NCBI RefSeq assembly: GCF_004210375.1
Contig: NC_134834.1
Span: forward strand, 90,276,170 to 90,340,169
Length of the DNA: 64,000 nucleotides
Direction of reading: 5' to 3'
Source of the DNA: Tachypleus tridentatus
Lineage: Eukaryota > Arthropoda > Merostomata > Xiphosura > Limulidae
Part shown: positions 1 to 64,000 of the stretch, one piece after another
How the letters are laid out: the number at the start of each line of letters is the position of its first letter
Position numbering within the stretch: position 1 is the stretch's first letter
Position numbers and translations under genes: made by a program
Notes under the pieces: model-generated
What the model was told of the DNA's origin: nothing
Seen by the model: only the letters and a program-made list of their open reading frames with translations
Database searches by the model: none

Positions 1-345
1 GCTTTTCACCTCACAATCATAATCTTTAAGTTTATTTAGAATAATATCATCGTCGATATATTCGGGTACGTCCATAAATGACACAGTAATAGTACGTTTA
101 GTGACACCATTAGCCGAACAGTGCACACCATTTACAGTTAGACCAGCATCTATAGCCAGGTCCACATCGTCGGGAAGAACAAAAGTTACCTCATATCCAC
201 CCGGGCGAGGAACTACGGCAGTGACCGAAGCAGCACCAAACGTAGAAATAACAGAATGGATAACGTCCCCATGGCTTGAAGTTGTCGTTTCCACAAAAAC
301 TGTACGACGCATAACTTCCATGACCTTCTTGGTTGATGAAGACAT
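1..345 (-). CDS. LINE ORF1 protein, N-terminal part (copy 1)
   Basis: Open frame of 115 codons from the ATG at 343-345 to the window edge with no stop or frameshift. It starts MSSSTKKVMEVMRRTVFVET and contains FGAASVTAVVPRPGGYEV and NGVTKRTITVSFMDVPEY, which match ORF1 of the full-length copy. The start is chosen because it is the first ATG of the frame and lies at the same place as the ATG in copy 2 (11546). ORF1 proteins of LINEs bind RNA and form the ribonucleoprotein; the CCHC knuckles seen in copy 2 would lie beyond the edge. No visible damage, so this subfamily may have been active recently. Confidence 0.75.
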   Translation of the reverse strand, partial: MSSSTKKVMEVMRRTVFVETTTSSHGDVIHSVISTFGAASVTAVVPRPGGYEVTFVLPDDVDLAIDAGLTVNGVHCSANGVTKRTITVSFMDVPEYIDDDIILNKLKDYDCEVKS

Positions 346-466
346 CGTCAAACAACTTGGAAAAATAAAAATCTAGCAAAAAAAAAAAGAACTACACGCT
401 CACTAGGCTTAGCTGTTAAATTTACACTAAGGCAATGAGGAGCTCGAAAACACGTCTGTACTCGTT
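1..466 (-). mobile_element. 5' end of 5S-rDNA-specific LINE, copy 1 (second subfamily)
   Basis: Minus-strand element entering from the left window edge. It ends at 466, directly against 5S rRNA positions 1-39 (467-505). It carries a roughly 120-bp 5' UTR (346-466) and the start of ORF1. It aligns throughout with the 5' end of the full-length copy at 6013-11691 but differs at roughly one base in five, far more than copies 2 and 3 differ from each other, so it is a separate subfamily using the same target site. The 3' part lies outside the window. Confidence 0.85.
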
Positions 467-505
467 GACGAGAACCGGCGCTTTCAACGTGGTATGAACG
501 ATGAC
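467..505 (-). pseudogene. 5S rRNA, 5' fragment cut off by LINE copy 1
   Basis: Matches positions 1-39 of the 118-nt 5S genes in this array. It abuts the LINE 5' end. The remainder of the gene would lie at the 3' end of the LINE, outside the window. The fragment lacks the internal promoter of 5S genes (about positions 50-97), so it should not be transcribed on its own. Confidence 0.85.
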
Positions 506-2235
506 AGTTTAATTCTCTTTCTTATTTGGTGTTTTAAGTGTTACTCTAAAGAAAATCGTTGTCGCAGCCCAAAATTTCCTAGTTGTGAAATATAAGAGAT
601 GCTTTAGGAATTCACTTTTACTGGAGGACGCTGGAAAGTGGAGCCTGATAACTCTGGTTTGCGTTACACATCCCCGGAACTACACGAGTGTCATTTCGGG
701 GGTATGGAAACTGTCGCTCACAGGCGTGTGTGTCATTGACATGGAACACTTAAATTGATCAATTTAGCCTCTGAGAACTTTTCTCAAACGTCTTTTAGTC
801 ACATGTTGGTGTTTATGTCTTCTTTATATTTCTTTCGGACCTACTTTCGTAAAATCTGGTATTTTACTCTCGTTACACAGGCCCACATCCCATCACTTAC
901 AGATGTGTGTGCAGAATTTAGATTTTTAACACGAGCTTGCATCGGGATTAGAATTATTTAATATTCACCTTCTTTTATTCGTCATTTGGCTATACACATT
1001 AATTTACCTGTGTTTATTAACGTGTATTTTGGTTTCCATCGGGAGAAGTCGTGTGTACTCGCCTCCTTCTCCCCTACAACAAAATAGTATTAAACGCTGG
1101 TTACCGTCTAGTGGGAGTGCCTCAGAAGTCGCTCTTTTGTCTCTCGCTAAAGAAGTGTATGGATATTAATGAAAGTACGTTGCAAAACTGGGAATAATTC
1201 TCTGACGTTATAGAAACAGAATGAATAAAGGAACAGCACCTGTCACACTCGGCTACTACCGTTCGCGAGTCGGAAGCGTGCCACGTACCGAGTTCCTACT
1301 TATCTGAAGACGTTTTCTTCGCGTTTTGCTTTCACTGCTATGTTTTCAATTTTGCTTTTACTGTTTTGTAACTTTTTTTTTTCTTGTTGTTTCTACTCGC
1401 CTATTTTGTTTTATACTCCAATAGCAAAGACTCTTGTCGTTATTGGAAAGTTAATTTTCAAATGCACATACATATAAAATAGATATTTGATTTATAAATA
1501 AGGTGTGCAATCGTCGGTGTCTCCGAGTGAAGGCTCTCTCTGCTGGGTTATATTTCTAGACAAAGTAATTTTACAAAACGTAGCGAACGAACGTTATGTA
1601 AGGAAACTCGAAATATTTGTCGCATCGCCTTTTCTGTGTAGCAGACAGATCCCTCGACAATTGCTTTTCTTAGGCAAAACGTGCACGAGCGAGACAATTT
1701 TGTGAAATAGGGAAACGTTTTAAATTCCATCTGTATAAGACTGCCTTAGATTGATGTGGGCTGGATCTACTCATTAACGAAGTTTCTGTTTTGTAGATTT
1801 CGCACCCTTTGTGCATTCCGAAGATCGACCCGCGAAGATAGTTTATTTCTTTTCTCTCCAATATACGTCTGATTGGAGGGGTTTGGTTTAAAGTGAAATG
1901 GAACGCGGCTCACGCCACCTGCTTAGAGAGCTGCTACTTTTCTTGAACGATCGCAGGAAATGAATGTTTGAACTTCGTTTTCGAAGCGTGTTTTATCAAC
2001 TGACTTGTTGATGGGAAAAGTTGATTGGTTCCTATAACAAAATGTTTTCCCAACAGTTTACCATTATAAACACCTAGTATTAAGGCACTTCAATTGAGCC
2101 AACCACTTTCTTTCTCTCTTTCGGGAAGGATTTTTTATCTCTTAAATCAGAAATTGTGAAAAAAAAGTGAGAGGTATCGATCAGCTCTTTGCGAGACCTA
2201 CAAATTTCAACGTGAAAAAAAAAAAAAAAAAAAAA
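506..2235. repeat. 5S rDNA spacer, unit 1
   Basis: About 1.73 kb, nearly identical to the spacers at 2354-4080 and 4199-5920 and close to those at 11732-13449 and 13568-15280. Longer than many animal 5S spacers. I searched by eye for tRNA boxes, snRNA and histone signatures on both strands and found none. Short open frames in it (for example 66-68 codons at about 1505-1705) are not kept intact in all units and look non-coding. Confidence 0.85.
2215..2235 (-). terminator. Pol III T-tract terminator of 5S gene
   Basis: Run of 21 A on the plus strand, that is 21 T directly after the last base of the minus-strand 5S gene. RNA polymerase III terminates in such T runs. The same tract follows every 5S copy here with lengths of about 12-21. 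Confidence 0.8.
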
Positions 2236-2353
2236 GTCATCATCACCCGGTATTCCCAGGTGGTCACCCTCCCAAGTACTAACCGGGCCCGCCGTTGCTT
2301 AGCTTCGGTGATCGGACGAGAACCGGCGCTTTCAACGTGGTATGAACGATGAC
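2236..2353 (-). rRNA. 5S ribosomal RNA (whole copy)
   Basis: 118 nt. The minus strand reads GTCATCGTTCATACCACGTT at the 5' end and contains the family hallmarks GGTTCTCGTCCGATCACC, GAAGCTAAGCAACG, GGTTAGTACTTGGGAGGGTG and ACCACCTGGGAATACC. The last two stretches include the C-box part of the internal promoter bound by TFIIIA. Termini GTCATC and GATGAC pair as helix I. By eye identical to the copies at 4081-4198 and 13450-13567. Followed by a T-tract terminator. Confidence 0.97.
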
Positions 2354-4080
2354 AGTTTAATTTTCTTTCTTATTTGGTGTTTTAAGTGTTACTCTAAAGA
2401 AAATCGTTGTCGCAGCCTAAAATTTCCTAGTTGTGAAATATAAGAGATGCTTTAGAAATTCACTTTTACTGGAGGACGCTGGAAAGTGGAGCCTGATAAC
2501 TCTGGTTTGCGTTACACATCCCCGGAACTACACGAGTGTCATTTCGGGGGTATGGAAACTGTCGCTCACAGGCGTGTGTGTCATTGACTTAAATTGATCA
2601 ATTTAGCCTCTGAGAACTTTTCTCAAACGTCTTTTAGTCACATGTTGGTGTTTATGTCTTCTTTATATTTCTTTCGGACCTACTTTCGTAAAATCTGGTA
2701 TTTTACTCTCGTTACACAGGCCCACATCCCATCACTTACAGATGTGTGTGCAGAATTTAGATTTTAACACGAGCTTGCATCGGGATTAGAATTATTTAAT
2801 ATTCACCTTCTTTTATTCGTCATTTGGCTATACACATTAATTTACCTGTGTTTATTAACGTGTATTTTGGTTTCCATCGGGAGAAGTCGTGTGTACTCGC
2901 CTCCTTCTCCCCCTACAACAAAATAGTATTAAACGCTGGTTACCGTCTAGTGGGAGTGCCTCAGAAGTCGCTCTTTTGTCTCTCGCTAAAGAAGTGTATG
3001 GATATTAATGAAAGTACGTTGCAAAAACTGGGAATAATTCTCTGACGTTATAGAAACAGAATGAATAAAGGAACAGCACCTGTCACACTCGGCTACTACC
3101 GTTCGCGAGTCGGAAGCGTGCCACGTACCGAGTTCCTACTTATCTGAAGACGTTTCCTTCGCGTTTTGCTTTCACTGCTATGTTTTCAATTTTGCTTTTA
3201 CTGTTTTGTAACTTTTTTTTTCTTGTTGTTTCTACTCGCCTATTTTGTTTTATACTCCAATAGCAAAGACTCTTGTCGTTATTGGAAAGTTAATTTTCAA
3301 ATGCACATACATATAAAATAGATATTTGATTTATAAATAAGGTGTGCAATCGTCGGTGTCTCCGAGTGAAGGCTCTCTCTGCTGGGTTATATTTCTAGAC
3401 AAAGTAATTTTACAAAACGTAGCGAACGAACGTTATGTAAGGAAACTCGAAATATTTGTCGCATCGCCTTTTCTGTGTAGCAGACAGATCCCTCGACAAT
3501 TGCTTTTTCTTAGGCAAAACGTGCACGAGCGAGACAATTTTGTGAAATAGGGAAACGTTTTAAATTCCATCTGTATAAGACTGCCTTAGATTGATGTGGG
3601 CTGGATCTACTCATTAACGAAGTTTCTGTTTTGTAGATTTCGCACCCTTTGTGCATTCCGAAGATCGACCCGCGAAGATAGTTTATTTCTTTTCTCTCAA
3701 TATACGTCTGATTGGAGGGGTTTGGTTTAAAGTGAAATGGAACGCGGCTCACGCCACCTGCTTAGAGAGCTGCTACTTTTCTTGAACGATCGCAGGAAAT
3801 GAATGTTTGAACTTCGTTTTCGAAGCGTGTTTTATCAACTGACTTGTTGATGGGAAAAGTTGAATAGTTCCTATAACAAAAATGTTTTCCCAACAGTTTA
3901 CCATTATAAACACCTAATATTAAGGCACTTCAATTGAGCCAACCACTTTCTTTCTCTCTTTCGGGAAGGATTTTTATCTCTTAAATCAGAAATTGTGAAA
4001 AAAAAAAAAAAAGTGAGAGGTATCGATCAGCTCTTTGCGAGACCTACAAATTTCAACGTGAAAAAAAAAAAAAAAAAAAA
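2354..4080. repeat. 5S rDNA spacer, unit 2
   Basis: About 1.73 kb, the same spacer as the other units. Distinguished by a 9-bp deletion near 2588 (the ATGGAACAC present in the others after GTGTGTCATTGAC is missing). No gene recognised. Confidence 0.85.
4061..4080 (-). terminator. Pol III T-tract terminator of 5S gene
   Basis: 20 consecutive A on the plus strand directly 3' (minus sense) of the 5S gene at 4081-4198. Confidence 0.8.
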
Positions 4081-4198
4081 GTCATCATCACCCGGTATTC
4101 CCAGGTGGTCACCCTCCCAAGTACTAACCGGGCCCGCCGTTGCTTAGCTTCGGTGATCGGACGAGAACCGGCGCTTTCAACGTGGTATGAACGATGAC
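4081..4198 (-). rRNA. 5S ribosomal RNA (whole copy)
   Basis: 118 nt, by eye identical to the copy at 2236-2353, with the complete A/intermediate/C-box internal control region and a T20 terminator. Distance to the previous gene start is 1845 bp. Confidence 0.97.
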
Positions 4199-5920
4199 AG
4201 TTTAATTCTCTTTCTTATTTGGTGTTTTAAGTGTTACTCTAAAGAAAATCGTTGTCGCAGCCCAAAATTTCCTAGTTGTGAAATATAAGAGATGCTTTAG
4301 TAATTCACTTTTACTGGAGGACGCTGGAAAGTGGAGCCTGATAACTCTGGTTTGCGTTACACATCCCCGGAACTACACGAGTGTCATTTCGGGGGTATGG
4401 AAACTGTCGCTCACAGGCGTGTGTGTCATTGACATGGAACACTTAAATTGATCAATTTAGCCTCTGAGAACTTTTCTCAAACGTCTTTTAGTCACATGTT
4501 GGTGTTTATGTCTTCTTTATATTTCTTTCGGACCTACTTTCGTAAAATCTGGTATTTTACTCTCGTTACACAGGCCCACATCCCATCACTTACAGATGTG
4601 TGTGCAGAATTTAGATTTTAACACGAGCTTGCATCGGGATTAGAATTATTTAATATTCACCTTCTTTTATTCGTCATTTGGCTATACACATTAATTTACC
4701 TGTGTTTATTAACGTGTATTTTGGTTTCCATCGGGAGAAGTCGTGTGTACTCGCCTCCTTCTCCCCTACAACAAAATAGTATTAAACGCTGGTTACCGTC
4801 TAGTGGGAGTGCCTCAGAAGTCGCTCTTTTGTCTCTCGCTAAAGAAGTGTATGGATATTAATGAAAGTACGTTGCAAAACTGGGAATAATTCTCTGACGT
4901 TATAGAAACAGAATGAATAAAGGAACAGCACCTGTCACACTCGGCTACTACCGTTCGCGAGTCGGAAGCGTGCCACGTACCGAGTTCCTACTTATCTGAA
5001 GACGTTTTCTTCGCGTTTTGCTTTCACTGCTATGTTTTCAATTTTGCTTTTACTGTTTTGTAACTTTTTTTTTTCTTGTTGTTTCTACTCGCCTATTTTG
5101 TTTTATACTCCAATAGCAAAGACTCTTGTCGTTATTGGAAAGTTAATTTTCAAATGCACATACATATAAAATAGATATTTGATTTATAAATAAGGTGTGC
5201 AATCGTCGGTGTCTCCGAGTGAAGGCTCTCTCTGCTGGGTTATATTTCTAGACAAAGTAATTTTACAAAACGTAGCGAACGAACGTTATGTAAGGAAACT
5301 CGAAATATTTGTCGCATCGCCTTTTCTGTGTAGCAGACAGATCCCTCGACAATTGCTTTTTCTTAGGCAAAACGTGCACGAGCGAGACAATTTTGTGAAA
5401 TAGGGAAACGTTTTAAATTCCATCTGTATAAGACTGCCTTAGATTGATGTGGGCTGGATCTACTCATTAACGAAGTTTCTGTTTTGTAGATTTCGCACCC
5501 TTTGTGCATTCCGAAGATCGACCCGCGAAGATAGTTTATTTCTTTTCTCTTCAATATACGTCTGATTGGAGGGGTTTGGTTTAAAGTGAAATGGAACGCG
5601 GCTCACGCCACCTGCTTAGAGAGCTGCTACTTTTCTTGAACGATCGCAGGAAATGAATGTTTGAACTTCGTTTTCGAAGCGTGTTTTATCAACTGACTTG
5701 TTGATGGGAAAAGTTGAATAGTTCCTATAACAAAAATGTTTTCCCAACAGTTTACCATTATAAACACCTAGTATTAAGGCACTTCAATTGAGCCAACCAC
5801 TTTCTTTCTCTCTTTCGGGAAGGATTTTTATCTCTTAAATCAGAAATTGTGAAAAAAATTTGAGAGGTATCGATCAGCTCTTTGCGAGACCTACAAATTT
5901 CAACGTGAAAAAAAAAAAAA
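4199..5920. repeat. 5S rDNA spacer, unit 3
   Basis: About 1.72 kb. Belongs with units 1 and 2 to the left spacer variant (GTGTCTCCGAGTGAAGGCTC near 5206; TGAGAACTTTTC near 4465). No gene recognised in it. Confidence 0.85.
5908..5920 (-). terminator. Pol III T-tract after the interrupted 5S gene
   Basis: 13 A on the plus strand directly after the 3' part of the split 5S gene. Still in place, so any transcript started at the remaining internal promoter could end normally. Confidence 0.7.
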
Positions 5921-6012
5921 GTCATCATCACCCGGTATTCCCAGGTGGTCACCCTCCCAAGTACTAACCGGGCCCGCCGTTGCTTAGCTTCGGTGATCGG
6001 ACGAGAACCGGC
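5921..6012 (-). pseudogene. 5S rRNA, 3' part split by LINE copy 2
   Basis: 92 nt matching 5S positions 27-118, including the whole internal promoter region. It abuts the poly(A) end of the LINE. Positions 27-40 (GCCGGTTCTCGTCC) are present here and again at the other end of the LINE (11692-11705), the target-site duplication. Confidence 0.93.
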
Positions 6013-6293
6013 TTTTTTTTTTTTTTTCTCTTTATTTATCCCACCTCAACGAGGGGGTATACACAGAAATACAACAAATAAAACACAAGTTAATGAATTA
6101 GCATGTAACAATAACTCTGTAGATTACCATGCTGAAAATACCACAAAGTTAATAAAATTAGATAAAAAAGAAAAAAAAAGAGGTAATTGGAACAGCAGGT
6201 AATCCAACAAACATTACAATTTACATTAACAAACAAGAAATCAATGGATCTTTCATTGGTAACAAATAAAATGCAAATAAATAACAACTTATC

Positions 6294-9200
6294 TTAACAA
6301 CGTACACAAGAATAACCTTGGGCACCTTGGGTTACCAAGCTACCAACATAAGAATACACAGAATAAAAAACATTTAATGAGTTATGTAACAAAGATCTAT
6401 GATAATGAAGATATATATGTCTCCGTACACGCACTTTAAACATGGAAATTAAATGAATTACGCGATGTCGTGCCAAAGAAACTGAACGAGCAGAACATAT
6501 AACCTGACGTGCCAAACTAGTAATCAAACGGAATATGTTCCAGCATCTCCTGGGTAACGAAGGGTGAGGTCCCACTAAGAGGCATCTCCTCCATACCCAG
6601 TTAGATATGGGACATCCAAAATAAAACGCCAATAATTTATATACATATGACCACAAAGGCTGCACAAAAGGACATAGGAAAAACAGATGGTCTATGGTTT
6701 CCCGCGCCTGTGAACAGAAAGTGCACAACCCTGTGGGATGTCTGTCCATATGTACTAGCTTGACATAAGTGGTTATCGCCGCAACCAAAGTAAATAATCC
6801 ACATCACAAACATGAAAACCCACAAAAGAAGAATAAGCGTTTTTTTCGAATGAGTTTCCAATCTCCAGGAGGAACAATATCCCCCCAGTAGAATGGAGCA
6901 GGTAAATTAGTAGCTAGTGAACACTGTATATGACCCACCAGTTGCTTCACAGATAAACCTTGAAAATGAACCCGGTTATCAGAGTGGTCCAGAAAATATA
7001 AATCTACAACAAGTGTGGTCGATGGGAGAGGAGCCGGCTGGTTGGACAAAACCGTCAACCAGTCCACAGGCAACGCCTCCTTCAGCATATTAAAATGTGA
7101 AACAATTGTGCGGACATTGACCAACGGATCAGCGTCCGTACACATTTCAATCACCGCCCTCACCGGAAGAAAACCTGGGAGCACCTCGTACAACAAATGT
7201 CGGACCTGAACCAAACCTGCGTTGATAAATTCAGGAAAATTAAATGTTCGGTTCCGAACATCCACAATAGCCGGATTGAAAACAAAGGTTCATCAAAATT
7301 TGTGGGGAAAGAGGAGCTGCGACAATCCCTCTTTCCCCAAGAAGAACCTTCCAGGCATGAAACATTTCCTGAATATACAAAGGTAACGATTTCACAAAAC
7401 GTGGCAAAATTCGGCATTGAAGAATCCGAAAGCCCAAAGCGAGATTGCCATAACAAGAAAAAATCCAGAAAGAAGTTGTCGCAGGGTGGAAGGACAAGAA
7501 GCATCCAAACAACGCTGCAACAATCTCAAACGGAATGCAAGTTTACGGGCATTAATATCAACCAAGTTGATACCTCCACAATCATAACTCCGGATCAGAA
7601 TACCGTATGCCACTTTATGTATACCTCCCCGCCAAATAAAATCAAGTATACATTTGCGAAATCGAGCCTCAAACTGTGTTGGCAACGGCAGAATTTGCAA
7701 CGTGTACCACAACACAGATGCTACCAAGGAATTCACCACAAGAGATTTACCCTTTAGTGACAATGAACGAAAACGCCACGACACCAAGATACGAGATACC
7801 CTGCGCAAAACATCCTGCCACGTATCCTGCAGCATTACATCGAAATGGGAGTGGAAAACTATACCTAAAATCCTAATAGGATCCTGGGAAATTCTCAACT
7901 CATCCAGGACAAAGTCTGCAGAAGAGGCCAAACACCCAACCCACAAACCCTGACTCTTGGCCCAGTTGATCCTTCCCCCAGTAGCTCTGCCAAAAGTTTG
8001 GCATACATCCAACACATGAGGCAAAGATTTGGCGTCCCGTAAGGTCAAAGTGGTATCATCAGCATGCTGATAAATAAGGGACGGCGTGTTGAGGAACACA
8101 TCACCCCAATACCAGTAATATGAACATTATGAACTAACATATTTCGTAACGGTTCGACACTGAGAACGTAAAGTAAAGCAGACATTGGGCATCCTTGACG
8201 AATACCCCGGGTTACAGCAAAATCATTTGTGAGAAATCCATTAAACTTAACACAACTAGAAATAGAAGTATAGCAAAGACGAACCCAATGAACAAAAGTA
8301 GAACCAAAACCCATACGCACAAGAAGTTGAAATAGATACTCATAGGCCACCCGATCAAAGGCTTGCATCTGATCGAGCTTCAAAAAGATTCCACCCTGGC
8401 CGGTACGTGCTAAAGATTGCAATAGCAAAACGAGTGTTAACGGAGTATCAGCAACGTCCCGTCCAGGTATACACCCGGATTGGTCATCTGAAACTAAACT
8501 GGAGATCACAGACGAAAGGCGACGAGCCAGCACTTTGGCCAGAAGCTTATAGTCAGAACATAGCAATGTCAAAGGCCGGCTGTTAGCCGCCAACCGTCGA
8601 TCCCCGCCTTTCGGGATAGGAACAATTACCCCGAACACATTGAACTGAGCAACTGTGGAGAGAGAAAAAGGTCAGACAGGACAGACACAAAGTCGTCAAC
8701 AAAATGAGGGAGGAAACATTTGTAAAATTCGGACGTAAAACCATCCAAACCAGGAGATTTGCCAATTGGTAAACTGTCTAGAGCAGCGAGAATTTCCGAA
8801 ATCGTGAATGGAGCATCACAAATATTAGCTTGTTCATGGGTGAGAGTTTTATCAACAAAGGTGAGAACGAAATCGATGTCGTCCTGCAGAACAATATCTT
8901 CAGTATATAGTGCTGAATAATATTGATGCAGAACAGCAGCGACATCATCCGCATCGGACACTTCTTCACCCCCATCAGTGAGCATGGATCGAAACTCAAT
9001 TCTGCTCTGTCGGACTCTTTCCATACGAAGAAAGTAAGAGGTAGACCTCTCACCCTCCTCAAACCAACGAATATGAGAACGAATCCTCGCCCCCTCTATC
9101 GTATGGTGATCCAAAGTCTCCAATTCATCTTCGAGTTCATATAATTTTACCTTAGACCTACCAGGGAAACGAGACAGTTTTCGAAGCTCACGATTGATGG

Positions 9201-10152
9201 ACGACTCAAGCTGACATTTGCGAGAACGGGATGCCCGCGCTCGAAGAAGCGAATATCGCTGGGTAAGTGAACGGAACGCGGATTTCAATGTTTCATACCA
9301 CGAAATTTTATTAGTCCCATATACTGTCCAACTTCGACTTCTGGCGATTAACAGCTTAATGGCTTTCACATATTCGGCATCCATCAACAACTGGTTATTG
9401 AAGTGCCAGAAATTAGGACCTCTGACAACGGGCCGCAGTGTAAGCTCGAAGCCCAATAAAGCATGATCTGTAGCAGGAAACCACAACGTACGTAAGCGTT
9501 TGACAGTCCCCTGTAAGGTAGATGATAGCAAAACCTTATCAATACGAGACGACAACATCTCACCATTAACAAAGCTCTTCCACGTGAAACCAGGGGTAGT
9601 CGGCGATAAGAGAGAATGCGCATCAAGTAAATCAAACTTACTGAGGAACTGAACAAAAGCCGAACGACTAGCATCACGGGAGAAACGAACAGGAAATCGA
9701 TCGCGTGACACATCCACCACACAATTAAAATCCCCCACAACGAGTAATCCCGTACAATCATCTAAGTTATAGGTTAAGGTGTGGAAAAAATCCCGTCTCT
9801 CATAAATATCGCGAGGAGCATATACTGATGATAGCAGGAAAGACGAAGTCTCGAAAGTTAATTTTACAGTCAAAACCCTACCCACCCCATCAGAAGAAAC
9901 GAATGTAACATTATCCCTCAAAAACCGCTGTAACAAGATGGCAACCCCTTGTCGTCCAGTAAGAGAATTATTAAAAAAAGCTAAACCTGGCCAATATTTC
10001 AGTACAACATCTTGAAAATCATCAGTAAAAAACGTTTCCTGTAAACAAACAACATCAAAATTAGTAACAAAGTAATCCAGATAATAAGCCAGCTTACTAA
10101 CATTACGCAACCCATTACAATTCAAAACCCCCACCCTGAGTGAATGTAACAT
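6294..10152 (-). pseudogene. LINE ORF2: AP endonuclease, reverse transcriptase, zinc finger (frame-broken)
   Basis: About 1286 codons from ATG 10150-10152. N-terminal AP-like endonuclease: LNCNGL, CLQETFF, SSVYAP, VVGDFNC, SRIDKV and FPATDHALLG supply the N, E, Y, D/N, R/D and D/H catalytic motifs. The RT domain follows (about 8800-7900): GKSPGLDGFTSEFYK, FGVIVPIPKGGDRR, DQSGCIPGRD, LDQMQAFDRVAYEYLF, RQGCPMSALLY and QHADDTTL, where HADD replaces the usual YADD. Near the C terminus is a CX2CX8HX4C finger (CTFCSQARETIDHLFFLC, about 6670-6720). Frame breaks: near 8628 (one C fewer than copy 3), near 8095 (2 bp, shared with copy 3), within 7400-7500 (shared), two A deletions near 7283 and 7297, and near 6840-6780. 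The protein would nick the 5S gene and prime reverse transcription there. Confidence 0.9.
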
Positions 10153-10350
10153 GCAAAAGACGACAAACAGGAACGAGAATTAAAATTAAACTGTATCTTA
10201 CACAAAAGTTACAAGAACAATCGTAAAGAATTGAGCAAATATGTACAAAGTACAGTTAACAATAAAACACATTCTTACACTAAAATGAAACAAACAAACA
10301 AACAAACAAACAAAAAAAAAACAAAAAAAAAAACAACAAACAACAATCAT
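10153..10350 (-). other. ORF1-ORF2 linker of the LINE
   Basis: About 200 bp between the ORF1 stop and the ORF2 ATG. Contains (CAAA)n and A-rich runs on the plus strand at 10290-10340. No coding potential seen. The two ORFs do not overlap here, so ORF2 would need reinitiation or a separate mechanism. Confidence 0.6.
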
Positions 10351-11546
10351 TTATGTTTGAGACACCGCCTTCGCCTTTGCACGAGGTTTCCTAAGTATCG
10401 GGACGTCCGACACCCGTTTCCGTCTACTGATCTTTGAGGTGTTACCTGGATTCATCGCCACCACACTAGCATACTTCCAACGACGTTGAAGAGGCACCTC
10501 CACATCGCCGGCGGTACGTTCACCACTAACCGTAAGTGGTGGGAAGTGTCGATCAAAATTACGTCGTCCAGCAGGGGGAAGACTACTAGCCCGTTCCCTG
10601 GCCCCACCAGAAACCGTCGGTCGCCTGGAAGATACATCCACCCAAGGGGTAGCTGTAGTCTCCCTTGAAATGGAAACCTCCGAATCAGCGCGTTGATGAA
10701 CAGATAGTCTTTCAGCGTCTTCAGGCACTGCACGAGAAGGAACAACCGTGGCCACGTCAACCTCGTCACGATAAGGAGTGGGCGTGGCCACGTCAGCGTC
10801 GTCACGAGAAGGAGTGGGCGTGGCCACGTCAGCGTCGTCACGAGAAGGAGTGGGCGTGGCCACGTCAGCGTTGTCACGAGAAGGAGTGGGCGCGGCCACA
10901 TCATCGTCGTCACAAGAAGAAGGCCGAGGAACAACAAGCTTGGGACAACGTTGCCGAACATGTCCTTGCACATGACAATGTCGGCAAATAAATTGGGGAC
11001 AATCGCGATATAAATGATCCGCCCCCAAACATAAATTACACACTTTTGACTGGCGATCATGCTTCACCTTTAACATAACCGCCTTCCCCAAAGGATCAAA
11101 AACTTTCACAACGTACGGCAAAGAGATACACTTTTCACTAAAAGACACACGAACATGGCGTATACCTAAATATATGCCTTGGTCTCTCTTCCACACTATA
11201 GGGCTCCTTACTTCACAAGAAAAATCCTTAAGTTTATTTAAAAGAACATCATCGGCTATATATTCTGGTACTTCCATAAAAGAAACAGTAATAGTGCGTT
11301 TAGTTACACCATTAGCCAAACAGTGTACGCCATTTACAACAAGACCAGCATCGACAGCTAGGTCTACGTCAGCAGGGAGAACAAAGTTACCTCATAACCT
11401 CCCGGGCGAGGAACAACAGCAGTAACCGAAGCAGCACCAAACGTATTCATAACAGCATGGATCACGTCCCCATGGTTTGAATTGGAAGTTTCCACAAACA
11501 CCGTGCGATGCATTACTTCCATACTTGTTTGAGAAGCTGAACACAT
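10351..11546 (-). pseudogene. LINE ORF1 with two CCHC zinc knuckles (one frameshift)
   Basis: About 398 codons from ATG 11544-11546 (MCSASQTSMEVMHRTVFVET) to the stop at 10351. A 1-bp deletion near 11384, relative to copy 1 (AACAAAGTT against AACAAAAGTT on the plus strand), breaks the frame; the longer open piece is 322 codons from about 11319. That piece has two CX2CX4HX4C knuckles (CNLCLGADHLYRDC and CRHCHVQGHVRQRC, about 11040-10945), an acidic/proline-rich tandem repeat of about 12 residues (ATPTPSRDDADV, about four and a half copies), and a basic C terminus (SRRKRV, RKPRAKAK). ORF1 proteins of this kind bind the element RNA. Whether the frameshift is biological or a sequencing slip in an A run is undecided. 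Confidence 0.85.
10740..10915 (-). repeat. 36-bp in-frame minisatellite in ORF1
   Basis: Plus-strand unit GAGAAGGAGTGGGCGTGGCC plus 16 further bases, repeated about four and a half times with few changes. The period is a multiple of three and encodes the 12-residue ATPTPSRDDADV repeat, so copy-number change leaves the reading frame intact. Sits between the zinc knuckles and the basic tail. Confidence 0.9.
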
Positions 11547-11691
11547 ATTCAACAAATAACAAAAGCACAAAAACTAGAAACAAAAATTAACTGTACGCTC
11601 ACTAGGCTTAGCTACTAAACTCACACTAAGGCTTAGCTACAGAAACTCACACTAAGGCTATCAGGGCGAGAAAAAACACGTCTGCACTCGA
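11547..11691 (-). promoter_or_regulatory. 5' UTR / putative internal promoter region of LINE copy 2
   Basis: 145 bp between the 5S junction and the ORF1 ATG. Holds a near-perfect tandem duplication of about 26 bp (CTTAGCTACTAAACTCACAC and CTTAGCTACAGAAACTCACAC types, about 11606-11662) that is single in copy 1. LINE promoters usually lie in the 5' UTR; promoter activity is inferred from position only. Confidence 0.4.
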
Positions 11692-11731
11692 GGACGAGAA
11701 CCGGCGCTTTCAACGTGGTATGAACGATGAC
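11692..11731 (-). pseudogene. 5S rRNA, 5' part split by LINE copy 2
   Basis: 40 nt equal to 5S positions 1-40, joined to the normal upstream spacer. Together with 5921-6012 it forms the split gene, with positions 27-40 duplicated. Confidence 0.93.
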
Positions 11732-13449
11732 AGTTTAATTCTCTTTCTTATTTGGTGTTTTAAGTGTTACTCTAAAAGAAAATCGTTGTCGCAGCCCAAA
11801 ATTTCCTAGTTGTGAAATATAAGAGATGCTTTAGTAATTCACTTTTACTGGAGGACGCTGGAAAGTGGAGCCTGATAACTCTGGTTTGCGTTACACATCC
11901 CCGGAACTACACGAGTGTCATTTCGGGGGTATGGAAACTGTCGCTCACAGGCGTGTGTGTCATTGACATGGAACACTTAAATTGATCAATTTAGCCTCTG
12001 AGATCTTTTCTCAAACGTCTTTTAGTCACATGTTGGTGTTTATGTCTTCCTTATATTTCTTTCGGACCTACTTTCGTAAAATCTGGTATTTTACTCTCGT
12101 TACACAGGCCCACATCCCATCACTTACAGATGTGTGTGCAGAATTTAGATTTTTAACACGAGCTTGCATCGGGATTAGAATTATTTAATATTCACCTTCT
12201 TTTATTCGTCATTTGGCTATACACATTAATTTACCTGTGTTTATTAACGTGTATTTTGGTTTCCATCGGGAGAAGTCGTGTGTACTCGCCTCCTTCTCCC
12301 CCTACAACAAAATAGTATTAAACGCTGGTTACCGTCTAGTGGGAGTGCCTCAGAAGTCGCTCTTTTGTCTCTCGCTAAAGAAGTGTATGGATATTAATGA
12401 AAGTACGTTGCAAAAACTGGGAATAATTCTCTGACGTTATAGAAACAGAATGAATAAAGGAACAGCACCTGTCACACTCGGCTACTACCGTTCGCGAGTC
12501 GGAAGCGTGCCACGTACCGAGTTCCTACTTATCTGAAGACGTTTTCTTCGCGTTTTGCTTTCACTGCTATGTTTTCAATTTTGCTTTTACTGTTTTGTAA
12601 CTTTTTTTTTCTTGTTGTTTCTACTCGCCTATTTTGTTTTATACTCCAATAGCAAAGACTCTTGTCGTTATTGGAAAGTTAATTTTCAAATGCACATACA
12701 TATAAAATAGATATTTGATTTATAAATAAGGTGTGCAATCGTCGGTGTGAAGTCTCTCTCTGCTGGGTTATATTTCTAGACAAAGTAATTTTACAAAACG
12801 TAGCGAACGAACGTTATGTAAGAAAACTCGAAATATTTGTCGCATCGCCTTTTCTGTGTAGCAGACAGATCCCTCGACAATTGCTTTTCTTAGGCAAAAC
12901 GTGCACGAGCGAGACAATTTTGTGAAATAGGGAAACGTTTTAAATTCCATCTGTATAAGACTGCCTTAGATTGATGTGGGCTGGATCTACTCATTAACGA
13001 AGTTTCTGTTTTGTAGATTTCGCACCCTTTGTGCATTCCGAAGATCGACCCGCGAAGATAGTTTATTTCTTTTCTCTCAATATACGTCTGATTGGAGGGG
13101 TTTGGTTTAAAGTGAAATGGAACGCGGCTCACGCCACCTGCTTAGAGAGCTGCTACTTTTCTTGAACGATCGCAGGAAATGAATGTTTGAACTTCGTTTT
13201 CGAAGCGTGTTTTATCAACTGACTTGTTGATGGGAAAAGTTGAATAGTTCCTATAACAAAAATGTTTTCCCAACAGTTTACCATTATAAACACCTAATAT
13301 TAAGGCACTTCAATTGAGCCAACCACTTTCTTTCTCTCTTTCGGGAAGGATTTTTTATCTCTTAAATCAGAAATTGTGAAAAAATTTGAGAGGTATCGAT
13401 CAGCTCTTTGCGAGACCTACAAATCTCAACGTGAAAAAAAAAAAAAAAA
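11732..13449. repeat. 5S rDNA spacer, unit 4
   Basis: About 1.72 kb. Shares with unit 5 a set of variants absent from units 1-3: GAGATCTTTTCTC near 12001, GTCTTCCTTAT near 12045, GTGTGAAGTCTC near 12745 and AAATCTCAACG near 13421. No gene recognised. Confidence 0.85.
13434..13449 (-). terminator. Pol III T-tract terminator of 5S gene
   Basis: 16 A on the plus strand directly after the 3' end of the 5S gene at 13450-13567. Confidence 0.8.
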
Positions 13450-13567
13450 GTCATCATCACCCGGTATTCCCAGGTGGTCACCCTCCCAAGTACTAACCGG
13501 GCCCGCCGTTGCTTAGCTTCGGTGATCGGACGAGAACCGGCGCTTTCAACGTGGTATGAACGATGAC
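13450..13567 (-). rRNA. 5S ribosomal RNA (whole copy)
   Basis: 118 nt, by eye identical to the copies at 2236 and 4081, with the complete internal promoter and a T16 terminator. The only whole 5S gene between LINE copies 2 and 3. Confidence 0.97.
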
Positions 13568-15280
13568 AGTTTAATTCTCTTTCTTATTTGGTGTTTTAAG
13601 TGTTACTCTAAAAGAAAATCGTTGTCGCAGCCTAAAATTTCCTAGTTGTGAAATATAAGAGATGCTTTAGTAATTCACTTTTACTGGAGGACGCTGGAAA
13701 GTGGAGCCTGATAACTCTGGTTTGCGTTACACATCCCCGGAACTACACGAGTGTCATTTCGGGGGTATGGAAACTGTCGCTCACAGGCGTGTGTGTCATT
13801 GACATGGAACACTTAAATTGATCAATTTAGCCTCTGAGATCTTTTCTCAAACGTCTTTTAGTCACATGTTGGTGTTTATGTCTTCCTTATATTTCTTTCG
13901 GACCTACTTTCGTAAAATCTGGTATTTTACTCTCGTTACACAGGCCCACATCCCATCACTTACAGATGTGTGTGCAGAATTTAGATTTTAACACGAGTTT
14001 GCATCGGGATTAGAATTATTTAATATTCGCCTTCTTTTATTCGTCATTTGGCTATAGACATTAATTTACCTGTGTTTATTAACGTGTATTTTGGTTTCCA
14101 TCGGGAGAAGTCGTGTGTACTCGCCTCCTTCTCCCCCTACAACAAAACAGTATTAAACGCTGGTTACCGTCTAGTGGGAGTGCCTCAGAAGTCGCTCTTT
14201 TGTCTCTCGCTAAAGAAGTGTATGGATATTAATGAAAGTACGTTGCAAAAACTGCAAATAATTCTCTGACGTTATAGAAACAGAATGAATAAAGGAACAG
14301 CACCTGTCACACTCGGCTACTACCGTTCGCGAGTCGGAAGCGTGCCACGTACCGAGTTCCTACTTATCTGAAGACGTTTTCTTCGCGTTTTGCTTTCACT
14401 GCTATGTTTTCAATTTTCCTTTTACTGTTTTGTAACATTTTTTTTCTTGTTGTTTCTACTCGCCTATTTTGTTTTATACTCCAATAGCAAAGACTCTTGT
14501 CGTTATTGGAAAGTTAATTTTCAAATGTACATACATATAAAATAGATATTTGATTTACAAATAAGGTGTGCAATCGTCGGTGTGAAGTCTCTCTGCTGGG
14601 TTATATTTCTAGACAAAGTAATTTTACAAAACGTAGCGAACGAACGTTATGTAAGAAAACTCGAAATATTTGTCGCATCGCCTTTTCTGTGTAGCAGACA
14701 GATCCCTCGACAATTGCTTTTTCTTAGGCAAAACGTGCACGAGCGAGACAATTTTGTGAAATAGGGAAACGTTTCAAATTCCATCTGTATAAGACTGCCT
14801 TAGATTGATGTGGGCTGGATCTACTCATTAACGAAGTTTCTGTTTTGTAGATTTCGCACCCTTTGTGCATTCCGAAGATCGACCCGCGAAGATAGTTTAT
14901 TTCTTTTCTCTCCAATATACGTCTGATTGGAGGGGTTTGGTTTAAAGTGAAATGGAACGCGGCTCACGCCACCTGCTTAGAGAGCTGCTACTTTTCTTGA
15001 ACGATCGCAGGAAATGAATGTTTGAACTTCGTTTTCGAAGCGTGTTTTATCAACTGACTTGTTGATGGGAAAAGTTGAATAGTTCCTATAACAAAAATGT
15101 TTTCCCAACAGTTTACCATTATAAACACCTAATATTAAGGCACTTCAATTGAGCCAACCACTTTCTTTCTCTCTTTCGGGAAGGATTTTTTATCTCTTAA
15201 ATCAGAAATTGTGAAAAAATTTGAGAGGTATCGATCAGCTCTTTGCGAGACCTACAAATCTCAACGTGAAAAAAAAAAAA
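13568..15280. repeat. 5S rDNA spacer, unit 5
   Basis: About 1.71 kb, right-hand variant, closest to unit 4, with a few private changes (for example CATTTGGCTATAGACATT near 14046). No gene recognised. Confidence 0.85.
15269..15280 (-). terminator. Pol III T-tract after the interrupted 5S gene
   Basis: 12 A on the plus strand directly after the 3' part of the split 5S gene at 15281-15372. Confidence 0.7.
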
Positions 15281-15372
15281 GTCATCATCACCCGGTATTC
15301 CCAGGTGGTCACCCTCCCAAGTACTAACCGGGCCCGCCGTTGCTTAGCTTCGGTGATCGGACGAGAACCGGC
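15281..15372 (-). pseudogene. 5S rRNA, 3' part split by LINE copy 3
   Basis: 92 nt equal to 5S positions 27-118, the same breakpoint as at 5921-6012. The LINE A tail starts at 15373. The 5' part of this gene is not in the window because of the N gap. Confidence 0.93.
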
Positions 15373-18300
15373 TTTTTTTTTTTTTTTTCTTTTTATTTTA
15401 TCCCACCTCAACGAGGAGGTATACACAGAAATACAACAAATAAAACACAAGTTAATGAATTAGCATGTAACAATAACTCTACAGATTACCATGCTGAAAA
15501 TTACCACAAAGTTAATAAATTAGATAAAAAAGAAAAAAAAGAGTAATTTTGAACAGCAGTTAATTCAACAAACAATACAGTTTACATAAACAAAACAAGA
15601 AATCAATGAATCTTTCATTGAGAAAAATAAATAAGACAATGAAATAAAGAACTTATCTTAACAAAGTACACAAGAATAACCTTGGGCACCTTGGGTTACC
15701 AAGCTACCAACATAAGAATACACAGAATAAAAAAACATTTAATGAGTTATGTAACAAAGATCTATGATAATGAAGATATATATGTCTCCGTACACGCACT
15801 TTAAACATGGAAATTAAATGAATGACGCGATTTCGTGCCAAAGAAACTGAACGAGCAGAACATATAACCTGACGTGCCAAACTAGTAATCAAACGGAATA
15901 TGTTCCAGCATCTCCCGGGTAACGAAGGGTGAGGTCCCACTAAGAGCATCTCCTCCATACCCAGTTAGATATGGGACATCCAAAATAAAACGCCAATAAT
16001 TTATATACATATGACCACAAAGGCTGCACAAAAGGACATTGGAAAAAACAGATGGTCTATGGTTTCCCGCGCCTGGGAACAGAAAGTGCACAACCCTGTG
16101 GGATGTCTGTCCATATGTACTAGCTTGACATTTGTGGTTATCGCCCGCAACCAAAGTAAATAATCCACATCACAAACATGAAAACCCACAAAAGAAGAAT
16201 AAGCGTTTTTTCGAATGAGTTTCCAATCTCCAGGAGGAACAATATCCCCCCAGTAGAATGGAGCAGGTAAAATTAGTAGCTAGTGAACACTGTATATGAC
16301 CCACCAGTTGCTTCACAGATAAACCTTGAAAATGAACCCGGTTATCAGAGTGGTCCAGAAAATATAAATCTACAACAAGTGTGGTCGATGGGAGAGGAGC
16401 CGGCTGGTTGGACAAAACCGTCAACCAGTCCACAGGCAACGCCTCCTTCAGCATATTAAAATGTGAAACAATTGTGCGGACATTGACCAACGGATCAGCG
16501 TCCGTACACATTTCAATCACCGCCCTCACCGGAAGAAAACCTGGGAGCACCTCGTACAACAAATGTCGGACCTGAACCAAACCTGCGTTGATAAATTCAG
16601 GAAAATTAAATGTTCGGTTCCGAACATCCACAATAGCCGGATTGAAAAACAAAGGTTCATCAAAAATTTGTGGGGAAAGAGGAGCTGCGACAATCCCTCT
16701 TTCCCCAAGAAGAACCTTCCAGGCATGAAACATTTCCTGAATATACAAAGGTAACGATTTCACAAAACGTGGCAAAATTCGGCATTGAAGAATCCGAAAG
16801 CCCAAAGCGAGATTGCCATAACAAGAAAAAATCCAGAAAGAAGTTGTCGCAGGGTGGAAGGACAAGAAGCATCCAAACAACGCTGCAACAATCTCAAACG
16901 GAATGCAAGTTTACGGGCATTAATATCAACCAAGTTGATACCTCCACAATCATAACTCCGGATCAGAATACCGTATGCCACTTTATGTATACCTCCCCGC
17001 CAAATAAAATCAAGTATACATTTGCGAAATCGAGCCTCAAACTGTGTTGGCAACGGCAGAATTTGCAACGTGTACCACAACACAGATGCTACCAAGGAAT
17101 TCACCACAAGAGATTTACCCTTTGGTGACAATGAACGAAAACGCCACGACACCAAGATACGAGATACCCTGCGCAAAACATCCTGCCACGTATCCTGCAG
17201 CATTACATCGAAATGGGAGTGGAAAACTATACCTAAAATCCTAATAGGATCCTGGGAAATTCTCAACTCATCCAGGACAAAGTCTGCAGAAGAGGCCAAA
17301 CACCCAACCCACAAACCCTGACTCTTGGCCCAGTTGATCCTTCCCCCAGTAGCTCTGCCAAAAGTTTGGCATACATCCAACACATGAGGCAAAGATTTGG
17401 CGTCCCGTAAGGTCAAAGTGGTATCATCAGCATGCTGATAAATAAGGGACGGCGTGTTGAGGAACACATCACCCCAATACCAGTAATATGAACATTATGA
17501 ACTAACATATTTCGTAACGGTTCGACACTGAGAACGTAAAGTAAAGCAGACATTGGGCATCCTTGACGAATACCCCGGTTACAGCAAAATCATTTGTGAG
17601 AAATCCATTAAACTTAACACAACTAGAAATAGAAGTATAGCAAAGACGAACCCAATGAACAAAAGTAGAACCAAAACCCATACGCACAAGAAGTTGAAAT
17701 AGATACTCATAGGCCACCCGATCAAAGGCTTGCATCTGATCGAGCTTCAAAAAGATTCCACCCTGGCCGGTACGTGCTAAAGATTGCAATAGCAAAACGA
17801 GTGTTAACGGAGTATCAGCAACGTCCCGTCCAGGTATACACCCGGATTGGTCATCTGAAACTAAACTGGAGATCACAGACGAAAGGCGACGAGCCAGCAC
17901 TTTGGCCAGAAGCTTATAGTCAGAACATAGCAATGTCAAAGGCCGGCTGTTAGCCGCCAACCGTCGATCCCCGCCTTTCGGGATAGGAACAATTACCCCC
18001 GAACACATTGAACTGAGCAACTGTGGAGAGAGGAAAAGGTCAGACAGGACAGACACAAAGTCGTCAACAAAATGAGGGAGGAAACATTTGTAAAATTCGG
18101 ACGTAAAACCATCCAAACCAGGAGATTTGCCAATTGGTAAACTGTCTAGAGCAGCGAGAATTTCCGAAATCGTGAATGGAGCATCACAAATATTAGCTTG
18201 TTCATGGGTGAGAGTTTTATCAACAAAGGTGAGAACGAAATCGATGTCGTCCTGCAGAACGAATATCTTCAGTATATAGTGCTGAATAATATTGATGCAG

Positions 18301-18515
18301 AACAGCAGCGATATCATCCACATCGGACACTTCTTCACCCCCATCAGTGAGCATGGATCGAAACTCAATTCTGCTCTGTCGGACTCTTTCCATACGAAGA
18401 AAGTAAGAGGTAGACCTCTCACCCTCCTCAAACCAACGAATATGAGAACGAATCCTCGCCCCCTCTATCGTATGGTGATCCAAAGTCTCCAATTCATCTT
18501 CGAGTTCATATAATT
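15373..18515 (-). mobile_element. 5S-rDNA-specific LINE, copy 3 (3' part up to the gap)
   Basis: Matches the 3' 3.1 kb of copy 2 at roughly 98% or better by eye, including 3' UTR and A tail. It stops at the N gap inside ORF2, between the endonuclease and RT domains. It shares two frame breaks with copy 2 (GTGATGTGTTCCTC before the HADD motif, and one in the thumb-side region at about 16770-16870), which points to common descent from an already broken copy. Copy 2 and copy 3 also each have private single-base indels. Confidence 0.92.
15658..18515 (-). pseudogene. LINE ORF2, RT and C-terminal part (copy 3, frame-broken)
   Basis: The frame runs from the gap through GKSPGLDGFTSEFYK, SGVIVPIPKGGDRR, DQSGCIPGRD and LDQMQAFDRVAYEYLF. 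It breaks near 17578 (one G fewer than copy 2 in the RQGCP region), again just before QHADDTTL near 17463, at 16770-16870, and several times in the last kilobase. The stretch near 18001 keeps the C that copy 2 lacks, so the join into RT is open here. The zinc finger CTFCSQARETIDHLFF is present near 16080. The stop corresponds to that of copy 2 (6294). Confidence 0.85.
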
Positions 18516-19015
18516 NNNNNNNNNNNNNNNNNNNNNNNNNNNNNNNNNNNNNNNNNNNNNNNNNNNNNNNNNNNNNNNNNNNNNNNNNNNNNNNNNNNNN
18601 NNNNNNNNNNNNNNNNNNNNNNNNNNNNNNNNNNNNNNNNNNNNNNNNNNNNNNNNNNNNNNNNNNNNNNNNNNNNNNNNNNNNNNNNNNNNNNNNNNNN
18701 NNNNNNNNNNNNNNNNNNNNNNNNNNNNNNNNNNNNNNNNNNNNNNNNNNNNNNNNNNNNNNNNNNNNNNNNNNNNNNNNNNNNNNNNNNNNNNNNNNNN
18801 NNNNNNNNNNNNNNNNNNNNNNNNNNNNNNNNNNNNNNNNNNNNNNNNNNNNNNNNNNNNNNNNNNNNNNNNNNNNNNNNNNNNNNNNNNNNNNNNNNNN
18901 NNNNNNNNNNNNNNNNNNNNNNNNNNNNNNNNNNNNNNNNNNNNNNNNNNNNNNNNNNNNNNNNNNNNNNNNNNNNNNNNNNNNNNNNNNNNNNNNNNNN
19001 NNNNNNNNNNNNNNN
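18516..19015. other. Assembly gap of exactly 500 N
   Basis: Unknown sequence. The round length suggests a placeholder between contigs. LINE copy 3 needs about 2.5 kb more to reach its 5' end, so the true gap is probably larger than 500 bp, or the join is wrong. Confidence 0.97.
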
Positions 19016-20069
19016 CTGAGAAGACAATAAAGAATAAAATTCCCAGCGGAATTAATAGCCATCAAGAAGTTAAAGATGTTTCCTAATCCACGAGTCATGG
19101 GATTTGGGGGCTGAAACGTGGTGTACACCAGGAGAACAGCTGTGGGCAGCTGACAGACCATAAAGGAGACAACTACAGCAATCAGCATAATGGTAATCTT
19201 TCTCTCCTGTCGAGAATAATTCCGATTGTTTCGGCGTCTGGTCATCGTTTTCCGTTGGTCTTTGGAAGCATGTACAGACCTGATCAAGAAAAAGTTGAAG
19301 ACAGTCAGCATAATAAGTGGTAAGAAGACGAACAAAGATACGCATAACCAGTAATATATGTTTCTGTAGAGTATATTCATTCCAAGTTCAGAAAATGTTG
19401 GCTGTACTGTAGTTTTGTTCGTAAGGGGGTCAGTGACCTCTGTAACAGTCCATTCGAAAGGAGTCGGAATAGTCAAACAAGAACATACGAAGGCCACAGT
19501 TATAACCACCTTTCTGGCGCGAGACTCGGTGCAGTACACCTTTCCTTTATTGGGTGACACACGGCGACATATCTCTCGATTGTAAAGGCTACAGTCAACC
19601 ACACAGAAGTATTACTACAGGCGTCAGTTAGGAGTATAGTATAGGGCCACAGTCGCCAGTAATTAACATGGTGGAAATCAGTCATACCAGGGTAGTGAGA
19701 AATGGACAAGATCAGAATACACATTAAATACAGCATGTCAAAAATGGCCAAGCCGGTTAAGTAATTATTGGTAGAGGAGCGCATATGTCGACGGGTCATG
19801 ATCACGATGGTCGAAAGGTTGCCTACGACACCGACAAAAGAAATTATTGGTACAAACACTCGTTGAATCCAAAAGCGACTTAAGTTCAGAAATCGTAAGT
19901 GTGTGAGCTCAGAACCTATCGTTTCATTTTTTGTTTCGTTTTCTAAGTTAAATGCTGTTTCCACAGTCTGCCACAGGTCGCAATATTCTGGTGACATTGA
20001 GTGTAGTTTTAGTGTCCACTCTGTAAAGTTACAAATCCAAGTATCGTATGATACATCAGATTCGGTCAT
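19016..20069 (-). CDS. FMRFamide-receptor-like rhodopsin-family GPCR (partial, one frame break)
   Basis: ATG at 20067-20069; about 350 codons to the gap. Extracellular N terminus of about 70 residues with NFT, NET, NET and NLS glycosylation sites. TM1 about 71-92, TM2 101-124, TM3 142-166 ending in ERY (for DRY) within TIERYVAVCHP, TM4 after the loop signature CTESRARKV, TM5 WLCVSLFVFLPLIML, basic third loop (TRRRNNRNYSRQERK), TM6 with CQLP (for CWLP), TM7 IFNFLMAINSAGNFILYCLL. The VCHP..K.KV.CTESRA stretch is typical of arthropod FMRFamide receptors. A single-base loss near 19544 shifts the frame within the second intracellular loop; it sits in AAAGGAAAGG where GGG is expected, so it may be an assembly error. 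No intron in this part. TTTGTTTGATTACAAAG directly before the ATG resembles a splice acceptor, so an upstream 5' UTR exon is possible. The C-terminal tail is lost in the gap. Confidence 0.85.
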
Positions 20070-20105
20070 CTTTGTAATCAAACAAAGAGATTACATAAGT
20101 TATTA

Positions 20106-20491
20106 TCAGATAAATAATTCAGGGGTTTTTGTTTCTGGGCTTGTTGAATCATGTGTATATAATAACCCAAAAATTAAAAAAGCCCAGACGTTGTTGTTTC
20201 TGGACTTGTGGAATCGTGTAGAGGTGCGAACCTACAAAACAATAATACAGGCATTGCTGTTTCTGGACTTGTCGAATCATGTATAGATACGAGTCGACGA
20301 AACAAATAATCCAGGAGTTGTTGTTTCTGAACTTGTTGGATCCTGTAGAGAGGGACCCTACCAAACAAATAATCCAGGTGTTGTTGTTTCTGGACTTGTT
20401 GGATCCTGTAGAGAGGGAGCCTACCAAACAAATAATCCAGGTGTTTTTGTTTCTGGACTTGTGGAATCGTTTAGATGTACGAACCTACAAA
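20106..20491. repeat. 63-bp minisatellite upstream of the GPCR start
   Basis: About six degenerate units built on GTTGTTGTTTCTGGACTTGT ... CAAACAAATAATCCAGGT. The two best copies (about 20317-20442) are almost identical. Starts within 40 bp of the GPCR ATG. Open frames here are repeat translations, not genes. Confidence 0.85.
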
Positions 20492-20523
20492 CAAGAAAGG
20501 TATTAAATAATATATTTGTTTCA

Positions 20524-20615
20524 AGTTAAGCCCAATGCTACACAAATGGGTATCTTTACCCTGCCTATCACAGGTATCTAAACCCGGTTTCTGGCTTTTT
20601 GATTTCGCAGACATA
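20524..20615 (-). mobile_element. SINE family C, degraded
   Basis: Resembles the family C body: AAGCCCAATGCTACACAAATG, TATCTAAACCCGGTTTC, and GCAGACATACCGCTGT for the A-box end. Old copy with many changes. Confidence 0.45.
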
Positions 20616-21049
20616 CCGCTGTATTTATAGGAAATAAAAGAATACATAACAGAAGGAAAACATTTAAATTACATTTGCCTTGTATAAGTAAAGTAAGTAT
20701 GAACAGCAGTTTATAAATAAACAGGTTCATATATCATCTCGAGTTAAAGAGTTTCCTACTTTGCTCTATGAAAAGTTTCTCCATTCTTAATAAACCTTCC
20801 TAGTCTTTAAATACAATAACCTACGGAAATCTCTGAGAGAATATGAGAGTGAATGGAAATGTTTATCGTTCAATTAACTGTTTATTGTGCCGAAAACATA
20901 TTACTGATCTGACTTGTTCCCTACAAGTTTTCTACTGATAACCTGTTTTCCCCTTATCTCCTATACACCTTGTTAACTGTAGTGACTCATTACTGTTCTG
21001 GTATGATTCCTCCAAGTTTTCTTCTGATAACATGTTGTCTCTTATTGTT
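20616..21049. other. Intergenic, no feature seen
   Basis: AT-rich, no open frame above about 40 codons, no RNA gene. Short similar phrases (TGATAACCTGTTTTCCCCTTA and TGATAACATGTTGTCTCTTA, each after CAAGTTTTCT) hint at an old 80-bp duplication. Confidence 0.4.
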
Positions 21050-21232
21050 TTTTTTTTTTTAATTTCGCACAAAGCTACTCGAGGGCTATCTGTGCTCGCC
21101 GTCCCTAATTTAGCAGTGTAAGACTAGAGGGTGCGTGGTGATGGCTAACTGCCTTCCCTCTAGTCTTACACTGCTAAATTAGGAACTGCTAGCGCAGATA
21201 GTCCTCGTGTAGCTTTGCGCGAAATAAAAAAA
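21050..21232. repeat. Inverted pair of SINE A 3' ends (foldback)
   Basis: Left arm 21061-21130 and right arm 21156-21225 are reverse complements over about 70 bp with roughly ten mismatches, separated by about 25 bp. Each arm is the 3' part of SINE A (from CTAGTCTTACACTGC to CTTTGCGCGAAAT). Flanked by a T run at the left and an A run at the right. Would form a long hairpin in RNA. Confidence 0.85.
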
Positions 21233-22660
21233 CAACCTTTTTTCTTTTAGAAATTTCTAACATTAATAAAACTTGTCGATATATACTTGCTAGTTTCAAC
21301 ACTGAACCATTATTCACAAACATTTCACTCAATGAAACAATACATATAATCTTAAATAAACTTTCTCAAACAAAATATGAAATAATACACACAAGCTTTA
21401 ACCATCAACAGTTCTAAGAATTACTCAAACTTCCCTTCATGGATAATCATTTTGTCTTAACGGTCAGGTATATGACGAAGTTGATGACGTGGTAGTGAAG
21501 TCACCTTTAGGGTTGAGTCTCAGTAACATTATTTTGTTACTTTGAGTGTTTTTGGCTATATACTTATCCAACTGAACACAAATCAATTCTATTTTGGAGA
21601 TGTGTTAATGATACCAACATACTGTTTCGAAGCTCTAATCACATCAAACAGTTATTTAATTAATTAAATTCCAAATATCCTAACATTAATTTTACTTGCG
21701 AAACTGAATAAAAGGAAGAGGTAAATTACCCTCTCTTAGTATCCATATTAGCAGATTACATAACCATTTCACAACATACTCGGGTTTACATACTCGATTC
21801 CACAGTTTTGTTCCGAACTCGTTTGGACGAAACCTTATACTCGGCCTTCTCAACGGAACATATAACATTTGTTCTCAGAGTCTTTCTAGTCATATCGAAA
21901 TCACTAATTAACAGAACATTCTAATAAATAACGGCTATTCCTTGTATTTTATTCAAGCCCTAATATGCAAGTATTTCACATTACCAGTTTATAGTTTTTC
22001 TATTTAAATTAATGTGGCATATGTAGGGGGCGGAGTGATAAATCCAGAATTGATGTCACACTTGACTTAGAAAAAGTGTTTAGTTCCTCAGCATGAAAGA
22101 CACTTCTTTACATAAGCACTTCCAATAATAAAAAATCATAACTGAAAATGCAGATTGTTATTCTATTATACAAGTTCTTTGTTTTTTAGGCTTTATATGC
22201 CTAAAGAAAGGAATATTTTAGCCTTAACTTTTTCACTCCCACATTTATAAATAAATAATAGTCCCGGGTTTACTTTTAGTTACACAATGAAAAATCAAAA
22301 TATACACATTTTAATAAGTCCTTACTTATCTCAAACTTGAAACTGACAAACGTTGGGAAGTTTGAAGGGGAAAATTTCAGCGTGATATTATAAAATTCCG
22401 AACTCATATGTTATTGATATCAGACTTTTCTAGCCTAAAACAAAGGTTGTATAGTGTGCCTTATATCTGTACTAATGACAGTTCTTTAGAGTGGGACGTA
22501 CATATGTATGTTTTCATAACTGTGAAAATCCCAAAAAACAAGATAACTAAGAATATTGTTTTCATCAAATAATTATTAAAAATAATTAATAATTTATTGG
22601 AAAAGTTAAGGCTTTCACACAGCAATGTTTCGATGGTTTCAGAAAGATGTGGAAATTTTT
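21233..22660. other. Intergenic, no gene seen
   Basis: AT-rich sequence with short open frames only. No recognisable exon, RNA gene or transposon. Confidence 0.4.
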
Positions 22661-23283
22661 AAATAAAATAATACAAAATGTTTCAAATAAGATAATACAA
22701 AATGTTTCAAATAAATTAATACAGAATGTTTCAAATAAGATAATACAAAATGTTTCAAATAAATTAATACAAAATGTTTCAAATAAGATAATACAAAATG
22801 TTTCAAATAAATTAATACAAAATGTTTCAAATAAGATAATACAGAATGTTTCAAATAAATTAATACAAAATGTTTCAAATAAGATAATACAAAATGTTTC
22901 AAATAAGATAATACGAAATGTTTCAAATAAGATAATACAAAATGTTTCAAATAAATTAATACAAAATGTTTCAAATAAGATAATACAAAATGTTTCAAAT
23001 AAATTAATACAAAATGTTTCAAATAAGATAATACAAAATGTTTCAAATAAATTAATACAAAATGTTTCAAATAAGATAATACAAAATGTTTCAAATAAAT
23101 TAATACAAAATGTTTCAAATAAGATAATACAGAATGTTTCAAATAAGATAATACAAAATGTTTCAAATAAGATAATACAAAATGTTTCAAATAAGATAAT
23201 ACGAAATGTTTCAAATAAAATAATACAAATTGTTTCAAATAAGATAGTACGAAATGTTTCAAATAAAATAATACAAAATGTTT
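22661..23283. repeat. 24-bp minisatellite with 48-bp alternation
   Basis: 26 units of AAATAAGATAATACAAAATGTTTC or the AAATAAATTAATACA variant, without indels. In the centre the two variants alternate strictly, giving a 48-bp higher-order unit; at the right end only the GATAAT type and its variants remain. Because 24 is a multiple of three, both strands stay open (8-residue repeats), but this is a consequence of the period rather than a gene. Confidence 0.95.
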
Positions 23284-23400
23284 GATGATATTTTGTATAT
23301 TACATTGAGCTCTGATAAATTTGAAAGTAGACAATAGTTCTAGACAGCTATTTTTGGTATGTTGCATACATTTTTGGAAGACTTTCTGTGTGTATGTGGA

Positions 23401-23665
23401 CCAGACATGGCCAGGTGATTAAAGCACTCGAATTATAATCTGATGGTCGCGAGTTCGACTCCGCGTCGCACCAAACATGCTCGCCCTTTCAGCCGTGGGG
23501 ACGTTATAATGTGACGGTCAATACCACTATTCGTTGGTAAAAGAGTAGCCCAAGAGTTGGCAGTGGGTGGTGATGACAAGCTGCCTTCCCTCTGGTCTTA
23601 CACTATAAATTATGGCCGGCTAGCGCAGATAGCCTTCGTGTAGTTTTGCGCGAAATTTAAAACAG
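23401..23665 (+). mobile_element. SINE family A, full length
   Basis: tRNA-derived head with A box (ATGGCCAGGTGATTAAAG) and B box (GAGTTCGACTCCG), then body GCTCGCCCTTTCAGCCGTGG, TATTCGTTGGTAAAAGAGTA, GCCCAAGAGTTGGCAGTGGG, and tail CTAGCGCAGATAGCC...TTTTGCGCGAAATTT. About 265 bp. Confidence 0.93.
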
Positions 23666-24610
23666 AAAAACAACTTTTATATGTATAAAAATAAAAAAAA
23701 CTTTATAAATATATTCATTCTCATGTCACATTAAAACCTATGTATTGCACAAAATTAATTTCTGTGCTGTTCAGTAGTTTTAGAAACGAGAAGCCAAGAT
23801 CAAGGAATAAGGTATACATAAAAATGCTTTGTTTCCTATTATGCGTTGAAGAAACGTAGGGGGGGGTAGACATTACTTTCTTTTCTACATTTTCTTACGT
23901 CATCCAAAATCGTGTTTGTAGGCGGGTATTGAGCTGATTGGATCTTGGGATTTTGTTACCGTATAATTTTCTTTAGTGGTAGTTTCAACTTTCGCAGGTG
24001 TTTTGGTTTAGGCTAAAGTGAAATGCAATTGATTTAACACCAAACGTTTCTGCTAATTAGTCTATCCCAATGTCTATTGAAAGTTCGTACGGGTCAACAT
24101 GTGTTGATATCTGCTCATAATCATTCGAATCCAGTTTGGGATGGTATGACTCAACACGTCTTTGACTGTTCCAGTAAACTGTGACGCTGTCGTTACTGGG
24201 AGAACATGTGGACATTTGTTACTTTTTAGAGACGACAGCCAATACTCTAGCCAACGTGATGAAATGTTTAATATTACCTGAATGGAAGCTCACCTATGAC
24301 TGGCTGAATCGTTGACACATCACATGAACTAACGAATCAGAGATGTGGTTTCTTATGCCCTTCATCTTGCATAATATAATAGCAGATTGATGCAATAAAA
24401 AATATCGAAAGGTGTTCTTCATATGGGTCGATCAAGTGATGTTTTATTTATATTTTGTGGGCAGCATTGAGAAACTTCAGGGTAGGGAATATTACGTATG
24501 GGCGGTCGAGTAACCAGAGCGAAGCATTTTTTTTCTAAGCCAAAATTACGTGTTTTGTGTTAATAAATATATAAAATCACCTCCTCTTTCTGTCCATGTC
24601 CATATACAGA
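23666..24610. other. Intergenic, no gene seen
   Basis: No supported gene. Contains a G run at 23861-23867. No transposon recognised. Confidence 0.4.
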
Positions 24611-24732
24611 CGGTCTCCCGCTGGTACAGCGGTAAGTCTGCGGATTTACAACGCTAAAATTAGAGGTTTGATTTCCGTCAGTGGACTCGACACATATCAC
24701 GATGTGGCTTTACTATAAGAAAAACACACATA
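24611..24732 (+). mobile_element. SINE family B
   Basis: tRNA-like head GCTGGTACAGCGGTAAGTCT (A box) and GGTTTGATTTCC (B box), ACAACGCTAAAAT in the anticodon arm, then a short tail ending TGTGGCTTTACTATAAGAAA. About 120 bp; the element is little more than a tRNA with a short tail. Confidence 0.85.
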
Positions 24733-25879
24733 TAAATAGATCTATATTTCAAGTTAAACGGAATCTTAAAACACAAAACAGCATACATATCGTCAATATT
24801 ATGTTGTTGTTATTTTTTATTAGGAAAGGCATGTTTCAGAAAGATCAAAACTCCAATATATAAATACTTAAACAGAATAATAAAGCATTCCATTCTCAAG
24901 GACAAGGAAAACATGTTTGAAGCAAGAATAAAAACAGCTGAGTATTATTATATAACGAATGATTGGGGAATTAGTTACTCAGTTTAATCACTGTTACCAA
25001 TGTCAAATTTAATCGAAAATAGATAATTAAAGATACGTTTCATACATAACGATCCAACACAGTAAATTGTGTTACGAAGGTGACTATTTACTTAAAGCAT
25101 AATATCACAATTACTAATTTACTTAGATTTTACCAGAAGTGGTAAACTGAAAGACAATATAAAAATAATGGATTATAAATATATTGCACAACAGTTGAAC
25201 TTTAGTGTGAACATTTATAACAAGTTTTGACCAAAAAGAGCTTTGAGAGTCGTTACGAATAGGGCTGTCTTTAGCTGTAAGTAGACTTGCTTTAATGTAA
25301 AGTTCGAGGTCTGAAGATCCTGTAGTGATGACAGAGAAATCGTTAAATGAGATATTCTAACATGTAGTTTGAGAATGTGAACAGATGGATGGGTGTCTGG
25401 GTTTAAGTAATGAACGACCAGTTCTGTTTAATGCTCCAAAATGTTCACAGACAGTAGTTTTGAAGCGAATAAAATGCTTTGCGTTTTATTAACCGTTTTT
25501 TTATTCCATATTAAACTTCGTTTACCCTATCAAGAATCCATTGTTAGTGTTAGAAACGTGAAGTTTTAAAGAGTGCATTCAGGTCATCTTTGAAAGAAAG
25601 ATTTACTTAGCACCATTAAGAAGAGATTTTAATCTTAGAAGTCTGTAACCGAATAAGATTGCTATTTGTTTTTATTGTTTGCTTCATGAAACAATAGCAC
25701 TTCAGTATGATCTATCATTCCAAACATTTACAAATAGCATAACAAATGGTTAAGGTTTTAAAAATAACTTACACTAAAATACAGTTTCGAATATTTGGTG
25801 AAGTCCTTTAAAGAGATAGGAAACTAATATAGAAACTTTGTCTACAAATTACAGGCAGGCAGAAAATAAATATTTGCCA
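24733..25879. other. Intergenic, no gene seen
   Basis: AT-rich, only short open frames. A 12-bp repeat of the SINE B target (AAATATTTGCCA) ends this stretch at 25868-25879. Confidence 0.4.
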
Positions 25880-26007
25880 TGTGTATTTGTGTGTGTTTTT
25901 CTTATAGCAAAGCCACATCAGGCTATCTGGTGAGTCCACCGAGGAGAATCGAACCCTTTATTTTGGCATTGTAAATCTGTACACTCACCGCTGTACTAGC
26001 GGGGGAC
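25880..26007 (-). mobile_element. SINE family B with target duplication
   Basis: Reverse-oriented copy: TTTTTCTTATAGCAAAGCCA ... GAATCGAACCCT ... CCGCTGTACTAGCGGGGG. Flanked by AAATATTTGCCA at 25868-25879 and 26008-26019, an exact 12-bp target-site duplication. Confidence 0.92.
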
Positions 26008-26049
26008 AAATATTTGCCAAGAAAGCTGTTTAACCTATCAAGAACAACC

Positions 26050-26314
26050 ATATGAAGGCAGGTGGTTAAGGTAATCGACTCCTAATCCGAGGGTCGCGGG
26101 TTTGAATCCCCATCACATCAAACATGCACGCCCTTTCAGCCGTGAGGGCGTTATAAAGTCACTGTCAATCCCACTTTTTGTTGGTAAAAGAGTAGCCCAA
26201 GAGTTGGCGGTGGGTGGTGATGACTAGCGGCCTTCCCTCTAGTCTTACACTGCTTAAATAGGGACGGTTAGCGCAAAGAGCCATCATTTAGCTTTGCGCG
26301 AAATTCAAAAACAA
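26050..26314 (+). mobile_element. SINE family A, near full length
   Basis: Head AGGCAGGTGGTTAAGGTAAT and B box GGGTTTGAATCCCC; body CCCTTTCAGCCGTGAGGGCG and GTAGCCCAAGAGTTGGCGGT; tail GCTTTGCGCGAAATTC. A moderately diverged copy. Confidence 0.92.
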
Positions 26315-28264
26315 CAATATTATTATTTGTCCAAATGTTTCCACACATTAAGGCCAGTTTTTCTTCATTGTAATTCTGGATTGGAAAAATTACATTTGCC
26401 GTAAAGAAACAACGATTTCTGTTTTTTCTGCTTTAGTAAGCGGGTTTTTTTTCTCCTCAGTATCTTGGATTTTAACGTAGCAGAAGCCACTAATTTATAT
26501 CTAACTGTAACCATTCTCTTACACTGGACCTTTTCTAGAAGACATGTGCGTGTATATGTACAAAAGTGTCAAGTTAAACTAAGTACAAGAACAATGAACT
26601 GCCAAACCAATGACATTTGGAACTTCATTGATGGGTACCTCAAGTTTAATACCTTACAGATGAGTGAAATAATGACCCAGCATATATCCTGAAGTTATGT
26701 TGAAACATTCGCAAGTGGATACATCCATGTGACATGGATGTTATGTGTAGAGGATTTAGTAATGCATTAAATGTCCCTCACGAACTGATTGCGAAAATCC
26801 AGGCACCATTTTGTTCCCACAAGAAGGCTGTAATTACTATGTTGAAGAGGAGTTCAATCTTATAAGACTGGTGAGAAAGGTCTTCAGAAGGAAAAACTGT
26901 CAAAGAGTTTTCTAAAACATAAGCTACAGGAGATAGCGTTTACAAACCTGAAGATTTCTATTATGAAGGGTTATGTGAATGTTATCTGGAAATGTTATCT
27001 GTGTCCTTTCGAGCAAAACAAAAATAGTTATCGTTTAGTGAACGCGTGCTCGAACTAGTGAAGCAGCCCAACACACTGACAAATTTTCAGTCACGAAATG
27101 TAGCACGAGAGATTAAGCTGATCGTGCAACATTCGATTTCTTTCAAATGTCACCAGCGATGAGGGTATACCAAATGAAACAGGAAGTACCACACACAAAA
27201 TAGGGTTAACTTAATATTTTCTTGGTTAATTTCCTCAGTCTCTAAACAAGTAATTATCGAGCTAGTAATAGACGTTCACAACATAATAATTGTTATTCTT
27301 ATAACAAATGACTTACGTAAATAGTTCTTCGACCACTCCTGCATTTGTTGTGTTCCAATCAGCGTGATGAGTTCTGGGTTGAGCGAAACATATCGTCAAT
27401 AATGGATATGACTAAAATAGTGTAGTTGGTGAAATATTATTATACACTCCTCAATAGGGGGCTAACTGAAGAATGCAGTGTTATAAAATATAACAGGCCT
27501 AATATTAACCATAATCATTTTTACCAACTTAGAAAAAGCATCCACACCATAATAATCTTACATATTATTGGAGCCTGTTCTATTAAAAACACCCACGTAA
27601 CCACTACGTTGTACATTCCACAATCTTTGCTACTACAAATCCGCACCTTACCTTTGATGTATTCCTAAAACGTGCATGTTTCAGAAAATTTATTTACCGA
27701 CTGATTCCGCGTAACAATACTAGACGGCTAAACTATTCAAAATCCTTCCCATATACAGTTCACAATATTATTTATGACTTCACTCTTAATAAATAAAGTT
27801 ATCTTTAGAATTGTCACAAATAAGGTGGAAAGATATTACTATAATCAAAAATGTTCCCCAGTGTCATTGCGGAAATTTTATGTTGAGCTTCGTGTTTGAC
27901 TCCAAATACTCGTCGAAAATACGAAATTCATATTTGTTTTTTTTAGATAACGTTGGAGAAGACATTTCATAAAATAATTATTTTATATAATATGGAAAAA
28001 GAAATACTATACACTAAGAATTGAAACAAAGTATTAAAAAATGAAGCAATGTTTAAAAATATATCATGGCTGTGGCTGTTCCATAAATTTATATGTTCGC
28101 TCTTCTATGTAAAATATTTTCTCAACCCAAACGAGCCGTTTTTACATATATATTTCTCTACAAGTGGGTTTTCTCGACATCACTGATTATTATTGTTCCA
28201 TAAATTGTTCATAAAAGTCTTTCTTTCTCGCTTTTACCACTTGTTACGTCCTCCGCGCGAGTCT
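26315..28264. other. Intergenic; one weak exon-like stretch
   Basis: At 26446-26460 a pyrimidine run ends in CAG (TTTTTTTCTCCTCAG), like a splice acceptor, followed by 77 open codons in one frame to a stop at 26692. I do not recognise the peptide (contains HWTFSRRHVRVYVQKCQVKL) and nothing upstream supports a gene. The 26700-27200 stretch is less AT-rich than its neighbours but has no long frame. The rest is plain AT-rich sequence. Confidence 0.2.
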
Positions 28265-28536
28265 TTGTTTGTTTTTAACTTCCCTCAAAGCTATTCGAGG
28301 GCTATCTGCGCTAGCCGTCCCTAATTTAGCAGTGTAAGACCAGAGGAAAGGCAGCCATTCATCACCACCCACCACCAATTCTTGGGCTACTTTTTCACCA
28401 ACGAATAATGGGACTGACTGTCAAATTATAACGCCCCCACGGCTGAAAGGGCGAGCATGTTTCATAAGACAGGATTCGAACCCGTGACTCTCAGATTACG
28501 AGACGAACGCCTTAACCCACCTGGTCATGCCAGGCC
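28265..28536 (-). mobile_element. SINE family A, full length
   Basis: Reverse copy: CTCAAAGCTATTCGAGGGCT, CTAATTTAGCAGTGTAAGAC, ACGCCCCCACGGCTGAAAGG, B box GGATTCGAACCCG, A-box end ACCCACCTGGTCATGCCAGG. Confidence 0.93.
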
Positions 28537-29375
28537 TATGTGTAAAAGAACCACAAGTTATTCTTTTATATTTTTAATTCAGTTTTACTATCGAGGAAGG
28601 ACACGCCTATCAGACTCGACAGAATTAACTTTAAATCTAAAAATGCTTTCATAAACAACCAGCGTCTTTATAAAGTAGCAATATAAAGTTCTATGAAACG
28701 AGCGAGGTAATATTAAATTAACAGACCATTGTAAGAAAGCATTACTCAGCACCTATCTACATAAAAGTTAGACTACACTGACTATTTTTAACCTTAACAG
28801 AAAATACACAGGATTAACATAGTTGTTTTCACGACTAAACCTCCAAATATTAAGTAAAGGTAGAGACATTTCTATTTACCTCTGCTTCGCGTTCTCCTTT
28901 TTATCAGGTCACATCAAAGTACTCACAGTCGATAAAAATTACAAAACCTCTACTAGTAATAAAGTTCAATCACGTTCGTTCACCCTAATCACTAAACACT
29001 TGATCTTATTTTGACATCTACAAAATAACCTCAGACGTGTCCAATGATTCTTGAATATGGAATTTTCAGGTCATGGCCATCCATAGTCACAAAAGAAGGA
29101 GGTTTTGGTGGATGTCATGATATAAAAACTGTTTAATGTAGGTGTTGTTGATTTATTTATTTTGTGAGTGAATATTTTATTATCATTTAGTTGTTTTTAC
29201 CATAACAAGAGAGTTTGAAAGCGATTATTTTAAGGTAAACGTTGTGACAATTTTAGTCACGTAACACCTTAAAATCTGTAAGTGTAGTTTATGCTTCACT
29301 GTCATGTAAGAAGAAGGTATTACAATAAAATAGTGTAGAAGGTACGAAGCAACGTCAAACCGTCTGCACTATAGA
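28537..29375. other. Intergenic, no gene seen
   Basis: AT-rich with short frames only. No recognisable element. Confidence 0.4.
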
Positions 29376-29492
29376 GTGTGTTTTTCTTATAGCAAAGCCA
29401 CATGAGGCTATCTGCCTTGTCCACCGAGGGGAATCGAATCCCTTATTTTAACGTTGTAAATGCGAATAGTTACTGCTGTACTAGTGGATGAC
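29376..29492 (-). mobile_element. SINE family B, diverged
   Basis: TTTTTCTTATAGCAAAGCCA, GGGAATCGAATCCC and TACTGCTGTACTAGTGG mark a reverse-oriented copy with some decay in the A-box end. Confidence 0.85.
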
Positions 29493-30230
29493 ACGATAAA
29501 GAGAAAAAAAATAATATTGGGCGTTGCAGAAATGTTAGCATGTTTGATGTTGGACGTCAAGTGGAATGTTTCTATTGTTACGACCAGTTTACAGTAATAT
29601 GGACGAAAACACACAAAACCAACCTACTTAAACAACTAAAAAACACATTTATTATACTGAACTAAACACACGTTTATTACACTGCTATCAATGATATTAC
29701 GTTTATGATTCTACCCTGCTAATACTGTAATTACAAGTCTACACACAGTGAGATTAAATACATCACTGGCCTGTCTAATTCCTAATTTGTATGAACTATG
29801 AATCTAAACAACATTCAACCAAGCCATATGGACAACGTGTTCACTCTAATACAATGGCTAATTCTCGCGGTTTACTAAACTATTGGATTAAATAATACGT
29901 AATTTAAAAGAGCTTTGTTTTAAATACATTTTAAATGTCAGCCTGAAGAGAACACACACTAAGTTACGTTAGTTTTCATAAATGGTTATGATCAAAAACC
30001 ACAAGGTAAGTGTGCACATGAAATGATGGATGATTCACAAGAATAATTATTATGAGTAATAAACAGCAATATCATTAGTAATAAAACCATAATAATTAGT
30101 TATTACACATAGGCATGTTTATAAGTATAAATAAACGAATAACTGTGGACAATGTAAATGAACTATAGTGGATGATTATGTGTAACGTTGATGGAAAGAA
30201 GTGGACGGTTAGTAAATTCTTATGTGTAAA
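29493..30230. other. Intergenic, no gene seen
   Basis: AT-rich flank of the satellite block. No open frame of note. Confidence 0.4.
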
Positions 30231-33200
30231 CATGCATACGTGTTTGAACTGATTTCTAACAGCTTACACACATGCATACGTGTTTGAACTGATTTCTAAC
30301 AGCTTACACACATGTATACGTGTTTGAACTGATTCATCACAGTTTACACACATGCATACGTGTTTGAACTGATTTCTAACAGCTTACACACATGTATACG
30401 TGTTTGAACTGATCCCTCACAGTTTACACGCATGTATACGTGTTTCAACTGATTCCTCATAGTTTACACACATGTATACGTGTTTGAACTGATTAATCAC
30501 AGTTTACACACATGTATACGTGTTTGAACTTATTCATCACAGTTTACACACATGTATACGTGTTTGAACTAATTCATCACAGTTTACACACATGTATACG
30601 TGTTTGAACTGATCCCTCACAGTTTACACGCATGTATACGTGTTTCAACTGATTCCTCATAGTTTACACACATGTATACGTGTTTGAACTGATTCATCAC
30701 AGTTTACACACATGTATACGTGTTTGAACTGATTCATCACAGTTTACACACATGTATACGTGTTTGAACTGATTCATCACAGTTTACACACATGTATACG
30801 TGTTTGAACTAATTCATCACAGTTTACACACATGCATACGTGTTTGAACTGATTTCTAACAGCTTACACACATGCATACGTGTTTGAACTGATTTCTAAC
30901 AGCTTACACACATGTATACGTGTTTGAACTGATTCATCACAGTTTACACACATGTATACGTGTTTGAACTGATCCCTCACAGTTTACACACATGCATACG
31001 TGTTTGAACTGATTTCTAACAGCTTACACACATGTATACGTGTTTGAACTGATCCCTCACAGTTTACACGCATGTATACGTGTTTCAACTGATTCCTCAT
31101 AGTTTACACACATGTATACGTGTTTGAACTGATTCATCACAGTTTACACACATGTATACGTGTTTGAACTTATTCATCACAGTTTACACACATGTATACG
31201 TGTTTGAACTAATTCATCACAGTTTACACACATGGATACGTGTTTGAACTGATCCCTCACAGTTTACACGCATGTATACGTGTTTCAACTGATTCCTCAT
31301 AGTTTACACACATGTATACGTGTTTGAACTGATTCATCACAGTTTACACACATGTATACGTGTTTGAACTGATTCATCACAGTTTACACACATGTATACG
31401 TGTTTGAACTAATTCATCACAGTTTACACACATGTATACGTGTTTGAACTGATCCCTCACAGTTTACACGCATGTATACGTGTTTCAATTAATTCCTCAT
31501 AGTTTACACACATGTATACGTGTTTGAACTGATTCATCACAGTTTACACACATGTATACGTGTTTGAACTGATTCATCACAGTTTACACACATGTATACG
31601 TGTTTGAACTGATTCATCACAGTTTACACACATGGATACGTGTTTGAACTGATTCATCACAGTTTACACACATGTATACGTGTTTGAACTAATTCATCAC
31701 AGTTTACACACATGGATACGTGTTTGAACTGATTTCTAACAGCTTACACACATGTATACGTGTTTGAACTGATCCCTCACAGTTTACACTCATGTATACG
31801 TGTTTGAACTGATTTCTAACAGCTTACACACATGTATACGTGTTTGAACTAATTCATCACAGTTTACACACATGTATACGTGTTTCAACTGATTCATCAC
31901 AGTTTAGACACATGTATACGTGTTTCAACTGATTTCTAACAGCTTACACACATGTATACGTGTTTCAACTGATCCCTCACAGTTTACACACATGTATACG
32001 TGTTTGAACTAATTCATCACAGTTTACACACATGGATACGTGTTTGAACTGATTTCTAACAGCTTACACACATGTATACGTGTTTGAACTGATCCCTCAC
32101 AGTTTACACACATGTATACGTGTTTGAACTGATTTCTAACAGCTTACACACATGTATACGTGTTTGAACTAATTCATCACAGTTTACACACATGTATACG
32201 TGTTTCAACTGATTCATCACAGTTTAGACACATGTATACGTGTTTCAACTGATTTCTAACAGCTTACACACATGTATACGTGTTTCAACTGATCCCTCAC
32301 AGTTTACACGCATGTATACGTGTTTCAACTGATTCCTCATAGTTTACACACATGTATACGTGTTTGAACTGATTCATCACAGTTTACACACATGTATACG
32401 TGTTTGAACTGATTCATCACAGTTTACACACATGTATACGTGTTTGAACTAATTCCTCACAGTTTACACACATGGATACGTGTTTGAACTGATCCCTCAC
32501 AGTTTACACGCATGTATACGTGTTTCAACTGATTCCTCATAGTTTACACACATGTATACGTGTTTGAACTGATTCATCACAGTTTACACACATGTATACG
32601 TGTTTGAACTGATTCATCACAGTTTACACAAATGTATACGTGTTTGAACTGATTCATCACAGTTTACACACATGTATACGTGTTTGAACTGATTCATCAC
32701 AGTTTAGACACATGTATACGTGTTTCAACTGATTCCTCATAGTTTACACACATGTATACGTGTTTGAACTGATTCATCACAGTTTACACACATGTATACG
32801 TGTTTGAACTGATTCATCACAGTTTACACACATGTATACGTGTTTGAACTGATTCATCACAGTTTACACACATGTATACGTGTTTGAACTGATTCATCAC
32901 AGTTTACACACATGTATACGTGTTTGAACTGATTCCTCATAGTTTACACGCATGTATACGTGTTTCAACTGATTCCTCATAGTTTACACACATGTATACG
33001 TGTTTGAACTGATTCATCACAGCTTACACACATGTATACGTGTTTGAACTGATCCCTCACAGTTTACACGCATGTATACGTGTTTGAACTGATTCCTCAT
33101 AGTTTACACACATGTATACGTGTTTGAACTGATTCATCACAGTTTACACACATGTATACGTGTTTGAACTGATTCATCACAGTTTACACACATGTATACG

Positions 33201-33308
33201 TGTTTGAACTGATTCATCACAGTTTAGACACATGTATACGTGTTTCAACTGATTCCTCACAGTTTACACACATGTTTACGTGTTTCAACTGATTCCTCAC
33301 AGTTTACA
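30231..33308. repeat. 40-bp satellite, about 77 units in constant register
   Basis: Unit CATGTATACGTGTTTGAACT + GATTCATCACAGTTTACACA. All units are exactly 40 bp: the phase never shifts over 3.08 kb. Variation is only by substitution at a few sites, giving types such as GATTTCTAACAGCTTACACA, GATCCCTCACAGTTTACACG, GATTCCTCATAGTTTACACA and AATTCATCAC. The CCCTCAC...ACG type is nearly always followed by TTTCAACT...CCTCAT, so blocks of several units were copied together. The core ACACATGTATACGTGT is a near palindrome. Confidence 0.97.
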
Positions 33309-33885
33309 AACCACATCACAATATTATTGGTTGAGCTCAGTGATGTTTCACTGCCTGTAACAGATTAATTTTCACTTTGCCATTGAAACTACTGTTTGAA
33401 TGTAGAACATTGATGAACTGAAAACTTCTGAATTATGTTATATCTAATTATGTTTTCAGGAGATATGTGCCAGACTACCAAGAACTTACCGAAATTAACT
33501 GGTATATTTAGTATTTTAAATTATTTTAATCGTTTTAAGTGTACGAAATGTTCCTCTCTGAAATATTAATCCATTTCTATAAAATTATGTTCGAATAAAA
33601 AGTCCTAGAATGAGATAAATACTAGTTTGGATGAATTGAATAAAATAAATGAGTGAAACAATAAAAGCAAGATTACGACAAGTTTGTAGTATTAAAATAA
33701 ATTAATTGTTTTCATGAAATGGAATCGGATAATGATAGGCCATTTTGAATCCAACATTAGTACAAATGATGAAGATATTAAAATAACCAAGACTTAGTAG
33801 TAGAGGAAATATGGGGAACATATTGTGTTATTTTCCAGGAACGACATATCTGCATGTATTTGTACTTGATATAGAGGGTCAGTTT
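33309..33885. other. Intergenic, no gene seen
   Basis: AT-rich sequence to the right of the satellite. It ends with the left target duplicate of the next SINE (GTCAGTTT at 33878-33885). Confidence 0.4.
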
Positions 33886-34150
33886 GTTTTCAAATTTCGC
33901 ACAAAGCTACACGAGGGCTATCTGCGCTAGCCATCCTTAATTTTGCAATGTAAGACTAGAGGGAAGGCAGCTAGTCATCACCACCAGAGCTAATTCTTGG
34001 GCTACTCTTTTACCAACGAATAGTGAGATTGACCGAACATAATAGCGCCCCCACGGCTGAAAGGGCAAACATGTTTGGTGTAACAGGGATTTGAACCCTT
34101 GACCTTTAGATTACGAGTCGAGTGCCTTAACCACCTCGCCATGCTGGGCA
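33886..34150 (-). mobile_element. SINE family A, full length
   Basis: Reverse copy with tail TTTCGCACAAAGCTACACGA, B box GGATTTGAACCC and head end CCACCTCGCCATGCTGGGC. Flanked by GTCAGTTT at 33878-33885 and 34153-34160. Confidence 0.92.
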
Positions 34151-34178
34151 GAGTCAGTTTCTGTTGTAGTATGTAAAT

Positions 34179-34436
34179 AACTGTTAAGACTCACGCCTGT
34201 TGAAAGTTACGCGTGACATCGCAGGTTCCATTCTCCGTCACACCAAACATGTTCACCCTTTCAGCCATGAGGGCTTTGAAATGTGACGGCCAATACCACT
34301 ATTCGTTGTAAAAGAGTAACCCAAGAGTTGGGAGAGGGTGATTGTGACTGACTTCTCTCTAGTCTTACACTGCTAAATTAGGGACGGCTAGCGCAGATAG
34401 CCCTCGTGTAGCTTTGCGCGAAATTCGAAATAAACC
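34179..34436 (+). mobile_element. SINE family A, diverged head
   Basis: Forward copy starting about 30 bp from the head of the previous SINE, so the two stand head to head. The A-box region is poorly preserved, but the B box region (GCAGGTTCCATTCTCC), CCCTTTCAGCCATGAGGGCT and tail GCGCAGATAGCCCTCGTGTA are clear. Confidence 0.85.
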
Positions 34437-35231
34437 AAAACATTCGTATGTAGAAGAATTAAGTTTATATTTCTGAATAAAAAGGATTAATCATTTTGAC
34501 CTAAAAATCGATTTCCTTGAGAAATCGAATTATATTCGATTACCTGGGTATTCGTCACAGCTCTACCTTAAAGACACGCCATGAGCAGTGTATCAATACG
34601 TATCAACGTATGAAACTTTTCTGTTTACTGCCCTGAGTTAGAGGGCCCATAAAACGATAATCTATTGTATTCATAAAACAAAATTTTACACAGTGCTTCT
34701 AATTTCAACTAAGATTTAAGTATAAAACAACTACGACAAGGAAATACGTGCTCAAGAGCAAAATAATAAAGTGAACAAGTAAGTGACAGAAGGCAAATAA
34801 ACCTCTTCGAGGTATAAAAGTAATCTAATCAGGTTTTATTAAGTAGAGCTAACTGCTTATACCACCTGCTTCTACAATACATTCTACAAATTAACCATCG
34901 AAGTTAATTTGTATGACAACAGTCAGACTTATGTCTATAAAACCTGCTGTATCTCTTGAGAGAAAATTAACATCCCTAAAGCTTACGTGTGTGATTTTTC
35001 TAAACAGGTTCATGGTTGGTCAAAACAAACAAACTTACTTGTTATTAGTTAATCAGCTGAAATTAAGCATACAGATCACGTATTTGAAGTCTTGCTACTA
35101 AAATCAGCCTTGTACTCAATATTTAAAAATACCTTGTTATATTTCGTAAGTAGTCTCAGTATACGTCAAATGACACTTGACTCAAAATGGGATACTTGTG
35201 GTTTACAGACAAATATAATAAACCAAACAAG
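34437..35231. other. Intergenic, no gene seen
   Basis: AT-rich with a 62-codon frame at 34913-35101 of no recognisable content. Confidence 0.35.
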
Positions 35232-35445
35232 GCAACAACAAGTAACGATGAACTATTAGAAAGTTTTACAATTCACAACAACAAGTAACGATGAACTATT
35301 AGAAAGTTTTACAATTCACAACAAGTAACGATGAACTATTAGAAAGTTTTACAATTTACAACAACAAGTAACGATGAACTATTAGAAAGTTTTACAATTC
35401 ACAACAACAAGTAACGATGAACTATTAGAAAGTTTTACAATTCAC
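35232..35445. repeat. 45-bp tandem repeat, five units
   Basis: Unit CAACAACAAGTAACGATGAA CTATTAGAAAGTTTTACAAT TCA, almost identical between copies; one unit lacks an ACA triplet at its start. Very homogeneous, so recent. Confidence 0.92.
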
Positions 35446-35834
35446 ATTAAAATTTGATTATGCTTTTAAAAAACAATGTTTTGAATTATTCTATTTTTAA
35501 TAAACTTATTTTCCTTTTATACGTGTGCTTTGAATGGTAACATATCTATGAACTGTAGAAAGAATAATCATTTCACACTGATAAACTGTTACTAAGTAAA
35601 GATATCCATGTTTGGACCTCTTTAATCACAAAGCTATCAGTAAATATGTTGATTACAAGAAGGGGATTTTTTATGGAAACCAAACTGTAGTGTATACAAC
35701 CAGATGGTAAAAAGTGCATTAAATCTTACGTTTTTAAAATATCAAATTACATTTCATTCAACAAAGATGTATCGATATATTCAATAGAAAAGGTTGAGAT
35801 TATGACAAACATTTTCTGTATCTCAATAACTGCT

Positions 35835-36022
35835 GGGCCCGGAATGGCCAGGTGGTTAAGGAGCTCGACTCGCAATCTGAGGGTCGCGGCTTTGAACCCC
35901 AACCCGATCAAACGCCCTTTCAGCCGTAGCAGCATTATAAGTTACTGTCAATACCACTATTCGTTGATAAAAGAGTAGCCCAAGAGTTGGCGGTGGGTAG
36001 TGATGAAACTAGCTACCTTCCC
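35835..36022 (+). mobile_element. SINE family A, 3' truncated
   Basis: Head GGGCCCGGAATGGCCAGGTG and B box GGCTTTGAACCCC, body to CTAGCTACCTTCCC, where similarity stops abruptly at 36022. A short deletion removes the CATGCT segment after the head. Confidence 0.9.
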
Positions 36023-36523
36023 AATAAAGAAAGTCTCTCTGTGCAGTCTGGTGTGGCTTAGTGCCGGACTGGAGATCAGAGTGAAACGAAACGCGTGACA
36101 GTAATTTCGGCTTGACCCCAAACCAAAGGTTTAGTGTCAGACGCAATCGATGATGTTCAAAATGAACCTTCTCTTCACCCTGTTCATGTTTTAAGAATTG
36201 AATGAGTGGCTTAAATGTTTTAGATACCTATGACTTTGCAAAATATACACACGTAATTAAATATATATATACATGTATGCACAATAAACGTATTTCACTA
36301 TACACGTGATCTAGATTGATTTATATAAGATTTGTCAGCTGTTTGAATTCGTTGTTAAAGAAGCACAAAGAATAGGTGGGCACCTAAATGCCTGAATACT
36401 ATTAATTCAGATGTAGGAGGAAAGCGGGAGAACGTGAGAAAATCCCCACGGACGACAAAGAGGATTAAAAGGTCCAGATTATCGTTTTTAGAGCGACGGT
36501 TGAATTCTTCTTTTTGATTAACA
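36023..36523. other. Intergenic, no gene seen
   Basis: Contains a GC-richer patch at 36045-36130 (GGCTTAGTGCCGGACTGGAG and CGGCTTGACCCCAAACC) that may belong to another repeat family; I cannot name it. The remainder is AT-rich. Confidence 0.3.
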
Positions 36524-36605
36524 GCAGTTGTGGCCGAGTGGTTAAAGCGATGGATTTGAAATCCATTGGCGTACCCTTGCGTAGGTTCGAATCCTATCAA
36601 CTGCG
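36524..36605 (+). tRNA. tRNA-Ser (anticodon UGA)
   Basis: 82 nt. Acceptor stem GCAGTTG pairs perfectly with CAACTGC, discriminator G. A box TGGCCGAGTGG. Anticodon stem ATGGA/TCCAT with loop TTTGAAA, anticodon TGA, reading UCA serine codons. Long variable arm of class II tRNAs. T arm GTAGG-TTCGAAT-CCTAT with B box GGTTCGAATCC. No CCA encoded, as expected in animals, and no intron. The first T run downstream is only TTT at 36616-36618, so termination may be leaky. It is not one of the local SINE families: it keeps full cloverleaf pairing and a class II arm. Confidence 0.88.
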
Positions 36606-36620
36606 AGTGATATTATTTGG

Positions 36621-36880
36621 GTCCAGCATAGCCAGATGGATTAAGGCGTGCGACTCGTAATCCGAGGGTCGCGGGCTCGAATCCCCGTCGCACCACAAAT
36701 ATGCTCGCGAGGGGGGTGTTATAATGTGACGATCAATCTCACTATTCGTTGGTAAAAGTGTAGCCCAAGAGATGGCGGTGGGTGGTGATGACTACCTACC
36801 TTCCCTCTAGTCTTACACTGCTAAATTAGGGACGGCTAGCGCAGATAGCCTTCGAGTAGCTTTGCGCGAAATTCAAAAAC
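36621..36880 (+). mobile_element. SINE family A, directly after the tRNA-Ser
   Basis: Starts 16 bp after the tRNA. Head CATAGCCAGATGGATTAAGG, B box GGGCTCGAATCCCC, body and tail typical (CTAGTCTTACACTGCTAAAT, GTAGCTTTGCGCGAAATTC). A short deletion lies in the CCCTTTCAGCCGTG part. Confidence 0.92.
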
Positions 36881-36969
36881 AAAAATCTTTTTTATTAGAA
36901 TAATCCAAGAACTGGTAATAGGCGATGTTGGCCATATGAATGCTCTTTAGTGTATCAGTTGAAAATTGT

Positions 36970-37030
36970 TGATGACTAGCGCAGATAGCTCTTTTGAAAC
37001 TCTGCACGAATGTTCGAAAAACACACACAA
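36970..37030 (+). mobile_element. SINE A tail fragment, degraded
   Basis: GACTAGCGCAGATAGCTCTT followed by CTCTGCACGAATGTTCG resembles the 3' end of SINE A. Only the tail is left. Confidence 0.5.
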
Positions 37031-37710
37031 ACGTATTTCTCATTGCAGGGGAGATAGAGGAGGCTATTTTTACAAGACAAAACGTATCAAGATATTCAAA
37101 TTCCAAAATCCTCAGAAACATATATGAATGACAGGAACAATTTTATTGTAATCAGTCAGTGCTATAAATATAAATTGATACAAACATATAAAACAATACA
37201 ATAAATGTAAAGAACACGGAGTTTGCGAGCACTGTAAATGCTGAACATTTTCAGAAAGCATTTTGACAAAAACTAAGCTACTTTTCAGTTAATGATTGAT
37301 CACTTAGCTCATGCTAGTAAATGAAAAATTCATATTTCATTATACTGTGGAGTATTATCATCATTTACAGTAAGAACAGTTTGTTACTGATGTTGTATGC
37401 TTACACTTAGACTTTATTTCAGTTTATTAAAATACTTCGCTAAAAATACGATTTTTTACATGTGAAAGAATTATAGTGCTAACTGGAAGACTTTAAACGA
37501 GTACAAAGAGGCCACGTGGTCGGTTAAATTGACCGAGTCTGTGTTTAGAGAGTAAAACAGTTTTGTAAGAGCAGTTTTTGTCTTGTCTCACGTATAATAT
37601 TACAAGCTATAATTATTTTTAACTGTTCTGTAAATTGTACAAATAATTTGTTAAGCATGGCCAAACAGATCAAAACTCTTCATTTCTTAAATATGTATGT
37701 AAATACTTTG
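37031..37710. other. Intergenic, no gene seen
   Basis: AT-rich, no recognisable feature. Confidence 0.4.
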
Positions 37711-37941
37711 TTGTTGTTGAATTTCACACAAAGCTATTGAAAACTAACTGTGTTAGCCATGATAGACTAAAGAGAAAACAATTATTCAACACCGCTCCGC
37801 CGCTAATTCTTGGACTACTATTTACCAACAAATAATGCAATTGGTAGTTATTTTATAACGCCTCACGGCTGAAAGGGGGAGCATGTTCGGTGCTATGAGT
37901 CGAATCCACTACTTGCAACTTGCTAATCGAATGCCCTAACG
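37711..37941 (-). mobile_element. SINE family A, old copy
   Basis: GAATTTCACACAAAGCTATT, ATAACGCCTCACGGCTGAAA and GAGTCGAATCC identify a strongly diverged reverse copy with internal deletions. Confidence 0.8.
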
Positions 37942-38945
37942 ATTTTAAATTTAAAAAATCAGTTTTTTACAAAATCGTTTTGTAATATGTTGTTATATTC
38001 AGAAACGATTTCAAATAATGATGCTGTAAAACACGTAAGTTATCTGTCACGAGACGTTGTTATGTTAAATTTCTTACTCTAGCGTTCCTATAGCTGACCT
38101 ACTTGAAACAAGGTAAGACTCTTTCGGTAGAAAATTTAATTTAATAATCCCATATAATTCTTCATAGTTTCTTTCTGAGTATTTTAACAAACAACGATAA
38201 TAATTCTGAAAGTCAAGTGTCGGTTGGTCACGTTCGATTTCTCCGGAATTCGTGAGTTCCAATCTCGATCCCATGATACTTCCTTTTTTCATTCCCTGGT
38301 CCCATTTTGGTTGAATTCAATCGCTTAAATAGGCGTAAATAGTTCCTAAATTTTGGCGCGTTTTATTTTATGTAAAAACCTGTCAAGGAGGAAGTATTTA
38401 TACCAAAGATTTACTTGGCATTGAGAGAAATTAATTTGTCGCTTGTTATGAAAATAAGTCTTTGAACGATGACTGAGTATTTACAAGGTAAGGGAGATAT
38501 TGCTCACGATAGGTTTTTAGTTTCCTGAAGTTGGAAGGTCATTTGTTTTTCTTATGTCTGTTTACTGGCAGAAAAGTTGCAATTGTATATTGGAGGATCT
38601 AAATTTGGTAGACTTTGGTTTCACGTCATTTTTGAAGGGTTTTAATTCTAGTAATAAAATAGAAAAAAAAAACAGTATATAGAGGGAAAACAATTCTGTC
38701 AAATGTTAGCATATTAAACAAGTTCCTTTGTTTATTCTTCTAAAAGTAGAAACATTTATTATCAAAATCATAAATATGTTGTCCAGAAATAAATGTCAGA
38801 ATTCTCAAGATAACATTTAGAAGCTGAATACTGAGTAACTTATTGTTGGTTGGTTGGTTGCTTTAATCCAACGTTCGTCGCTTACAATGTGTCTTAATTG
38901 TTTGCTGTTTCAAGTCTAGTCAGAGTAAGTTTCTCAACCCCCAAG
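37942..38945. other. Intergenic, no gene seen
   Basis: AT-rich sequence. GGTTGGTTGGTTG at 38849-38861 could be a remnant end of the mariner that follows, but I cannot show its terminal repeats. Confidence 0.3.
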
Positions 38946-38950
38946 GCAGC

Positions 38951-39681
38951 ATGGACAAGAAGGATTTGCGTCTGATTTTCCTCTACGACTTCAAATGTGG
39001 ACGAAAAGTTACCGAAAATACAAGGAACATCAACCAGACATTCGGCCATGGATCTGTTACTGAACGTACAGTTTAGTGTTCGTGACGAATGTTTCGACAT
39101 GGAGATGAAAGTCTTGAAGACCACGGAGGTCGTGGAAGGAAGTCATCCTTAGATGAAAGCACATTAATGGAAGCAGTTGAGACAGATTCTCACACAACAG
39201 TAGTGAACTTGAAGAAAATCTAAGCAAAGCAAATCAAGCATTGCCAACCATCTGAGTGTGATTAGAAAGACGAAAATGTTGGATAAGAGGGTTCTACATG
39301 AGCTGACTGAAGATCAACAAAATCGGCATTATGAGACCTGTCAAGGATGACGCTTGAAAAATTGAACGAATTGGGAATCGATATTCTGCCTCATCAACCC
39401 TATTTTTTCAGACTTTTCTTCTACATATTTTCATTTTCTCAAGCACTTTTACAACTTTTTGAACAATAAACGTTTACAAAACCAGGCAGATACAGGAGAA
39501 GCTTTCAGGGAGTTCATGGACCATAAAAACTCTTATTTCTACAGAAGAAGCATAAACACCATCGTTACACTTTGGCAAAGGTGTATTGAAGAAGCATGTT
39601 TGACAATACTGGTTTATACTTTTACAAACTTCGCAGTTCAACAACGACATTTATTTCTGAACAACCTAAAACTAAAAATAT
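38951..39681 (+). mobile_element. Mariner transposon of Hsmar1/SETMAR type, internally deleted
   Basis: From ATG 38951 the frame reads MDKKDLRLIFLYDFKCGRKV, then TENTRNINQTFGHGSVTERT, the helix-turn-helix start of Hsmar1-like transposases. Later pieces in other frames match KLDKRVLHELTEDQQN and LNELGIDILPHQPY, and the C-terminal GEAFREFMDHKNSYFYR. The middle, with the first two catalytic aspartates, is missing: sequence jumps from the HYETC block (about 39330) to LNELG (about 39365). Many frameshifts. Non-functional. Confidence 0.85.
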
Positions 39682-40362
39682 GAAATGTGATTACACATTT
39701 CGTTAAAATATAAAACTTTGATAAAACGAGTATTTAGATGAAACGTATTTCATATCCATGATCTTAGATTGCGTATTATGTTTGAACTTCATTTCCAAAA
39801 TCTAAATCCGTTTTCTATACTTTGAGATAGAGTAAGCTTACGGACTTACAACGCTGTGAAAACTATAGATAACCCATTGTGGTTTTGTTGTAAAAAACAA
39901 TCAAATACTCAAGGAAGTAAAATTGGAAATATTATTTTTTTTTCTGTTTTCAATACATTTTTTATGTAAACTTCGATAATTTAACTCAAAAGAACTAATT
40001 ATTTGTCGGTTTGTCCAATCAGAAACCACAATTGTAAATCCATTATGTAAATAATTATTGTATTAATTAATATTGCTTGTAATTGTGAGATATTGATCTA
40101 GGTCACTGTATTATATAATATTGAACGTTATATTTTATTGTATTAAATACATTTATGCGCTACAAATCGTTGAATTATTGAATTAAAAATACCTTTATTT
40201 ATCAGTAGCTGCTGCTAGTCCAGAAACATATGTTTTAAAGTTTAAAGGTTTAAATTTCCTACTAAAAACAGTAAATGTGGAAATTTATTCACGAACTTTA
40301 ATAAACTGTTCAATCTAATGATGTTAGCATAATGTTTTATAACGTTTTCTGTCTACAAATTC
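39682..40362. other. Intergenic, no gene seen
   Basis: AT-rich. TACGGACTTACAACGCTGTG near 39839 and TGTGGTTTTGTTGTAAAA near 39881 may be a remnant of a family B or C SINE. Confidence 0.3.
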
Positions 40363-40630
40363 TTTGTTTGTTTTGAATTTCGTGCAAAGCTACACGAGGG
40401 CTATCTGTGCTAGCCGTCCCTAATTTAGTAGTGTAAGGGACAACAGCTAGTCTTCACTACCCATCGCCAACTCTTGGGCTACTCTTTTACCAACAAAGAG
40501 TGGAATTGACCGTAACATTATAACGCCACCGCCACTGAAAGGGCGAGCATATTTGGAGTGACCGGGATTCGAACCCGCGACCCTCAGATTACTAGTCGAA
40601 CGCCTTAACCCACCTGACCATGCCAGGCCC
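40363..40630 (-). mobile_element. SINE family A, full length
   Basis: Reverse copy: TTTCGTGCAAAGCTACACGA, CTCTTGGGCTACTCTTTTAC, CACTGAAAGGGCGAGCATAT, B box GGGATTCGAACCCG, head end CCTGACCATGCCAGGCCC. Lacks about 16 bp around the TCTAGTCTTACA motif. Confidence 0.93.
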
Positions 40631-40710
40631 TAGAGATTATGAATAAAGTATTTTAAAGTCACCATATTAGCCGTGTTTTACTTTTTAAAAATTAAACAAT
40701 TTAAGCAATT

Positions 40711-40833
40711 AATTGTTTTGTTTTTCTTATATCAAGGCCACATCGGGCTATCTGCCCAGCCCACCGAAGGGAATCGAACTCCTGATTTTAGCGTTGTAAA
40801 TCCGGAGACATACCGCTGTACTAGCGGGGGGCA
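40711..40833 (-). mobile_element. SINE family B with target duplication
   Basis: TTTTTCTTATATCAAGGCCA, GAATCGAACTCCTGATTTTA, CGCTGTACTAGCGGGGGGC. Flanked by AAGCAAT at 40703-40709 and 40834-40840. Confidence 0.9.
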
Positions 40834-41124
40834 AAGCAATGAATAAAAGAATGGTAAAATTGTACAAGTAGGAAAAGCTTTGAACTTTGAACTTTTCGAT
40901 TTTAATTAATTTCTTTTATGATATGTTAATTTATTCTTGAAATACAGATATAAGAGAGAAAACTTTAAAAACAAAACAAATATTTCACTAAAATGTGACG
41001 CCTCTGATGTGTTTTTGTGTTCAACGTCACAAATAGGTGTAATAAAATTCAGTTCAAAATCAAAATACGCTAAAAGATAACTTGGTACAGTCATTTTTTT
41101 AAATTTTATTGAAGCGTTAGGTGT

Positions 41125-41240
41125 ATTTGTTTGTAATTAAGCACAAAGCGACATTTATAAGTGCTCTGCCTACAATGAGTATCGAAACCTGGTTTCTAAT
41201 GTTATAAGTTCACAGACATGCCGCTGTGCCACTGAGAGTA
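41125..41240 (-). mobile_element. SINE family C
   Basis: GTAATTAAGCACAAAGCGAC, TATCGAAACCTGGTTTC (B-box side) and CAGACATGCCGCTGTGCCAC (A-box side) in reverse orientation. About 115 bp, tRNA-derived. Confidence 0.8.
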
Positions 41241-41252
41241 GGAGTGGGTGTG

Positions 41253-41336
41253 GATTAAGCATTAAGCTACACTATAGACTGATCTCCGATTTTTAACGTT
41301 ATAAGCTTAAAGGCTTACCACTAAGCTACCAGATGG
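41253..41336 (-). mobile_element. SINE family C, second partial copy
   Basis: ATTAAGCATTAAGCTACACT, GATTTTTAACGTTATAAGCT and GGCTTACCACTAAGCTACCA repeat the family C layout directly after the previous copy, with a deleted middle. Confidence 0.6.
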
Positions 41337-41469
41337 CTCATATAATTCTTTTAATTGCAGGTAAAGGATACCAGTAACATCACTAAATAAAACAAATAGT
41401 ACTTTAGTAACCCAATAGATCTATATAAATATAATAGTATTGTCTGTTGTATGTTCATATAACTACTTC

Positions 41470-41815
41470 ACAGGGTGTGGATAGATCTTCAAAAAATTTG
41501 ATATAGAGGCTCATTTGGTCCATTCTAGGGTACGTACAAATTTTCTGTTTTGTGTTTTTCACCACAACTTCGTCTTCTATAGATGGCTCTTCACCAAATT
41601 TGGCATGAATGTTTTCTGGATCCATGGGAAGATACGTACAAATTTTCAGTTCTGCGTTTTGCAGTTTTTGTAAATTTTTTGGGTGTTTTTTTTTCCACTA
41701 TTTATCCTCCTGTTGATGGATCTTCACAAAATTTGTCATGAAGGTTTGTTGAAACAATGCAGAGATTCAAGCGTATTTGCGATGTTCTTTGGACGTTTTT
41801 CCGTTTTTTACAATT
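41470..41815. repeat. About 115-bp degenerate tandem repeat
   Basis: Three units share TGGATAGATCTTCAAAAAAT / AGATGGCTCTTCACCAAATT / TGATGGATCTTCACAAAATT, then a GGCATGA or GTCATGA phrase and a GTACAAATTTTCTG or similar phrase. Perhaps part of an old transposon; I cannot name it. Confidence 0.6.
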
Positions 41816-42243
41816 ACATAGAAGATAAGCAACTTTTCATGTCCTAAGATAACCTTCCATTAGTCATGGATTTACATAATTTCCGTCCAGAGAACAGGTA
41901 TTTCGGCTACTTGTTTTAGGGCTAACAATGATTAAGGTTGTATTAAATATAGCCTATACGCGATAAAAAAGATAAGTTAATCCTGTTACTTTTGTACGTT
42001 TTTTTTTCTTTTGTTTAGTTAAGGCTAGTTAACACTATCAATGAATAAACTTATAATGTTAGACCTTCATAAAACGTTGATAAGCTATTTTAATATGTTG
42101 TCGTGCAAAATGTTTACTTAAAATATATTTACACCAGTTAAAATGAAATGCGCGCGAATGACGATAAGGTGCGCGCGCTTTTCCAGGACAGACAAAATCT
42201 GAGCACTGTGAGTATAGATTGTCTCCCAGTTCTTTTCGAAGTC
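41816..42243. other. Intergenic, no gene seen
   Basis: AT-rich except GCGCGCGAATGACGATAAGG / GCGCGCGC at 42150-42179. Ends with the left duplicate of the next SINE. Confidence 0.35.
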
Positions 42244-42527
42244 TTGTTTGTTTGTTCGTTTTTGAATTTCGTACAAAGCTTCTCGAGGGCTATCTGTGCT
42301 AGCCGTCCCTAATTTAGCAGTGTAAGACTAGAAGGAAGGCAGCTAGTCATCACCACCCACCGCCAACTCTTGAGCTACTCTTTTACCAACGAATAGTGGG
42401 ATTGACCGTCACATATAACGCCCCCCACGGCTGAAAGGGCGAGCATGTTTGGCGCGACGGGGATGCGAACCCGCGACCCTCAGATTACGAGTCGCACACC
42501 TTAACGCGCATGGCCATGCCGGGCCCT
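42244..42527 (-). mobile_element. SINE family A, young full-length copy
   Basis: Nearly consensus throughout, B box GGGATGCGAACCCG. Flanked by TTTTCGAAGTC at 42233-42243 and 42528-42538, an exact 11-bp target duplication. Confidence 0.96.
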
Positions 42528-43456
42528 TTTTCGAAGTCAGTAACACACAAAGTTAAAGAGAAAAAAACACATCACATTCGTTAATAAAAACACCTGCATC
42601 ATTTAGTTCAATTGAATTTATAAAATTGTTTTTGAAGACTCATAACATAGATAAATTAATACGAATAAATAACTTTAATACCAGAAGCCAATTGTTGTTC
42701 CGAAACCTATTTTAAAGCAATGTTCCACAGTAAAATGAATTTGTATGGTTCAGTGTATTGTTGTCCACTGAAAAACTCAGTAAGATGGCCGAAAGCTCGC
42801 AAATAAAAGTATTTTAACGTAGAAAAAAGTCTGTAAAAGATATTGCATAAGAATTATAAAACACATCAGATAGAACCACTAGAAATTGCAGTGATTATTT
42901 TACAGTATTTTAGGCTTAATAAATTACTTCGTGCTCCTCATAGTTAAGTAACTTACTCTACTGAAAAGCAAATGCGAAACTTATACAAAATACCGTCTTT
43001 TTAACTCCCCTATGTATTGTTAATTTATGAGAAAATATATTTAAAAGTTATTTGTTTTTTTTTACCAGTTCACGCATATTTACATAAGAATAAAATAACG
43101 TCTGAAGCGAATTCTCAATTCTCAAAAAAAAATCTTAATGTATTTAAAAGTGCCCTGAATTGACGTAATATTTGTTTCTTCTACACTTTCAAAGAAAAAT
43201 TAGCAAACTTTTAAGTTTGATTCAATAAAGAGCAATATTTATATCCTTAAAGTTTTAATAAATATTTACCAACCTTCTTAAATTGTAGCTTTTATTGAGA
43301 ACTTTGATTTTTTCAAGTGTCTTGTAATATTAATAAATTTTGATCAAATATAAAGTTAATATGAATGTTTTAACTTGGAACTATGGGAAAACATTAATCA
43401 GAAGGTGTGATCGAAGAAAGAATTAACATTGCCATATATTGAGTAATAAATGTATG
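42528..43456. other. Intergenic, no gene seen
   Basis: AT-rich, no open frame of note. ACTCAGTAAGATGGCCGAAAGCTCGC near 42775-42800 looks like the end of some dispersed repeat. Confidence 0.35.
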
Positions 43457-43726
43457 TTTGTTTTGAATTTCGCACAAAGCTACTAGAGGGCTATCTGTGC
43501 TAGCCGACCCTAATTTAGCAGTGTAAGACTAGAGGGAAGGCAGCTAGTCATCACCACCCACCGCCAACTCTTGGGCTACTCTTTTACCAACGAATAGTGG
43601 GATTGACCGTCACTATATAATGCCCCCACGGCTGGGAGGGCGAGCATGTTTGGCGCGACCGGGATGCAAACCCGCGACCCTCGGATTACGAGTCGCACGC
43701 CTTAACGCGCTTGGCCATGCCGGACC
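43457..43726 (-). mobile_element. SINE family A, full length
   Basis: Close to the copy at 42244-42527, sharing the GCGCGACCGGGATGCAAACC / CGCGCTTGGCCATGCCGG end and hence the same subfamily. No clear target duplication. Confidence 0.94.
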
Positions 43727-43876
43727 GTACTGTGTTGTAACCAAGGGTGTTGTAACCAGTCACCAGTGTTATAAGCCGACAGACAGGTTTGGACCTAATG
43801 CTGACATTTCACAGGATTCGAGACATTTGGTTTTAAATATTTCTTAGAAGTTGACAGAAACATTCTGTACCTATTT

Positions 43877-43998
43877 ATTTGTTTAGAATTAAGCACAAAG
43901 CTACACAGTGGGTTAACTGTGCTCTGTCCACCACGGATATCGAAACCCGGTTTTTAGCGTTGTGAGTCCACAGACATTCCGTTGTACCACTGAGGAGC
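43877..43998 (-). mobile_element. SINE family C, full length
   Basis: TTTGTTTAGAATTAAGCACA, GCTCTGTCCACCACGGATAT, CGAAACCCGGTTTTTAGCGT (B-box arm) and ACATTCCGTTGTACCACTGA (A box). The best family C copy in the window, about 120 bp. Confidence 0.85.
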
Positions 43999-44642
43999 AA
44001 CTTTCTGTGAATGAACAGCTGTGAAGTTTGTTTATATTTATATTTCATTACTTCTAAGCAAAATGATACTTTAGTTTTCATGTTATTGCAACTTTCATAT
44101 GCTCGAAACTGTTCAATAAACAATTGGAGAAAAGGTGTGTCGATTTCAGTTGAAACACATAATTATGAAACGTAAGTAATTTGTGAAGATAATTAAAATT
44201 AAATTTATGGAATTATTAAATATTTATGTCACATAGTCAACCATGCTTACATTTCATTTGTCACATATAAAGGCTATACTATTCTATATAAACATTTCGC
44301 AACCAGTTGTCCTTCAGCAAGTCGTCGGTTTCAGTTACATTGTGTATTTTACATGGAACAATAGGAGCACGACAGAGCTACAAGCTTCGGAAAGCCTAAC
44401 ATACAACACTGAGATCCAAGACGTATAAATAGGACATTCTTAGTTATGACATACGTTTAGTTACTTTCCTTCGATAACCGCCAGTCGTCGAATTGTTAAT
44501 TTAGAGTAATGTAACGAATCTTTTGGATTCTGGAGCTAAATAAGTTTGTATACAAATTAAATGAAAATAACTGATATATATAACAAACTCAAAGCTAAAC
44601 AACATTTATATTTTAATTTATGACTTAGTTATAAAACAAAAT
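43999..44642. other. Intergenic, no gene seen
   Basis: AT-rich with small frames only. Confidence 0.4.
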
Positions 44643-44890
44643 GCGGCCTGATATGGCCTGGTGGTTAGGCACTTAACTTCTACTTTGTGTATGAATTCTC
44701 GTCACCTAATATGCGCGCACTTTCAGCCATGTGATATTACAATATGGCGGCTAATATCACTACTCGTTGATACGAGAGAAGCCCAAGAGTTAGTGATGAC
44801 TAGTATTGACTAATTACTTCCCTTTAGTCTGTCACTGATAAGTTAGAGACGGCTAGAGCAGATGACCTTCATGTATTTTGCGCGAAATTT
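44643..44890 (+). mobile_element. SINE family A, old copy
   Basis: CGGCCTGATATGGCCTGGTG, CACTTTCAGCCATGTGATAT, GAGAAGCCCAAGAGTTAGTG and TTTTGCGCGAAATTTGG identify a decayed forward copy. Confidence 0.88.
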
Positions 44891-47371
44891 GGTATAAATT
44901 AAAATTATTCAGTTTTAGTTTAATTCATGAATTGCATGAGTGATAAAATATAAGTTATTGTTTTATAAAAATAAAGACAACATCATATCTCGGTGTTAAG
45001 TGAGACTTGTCAAACATGATGTGATATGGTTTTGTACAACTGTTTGTACAAGTCTCGTGTCTTTATTTTTACACCAAAGGTATTCTAACTTTGATTTAGC
45101 TTTAGAAATAAACAAGTTTATAACATTAAACTCAGTTTTTTATTTAATTGGACGCTTAATATTTCGTTTTTCAGGAGCTTTCCACTTTAAACACAAACTG
45201 CAGCTACAGATGCAGTAAATCAGACATTTTCCAAATGTGTCAATAACGTTGATTTGATCCGTACGAGCGACAAACTCCGGATGCAACTAAAGATATTCAA
45301 ATGAGTATTACAGATGTAAGGGAAAACAAAAACAGGAATGTTTTATAATTCTATGTTTGTATTTGTATATTTAGGGTAAATCTGCATTCAGCTACATGTT
45401 ATGTCCACCATGGAAAATGGAACTCCTGATTTGTAAGTCCGTAAACTTATCATTGACCCAAAGGAAGACACGTTTTATAAACATAAAAATCATTAAGCTA
45501 AATATAGTTTACATCTACAAGCGCAAGTATCTCTTAAATATCTTAAACAAGACAACAAACAATTTGATGTATGCAAATTTTTTGTGGTCAGAGAAGAAAT
45601 ATTTGAACACCTAATAGACAAAAAATACATTTAGAAACCCCCAAAATAACTTAGACTAAATAAAAATACATTATTTATTAACTTAACAAAGCAAGTACCC
45701 CCCCCCCTTCAAGGAACCTTTAGACGAATATATAATTCTATAATTACTTTATTTCAGAATTACTAGTTTTATCATACTCTGGATTTACTACTAAGACCAA
45801 TAGTCTGAAAACAGTGAAAACCTGTCTTGAATACATAATTTTAACAACGTTACTAAACTACGTTCTGGCACAATTGAAAAACATGCATAACGTGTTTTCA
45901 CGGATCAAGAAGAAACGAGAAACATAACAAAACTCTGTACAATCAACGTTGTAACTCTCTACTCGTCTACATGGAAAGAATAACTCAAAATATCAGTTCG
46001 TTATCCTGTAGTGTGATAAAACCAACTGTTTTAGAATAGTGTATTTGCCATTTAAAGATGGCCATCTTGCTTTAAGTGTTACTTACCAACTTCTGTCATT
46101 TTAAGTGCATTGGAGGAAACAGAAGAACCCAACATAGAAAGATAGGAAACACCTTGATTATCTTGACAACATGAGAGAAACACCGTTACAGATCAAGTTT
46201 AGGTTAACCATAACCAAGTAGCTCCTGGCATGGATGCACAATTTTTTGAACAAATCTTTACAATAGTCACCAAATATGCCAGTAACAAATTGAAAAAGCT
46301 CAACGTTTTCTTTATAAGTTAGATAAAACTAAAAGTTTCACTTAACCATCTCATCAGAAATCATTCTGTTATACAGAAAAGGATATGCTAATCTCACTAT
46401 ATTTCAGTTGATAACTGTACTTATAATAAATACACTGTATATCATGATGCACGGTAGTGGTCCAAACAACATTCAGAATACACTATATGTTATTAACTGG
46501 ACTGATAGTTTAGTGATTTTCTATTTTTTGTAGCTCAAACTGTGGTACTTCAAACTATCAGATTCTTTCTGTGGATCTGCTATACTGGATCCTTACTGCA
46601 CTTACCAAATTTCAAGAGAATCCATTAAGAAATACACAAGATGTAAAATCACCAATTTTAATTGAATTTCTTTCTTTATTTGATATAAAAACATGAATAT
46701 AGCTTTCATGAATATTTTAAAATCAAATTTCGTATACTGATAGATCTTTGTAAACTACAATTATTTGTCAAATTTGATACAATTATTTGTCAAATTTGAT
46801 ACAATTATAAGCCACATATGCAAAGTTATTCAGCAAAAACCGCTCAATTTTGACCAAAATTTCTGCGTACGCCTAAGCGACAGATCACGTAAGGTATTTG
46901 TCTAAAACGAAGTTTCATCTAAGGGGAAAAATGGTTCACTTTTAGTTTTTTCTTATCATGATTAAAGATGGATCAATTGAAGCAGTATAACTATAGGGTT
47001 AAAACAGGTGCAAATACATAAATAATGGTAAGGCCAAGTAAACTAGATTAACACTTTCTAGATTAAGCTTTCAAAAGAATCATACGGATGAACGGTTATC
47101 ATTCATTGCCAAAGTTTAAGCACAAATTTGATAATTTTTTTATGAAATTCACCTTATTAAAGAGAGTTTAACGCCACCTGATATTCACTTGAGCAATTAG
47201 CATAAGTAGTGATGCTTGATACGGCTATACAGAGTGTATGCAAGTGATGACAAGAAACTGTTAATCTAGTTTTTATGACATTACTATACAGAAAGTTATT
47301 AGCACTGTTATGGAGAGGAAAGAAAACTACCGTCATATATTTTGTATAGGTCTGTTCTGAATAGTATGGTT
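44891..47371. other. Intergenic, 2.5 kb without a gene
   Basis: AT-rich throughout. Holds a C run (45699-45707), a weak SINE B/C-like stretch at about 45375-45465 (CTACATGTTATGTCCACC, CCTGATTTGTAAGTCCG), and a 21-bp direct duplication of ATTATTTGTCAAATTTGATAC at 46760-46801. No coding or RNA gene recognised. Confidence 0.35.
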
Positions 47372-47601
47372 ACATTTGTTTGTTTGTTTTTGAATTTCGC
47401 GCAAAGCTACTCGAGGGCTATCTGTGCTAGCCGTCCCTAATTTAGCAGTGTAAGACTAGAGGGAATGCAGCTAGTCATCACCACCCACCGCCAACGCTTG
47501 GGCTACTCTTTTACCAACGAATAGTGGGATTGAACGTAACATTATAACGCCCCCACGGCTGAAAGGGCGAGCATGTTTAGCGCGACGGGGATGCGAACCC
47601 G
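47372..47601 (-). mobile_element. SINE family A, 5' truncated, with target duplication
   Basis: Near-consensus tail and body, ending inside the B box (GGGATGCGAACCC) so the A box is missing. Flanked by AGTATGGTT at 47363-47371 and 47602-47610. Truncation at the head with intact duplications means incomplete reverse transcription at insertion. Confidence 0.93.
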
Positions 47602-47696
47602 AGTATGGTTGCAATTCTAAACCTAATGTTGATTACTACTGACTGTCGCTTTCTTATTTGCGGTGGTTTATTAGACTAAAATTCATGACAAATAAT

Positions 47697-48052
47697 CAAA
47701 AACACCATAGGTACGAGAATAAAAAAAAAGATGTCGCCAGAGAAGGATTAAATGTTCAACTTAAAGAATGAAATCAAAACTGGCGGATAAACTGGTAGCT
47801 ACACTTATAACACTCACAATAATTATTCAACAAATATTCATTCATTAGTTAGCCAGGCCGCGTATTTTACTTTACCCACCATCATGCCCAAAGTTGAATA
47901 AAAAAATGCTGCCTGGCTAACTAGTGAATGAGTGTTTGCTGTAGAAGTTTAATTAATGCTATAAGTGTAGTTACCAGTTTGTCCGCCAGTTTTGATTTCA
48001 TTCTTTAAGTCGCACGCTCAATCCTTTTTTACGTCTAAGGTGTTTTGGGTTA
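47697..48052. mobile_element. Palindromic foldback element / MITE
   Basis: Inverted repeat: the left arm from AAAAACACCATAGG (47699) through TAAAGAATGAAATCAAAACT and GGCGGATAAACTGGTAGCTA to TTAGTTAGCCAGGC, and the right arm from GCCTGGCTAACTAGTGAATG through AGTTACCAGTTTGTCCGCCA and GTTTTGATTTCATTCTTTAA to CTAAGGTGTTTTG (48048). Arms of about 140 bp with scattered mismatches and small indels, loop about 60 bp. No coding content; a non-autonomous DNA element is the likely identity. Confidence 0.85.
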
Positions 48053-48357
48053 GGTTAGCATTAGGTCGTTGAGGGTTAATGGATACATAATATTTGTATT
48101 AGCGTTTCAATTTGATAACATACTTAACATGTCACTTTGCTCAGCAAAACGAGTCTAATAAAAATCCTGCTACTTTATTGATCTTATGTTTGATTAGTTC
48201 CAGTAATAAAATAATTACGTAGGTGAGGAAATAACAAAATACAAAGTAGTGTTGAAAACTCACCAAATGAAAGTACGTTTATTAATAAAGCGCGAAAAGG
48301 ATGTTTCAGGCAACAGTGACAATGAAACCACTACTTCATATTCTATGGGTCTCGTGC
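48053..48357. other. Intergenic, no gene seen
   Basis: AT-rich spacer between the foldback element and a SINE C remnant. Confidence 0.4.
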
Positions 48358-48430
48358 TTGTTTGTTACTTGTTAAGCACAAAGCTGTACACAGGTATCGA
48401 AACTTGATGAGTTACTGCAAACTCGCAAAC
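48358..48430 (-). mobile_element. SINE family C remnant
   Basis: TTGTTAAGCACAAAGCTGTA, GGTATCGAAACTTG and CTCGCAAACTTAGC are left of a family C copy. Confidence 0.5.
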
Positions 48431-48493
48431 TTAGCAATTTTTGTCACAATTTAATGTGTTGGTAGATCTAAAACGTTTTTTCTTAAATATTGC

Positions 48494-48541
48494 TACGCAG
48501 ATAGCCCTCGTGTAGTTTTGCGCGAAATTTAAAACAAACCA
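48494..48541 (+). mobile_element. SINE A tail fragment
   Basis: CGCAGATAGCCCTCGTGTAG followed by TTTTGCGCGAAATTT: only the last 45 bp of the SINE. Confidence 0.8.
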
Positions 48542-48646
48542 AACAAATGTTGCTAATATAGTTTTTCTAACTTCTTGTAGGATCCTGAAATAGATGATCG
48601 TATCTGATGGTATTGTTCGGTCTTGTTAAATTATCTGTTAACATTT

Positions 48647-48703
48647 TTTGTTTGTTTATTTTTTTAATTTCGTACAAAGCTACTCGAGGGCTATCTGTGC
48701 TAC
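48647..48703 (-). mobile_element. SINE A tail fragment
   Basis: TTTCGTACAAAGCTACTCGA GGGCTATCTGTGCTA: tail only, opposite orientation to the fragment 105 bp away. Confidence 0.85.
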
Positions 48704-49448
48704 ATTAACAATAATAAAAGTGAAAACCCTGCACTGGCTGAACTTGTAAGTCATATTATGTAGAGAGAAAACAACTGTTATTTTGGCTCAACCAATCATA
48801 TGGCGGCTAAAAATACCAGAAAATCAATAGAAATAATGAAACATGCTAAACATAATTGCAATGTCTTAAATAAAGATGAAGGGTTGTTAATTCAAAGAGT
48901 ATGCAGATGGCGCAATCTCCGTAAAGTTCAATATGTAAGTTAAGTAGTAGCAATGAGTCACATGGATAACGGGTTCGGTATACATGGTTTGCAGAAATTT
49001 TGATTTCACATTCCTGAGGATGATGTGACTAAACTTCGGAACACGTAGAGTATAACACGTAGAGTATTTGTATCGATACCTTTGATGAATAAAGCTTCTA
49101 CAATGAGCACTCAGAAACGTCAATTGTTTGAGGTTTTCAATCATTTTAAAATTATAAAATCAACTCGGTACGACCAACGAGCCAGAATAATTTAGTCTAG
49201 TGACAGTTTACCTAATATTTAATCTAAAACAATGGGATTTAGCTATCCTTTTTTGTTGTTAAAATATGTAAGTTTTTTGTGACAGAAGGTGAAAACATCA
49301 CTTTAAGAAAGCTACTTGCATCACGTTTACGTTTCACAGCTACTTATTAAAATACCGTTATTCGTGACATTAATTAAAGTTACATAACTCGGTCTAAACA
49401 CCTAATATTCACACATTTGTTTTTCATATTACTAGAGTTCTTCTAATA
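48704..49448. other. Intergenic; possible retroelement 3' remnant
   Basis: At 48990-49110 the phrases CCTGAGGATGATGTGAC and CTTCGGAACACGTAGAG, then GATGAATAAAGCTTCTAC, resemble the 3' ends of Penelope-like elements (a pattern of the kind GAAGATGA...CGAAACG...). Weak evidence. Nothing else seen. Confidence 0.25.
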
Positions 49449-49557
49449 TTTGTTTGAAGTTAAGCACAAAGCTACATACGGGCTATCTGTGCTCTGCCCA
49501 CCACCCGATTTTTAGCGTTATACGTTCGCAGACATACCGCTGTGCCACTGGGGTGAA
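49449..49557 (-). mobile_element. SINE family C
   Basis: GAAGTTAAGCACAAAGCTAC, CTATCTGTGCTCTGCCCACC, GATTTTTAGCGTTATA and GCAGACATACCGCTGTGCCA; lacks about 12 bp of the B-box region. Confidence 0.8.
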
Positions 49558-49576
49558 AGGTGTTTTTTTCTAAATG

Positions 49577-49835
49577 GTTTGTTTGCAAAGCTACACGAGC
49601 GCAATCTGCGCTAGCCGTTCCTAATTTAGTAGTTTGAGACTAAAAGGAAGACAGCTAGTCATCACCACCCGTCGCCAACTCTCGGGCTACTCTTTTACCA
49701 ACGAATAGTGGAATTGACTGAAACATTATAATATACCCACGGCTGAAATGGCAAACATGTTTGGTGCGGTGGAGATTTGAACCCACGACTCTCGGATTAC
49801 GAGTCGAACGCCTTAACCCACGTGACCATGCTAGG
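49577..49835 (-). mobile_element. SINE family A, near full length
   Basis: GCAAAGCTACACGAGCGCAA, TCTCGGGCTACTCTTTTACC, GAGATTTGAACCCACG and CGTGACCATGCTAGGC. Moderately diverged, tail shortened. Confidence 0.92.
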
Positions 49836-50851
49836 CTTGTCATTTGGAAACGTTTGCTATGACAAAATTACAAGATCGGACACTCGTGCGTAACAATGGT
49901 CATTAGAAGGAAAATGGTGGAAGAACTATTTCAAATGGTACAATAAGACCTGAAGTACAGTTTTATAAAGTACCATTCATTTCATTTAGTTTTTAAGGAT
50001 TATATAAAAATCACTTTATAGAATGTTCAATTGTTAGTTTACGTGAGGGGAATTTCATGGCAAAACGTAGTTGCCAAAACACCCGTTCTAGCAAGTTGTA
50101 GTTGAGCTAAAAGTAGCAAAATATCTTGTTTTTGTTTAAAAGGATTAACATGCTGACATGTCTAGACATGTAGAAACTTAATTAATTTAAAATCCAATAA
50201 ACACAAATAGTTTCGAAACACTAGAAAAATAAATTTTGAAGCTTAACGAATTTTTTTTTTTTTTTTTTCATTTCAGCCAGGTCAGTGTTAGAAAATGTCA
50301 CCCAGTGAATTTTGTGTATCTCTAGAATGTGCGAGACAGTTTGATGTCCTCCTACCTTTGTATCCTTTTATAGCTAATATGTGCTTGAAAGTAATTAAAG
50401 ACGGAATATTAAAATCAGCAACGAAAATTAAATATAAGAACTAGTATTATAATAGTATATCTCTGAAATACGAAGACAAATTTATTTTGTTTACACCAAT
50501 TTAGCGTTAATGGAGTCAACCGAAACAAAATGGCTGCCGATTACGTTTCGTCTAAAGATGGTATTATTGTTTACAAACGATTGTTACAAATACAAATAAG
50601 ACGATTATACAAAATCATTTTAATGTTTTGACCAGTACATTCTTGTAGATTATGATTATGTTCGAATGTTTGACTTGTTATTTTATTATTTCTAAAAAAA
50701 AAAAAAAAAGTAATATTAGAAATCCAGAGTGACCTCTATGAACTATCAAAGATACCTTAGTTTGAATTAAAATAAATTCGTGCGTTATAGAATACCTAAC
50801 AAAAATTGAATTATCATAGACATGAAAACACATTTTTAAGAGTACAAATTC
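49836..50851. other. Intergenic; one acceptor-like site
   Basis: T18 followed by CATTTCAG at 50251-50277 looks like a splice acceptor, followed by a 49-codon frame from ATG 50297 (MSPSEFCVSLECARQFDVLL) that I do not recognise. Otherwise AT-rich. Confidence 0.2.
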
Positions 50852-50862
50852 ATTTCTTATGT

Positions 50863-51087
50863 GGCCTGGCATGGCCAGGTGGGTTAAGGCGTTCGACTCG
50901 TAACCTGAGGGTGGCGGGTTAGATTCCCCGTCACACCAAACAAGCTCGCCCTTTCAGCCGTGGGGGTGTTATAATGTGACGGTGAAAGAGTAGCCCAAGA
51001 GTTGGCTCTAGTCTTACACTGCTAAATTAGGTACGGCTAGCGCAGATAGCTCTAGAGTAGCTTTGCGCAAAATTAAAAAAACAAACA
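50863..51087 (+). mobile_element. SINE family A with internal deletions and target duplication
   Basis: Head GGCCTGGCATGGCCAGGTGG and B box GGGTTAGATTCCCC; lacks the CCACTATTCGTTGG segment and the GGTGGTGATGACTAG segment. Flanked by ATTTCTTATGT (50852-50862) and ATTTCTTACGT (51088-51098). Confidence 0.93.
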
Positions 51088-51098
51088 ATTTCTTACGT

Positions 51099-51123
51099 AG
51101 TCACATGCTGAGTCAGTAATAAG

Positions 51124-51156
<33 letters not shown>

Positions 51157-51662
51157 TGGGCTTGGAGAAATCAGCCAGTAAGGCTAAAATCCTGGACTAA
51201 TTTCCTTTTGGCGGACAGAGTGTAAATTGTCCATTGTGTTGCGTTATGCAAGAAGTAACAACGCAGACCATTTACGTGTTTTATGACTCTAAACTGTTTT
51301 ACCTAATTATGCTCAAACATGTGTTTTTTTACCTTTATCCCCGTAATTTCAAGTACCTTTAAACGTTTATTGTTTACTTATTTTACATACCTTAAGTACT
51401 GTATGAATTTCGTTTTTCAATTAAAAATTAGTCCAAACACTAAAACTGTGGATTTAATTTTATTGTAAATGAATAGAAAATTCCGGCGTTTTTATAATTG
51501 TTTCTTCAGTAGCAAATTAATTACTTTAGCAATTGTACAATAAAAAGTCAAAATATTCAAATAAAATCAGAACTTATGTCAAATTTTTTTATATCTTGTG
51601 GTTATGTACTGAAACGACTGTTTATAACCATCTTATTTTGCATATGCAGTTTTATTTATTGT
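51099..51662. other. Intergenic, no gene seen
   Basis: AT-rich. Ends at the left target duplicate of the following SINE B. Confidence 0.4.
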
Positions 51663-51674
51663 ACACAACATCAC

Positions 51675-51787
51675 GCCCCCCGCTAGTACAGCGGTATGTC
51701 TCCGGATTTACAACGCTAAAATCAGGGGTTCGATTTCCCTCGGTGGGCTGAGCAGATAGCCCTTTGTGGCTTTGCTATAAAAAACAC
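51675..51787 (+). mobile_element. SINE family B, young copy with target duplication
   Basis: 113 bp: CGCTAGTACAGCGGTATGTC (A box), GATTTACAACGCTAAAATCA, GGGGTTCGATTTCCCT (B box), TGAGCAGATAGCCC, GTGGCTTTGCTATAAAAAAC. Flanked by ACACAACATCAC at 51663-51674 and 51788-51799, exact 12 bp. Shows that the mobile unit is only the tRNA plus a 40-bp tail. Confidence 0.95.
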
Positions 51788-51799
51788 ACACAACATCAC

Positions 51800-52980
51800 A
51801 CTTTCCCATCATTTAGTAACCCCATTAACGTAAAACTGAGGTTAATATTTCTTTCAATGAGGTATTAATTGTGTATTACCTGTAACAGTAATTTTCAATC
51901 ACTAATTTCGTATTTTGCCAGTTCACGTTTACAGCGAGACTTAACATTGTACTGGTACTGTATTAAATGGAATTTGCGTCTTTTAGGGGTCTTTTATAAG
52001 AGGAAGTAACATAAAATTCTTTATTACATAATAACTGCCACTTAAGAGTACCTACCCTTTTCAGAAACTTGGCCCGAAACGGAATTCATATCAAGTTTTA
52101 GCAACTATTACAGGTATATCTTTTACTTGATAAGTAATAATATATATATATATAAGTTGGAGCCAGTTTCAGGTTCCGCTGAATTGTTTTCTATTAGTTG
52201 TATTCTTTCCCTCAAATGGCTTACTAAGTAAGTTTGAAATGCTCATACCGTTAAAATCTGGGTTTAAGTACTCACAGTGGCTGCAACACAAATAACAAAT
52301 AAATGTTAGTAGTATACATTTTTTATATATTTAAATATAAACACATAAATACTGAGATTAATATTCAGATGTTTCTTAGCTGCTTGCCTTTAATTTTTAC
52401 TGTTTAGTATGCCATAAAAAAAATAATATGAAACTTTGACTTATAATACCTGAGAACAATGTGCTCTATGTGGAGAACTTCCTGCCTCCTCTGCCTTTAG
52501 TCTAACTAAGCCTGTATATGTCACTGCTCATACCAAGAGCGAAGAATTGTTCCAAACATCAAGCTTTTCTTGGGGATATCAGGCAGCGCCCTCTATGAAC
52601 AATATTACAATAAACTCTCTTTTCGTTTCAGTAAACAACGTTGTTTTTTTTTGTACAAGCATTTTATAAAGGAGGTTCTAATGCTTTTTAATGAATATTT
52701 AATAAATATAACTTTTATATCTACTGATGCTAATATAAAAGCCATGATGCTACAACAGCCTGTTTATGACAGATTGATACAAAGTTCGGCAGAATACAAG
52801 ATCGTGTGTTTTTAAACTTATTTATTAAACAAATTATTCCATGTCATTTATATAAATGCGCATAAAACTGTCGAACTACGTTGATATATTGTAGAGACAT
52901 GTACCTCTAATGTCTGGACATAAATGTATAAATAATATATGATAAACAAATATTATTTTAAAAGTAGATTCACTGCGTAA
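51800..52980. other. Intergenic, no gene seen
   Basis: AT-rich; (TA)n at 52138-52152; an 81-codon frame at 52570-52815 with no recognisable features. A weak SINE C-like phrase lies at about 52240-52290. Confidence 0.35.
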
Positions 52981-53100
52981 TTTATTTGTTGTTAAGAGTA
53001 AAGCCGCATAATAGGCTCTCTGTGCACTGCAGTCTACGGGCATCGAAACCATAATATTAGCATTTATAAGCCTGTAGACCTACCATTTAGCTAATGGAGT
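52981..53100 (-). mobile_element. SINE family C, old copy
   Basis: TTGTTGTTAAGAGTAAAGCC, GGCTCTCTGTGCACTGCAGT, GGCATCGAAACC and TAGACCTACCATTTAGCTAA follow the family layout with many changes. Confidence 0.6.
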
Positions 53101-54059
53101 GCAAGTTTTTTGGCAAAATGTTCAGCACTTAAATGAATTACCAAGTTATCTAGAAATTATAAGCGATTAATCAGAATAAATGTACAATTTCAAAATATAT
53201 TAATAACTTATTTAATAATCAAAGCACATCTTACACTAAAATGGTGTTGGTTTTTGAAAACCAGTAAAGTGTTAAACACTAACGTTTCTGCATCAAGAAA
53301 CTTCTCAAAGAATTTGTTTATAATGCTGTAATTCGTACAAGCTGTACTAAATGCTTCACTGACAGTAGTTACCGTTGTAATAAATGTGTTAAGAGGGGCG
53401 ACTATTGTTTTGAGCTCTATCTTTATTAAAAATTTGTACTCTTAAGCAAAAACCTAGAAAATAGTTTATTTATATTGCGTTCACCACAGTGATTAAACCC
53501 CGAATTTTAGCATCATGAACCCTAACTGCTGGCTTTAAACCATCAGACAGAAATTAAAAATATATTGATCAAATTTTGTTCAAAGTAAACGTTTTTCTTA
53601 TTTTAAACTGATATTTATAATATAGGTTGTTTTACCACGGCATACTTAACCACTGGGCTGCGATCAACCCTATGGTATTTAAAACGTCTTTGCACCAGGT
53701 AATTACTTACACGACTTTAATCGCTCGTCTGCATAAAACATGTTCTCAACCCAAACCAGCCGTTTTTATATATATATTTAAATAGCATGGTTTGTCTTCA
53801 TCTTTTAACTAAAATAATATATGAATTTTCTTAGTTAAACTAATCTACAGCTTGTTCGTAAATATAAATTTTCCAGTAATATTCTGTTAATTTGTAAATT
53901 GTTCGTTCTGGTGAATTAAATGTTGAATCACCTTAGACTGAAGTAAAAGAAAAACTATACAATAAGGGCGATCGAATGTTTCATTTCCCTTTGAATATTA
54001 TTAGGTACAGTTGTCCTTCTTCTTTATAACAGTTACTACTAAGCCTTACGTTCTATACA
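53101..54059. other. Intergenic; shared 40-bp dispersed motif
   Basis: TTCTCAACCCAAACCAGCCG followed by TTTTTATATATATATTT at 53743-53780 matches TTCTCAACCCAAACGAGCCG TTTTTACATATATATTT at 28119-28155. Its source element is unknown to me. A weak SINE C remnant lies at about 53475-53550. No gene seen. Confidence 0.4.
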
Positions 54060-54190
54060 TTTGCGACAGATGTGAAATATATATCTCAAGACGACTGGTA
54101 TGGTTATTAAAACTTTTATTAAAATAAAGTAGAGAACAACGTTTCGACCTTTCTAGATCATCTTCAACAGTCTTGAGATACATTTTTACT
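54060..54190 (-). mobile_element. Candidate Penelope-like retroelement 3' end
   Basis: On the minus strand: CTCAAGACTGTTGAAGATGA, TCTAGAAAGGTCGAAACGTT, GTTCTCTACTTTATTTT, AATAAAAGTTTTAATAACCA, with TCAAGACGACTGGT. This GAAGATGA...GGTCGAAACGTTGTTC arrangement recurs at the 3' ends of Penelope-like elements in invertebrates. No RT is present, so only the tail is left. Confidence 0.45.
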
Positions 54191-54343
54191 TCAAGTACGT
54201 TTCTCGTCATCACGAGAAGTAAAATATAATTGTTGTGGAAGCAAGAATGAAAATCAAACACAATTTCATAAGTACAGTTGTGTTATAATAACATATTCCT
54301 ATTATTTATTCAAAATGTAAGCACGGCTTATCACTGCAAAACG

Positions 54344-54369
54344 CCCCCCCCCCCCCCCCCCCCCCCCCC
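54344..54369. repeat. Poly(C) run
   Basis: About 26 consecutive C on the plus strand, directly before a SINE C remnant. Runs of this kind are often mis-sized in assemblies. Confidence 0.9.
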
Positions 54370-54450
54370 TAATCAACCCAGTAATACAGTGGTATATCTG
54401 CAATGGGCAGAACACTTATTATACTTTGTGTAGCTTTGTTCTTTAAAACA
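54370..54450 (+). mobile_element. SINE family C, internally deleted
   Basis: CCCAGTAATACAGTGGTATA (A-box end), TGGGCAGAACACTTATT and TTTGTGTAGCTTTGTTCTTT (tail). The middle is missing. Confidence 0.55.
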
Positions 54451-57400
54451 AACATACTTTAATTGCAAAACGTCAGTAAGTGATTGAAACATATAAAAGT
54501 TCAATATTATTTTGATTTAAAGCCAGTTGGAATTGGTAACTTAGAAAATTTCGAAGTGATAAACTGTGAAGTTAGTACGAACTGACAGTTAATTTTGTAC
54601 CATAAATAAAATCATTAATTATGACAACGACAGGGAACTATTGAATAATTATATGAGTTTGAGTACTCTCATAATTCCTACTCTAATAATTTCTTCAAGT
54701 GCGTAAAAATGGTTTTCAACTGATCTTTTCCAGGAAATGTTACCTGATTTATCGAAAATAATGCTCTGAAATTCAAGCCGGCCGTTCTTATTAGTGGACA
54801 AAAGTACCAATAAAATATGTCGGTGAAACACACTCGTGTCAATAAAGCTCTTGGCGATTTATGTTATCGTAAGCGTTAACATGGTACGGTCACATCGTGG
54901 ATACAGCGATTGTATTGATACGACAATGTTCTTTACATTGTATAGTGATAATGCTAACAGTTAGTGTTTCTGTTGGCCACAACTAGCGACAGAATGTTCT
55001 TATCACAGCTTACGTGTTATTTTTTGATACTTATTTTTTCACGTAATAGGTCTTCGATTTAAGCCTATAAGTCCATAGATTTTTTTATGTGTAGGGAGGA
55101 AACAAAACAGAGTAAGCCAACAGACTAAAAAATAGTGTTACGTGTGGTTAAACGCAAACACAAATTTACAATTTTAATAGAAAATACTATAAATATTTGT
55201 TTTAATTACGATGTTAAATTTACATCATAATAGTGTAATAATTTTCTGAAATGTAAAGGAGGGCAAATGCTCTACCTTGCCCCATTCCTTTGGGCGCTCA
55301 TATATATATAAAAAAAAGACGTCTATAAACTTTGTTAGAAAGTGTTACTTTTACGTTTCCATGTGCCTTGAAAATAAGTTAATTTACGTTTACACATAAA
55401 TTAAAGGAAGATCCTTGGTTTAGCGGTTAGTGTGATCGCTAAACTTTGGATTCGTGTTGTGGGAACAGTGTACAAAAGCAATGTGAAACTTTATTCTTAA
55501 AACAAAGGGACTCAGAATTAGGAGTTGCTATTTTACTTTCATTTGTCTGTATATAAAATACACATACACACATTCATATACGTAGGTGCATGAGATAAAG
55601 TATATGAATGCATGATTCAATCCATTTTATGACAATGCACACAACGTAAAGAAACACGAACGTAAGAGAACCACATAGCCTAAAGTACAAATAATTTAAT
55701 GTTGTTATAGCTACAAACCACACCAGCTTCTTGTATCGAGTTTGTTTTTTGTAGTCTTACAGCAATGAACTTTCCTGCCTTTATGTATTTTCTGACAAAC
55801 AGTTAGTTGACGTTATTCTCAAACTTAGTCACTTTAATGTAAATTAGTTTATATTTATAAAACAAATAAGTAGAAATACGTACCAATACTGAAACTTCTG
55901 AACATACCAAATCAAAGACAAGAGTATCGAATTTTTATGAAAAATGTTCTGATTTATTTGGTTCTTTTCAGCATTTCTTAAATTAATGAATTATAACAAC
56001 AATAATAAGTTTTCAATCTGTAGTCTAAATAAAGGTAACTAAATGCGACGAATAAGAACGTTAAATCTACGAACTTTTCTTTAATGTTTTTCACACAGTA
56101 ATTACACTATACTTTTGTACATACCAATTATTAGTGACTTTGTTGAATGCTTTTTACTTCTAAAAGGAAACCTTACGTAAAAAGACTATCAAACTCATTT
56201 GAGTGTTTTGGTCTTTTTAAATCTCTTAATTAGGTCTTAGAATAGCATTTTTGTTGTTTTTTTTCTTACGAATGCACACAATACGAAAAGCAATTTTTTT
56301 TAAGGCCTGAAGTACGCGTCAGTTAGAAAGCAGTAGAGACTCATTAGTTTTATCTCGAACACCACTTTTTAAGATTATGTAGTGAAAGAGTATAACTGTC
56401 ATAAAGGTAGTCTTAAGTGCGTTCAGCTACGAGATAACCACAAGTGCTCAGCTAGCACCTTATAAGAAGTTTTCCTATAAAGAATTCGAAAGTAATAGAA
56501 CGGTCCTGCTATAAGTTATACTGTCTAAATCTCTGTCTCAAAACGTTTTTCGCTTTGCTAATTTGTTGTCTGACGAAATAACATACTTTTGTAAATGTCA
56601 TGCTGTTGAGTGAATTCATTTGGATTACTTGATAAATATAATGCCAAGTTATGCCCGGGTAACTATAAACATTTATTTATTTATTAATAACGTTTGCTGC
56701 AGGCTACGTTCACTTTTAGGCCTAACTTCCCAAGCAACGTTTCATTAGAAATACATAAACCAACGTACGCCTAACGTCTTTATAAACCTTGCTCGACAAA
56801 TTTCTTCGCTATTGAATTACTCAATAATTCACTGTCTCCGATACTTATATTGTATCTTTATTTCAACATGCTATGCGAGACTTCTAGATTCTTAACTATC
56901 GTGAAATTTCCAGATAGTGAATAGTATCTTACACGTCTACACTGAGGGTACAATGAGAAAACACGACTATTCATATAAAAACGATGATGGCATATATGTC
57001 AAATAAGCTAAGATTTCCTACCATATTAATCAGTGTCAATGAATCATAAAGCATTGCGTATGTTATTGAATAAAATATTATGTTGTTTTTAATTAAAAAA
57101 TAAAACTGTACCAGACGCTAGGTTTCATGGTTGATGAAATGTACAGGTAGTAGAAATATCTATCATGAAACTGTCGTCTACCTTATTCATTTTTTACAGT
57201 TTTCTGTAACTTTATGTTACATATTAGTTCATCTGAGAGTTAATAGTCTTCGCGACTATTTTGCCTTCTCTCTCTCTAGGTTATATATTAAAGCTTAAAA
57301 TTACATTGTATACATCCCTAGTGTAGGGTTGCGTAAAAATCAGAAGAATAAAAATCTGTTATTTATTTATAGATAATAAAATTACAAAAATCACCGGAAA

Positions 57401-57720
57401 GTCAATTATGAGATGAAACAATACGGAATGTGTCGAAATTATTACAAAGGAAATAACTTTTCATTATAAATCAGATTTAGCCTTAAATATTTTATAAACT
57501 GCCGCGATTAAACAACGAATAGGAAGCATTATACACGTTTTATCTTATTTTTAAAATGATTCGATGAAACTTATCGTCACACATCAACAAGAAGAGCATG
57601 ATGTGTTTTTTTTTCTTATTATGTTTTACTCTCAAACCACTTCCTGTTCCAAGTAGCATTTTTCTGGAAAAATAGAATATTCGAAATATTTTTTTTATAT
57701 GTACCAGCTTTCTCGTATGA
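54451..57720. other. Intergenic, 3.3 kb without a gene
   Basis: AT-rich, longest frames about 60 codons, none recognised. TCCTTGGTTTAGCGGTTAGT at 55412-55431 has an A-box-like look and may be a decayed tRNA-derived sequence; no B box follows. A CT run (57269-57280) and several T runs are present. Confidence 0.35.
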
Positions 57721-58002
57721 TTGTTTGTTGTTTTTTTTTTTAATTTCGCGCAAAGCTACACGTAAGCTATCTACGCTAGCCGTCCCTAATTTTGGAGTGT
57801 AAGACTAGAGGGAAGGCAGCTAGTCATCACCATCCACCGCCAACTCTTAGGCTACTCTTTTACCAACGAATAGAGGGATTGAACGTCACATTATAACGCC
57901 CCCACGGCTGAAATGGCGAGCATGTTTGGTGCGATGGAAATTCAAACCCGCGACCCTCTGATTAAGAATCGAATGCCTTAACCCAACTGGCCATGCCGGG
58001 CC
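57721..58002 (-). mobile_element. SINE family A, full length with target duplication
   Basis: TTTCGCGCAAAGCTACACGT, CACCGCCAACTCTTAGGCTA, CGCCCCCACGGCTGAAATGG, TTCAAACCCGCGACCC, CTGGCCATGCCGGGCC. Flanked by TTCTCGTATGA at 57710-57720 and 58003-58013, exact 11 bp. Confidence 0.96.
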
Positions 58003-58013
58003 TTCTCGTATGA

Positions 58014-59364
58014 AGCCAACCAGATATCTGTTTAGAATAGAAAGTGTTAAATTACAAAACTGTGTAATCTCTTAATCTCTATGAACTATTACAATGACTA
58101 TTGTTATGATCCCGTATTACCATTCTGTGCAATACCTAAAGACAAAGAAATGTAATTTCTCTAATTTTGCAGCTTTATAGATTTAATATATATTATAACA
58201 TAAGAAAAACACAAACATCAAATATTAACTTAAATATCATAATTTACAAAAGTGTACAATAAAAGAAATCATTCTATTTTGGTAGATCCACGTAGCAACT
58301 GTCTCTCCAATTCAATGTAATCACTTTAAATTCAGCTTTAAGCTATAACTTCAAAGTTTAAATTCGTACTAGATGTACGGTTACAAAAGTTCACTGTTAC
58401 ATAGTTAATTGCACCAAAACTTGTCGATATTTTAAAAATGGTTTTCAAGTGTTTCAAAAGCACGAGGCTTACAGACCTTACAAAAGTTAAGACGATTTCT
58501 TGACCTTAAATTTACTACCTCTTTATAGTTGTAAACCAAAAAGCTACTAATAGCTTCTAACAAAAGCTACGTATATCATACCTATTTACATGCAATATTA
58601 TGTATGAATAACCTTGCTGAAATAGCGCAAAATAAAAACAGTTTAATTTCTTGCCAAGTTTTAGAGTGATAAAAAAGTTTCAAAATGGTGTAAATGCAAG
58701 TTAGCCATTCGATTCCTTTAAAGGTTTCGATTTTTGTAAAACAGACTTTTTCTTTCTATGTACGTGAGGAACTACAATATATTTCTCACCAGATCGCAAT
58801 CACTTCAGTGTAAAACCGTAAGAACATAAATATTATCATCAGTGTAAGAAATTTAGCTTCAAGCGAATTTTACGCTTTTCGTTTAGAAGGAAGAAAAATG
58901 ATTGAAGTCCATCCAATAAAGACAAGTAATATAAGGGTTGCACGTAACTTCTTCTAGCTGCTATCGTAACATCAATACCGCATGCTATGGTGTTTTTTTA
59001 AAGTGCCTTAGGACACTTCCTTAAAAGGAATTTTTAACTGAAGTGTCTTTGTGGCTTTCATCTTCTGGTTCAGCTTTAAGTTTGTCTATAGCGTGTTATT
59101 ACTTTTTTTCAAATAAAGGAAACAGCTCATAATACTTGGCTGTTCCTTACACTAAACTTGTTCAAAGAATGCAGAGTCATTTGTAATTTATTTCAAAATA
59201 ATGAAATGCTTTTTCTTTATTACACAATTACTGTAGCAATGTTGAAGTATAAAACTGTTGGAAGAAGGTTTAAAACTGGGATTCTCTTATTTAGAAATGT
59301 CGGTTACTAGGTGATCTACGTTGTTACTGAATACATTTCTTATAAAATATTTAAAGGAACATAT
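58014..59364. other. Intergenic, no gene seen
   Basis: AT-rich, short frames only. No recognisable element. Confidence 0.4.
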
Positions 59365-59765
59365 ACAATGCCTTACAAACGTATCCACATTTCGTTGTTG
59401 TCTGAGCTTGCAGTCATGACAGTTTCAAATGGAACCTACATAATCTACTCCAAACGAGAAGAGAGAGCTAAAAAACGCTAATATTATGTAAGTAAGTAAA
59501 ATTTTCAAAGAAATTTAGAATGTTCTCAATTACATAAGCATTCAATTCATTTGCTATGTCAACTCCAAATCAATTCAGATGCAGCGAATCAGTTTGAAAG
59601 ATCACCAAATTATTGTAATGGTCTCTGTCTTTGTGTAATCAAAGTGGTTTAACTTGACTTCACGGTAAATGCATCTGATCCAGCCATTTTCATTACCCAC
59701 TCACATAGTGATAAGAAAAACCGTCCATGAAGACAAAAGAGCTTTCCAAATAAATTAGGGATAAA

Positions 59766-60682
59766 GTGGTAGAGAAACAATGGTCAGGAGGTTACAAGAA
59801 AACTTCAAAATTGTTAATTATCCCTTTGAGTACGGTGAAGTTCATCATTAAGAAGTGGAATGTGCTTCATACCACCCAGTTATTACCCAGATCAGGCCAC
59901 CCTTCCAAACTAAGCAGACGAGCAAACAGAAAACTGGTTAGTGATACCACTGTAAAGCCAACAGTGACCTTGAAAGATTTGCAAAGTGTTCGTACATCGA
60001 CAATATCTCAGTCCATGCACAAAACTAGCCTGTATGAGAGAGTGACAAGAAAGTAGACATTACTAAAAAATAACCGTCTTAAACCTCGTACGAAATTTGC
60101 AACAAAGCATGTAAATCATACTACAGACATGTGGCAAAAGGTTTTGTGGTCAGATGAGAGAAAAACTGAGATTTTTTGGTCTACATTCAAAGCCTTACAC
60201 CTGGTGCAATTCAGACACAGCAAGCACATCACACAATTAAAATAATCTCAAATGTCAAACATGGTGATGGTCATACGATGTTGTAGGGATGCTTTTCATC
60301 AGCAAGAACTGGAAAGTTTGCCGAAATTGAAAAAAAGATAGATGGTGCAAAGTACAGACAAATCATAGAGGAAAACCTGCTTGAGTCACTCAAGAATCTA
60401 AAACTGGATCCAAGATTCACATTTGAGCAGGACAATGACCTGAAACAGAAGGCCAAAGCTACACTGGAGTGGTTTCAAAAGAGAAAAGTGAAAATCATGA
60501 AGTTGCCAAGTCAAAGTTCTCACTTGAATCCAATGACAAACTTGTGTCATAATTGGAGAAATTTTGCCAGGAATAACAGACAAAATTACACCATCACCTT
60601 GCACAAAGCTGGTAGAGTCCTATCCATAAAGACTCACAGCAGTAATTGCCGCCAAAACTGCTTCCACCAAATACTGACTTAG
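59766..60682 (+). pseudogene. Tc1-type transposase, broken
   Basis: First 96 codons open: GYKKTSKLLIIPLSTVKFII and KLVSDTTVKPTVTLKDLQ, the two paired-like helix-turn-helix domains. Catalytic parts follow in shifted frames: VLWSDERKTEIFW (first D, near 60150), then DPRFTFEQDNDLKQKAKATL and PSQSSHLNPM (second D, near 60435). The position of the final E of DD34E reads MTNLCHNW instead of IENLW, so the residue is lost. Several frameshifts and stops; non-functional. Confidence 0.88.
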
Positions 60683-60756
60683 GGAGCTGAATACTTATTC
60701 AACTGCCAAAATTAAGTTTATATTTTTTCTTTACAGTTTTTGCTAACATTCAATCT

Positions 60757-61013
60757 ACAGGGTGTCCAGTAAGTCCATACCCATCCATATGTTAAAGAAC
60801 ATTGTGTCTAAACAACGTTATAATACTAAAGAGTTGAAGGCAGCTGTTACCACGGCATTTGGAACAATAACCCCTGCTATGTTGAGGAAAATGTCTTACA
60901 GAACATGGTTTTGCATAATATTATGCAGCAAGAATGAGGAACAGCACACAGATACACTGGATACATAAGATATATGGATGGGCAGGGACTTACGGGCCAC
61001 CCTGTACTTTACA
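60757..61013. mobile_element. Mariner-type MITE inserted in the Tc1 element
   Basis: Terminal inverted repeats of about 32 bp: left TACAGGGTGTCCAGTAAGTC..CCATCCATAT, right ATATGGATGGGCAGGG...GGCCACCCTGTA, bounded by TA as mariner elements are. The interior holds an open frame of about 57 codons to 60968 whose ELKAAVTTAFGTITPAMLRK matches the C-terminal end of IS630/mariner transposases, so it is a deletion derivative of a full transposon. Confidence 0.85.
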
Positions 61014-61406
61014 TAAATGCTAAATTTGATCATTAGAGTCTTGAACGAAAACAAGTTCATTGAAAAAATTATTTACATTATTTGTATTTTATCGCAAAGT
61101 GACATTATTGCAAGACGCTGTAGTCACAAACTTTTAAACTAAAGCGATGAATTTATTAGTAGAATATGTTTTCTTTGAAGTGATGAATTTGATAGTAAGC
61201 CTAACCAAAAGCACTAGATATATAGGAGGGAGGTTTGTTTGTAAACTTTATAGAAGTCATACGAATTTCCAGAGCAGGAACCTATAGGATAGAAGAATCA
61301 AACATTTTCTCATACTTTCTTGTTATTCTACATCTCGCAATAATTTTTGGATTTTTTCTTCACGTAAGAAATAATGGATCATTGAGAATCGTTGTAAGTG
61401 TACTGA

Positions 61407-61532
61407 GTGTGTGTGTGTGTATTTTCTTATAACAAAGCCACATCGAGCTATCTGCTGAGCCCACCGAAAGGAATTGAACCCCTAATTTTAGCGTTGTAAA
61501 TCCATAGACTTACCGCTGTACTAGCGGGGGGC
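61407..61532 (-). mobile_element. SINE family B with target duplication
   Basis: TTTTCTTATAACAAAGCCAC, GGAATTGAACCCCTAATTTT, TACCGCTGTACTAGCGGGGG. Flanked by GTAAGTGTACTGA (61394-61406) and GTAAGTGTGCTGA (61533-61545). A short (GT)n lies at the 3' end of the element. Confidence 0.94.
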
Positions 61533-61545
61533 GTAAGTGTGCTGA

Positions 61546-61944
61546 CATAATTAGTAATAGCCTGGACTTTATTAATCTGGACTTTATTAATATAAGAATA
61601 ACAATCACACTAATATTGTTAGGACGTGTGGTGTTTTGCTTAGGACCAGACCTTTTTTTTAAGGTCGAAATTTCTTCAAAATAGTATCATAGTTATAAAA
61701 GATAGAGTAACAAGATCATTTATTTTGATAGTGAAGTATTCATGGCTATAACCAACAGTTATCAATGGAAAAAATATGAAAATCTTTATCATTGTAATGT
61801 GACAGCTAAAAAGTGTAAAGAAAATGTGCATAGTTAATTTTATTTGAGAATGTGAAGAACTAAGGTAGATTTCCAATAATTACGTAGTGTAATTTTTTCG
61901 ATTTAACACTTATATATTTCGTTCGAAACTAAAGACGTCAGCTT
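61546..61944. other. Intergenic, no gene seen
   Basis: AT-rich, no feature recognised. Confidence 0.4.
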
Positions 61945-62580
61945 CACATGTTCAACATGCTTGAGTTTGAAACTGGGGTTAAAAATTGTATCTAAGTTTG
62001 TATAGCTTCACACTTGATCTAGTTGGATTGGAGGTGAAAGCAAAAAGTGTTTATTAATTTGAACAGCTTCATATTTTTAGATATGCTTGATCCAGATAAG
62101 TCAGAACTGGAATAATTGTTTGTTAGTTTGTACAGATTCAAATTGTGGACATGCTTGATCTAATTGGTTTAAAACTGGAAGTAAAACATAATTTGTAGTT
62201 TGTACAGATTCAAATTGTGGGCATGCTTAATTTAACTAGTTTTAAACTAGAGGTAAAAAAATTGCTTGTTAGTTTGTACAGCTTCAAATTGTGGACATGT
62301 TTGATCAAACTGGTTTAAAACTGGAAGTAAAATTTTGTTTCTTAATGTGTACACCTTCACATATTGATATACTTGAGTTAGTTGGGTTGACCCTGTAAGT
62401 AAAGATTGCTTGTTACTTAGTTTAGTTTCACATTTTGGACATGCTTGAGTTAGTTGAGTTGAGACTGTAAGTAAAGATTGTTTGTTATTTAGTAGAGTTT
62501 CACATTTTAGACATGTTGCGTTGAGACTGAAAGTAAAAACTTTTTTTCAGTTTGTACAGCTTCATATTTTTTGACATATT
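61945..62580. repeat. About 70-90-bp degenerate tandem repeat
   Basis: Seven to eight units on the pattern TTAGTTTGTACAGCTTCA - AATTGTGGACATGCTTGATC - TAGTTGGTTTAAAACTGGA - AGTAAAAATTG. Units at about 62120-62330 are the best preserved; the outer ones vary in length. Confidence 0.85.
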
Positions 62581-63010
62581 TTCTAGTCGAGCAATTTTTC
62601 TATCATTATGTCGACTCACTTTCTGTATTAGATGCATGTTTTGATTTATAATAACACAACAAAAGAGGGTTGTAGACGAACCAGCTTTTAATATGTTTCA
62701 AATTAAATAAAACCCTTTGAGGACTACTTTTTCTGATTTCCTAAGAGGTATAACATGTCTAACGAAAAGTGTCTTTGATGCTAGACATATCAAGTTTTCA
62801 GGTATTAACACAAGAAGAACATTGAAATGAATTAACCTGTCGAATGGTTGTAATAAAAATAAACACAGAACGAGCGTGTATGTAGCTTTGTATATGCCCA
62901 ATGTGTTACTACTTTGCGAAAGAAACTCTCCTGAAAGACGAATCTGTTTTGTGTTGTTGTAACATAAACAGCACTAGTTATCACCTAGGGCTTTGGAAAT
63001 AAAATATATC
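62581..63010. other. Intergenic, no gene seen
   Basis: AT-rich, no feature recognised. Confidence 0.4.
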
Positions 63011-63219
63011 GAGCTGTGTATAGATTACTCCAAATATCATAATATCAAGTGTGCGCGATTCCTTTCACCCTTGTTATTCTTTTTTTCAATTTTCAATTCT
63101 GTTTTTACTTTGTTATTAAGCTGTGTATAAATTACTTCACATGCCATAATATTAAGCGTGCGCGATTCCTTTCACCCTTGTTATTCTTTTTCAATTCTGT
63201 TTTTACTTTGTTATGACAA
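63011..63219. repeat. Direct tandem duplication of about 105 bp
   Basis: Two units both hold AGCTGTGTATA, ATTACT, GTGCGCGATTCCTTTCACCC, TTGTTATTCTTTTT and CAATTCTGTTTTTACTTTGT, at 63011-63117 and 63118-63213, with a few substitutions and a small deletion in the second. Confidence 0.88.
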
Positions 63220-64000
63220 CGAAATTCCAGTAGCCGCAGATCGAAACTTCCAGACAGATTCCCAAGTGAAGAATTTTGTTTGCGTTTTTATTGGGTTACG
63301 TAAGACATTCTGATTAGAGGGATTGTGAGTCACAAACCCAGGTTAAGAAGGATAACAAACCTTCGTAAAGGTTATGTTGTCATGAGCAACAGACATAAAA
63401 ACAAAAACAATTGTAGTTAACGTGTTCAGAGTTAAAAAAATAAATTTAAGCAACCGCTAGAAACCTTTCACAGTCGAGAACGAGTGGATAAAACAAAATA
63501 CCTCAAGTAACTTCTCGCTCAAGTTCGTATGTTACTGTCACTGTAATTATGTGAACCACCATTAACATGGTTTTACCTAACATTAAAACCATGTTGGCGT
63601 TAAAATACTTGTAAACATCTAATGTTTCGCTGTAGTATATTGTTATATTAGCGCACTGTTTCTTAGCAGACTAAACCTGCAATATGTCAAGAACTCAGTA
63701 GTGGTGTTAAAAAGAACAGAATTACAAATAAATATGCCTCAACAACTATATTTTAAGGCTAAAACTAGTGTTTGTGGGTTTCTTAATTAATTAATTAAGG
63801 TATGTCATTTTAATTGCTGTTTTCATTAATAATATGCATTATATGAATTAGTTCATCGAAAATAATTACCTCTTACGATCAGTTATCAAATACATATAAA
63901 ACTATAGACTATTATGCCTGTAATGTTGTTGTCGTAGAGATTCACTCAAATTTTCTTTTCCCTTGACATCAACATAAAAAACTCTAAGTTCTCTTGAGAA
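63220..64000. other. Intergenic, no gene seen
   Basis: AT-rich to the window end, with TTAATTAATTAATTAAG at 63782-63798. No open frame of note. Confidence 0.4.

Follow-up and report, generated by a model that had tools for sequence, protein, structure and literature searches.

How does a LINE come to split the 5S rRNA genes of a horseshoe crab at one and the same nucleotide, and is this nucleotide its only address? Our main reading, to which we assign a probability of about 65%, is that an APE-type LINE from the L1 side of the tree produces an RNA that starts inside its target gene, and that the target-derived head of this RNA steers re-insertion and, if the next target differs, stays behind as a fossil.

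In the 64,000-nt window, which is the whole stretch of DNA that was analysed, Rfam placed the 5S array on the minus strand, and matched the split genes at 5919-6036 and 15279-15390; the sixth 5S gene is known from its 5′ part adjoining LINE copy 1. The array contains the following features:

1-466, minus strand: LINE copy 1, 5′ part only (the remainder precedes the window), with the 5′ end AACGAGTACAG and its junction at 5S nt 39; this is the genomic 5′ end C10:90276622
467-505, minus strand: 5′ segment (nt 1-39) of the 5S gene interrupted by copy 1, from the sequence, with numbering from intact 5S copies
2235-2353, minus strand: intact 5S rRNA gene (Rfam RF00001, 106.6 bits)
4080-4198, minus strand: intact 5S rRNA gene (Rfam RF00001, 106.6 bits)
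5919-6012, minus strand: 3′ segment of the 5S gene interrupted by copy 2, beginning at nt 27 with GCCGGTTCTCGTCC (5999-6012)
6013-11691, minus strand: LINE copy 2, both ends present and both junctions read, poly(A) at the 3′ end
11692-11731, minus strand: 5′ segment (nt 1-40) of the 5S gene interrupted by copy 2, from the sequence and junction reading
13449-13567, minus strand: intact 5S rRNA gene (Rfam RF00001, 106.6 bits)
15279-15372, minus strand: 3′ segment of the 5S gene interrupted by copy 3, from Rfam and junction reading
15373-18515, minus strand: LINE copy 3 (type A), 3′ part, ended by an N run from 18516

The first-pass annotation had described three LINE copies at one 5S site in the same orientation, half of the 5S genes interrupted, and a 14-bp duplication of 5S nt 27-40 at copy 2, and the junctions, read on the minus strand, bore this out. 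All three copies run in the sense of the 5S gene, with junctions at nt 26|27 or on the 5′ side, and three of the six 5S genes in the window are split. Copy 2 is flanked by GCCGGTTCTCGTCC twice (plus-strand positions 5999-6012 and 11692-11705), and the figure of 14 bp applies to this copy only, as copy 1, of which only the 5′ junction is present (...GAAAGCGCCGGTTCTCGTC|AACGAGTACAG on the minus strand), joins at nt 39 and is 1 base shorter, while copy 3 shows the 3′ junction only (polyA|GCCGGTTCTCGTCC).

The same site is used far beyond the window. A 21-mer spanning it was found more often than chance would give, at 245 places in the genome with at most 1 mismatch, and the site with a T-run behind it at 130 places with at most 2 mismatches, both with 0 matches for the controls (a reversed pattern for the 21-mer). 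Among the two-mismatch matches listed, 22 of 26 were an intact 5S variant reading GGCATTTTC. Split 5S sites with a T-run amounted to 74 places genome-wide (63 exact and 11 with one mismatch), one of which, C6:105615217, carries a LINE of a sister family (L183). The specificity of the LINE for one 5S nucleotide is thus real and genome-wide, with one copy (L194) displaced by about 11 nt within its 5S gene. Copies within arrays are not independent insertions, and because the copies sit in arrays and duplicated clusters, the number of events is far below the number of copies.

The coding regions of the LINE lie within copy 2 as follows:

6294-10152, minus strand: ORF2 region with APE endonuclease, reverse transcriptase and C-terminal zf-RVT, in several frames in copy 2
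10351-11550 (approximate), minus strand: ORF1 region, with two zinc knuckles recognised by eye, CNLCLGADHLYRDC and CRHCHVQGHVRQRC

The AP endonuclease claimed in the first-pass annotation was recovered by Pfam in ORF2 (Exo_endo_phos, PF03372, window positions 8626-10152, E 7.7e-10), and RVT_1 (PF00078, E 6.1e-30) together with zf-RVT was detected on the frame of another copy (L122), which also has an open ORF1 frame of 367 aa, whereas copy 2 has no full-length ORF1 frame. In ORF1, the Pfam zinc-finger matches were below the cut-off, the two CCHC motifs being seen by eye only, and no L1 ORF1p family was among the matches. A zinc-knuckle ORF1 instead of an L1-type ORF1p is a trait of the Tx1 group, and so is insertion at a specific multicopy target, which was found here. 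Among PDB matches of the RT, human L1 ORF2p (E 6.4e-33) stood against R2 (6.9e-10), and in the RT tree, which has one L1 reference and long branches, the element joined human L1 with 100/100 support against 12 other LINE RTs of the same genome; grouping with L1 apart from other LINEs is expected of a member of the L1/Tx1 superclade, and was seen here with few references. Judged by its sequence, this two-ORF, poly(A)-tailed element is an APE-type LINE that falls on the L1 side of the tree; APE and RT in ORF2, a poly(A) 3′ end and a target-site duplication are all present. One scan of viral contigs found no relative.

Is 5S the only target? The 3′ end of the LINE was found at 170 places in the genome with at most 1 mismatch, and 100 exact ends were listed and classified. 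Of these, 5S genes hold 47 and tRNA genes 45; tRNA-derived SINEs and tRNA 3′ fragments account for 2 each, and the other 4 are at unrecognised sites. The first-pass annotation had proposed specificity for a 5S site, naming a majority of copies outside 5S as evidence against it; the single 5S nucleotide stands genome-wide, but 5S is not the sole target, since 53 of the 100 listed exact 3′ ends fall outside 5S genes, and the tRNA-gene insertions rule out strict 5S specificity. These 53 ends are not scattered: among the matches listed, tRNA genes take 45 of them and tRNA-derived SINEs another 2. The tRNA genes entered are Val, Leu, Ser, Asp, Met and Thr-like, and the insertion point in tRNA genes and SINEs is an internal one, about nt 24-26, where the D arm is followed by the anticodon arm. 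One copy (L067) is displaced within its tRNA-Leu gene and another (L061) is at no recognised target site.

Similarity of target letters fits tRNA-Leu, which shares 12 of 18 letters with the 18-nt 5S site (first and second in rank among 63 registers); as a full explanation, however, it is poor for Met and Phe (7/18), Asp (4/18) and Val (2/18), which match no better than other registers. Several sites have in common purines followed by C|G, namely 5S GAAAGC|G, Leu TAAGGC|G, Ser TAAGGC|G and Phe GAGAGC|G.

The ORF proteins could instead be tethered by TFIIIC, TFIIIB or the polymerase, with the nick position fixed regardless of the letters, and Pol III factors are common to 5S and tRNA genes. Such tethering, which we consider somewhat unlikely, would agree with the constant tRNA position, 6-8 nt past the A-box GG (by eye), despite letters as different as those of Val and Asp. 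It agrees poorly with the purines and C|G common to several sites and with the 5S site, which precedes the 5S A box rather than following it; moreover, the SINE copies taken by the sister family are probably often silent. ORF1 of Dictyostelium TRE5 is described as binding TFIIIB proteins, yet our insertions are intragenic and precise within about 1-2 nt, in contrast to the windows for TRE and Ty1 given in the accessible text of the same source (PMC5911963). Dada transposons, which have overlapping targets, are argued in the available text to read DNA letters (PMC8869645).

The 5′ ends bear on our main reading of a start inside the target. They were found at 150 places genome-wide, of which 100 were listed; the remaining 50 have at least 2 mismatches, and copy 2 of the window would be of that kind. 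On 5S-array contig stretches, all 43 listed ends read TTGAAAG, as in native 5S. Outside 5S arrays, 51 of 57 listed ends begin with GGAAAGCG or a near variant (GG+AAAG) and 6 with TTG, the GG form being favoured among the matches listed because the search pattern began with TGG. Most of the listed non-5S copies thus carry a 5S-derived head of about 20 nt, corresponding to 5S nt 21-39. Next to the 5′ end of copy 2, the window holds:

11677-11683, minus strand: AGACGTG, a DPE-like motif, its first base at +28 if +1 is 5S A22
11692-11711, minus strand: 5S nt 21-40 adjoining the 5′ end of copy 2, with nt 21-39 the counterpart of the head on non-5S copies

RGWCGTG is a form of the DPE consensus. It occurs 17 times in the 128,000 nt of both strands of the window, so that 0.0007 occurrences are expected in 5 positions, and AGACGTG starts at +28 from 5S A22 in 6 of 6 copies examined. 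The location and the CGTG core agree with those of LINE promoters as described in the accessible text of PMC4748587, where the core promoters of jockey, I, Doc, G, F, SART1 and TRAS1 have a DPE at about +28 to +32; in contrast to these, the start site predicted here would fall in target DNA beyond the LINE body.

Target-site duplications were found in 21 of 28 tRNA-site pairs tried, with lengths of 21 bp (Ser), 50-60 (Val), 60 (Asp), 66 (Leu-AAG), 61 (Leu-TAG) and 105 (Leu-CAA), and those in 5S are 13-14 bp by reading. Among the 28, the search came up empty for two Leu-CAG pairs and for the Met copy. In 6 of 9 Val pairs on C13 the duplication ends 3-7 nt before the GG of the head, and in three Leu-AAG/TAG pairs 14 nt before it, with unassigned letters between, while at Ser and Leu-CAA one G of the head GG may come from the target. 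The head is therefore less tidy than a start in the target would have it. Whole tRNA genes were called by ARAGORN in 24 of 32 5′-flank loci, and also at L123 (Val) and L134 (Phe).

In the model that we draw from these sequences, including its start site, DPE use, pairing and order of events, target-primed reverse transcription would insert the LINE into Pol III genes, with the antisense strand of 5S cut at nt 26|27 and tRNA genes or tRNA-derived SINEs cut at about nt 24-26. From within the LINE, the DPE would direct Pol II to start about 20 nt upstream in the adjoining target, near 5S G21/A22, so that the LINE RNA would begin with a target-derived head. If these letters recur in the next target, the end of the cDNA could pair with it and give an exact junction of 13-15 bp. 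If the next target differs, the head would be inserted along with the LINE as a fossil and the second strand cut further on, mostly in T-rich DNA; such a distant second cut would yield a long duplication, often sparing a whole tRNA gene upstream, and the retained head would then serve as the start site of the element.

Alternatively, the head and the LINE may form one fixed element, which captured 20 nt of 5S once and has no start in the target today. We regard this as unlikely. The tRNA copies already carry the head and could transmit it without a 5S parent, and the head letters vary by lineage (GGACAG in 9 C13 copies among the matches listed), both of which speak for it; however, this leaves unexplained the native TTG instead of GG in all 43 listed 5S-array copies, and also the sister family, in which the letters at the head position are mostly those of SINEs or tRNAs. 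By reasoning only, we do not favour a head acquired through template jumping onto mature 5S rRNA, because the 3′ end of 5S would be expected rather than nt 21-39 abutting the insertion.

Near-identical copies occur at both targets. The type B rows comprise 18 in 5S and 8 in tRNA-Val, which share about 99% identity on average, and a clade of 21 rows (SH-aLRT 99) unites 18 5S rows with 3 tRNA rows. Separate 5S and tRNA families are thus unsupported by the tree for type B, whereas the type A rows (5 among 31 in the tree) are all in 5S. The inner branches are mostly weak and the starred branches force only 2 target changes. Could array amplification and segmental duplication account for the copy numbers, real insertions being few? 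We think this improbable as the whole account, although flanks are near-identical within the C4, C5 and C13 clusters and 5S copy pairs reach 100% identity over 2 kb, since the copies occupy several chromosomes, belong to two subfamilies, occur in a variant 5S array on C11 and as dispersed 5S copies, and show distinct target-site duplications at the Val, Leu, Ser and Asp insertions. Amplification is true in part, lowering the event counts and leaving the site pattern. An assembly artefact fusing 5S units with LINEs is hardly credible, since the same junctions recur dozens of times across many contigs and their poly(A) stretches differ in length, even if copy 3 is cut by an N run and frames are often broken.

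The sister families, with about 79% RT identity to the 5S/tRNA LINE, bear on how the choice of target may have changed. Their 3′ flanks lie in tRNA-derived SINEs in 14 of 20 cases and at no recognised site in 6, and their 5′ flanks (16 of 16 fetched) in SINEs (10), a tRNA-Thr-like gene (1) and 5S (5). Since the sister families mainly occupy tRNA-derived SINEs, 5S use was probably acquired within this LINE lineage. Three sister 5S junctions read GGTTCTCGT+AATC|TAGTGCAG, with AATC also present in CTCGTAATC of tRNA-Thr and SINE-I, and look like tRNA/5S chimeras; having flanks in common, the three may represent one event. SINE junctions are not all pure SINE, as the SINE-borne copies L167 and L178 carry GTTCTCG as in 5S. 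The lineage probably passed from tRNA-like targets to 5S via shared letters (CTCGT) and then probably entered tRNA genes carrying the 5S head. That the LINE writes its address into its own RNA, the head shifting the lineage among tRNA-derived SINEs, tRNA genes and 5S with chimeric junctions as a record of the switch, is a tentative proposal that we hold at slightly under even odds.

Mutsu of zebrafish was reportedly described by Kojima and Fujiwara in 2004. It is a 5S-specific non-LTR retrotransposon (PMC11202950, PMC3706591) and, like our element, is of about 5.5 kb with two ORFs in 5S genes (PMC11202950); set against Mutsu as the accessible texts describe it, the horseshoe crab LINE also enters tRNA genes (45 of the 100 listed exact 3′ ends) and tRNA-derived SINEs, and its 5S head travels with it. 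The LINEs of Tribolium freemani, likewise an arthropod, are about 5 kb long and regularly interrupt 5S-bearing arrays, but they are Jockey-like by the authors' RepBase comparison, their 5S units come with satellite DNA, and the available text of that account gives neither the exact 5S nucleotide nor tRNA targets (PMC11202950). Dewa and Keno are also LINEs at multicopy small-RNA loci (tRNA-Leu spacer and U2), Keno with an APE-type endonuclease (PMC3706591, PMC4640811, as far as accessible), whereas here the insertion is within the tRNA gene, and several isotypes as well as 5S are taken by one family. Dada elements, as described, have 5S and a number of tRNA types among their targets and insert close to the anticodon or the A box, related families using similar letters and a single family being able to enter both Asp and Val tRNA genes, but they are DNA transposons without RNA or head (PMC8869645). 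Dictyostelium TRE5 and TRE3, APE LINEs of the L1 group, are attracted to tRNA genes, and TRE5 occurs upstream of extrachromosomal 5S genes as well; in the accessible description, they insert outside the gene, in windows 40-54 bp upstream and 40-150 bp downstream, rather than at an internal nucleotide (PMC5911963), unlike the intragenic site at about nt 24-26 here. As far as these descriptions go, the comparison LINEs each take one gene type or adjoin the gene, as does TRE5 upstream of tRNA and 5S genes.

NeSL-1_TV is NeSL-related and differs from our element in its endonuclease, which is of the restriction-like type. It resembles ours as a non-LTR retrotransposon specific for a tRNA gene (tRNA-Pro), according to the accessible part of PMC4640811.

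The literature covered, in listings and excerpts and largely without subscription papers, contained no report of a LINE that inserts into the 5S or tRNA genes of horseshoe crabs. Families of target-specific LINEs are usually observed after a change of target; here, one genome combines a sister lineage mainly on tRNA-derived SINEs, a 5S lineage, 5S-headed tRNA copies and chimera-like junctions. The duplications also suggest a route to harmlessness, since they leave a whole tRNA gene upstream at many tRNA sites, and one tRNA gene can take repeat insertions, as the tandem LINE copies on C5 illustrate.

The genome searched comprises 2.17 Gb in 205 contigs, with the window at C10:90276170-90340169. 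Coagulin (PF02035), a family known from horseshoe crabs, has 19 matches in this genome (best 100 bits) and none in 14 control genomes, of which those named are prokaryotic; the host is thus most likely a horseshoe crab. In the window, the minus-strand 5S array holds three intact and three split genes, and reading of the junctions bore out the first-pass annotation, by which three LINE copies split three of the six 5S genes in sense orientation. Copies 2 and 3 have their 3′ junction at 5S nt 26|27, whereas at the 5′ side copy 1 joins at nt 39 and copy 2 at nt 40. The LINE has the sense of the 5S gene at every junction read; the 14-bp duplication reported for copy 2 is present. An APE endonuclease domain, as had been stated, was found in ORF2 together with an RT and a zf-RVT motif, while the proposed zinc-knuckle ORF1 stood only in part, two knuckles being visible by eye but scoring below the Pfam cut-off. 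The frames of the window copies are broken, through either mutation or assembly error; elsewhere in the genome, frames that include an RT reach 1173 aa. In ORF1 of copy 2 (window 10747-10919) lies a tandem repeat with a 36-bp unit, present in 4.8 copies and encoding repeated DDADVATPTPSR, which by eye is not repeated in the open 367-aa ORF1 of the copy L122. Since an N run (window 18516-19015) interrupts copy 3 and a GPCR gene comes next, the end of the array on the side of this gene may result from a join made in scaffolding. The following features were identified in the window:

19503-20081, 7tm_1 match (E 1.8e-11) in a rhodopsin-type GPCR gene
22653-23283, minisatellite, 24 bp unit, 26 copies
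30230-33308, minisatellite, 40 bp unit, 77 copies
36524-36605, whole tRNA-Ser (TGA) gene (Rfam and ARAGORN)

Genome-wide, the 21-mer across the 5S site was found at 245 places at ≤1 mismatch, and at 74 places (≤1 mismatch) with a T-run behind it, so that roughly 30% of such 5S sites are split; at one of the 74 (L183) the LINE belongs to a sister family. A search with the LINE 3′ end gave 283 candidates, of which 40 were scored and 30 reported. Of these 30, 22 are in 5S, and the other 8 interrupt tRNA-Val genes with the junction polyA|(C)ATCCGC or one ≤2 nt away; among the remaining ten scored, L061 lay at no recognised gene. A second type of 5S array, with GGCATTTTC at the LINE site and a unit of ~1.9 kb, occupies C11:11338795-11365500 and C11:14853342-14863007, and LINE-split 5S copies are present in stretches of C11 near it. 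Three dispersed 5S copies (L100, L183 and L184) lie beside tRNA-derived SINE sequence and are possibly composite 5S-SINE elements; in L100 and L183 a LINE sits at the usual 5S nucleotide.

The claim of one exact 5S position thus holds in that the site recurs genome-wide, but 53 of the 100 listed exact 3′ ends lie outside 5S genes. These 100, all assigned, come from 170 places matching the 3′-end 20-mer at ≤1 mismatch and stand in contig order, not as a random sample, with clusters on C4, C5 and C13 that include duplicated blocks. 5S genes account for 47, assigned mostly by adjacency to split-site coordinates (L098, L100, L194 and L195 by reading), and 46 of these are within ~1 nt of the site, L194 being ~11 nt off. 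The flanks of all 53 others were read, with isotypes from ARAGORN where named and otherwise by eye: 45 are in tRNA genes (27 Val, 11 Leu on C4, 1 Leu-CAA, 2 Ser, 2 Asp, 1 Met and 1 Thr-like), two in a tRNA-derived SINE (L097, L099), two at tRNA 3′ fragments (L063, L064) and four at unrecognised sites (L062, L065, L066, L091). The LINE is displaced within the gene in L067 (Leu), and the 3′ flank of the Met copy passes into LINE sequence after ~25 nt. An additional copy, outside the 100, lies in a tRNA-Phe on C11. At C5:56.36-57.78 Mb (L083, L087, L090, L186, L188, L190, L192), LINEs stand in tandem with nothing between them but the duplicated 3′ part of tRNA-Val, and it seems that the same rebuilt gene was hit again.

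Both flanks were aligned for 28 tRNA-site pairs, of which 24 gave a result; 21 showed a duplication and three (two Leu-CAG and Met) showed none on flank alignment. Its length was 21 bp in Ser, 50-60 in Val, 60 in Asp, 66 in Leu-AAG, 61 in Leu-TAG, 105 in Leu-CAA and 49 in a C2 fragment, and 13-14 bp, by reading, in 5S. At tRNA sites the duplication mostly reaches, at its far end, into T-rich DNA beyond the tRNA. Between this end and GG are 14 unassigned nt in the three Leu-AAG/TAG pairs, 3-7 in six of nine Val pairs on C13 and 0-2 in all remaining pairs. A whole tRNA upstream of the LINE was reported by ARAGORN at 24 of 32 loci, two with a changed anticodon.

Comparison of the last 2 kb of the LINE in 31 rows points to one family, 5S and tRNA rows being on average 97.9% identical (up to 99.8%; ~99% within type B). 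Type A comprises five rows, all 5S, including window copies 2 and 3; type B comprises 18 5S and 8 tRNA-Val rows. Within type B, a 21-row clade (SH-aLRT 99) unites the 18 5S rows with three tRNA rows, the other five falling just outside it. Support is weak for 18 of the 28 inner branches, and the starred branches force only two target changes.

Copies in tRNA genes are ordered as tRNA, duplicated tRNA 3′ part, usually GGAAAGCGCCGGTTCTCGTC, then LINE, where GGAAAGCGCCGGTTCTCGTC corresponds to 5S nt 21-39 plus one added G. LINE 5′ ends were found at 150 places (≤3 mismatches), of which 100 were listed, the other 50 carrying more mismatches. Native TTGAAAG is present in all 43 listed ends on 5S-array stretches, as judged by contig position; the other 57 comprise 51 of the GG form, which the query pattern, starting TGG, favours, and six TTG. 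A cap can leave a G at the 5′ end of cDNA, and an end near the same nucleotide together with the extra G would be expected from a capped RNA that began at 5S G21/A22. AGACGTG begins at +28 from A22 in all six 5S-family copies printed. This is the place named in PMC4748587 for the DPE of jockey, I, Doc, G, F, SART1 and TRAS1.

As for target choice, the 5S site shares 12 of 18 letters with tRNA-Leu, this register ranking first among 63 in one Leu gene and second in another; matches to Val (2), Asp (4), Met (7) and Phe (7 of 18) are no better than other registers. Recognition of letters may operate for 5S, Leu, Ser and SINE-I, while tRNAs in general are consistent with a position set relative to the A box. 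Letter recognition and Pol III tethering are both candidates, at odds of about 2 to 1.

The sister lineage, with RTs ~79% identical to the 5S family, had 32 exact 3′ ends among the matches listed, of which 20 were read: tRNA-derived SINEs hold 14, inserted at the same tRNA position and split evenly between two SINE types (seven each), and six are elsewhere, four of them with one common repeat. Five further 3′ flanks (L124, L125, L126, L128, L130) are also in these SINEs. Its 5′ end occurs at 19 places; apart from L125 and L129, seen separately, and C159, left out, 16 flanks were tallied, of which SINEs account for ten, 5S for five and a tRNA-Thr-like gene for one. SINE letters continue up to the LINE in eight of the ten SINE junctions. 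The SINE copies L167 (C1) and L178 (C2) have GTTCTCG at the 5′ junction, as in 5S, possibly reflecting switches in the other direction. Three 5S junctions (L176, L177, L182) have CGGTTCTCGT+AATC|TAGTGCAGACG, in which AATC matches the last letters of CTCGTAATC in SINE-I and tRNA-Thr; from their sequence, we read them as putative products of cDNA with a tRNA-type head that would have paired with 5S through CTCGT. A junction of this kind may have given rise to the 5′ end of the 5S family itself, CTCGTCATCGAGTGCAG.

The 5S family likely belongs to the Tx1 group, judging from its target habit and from motifs which we take to be those of that group. The nearest PDB match of both endonuclease and RT was human L1 ORF2p, and a tree that also held human L1 and 12 further LINE RTs from this genome placed the family with human L1, with full support and on long branches.
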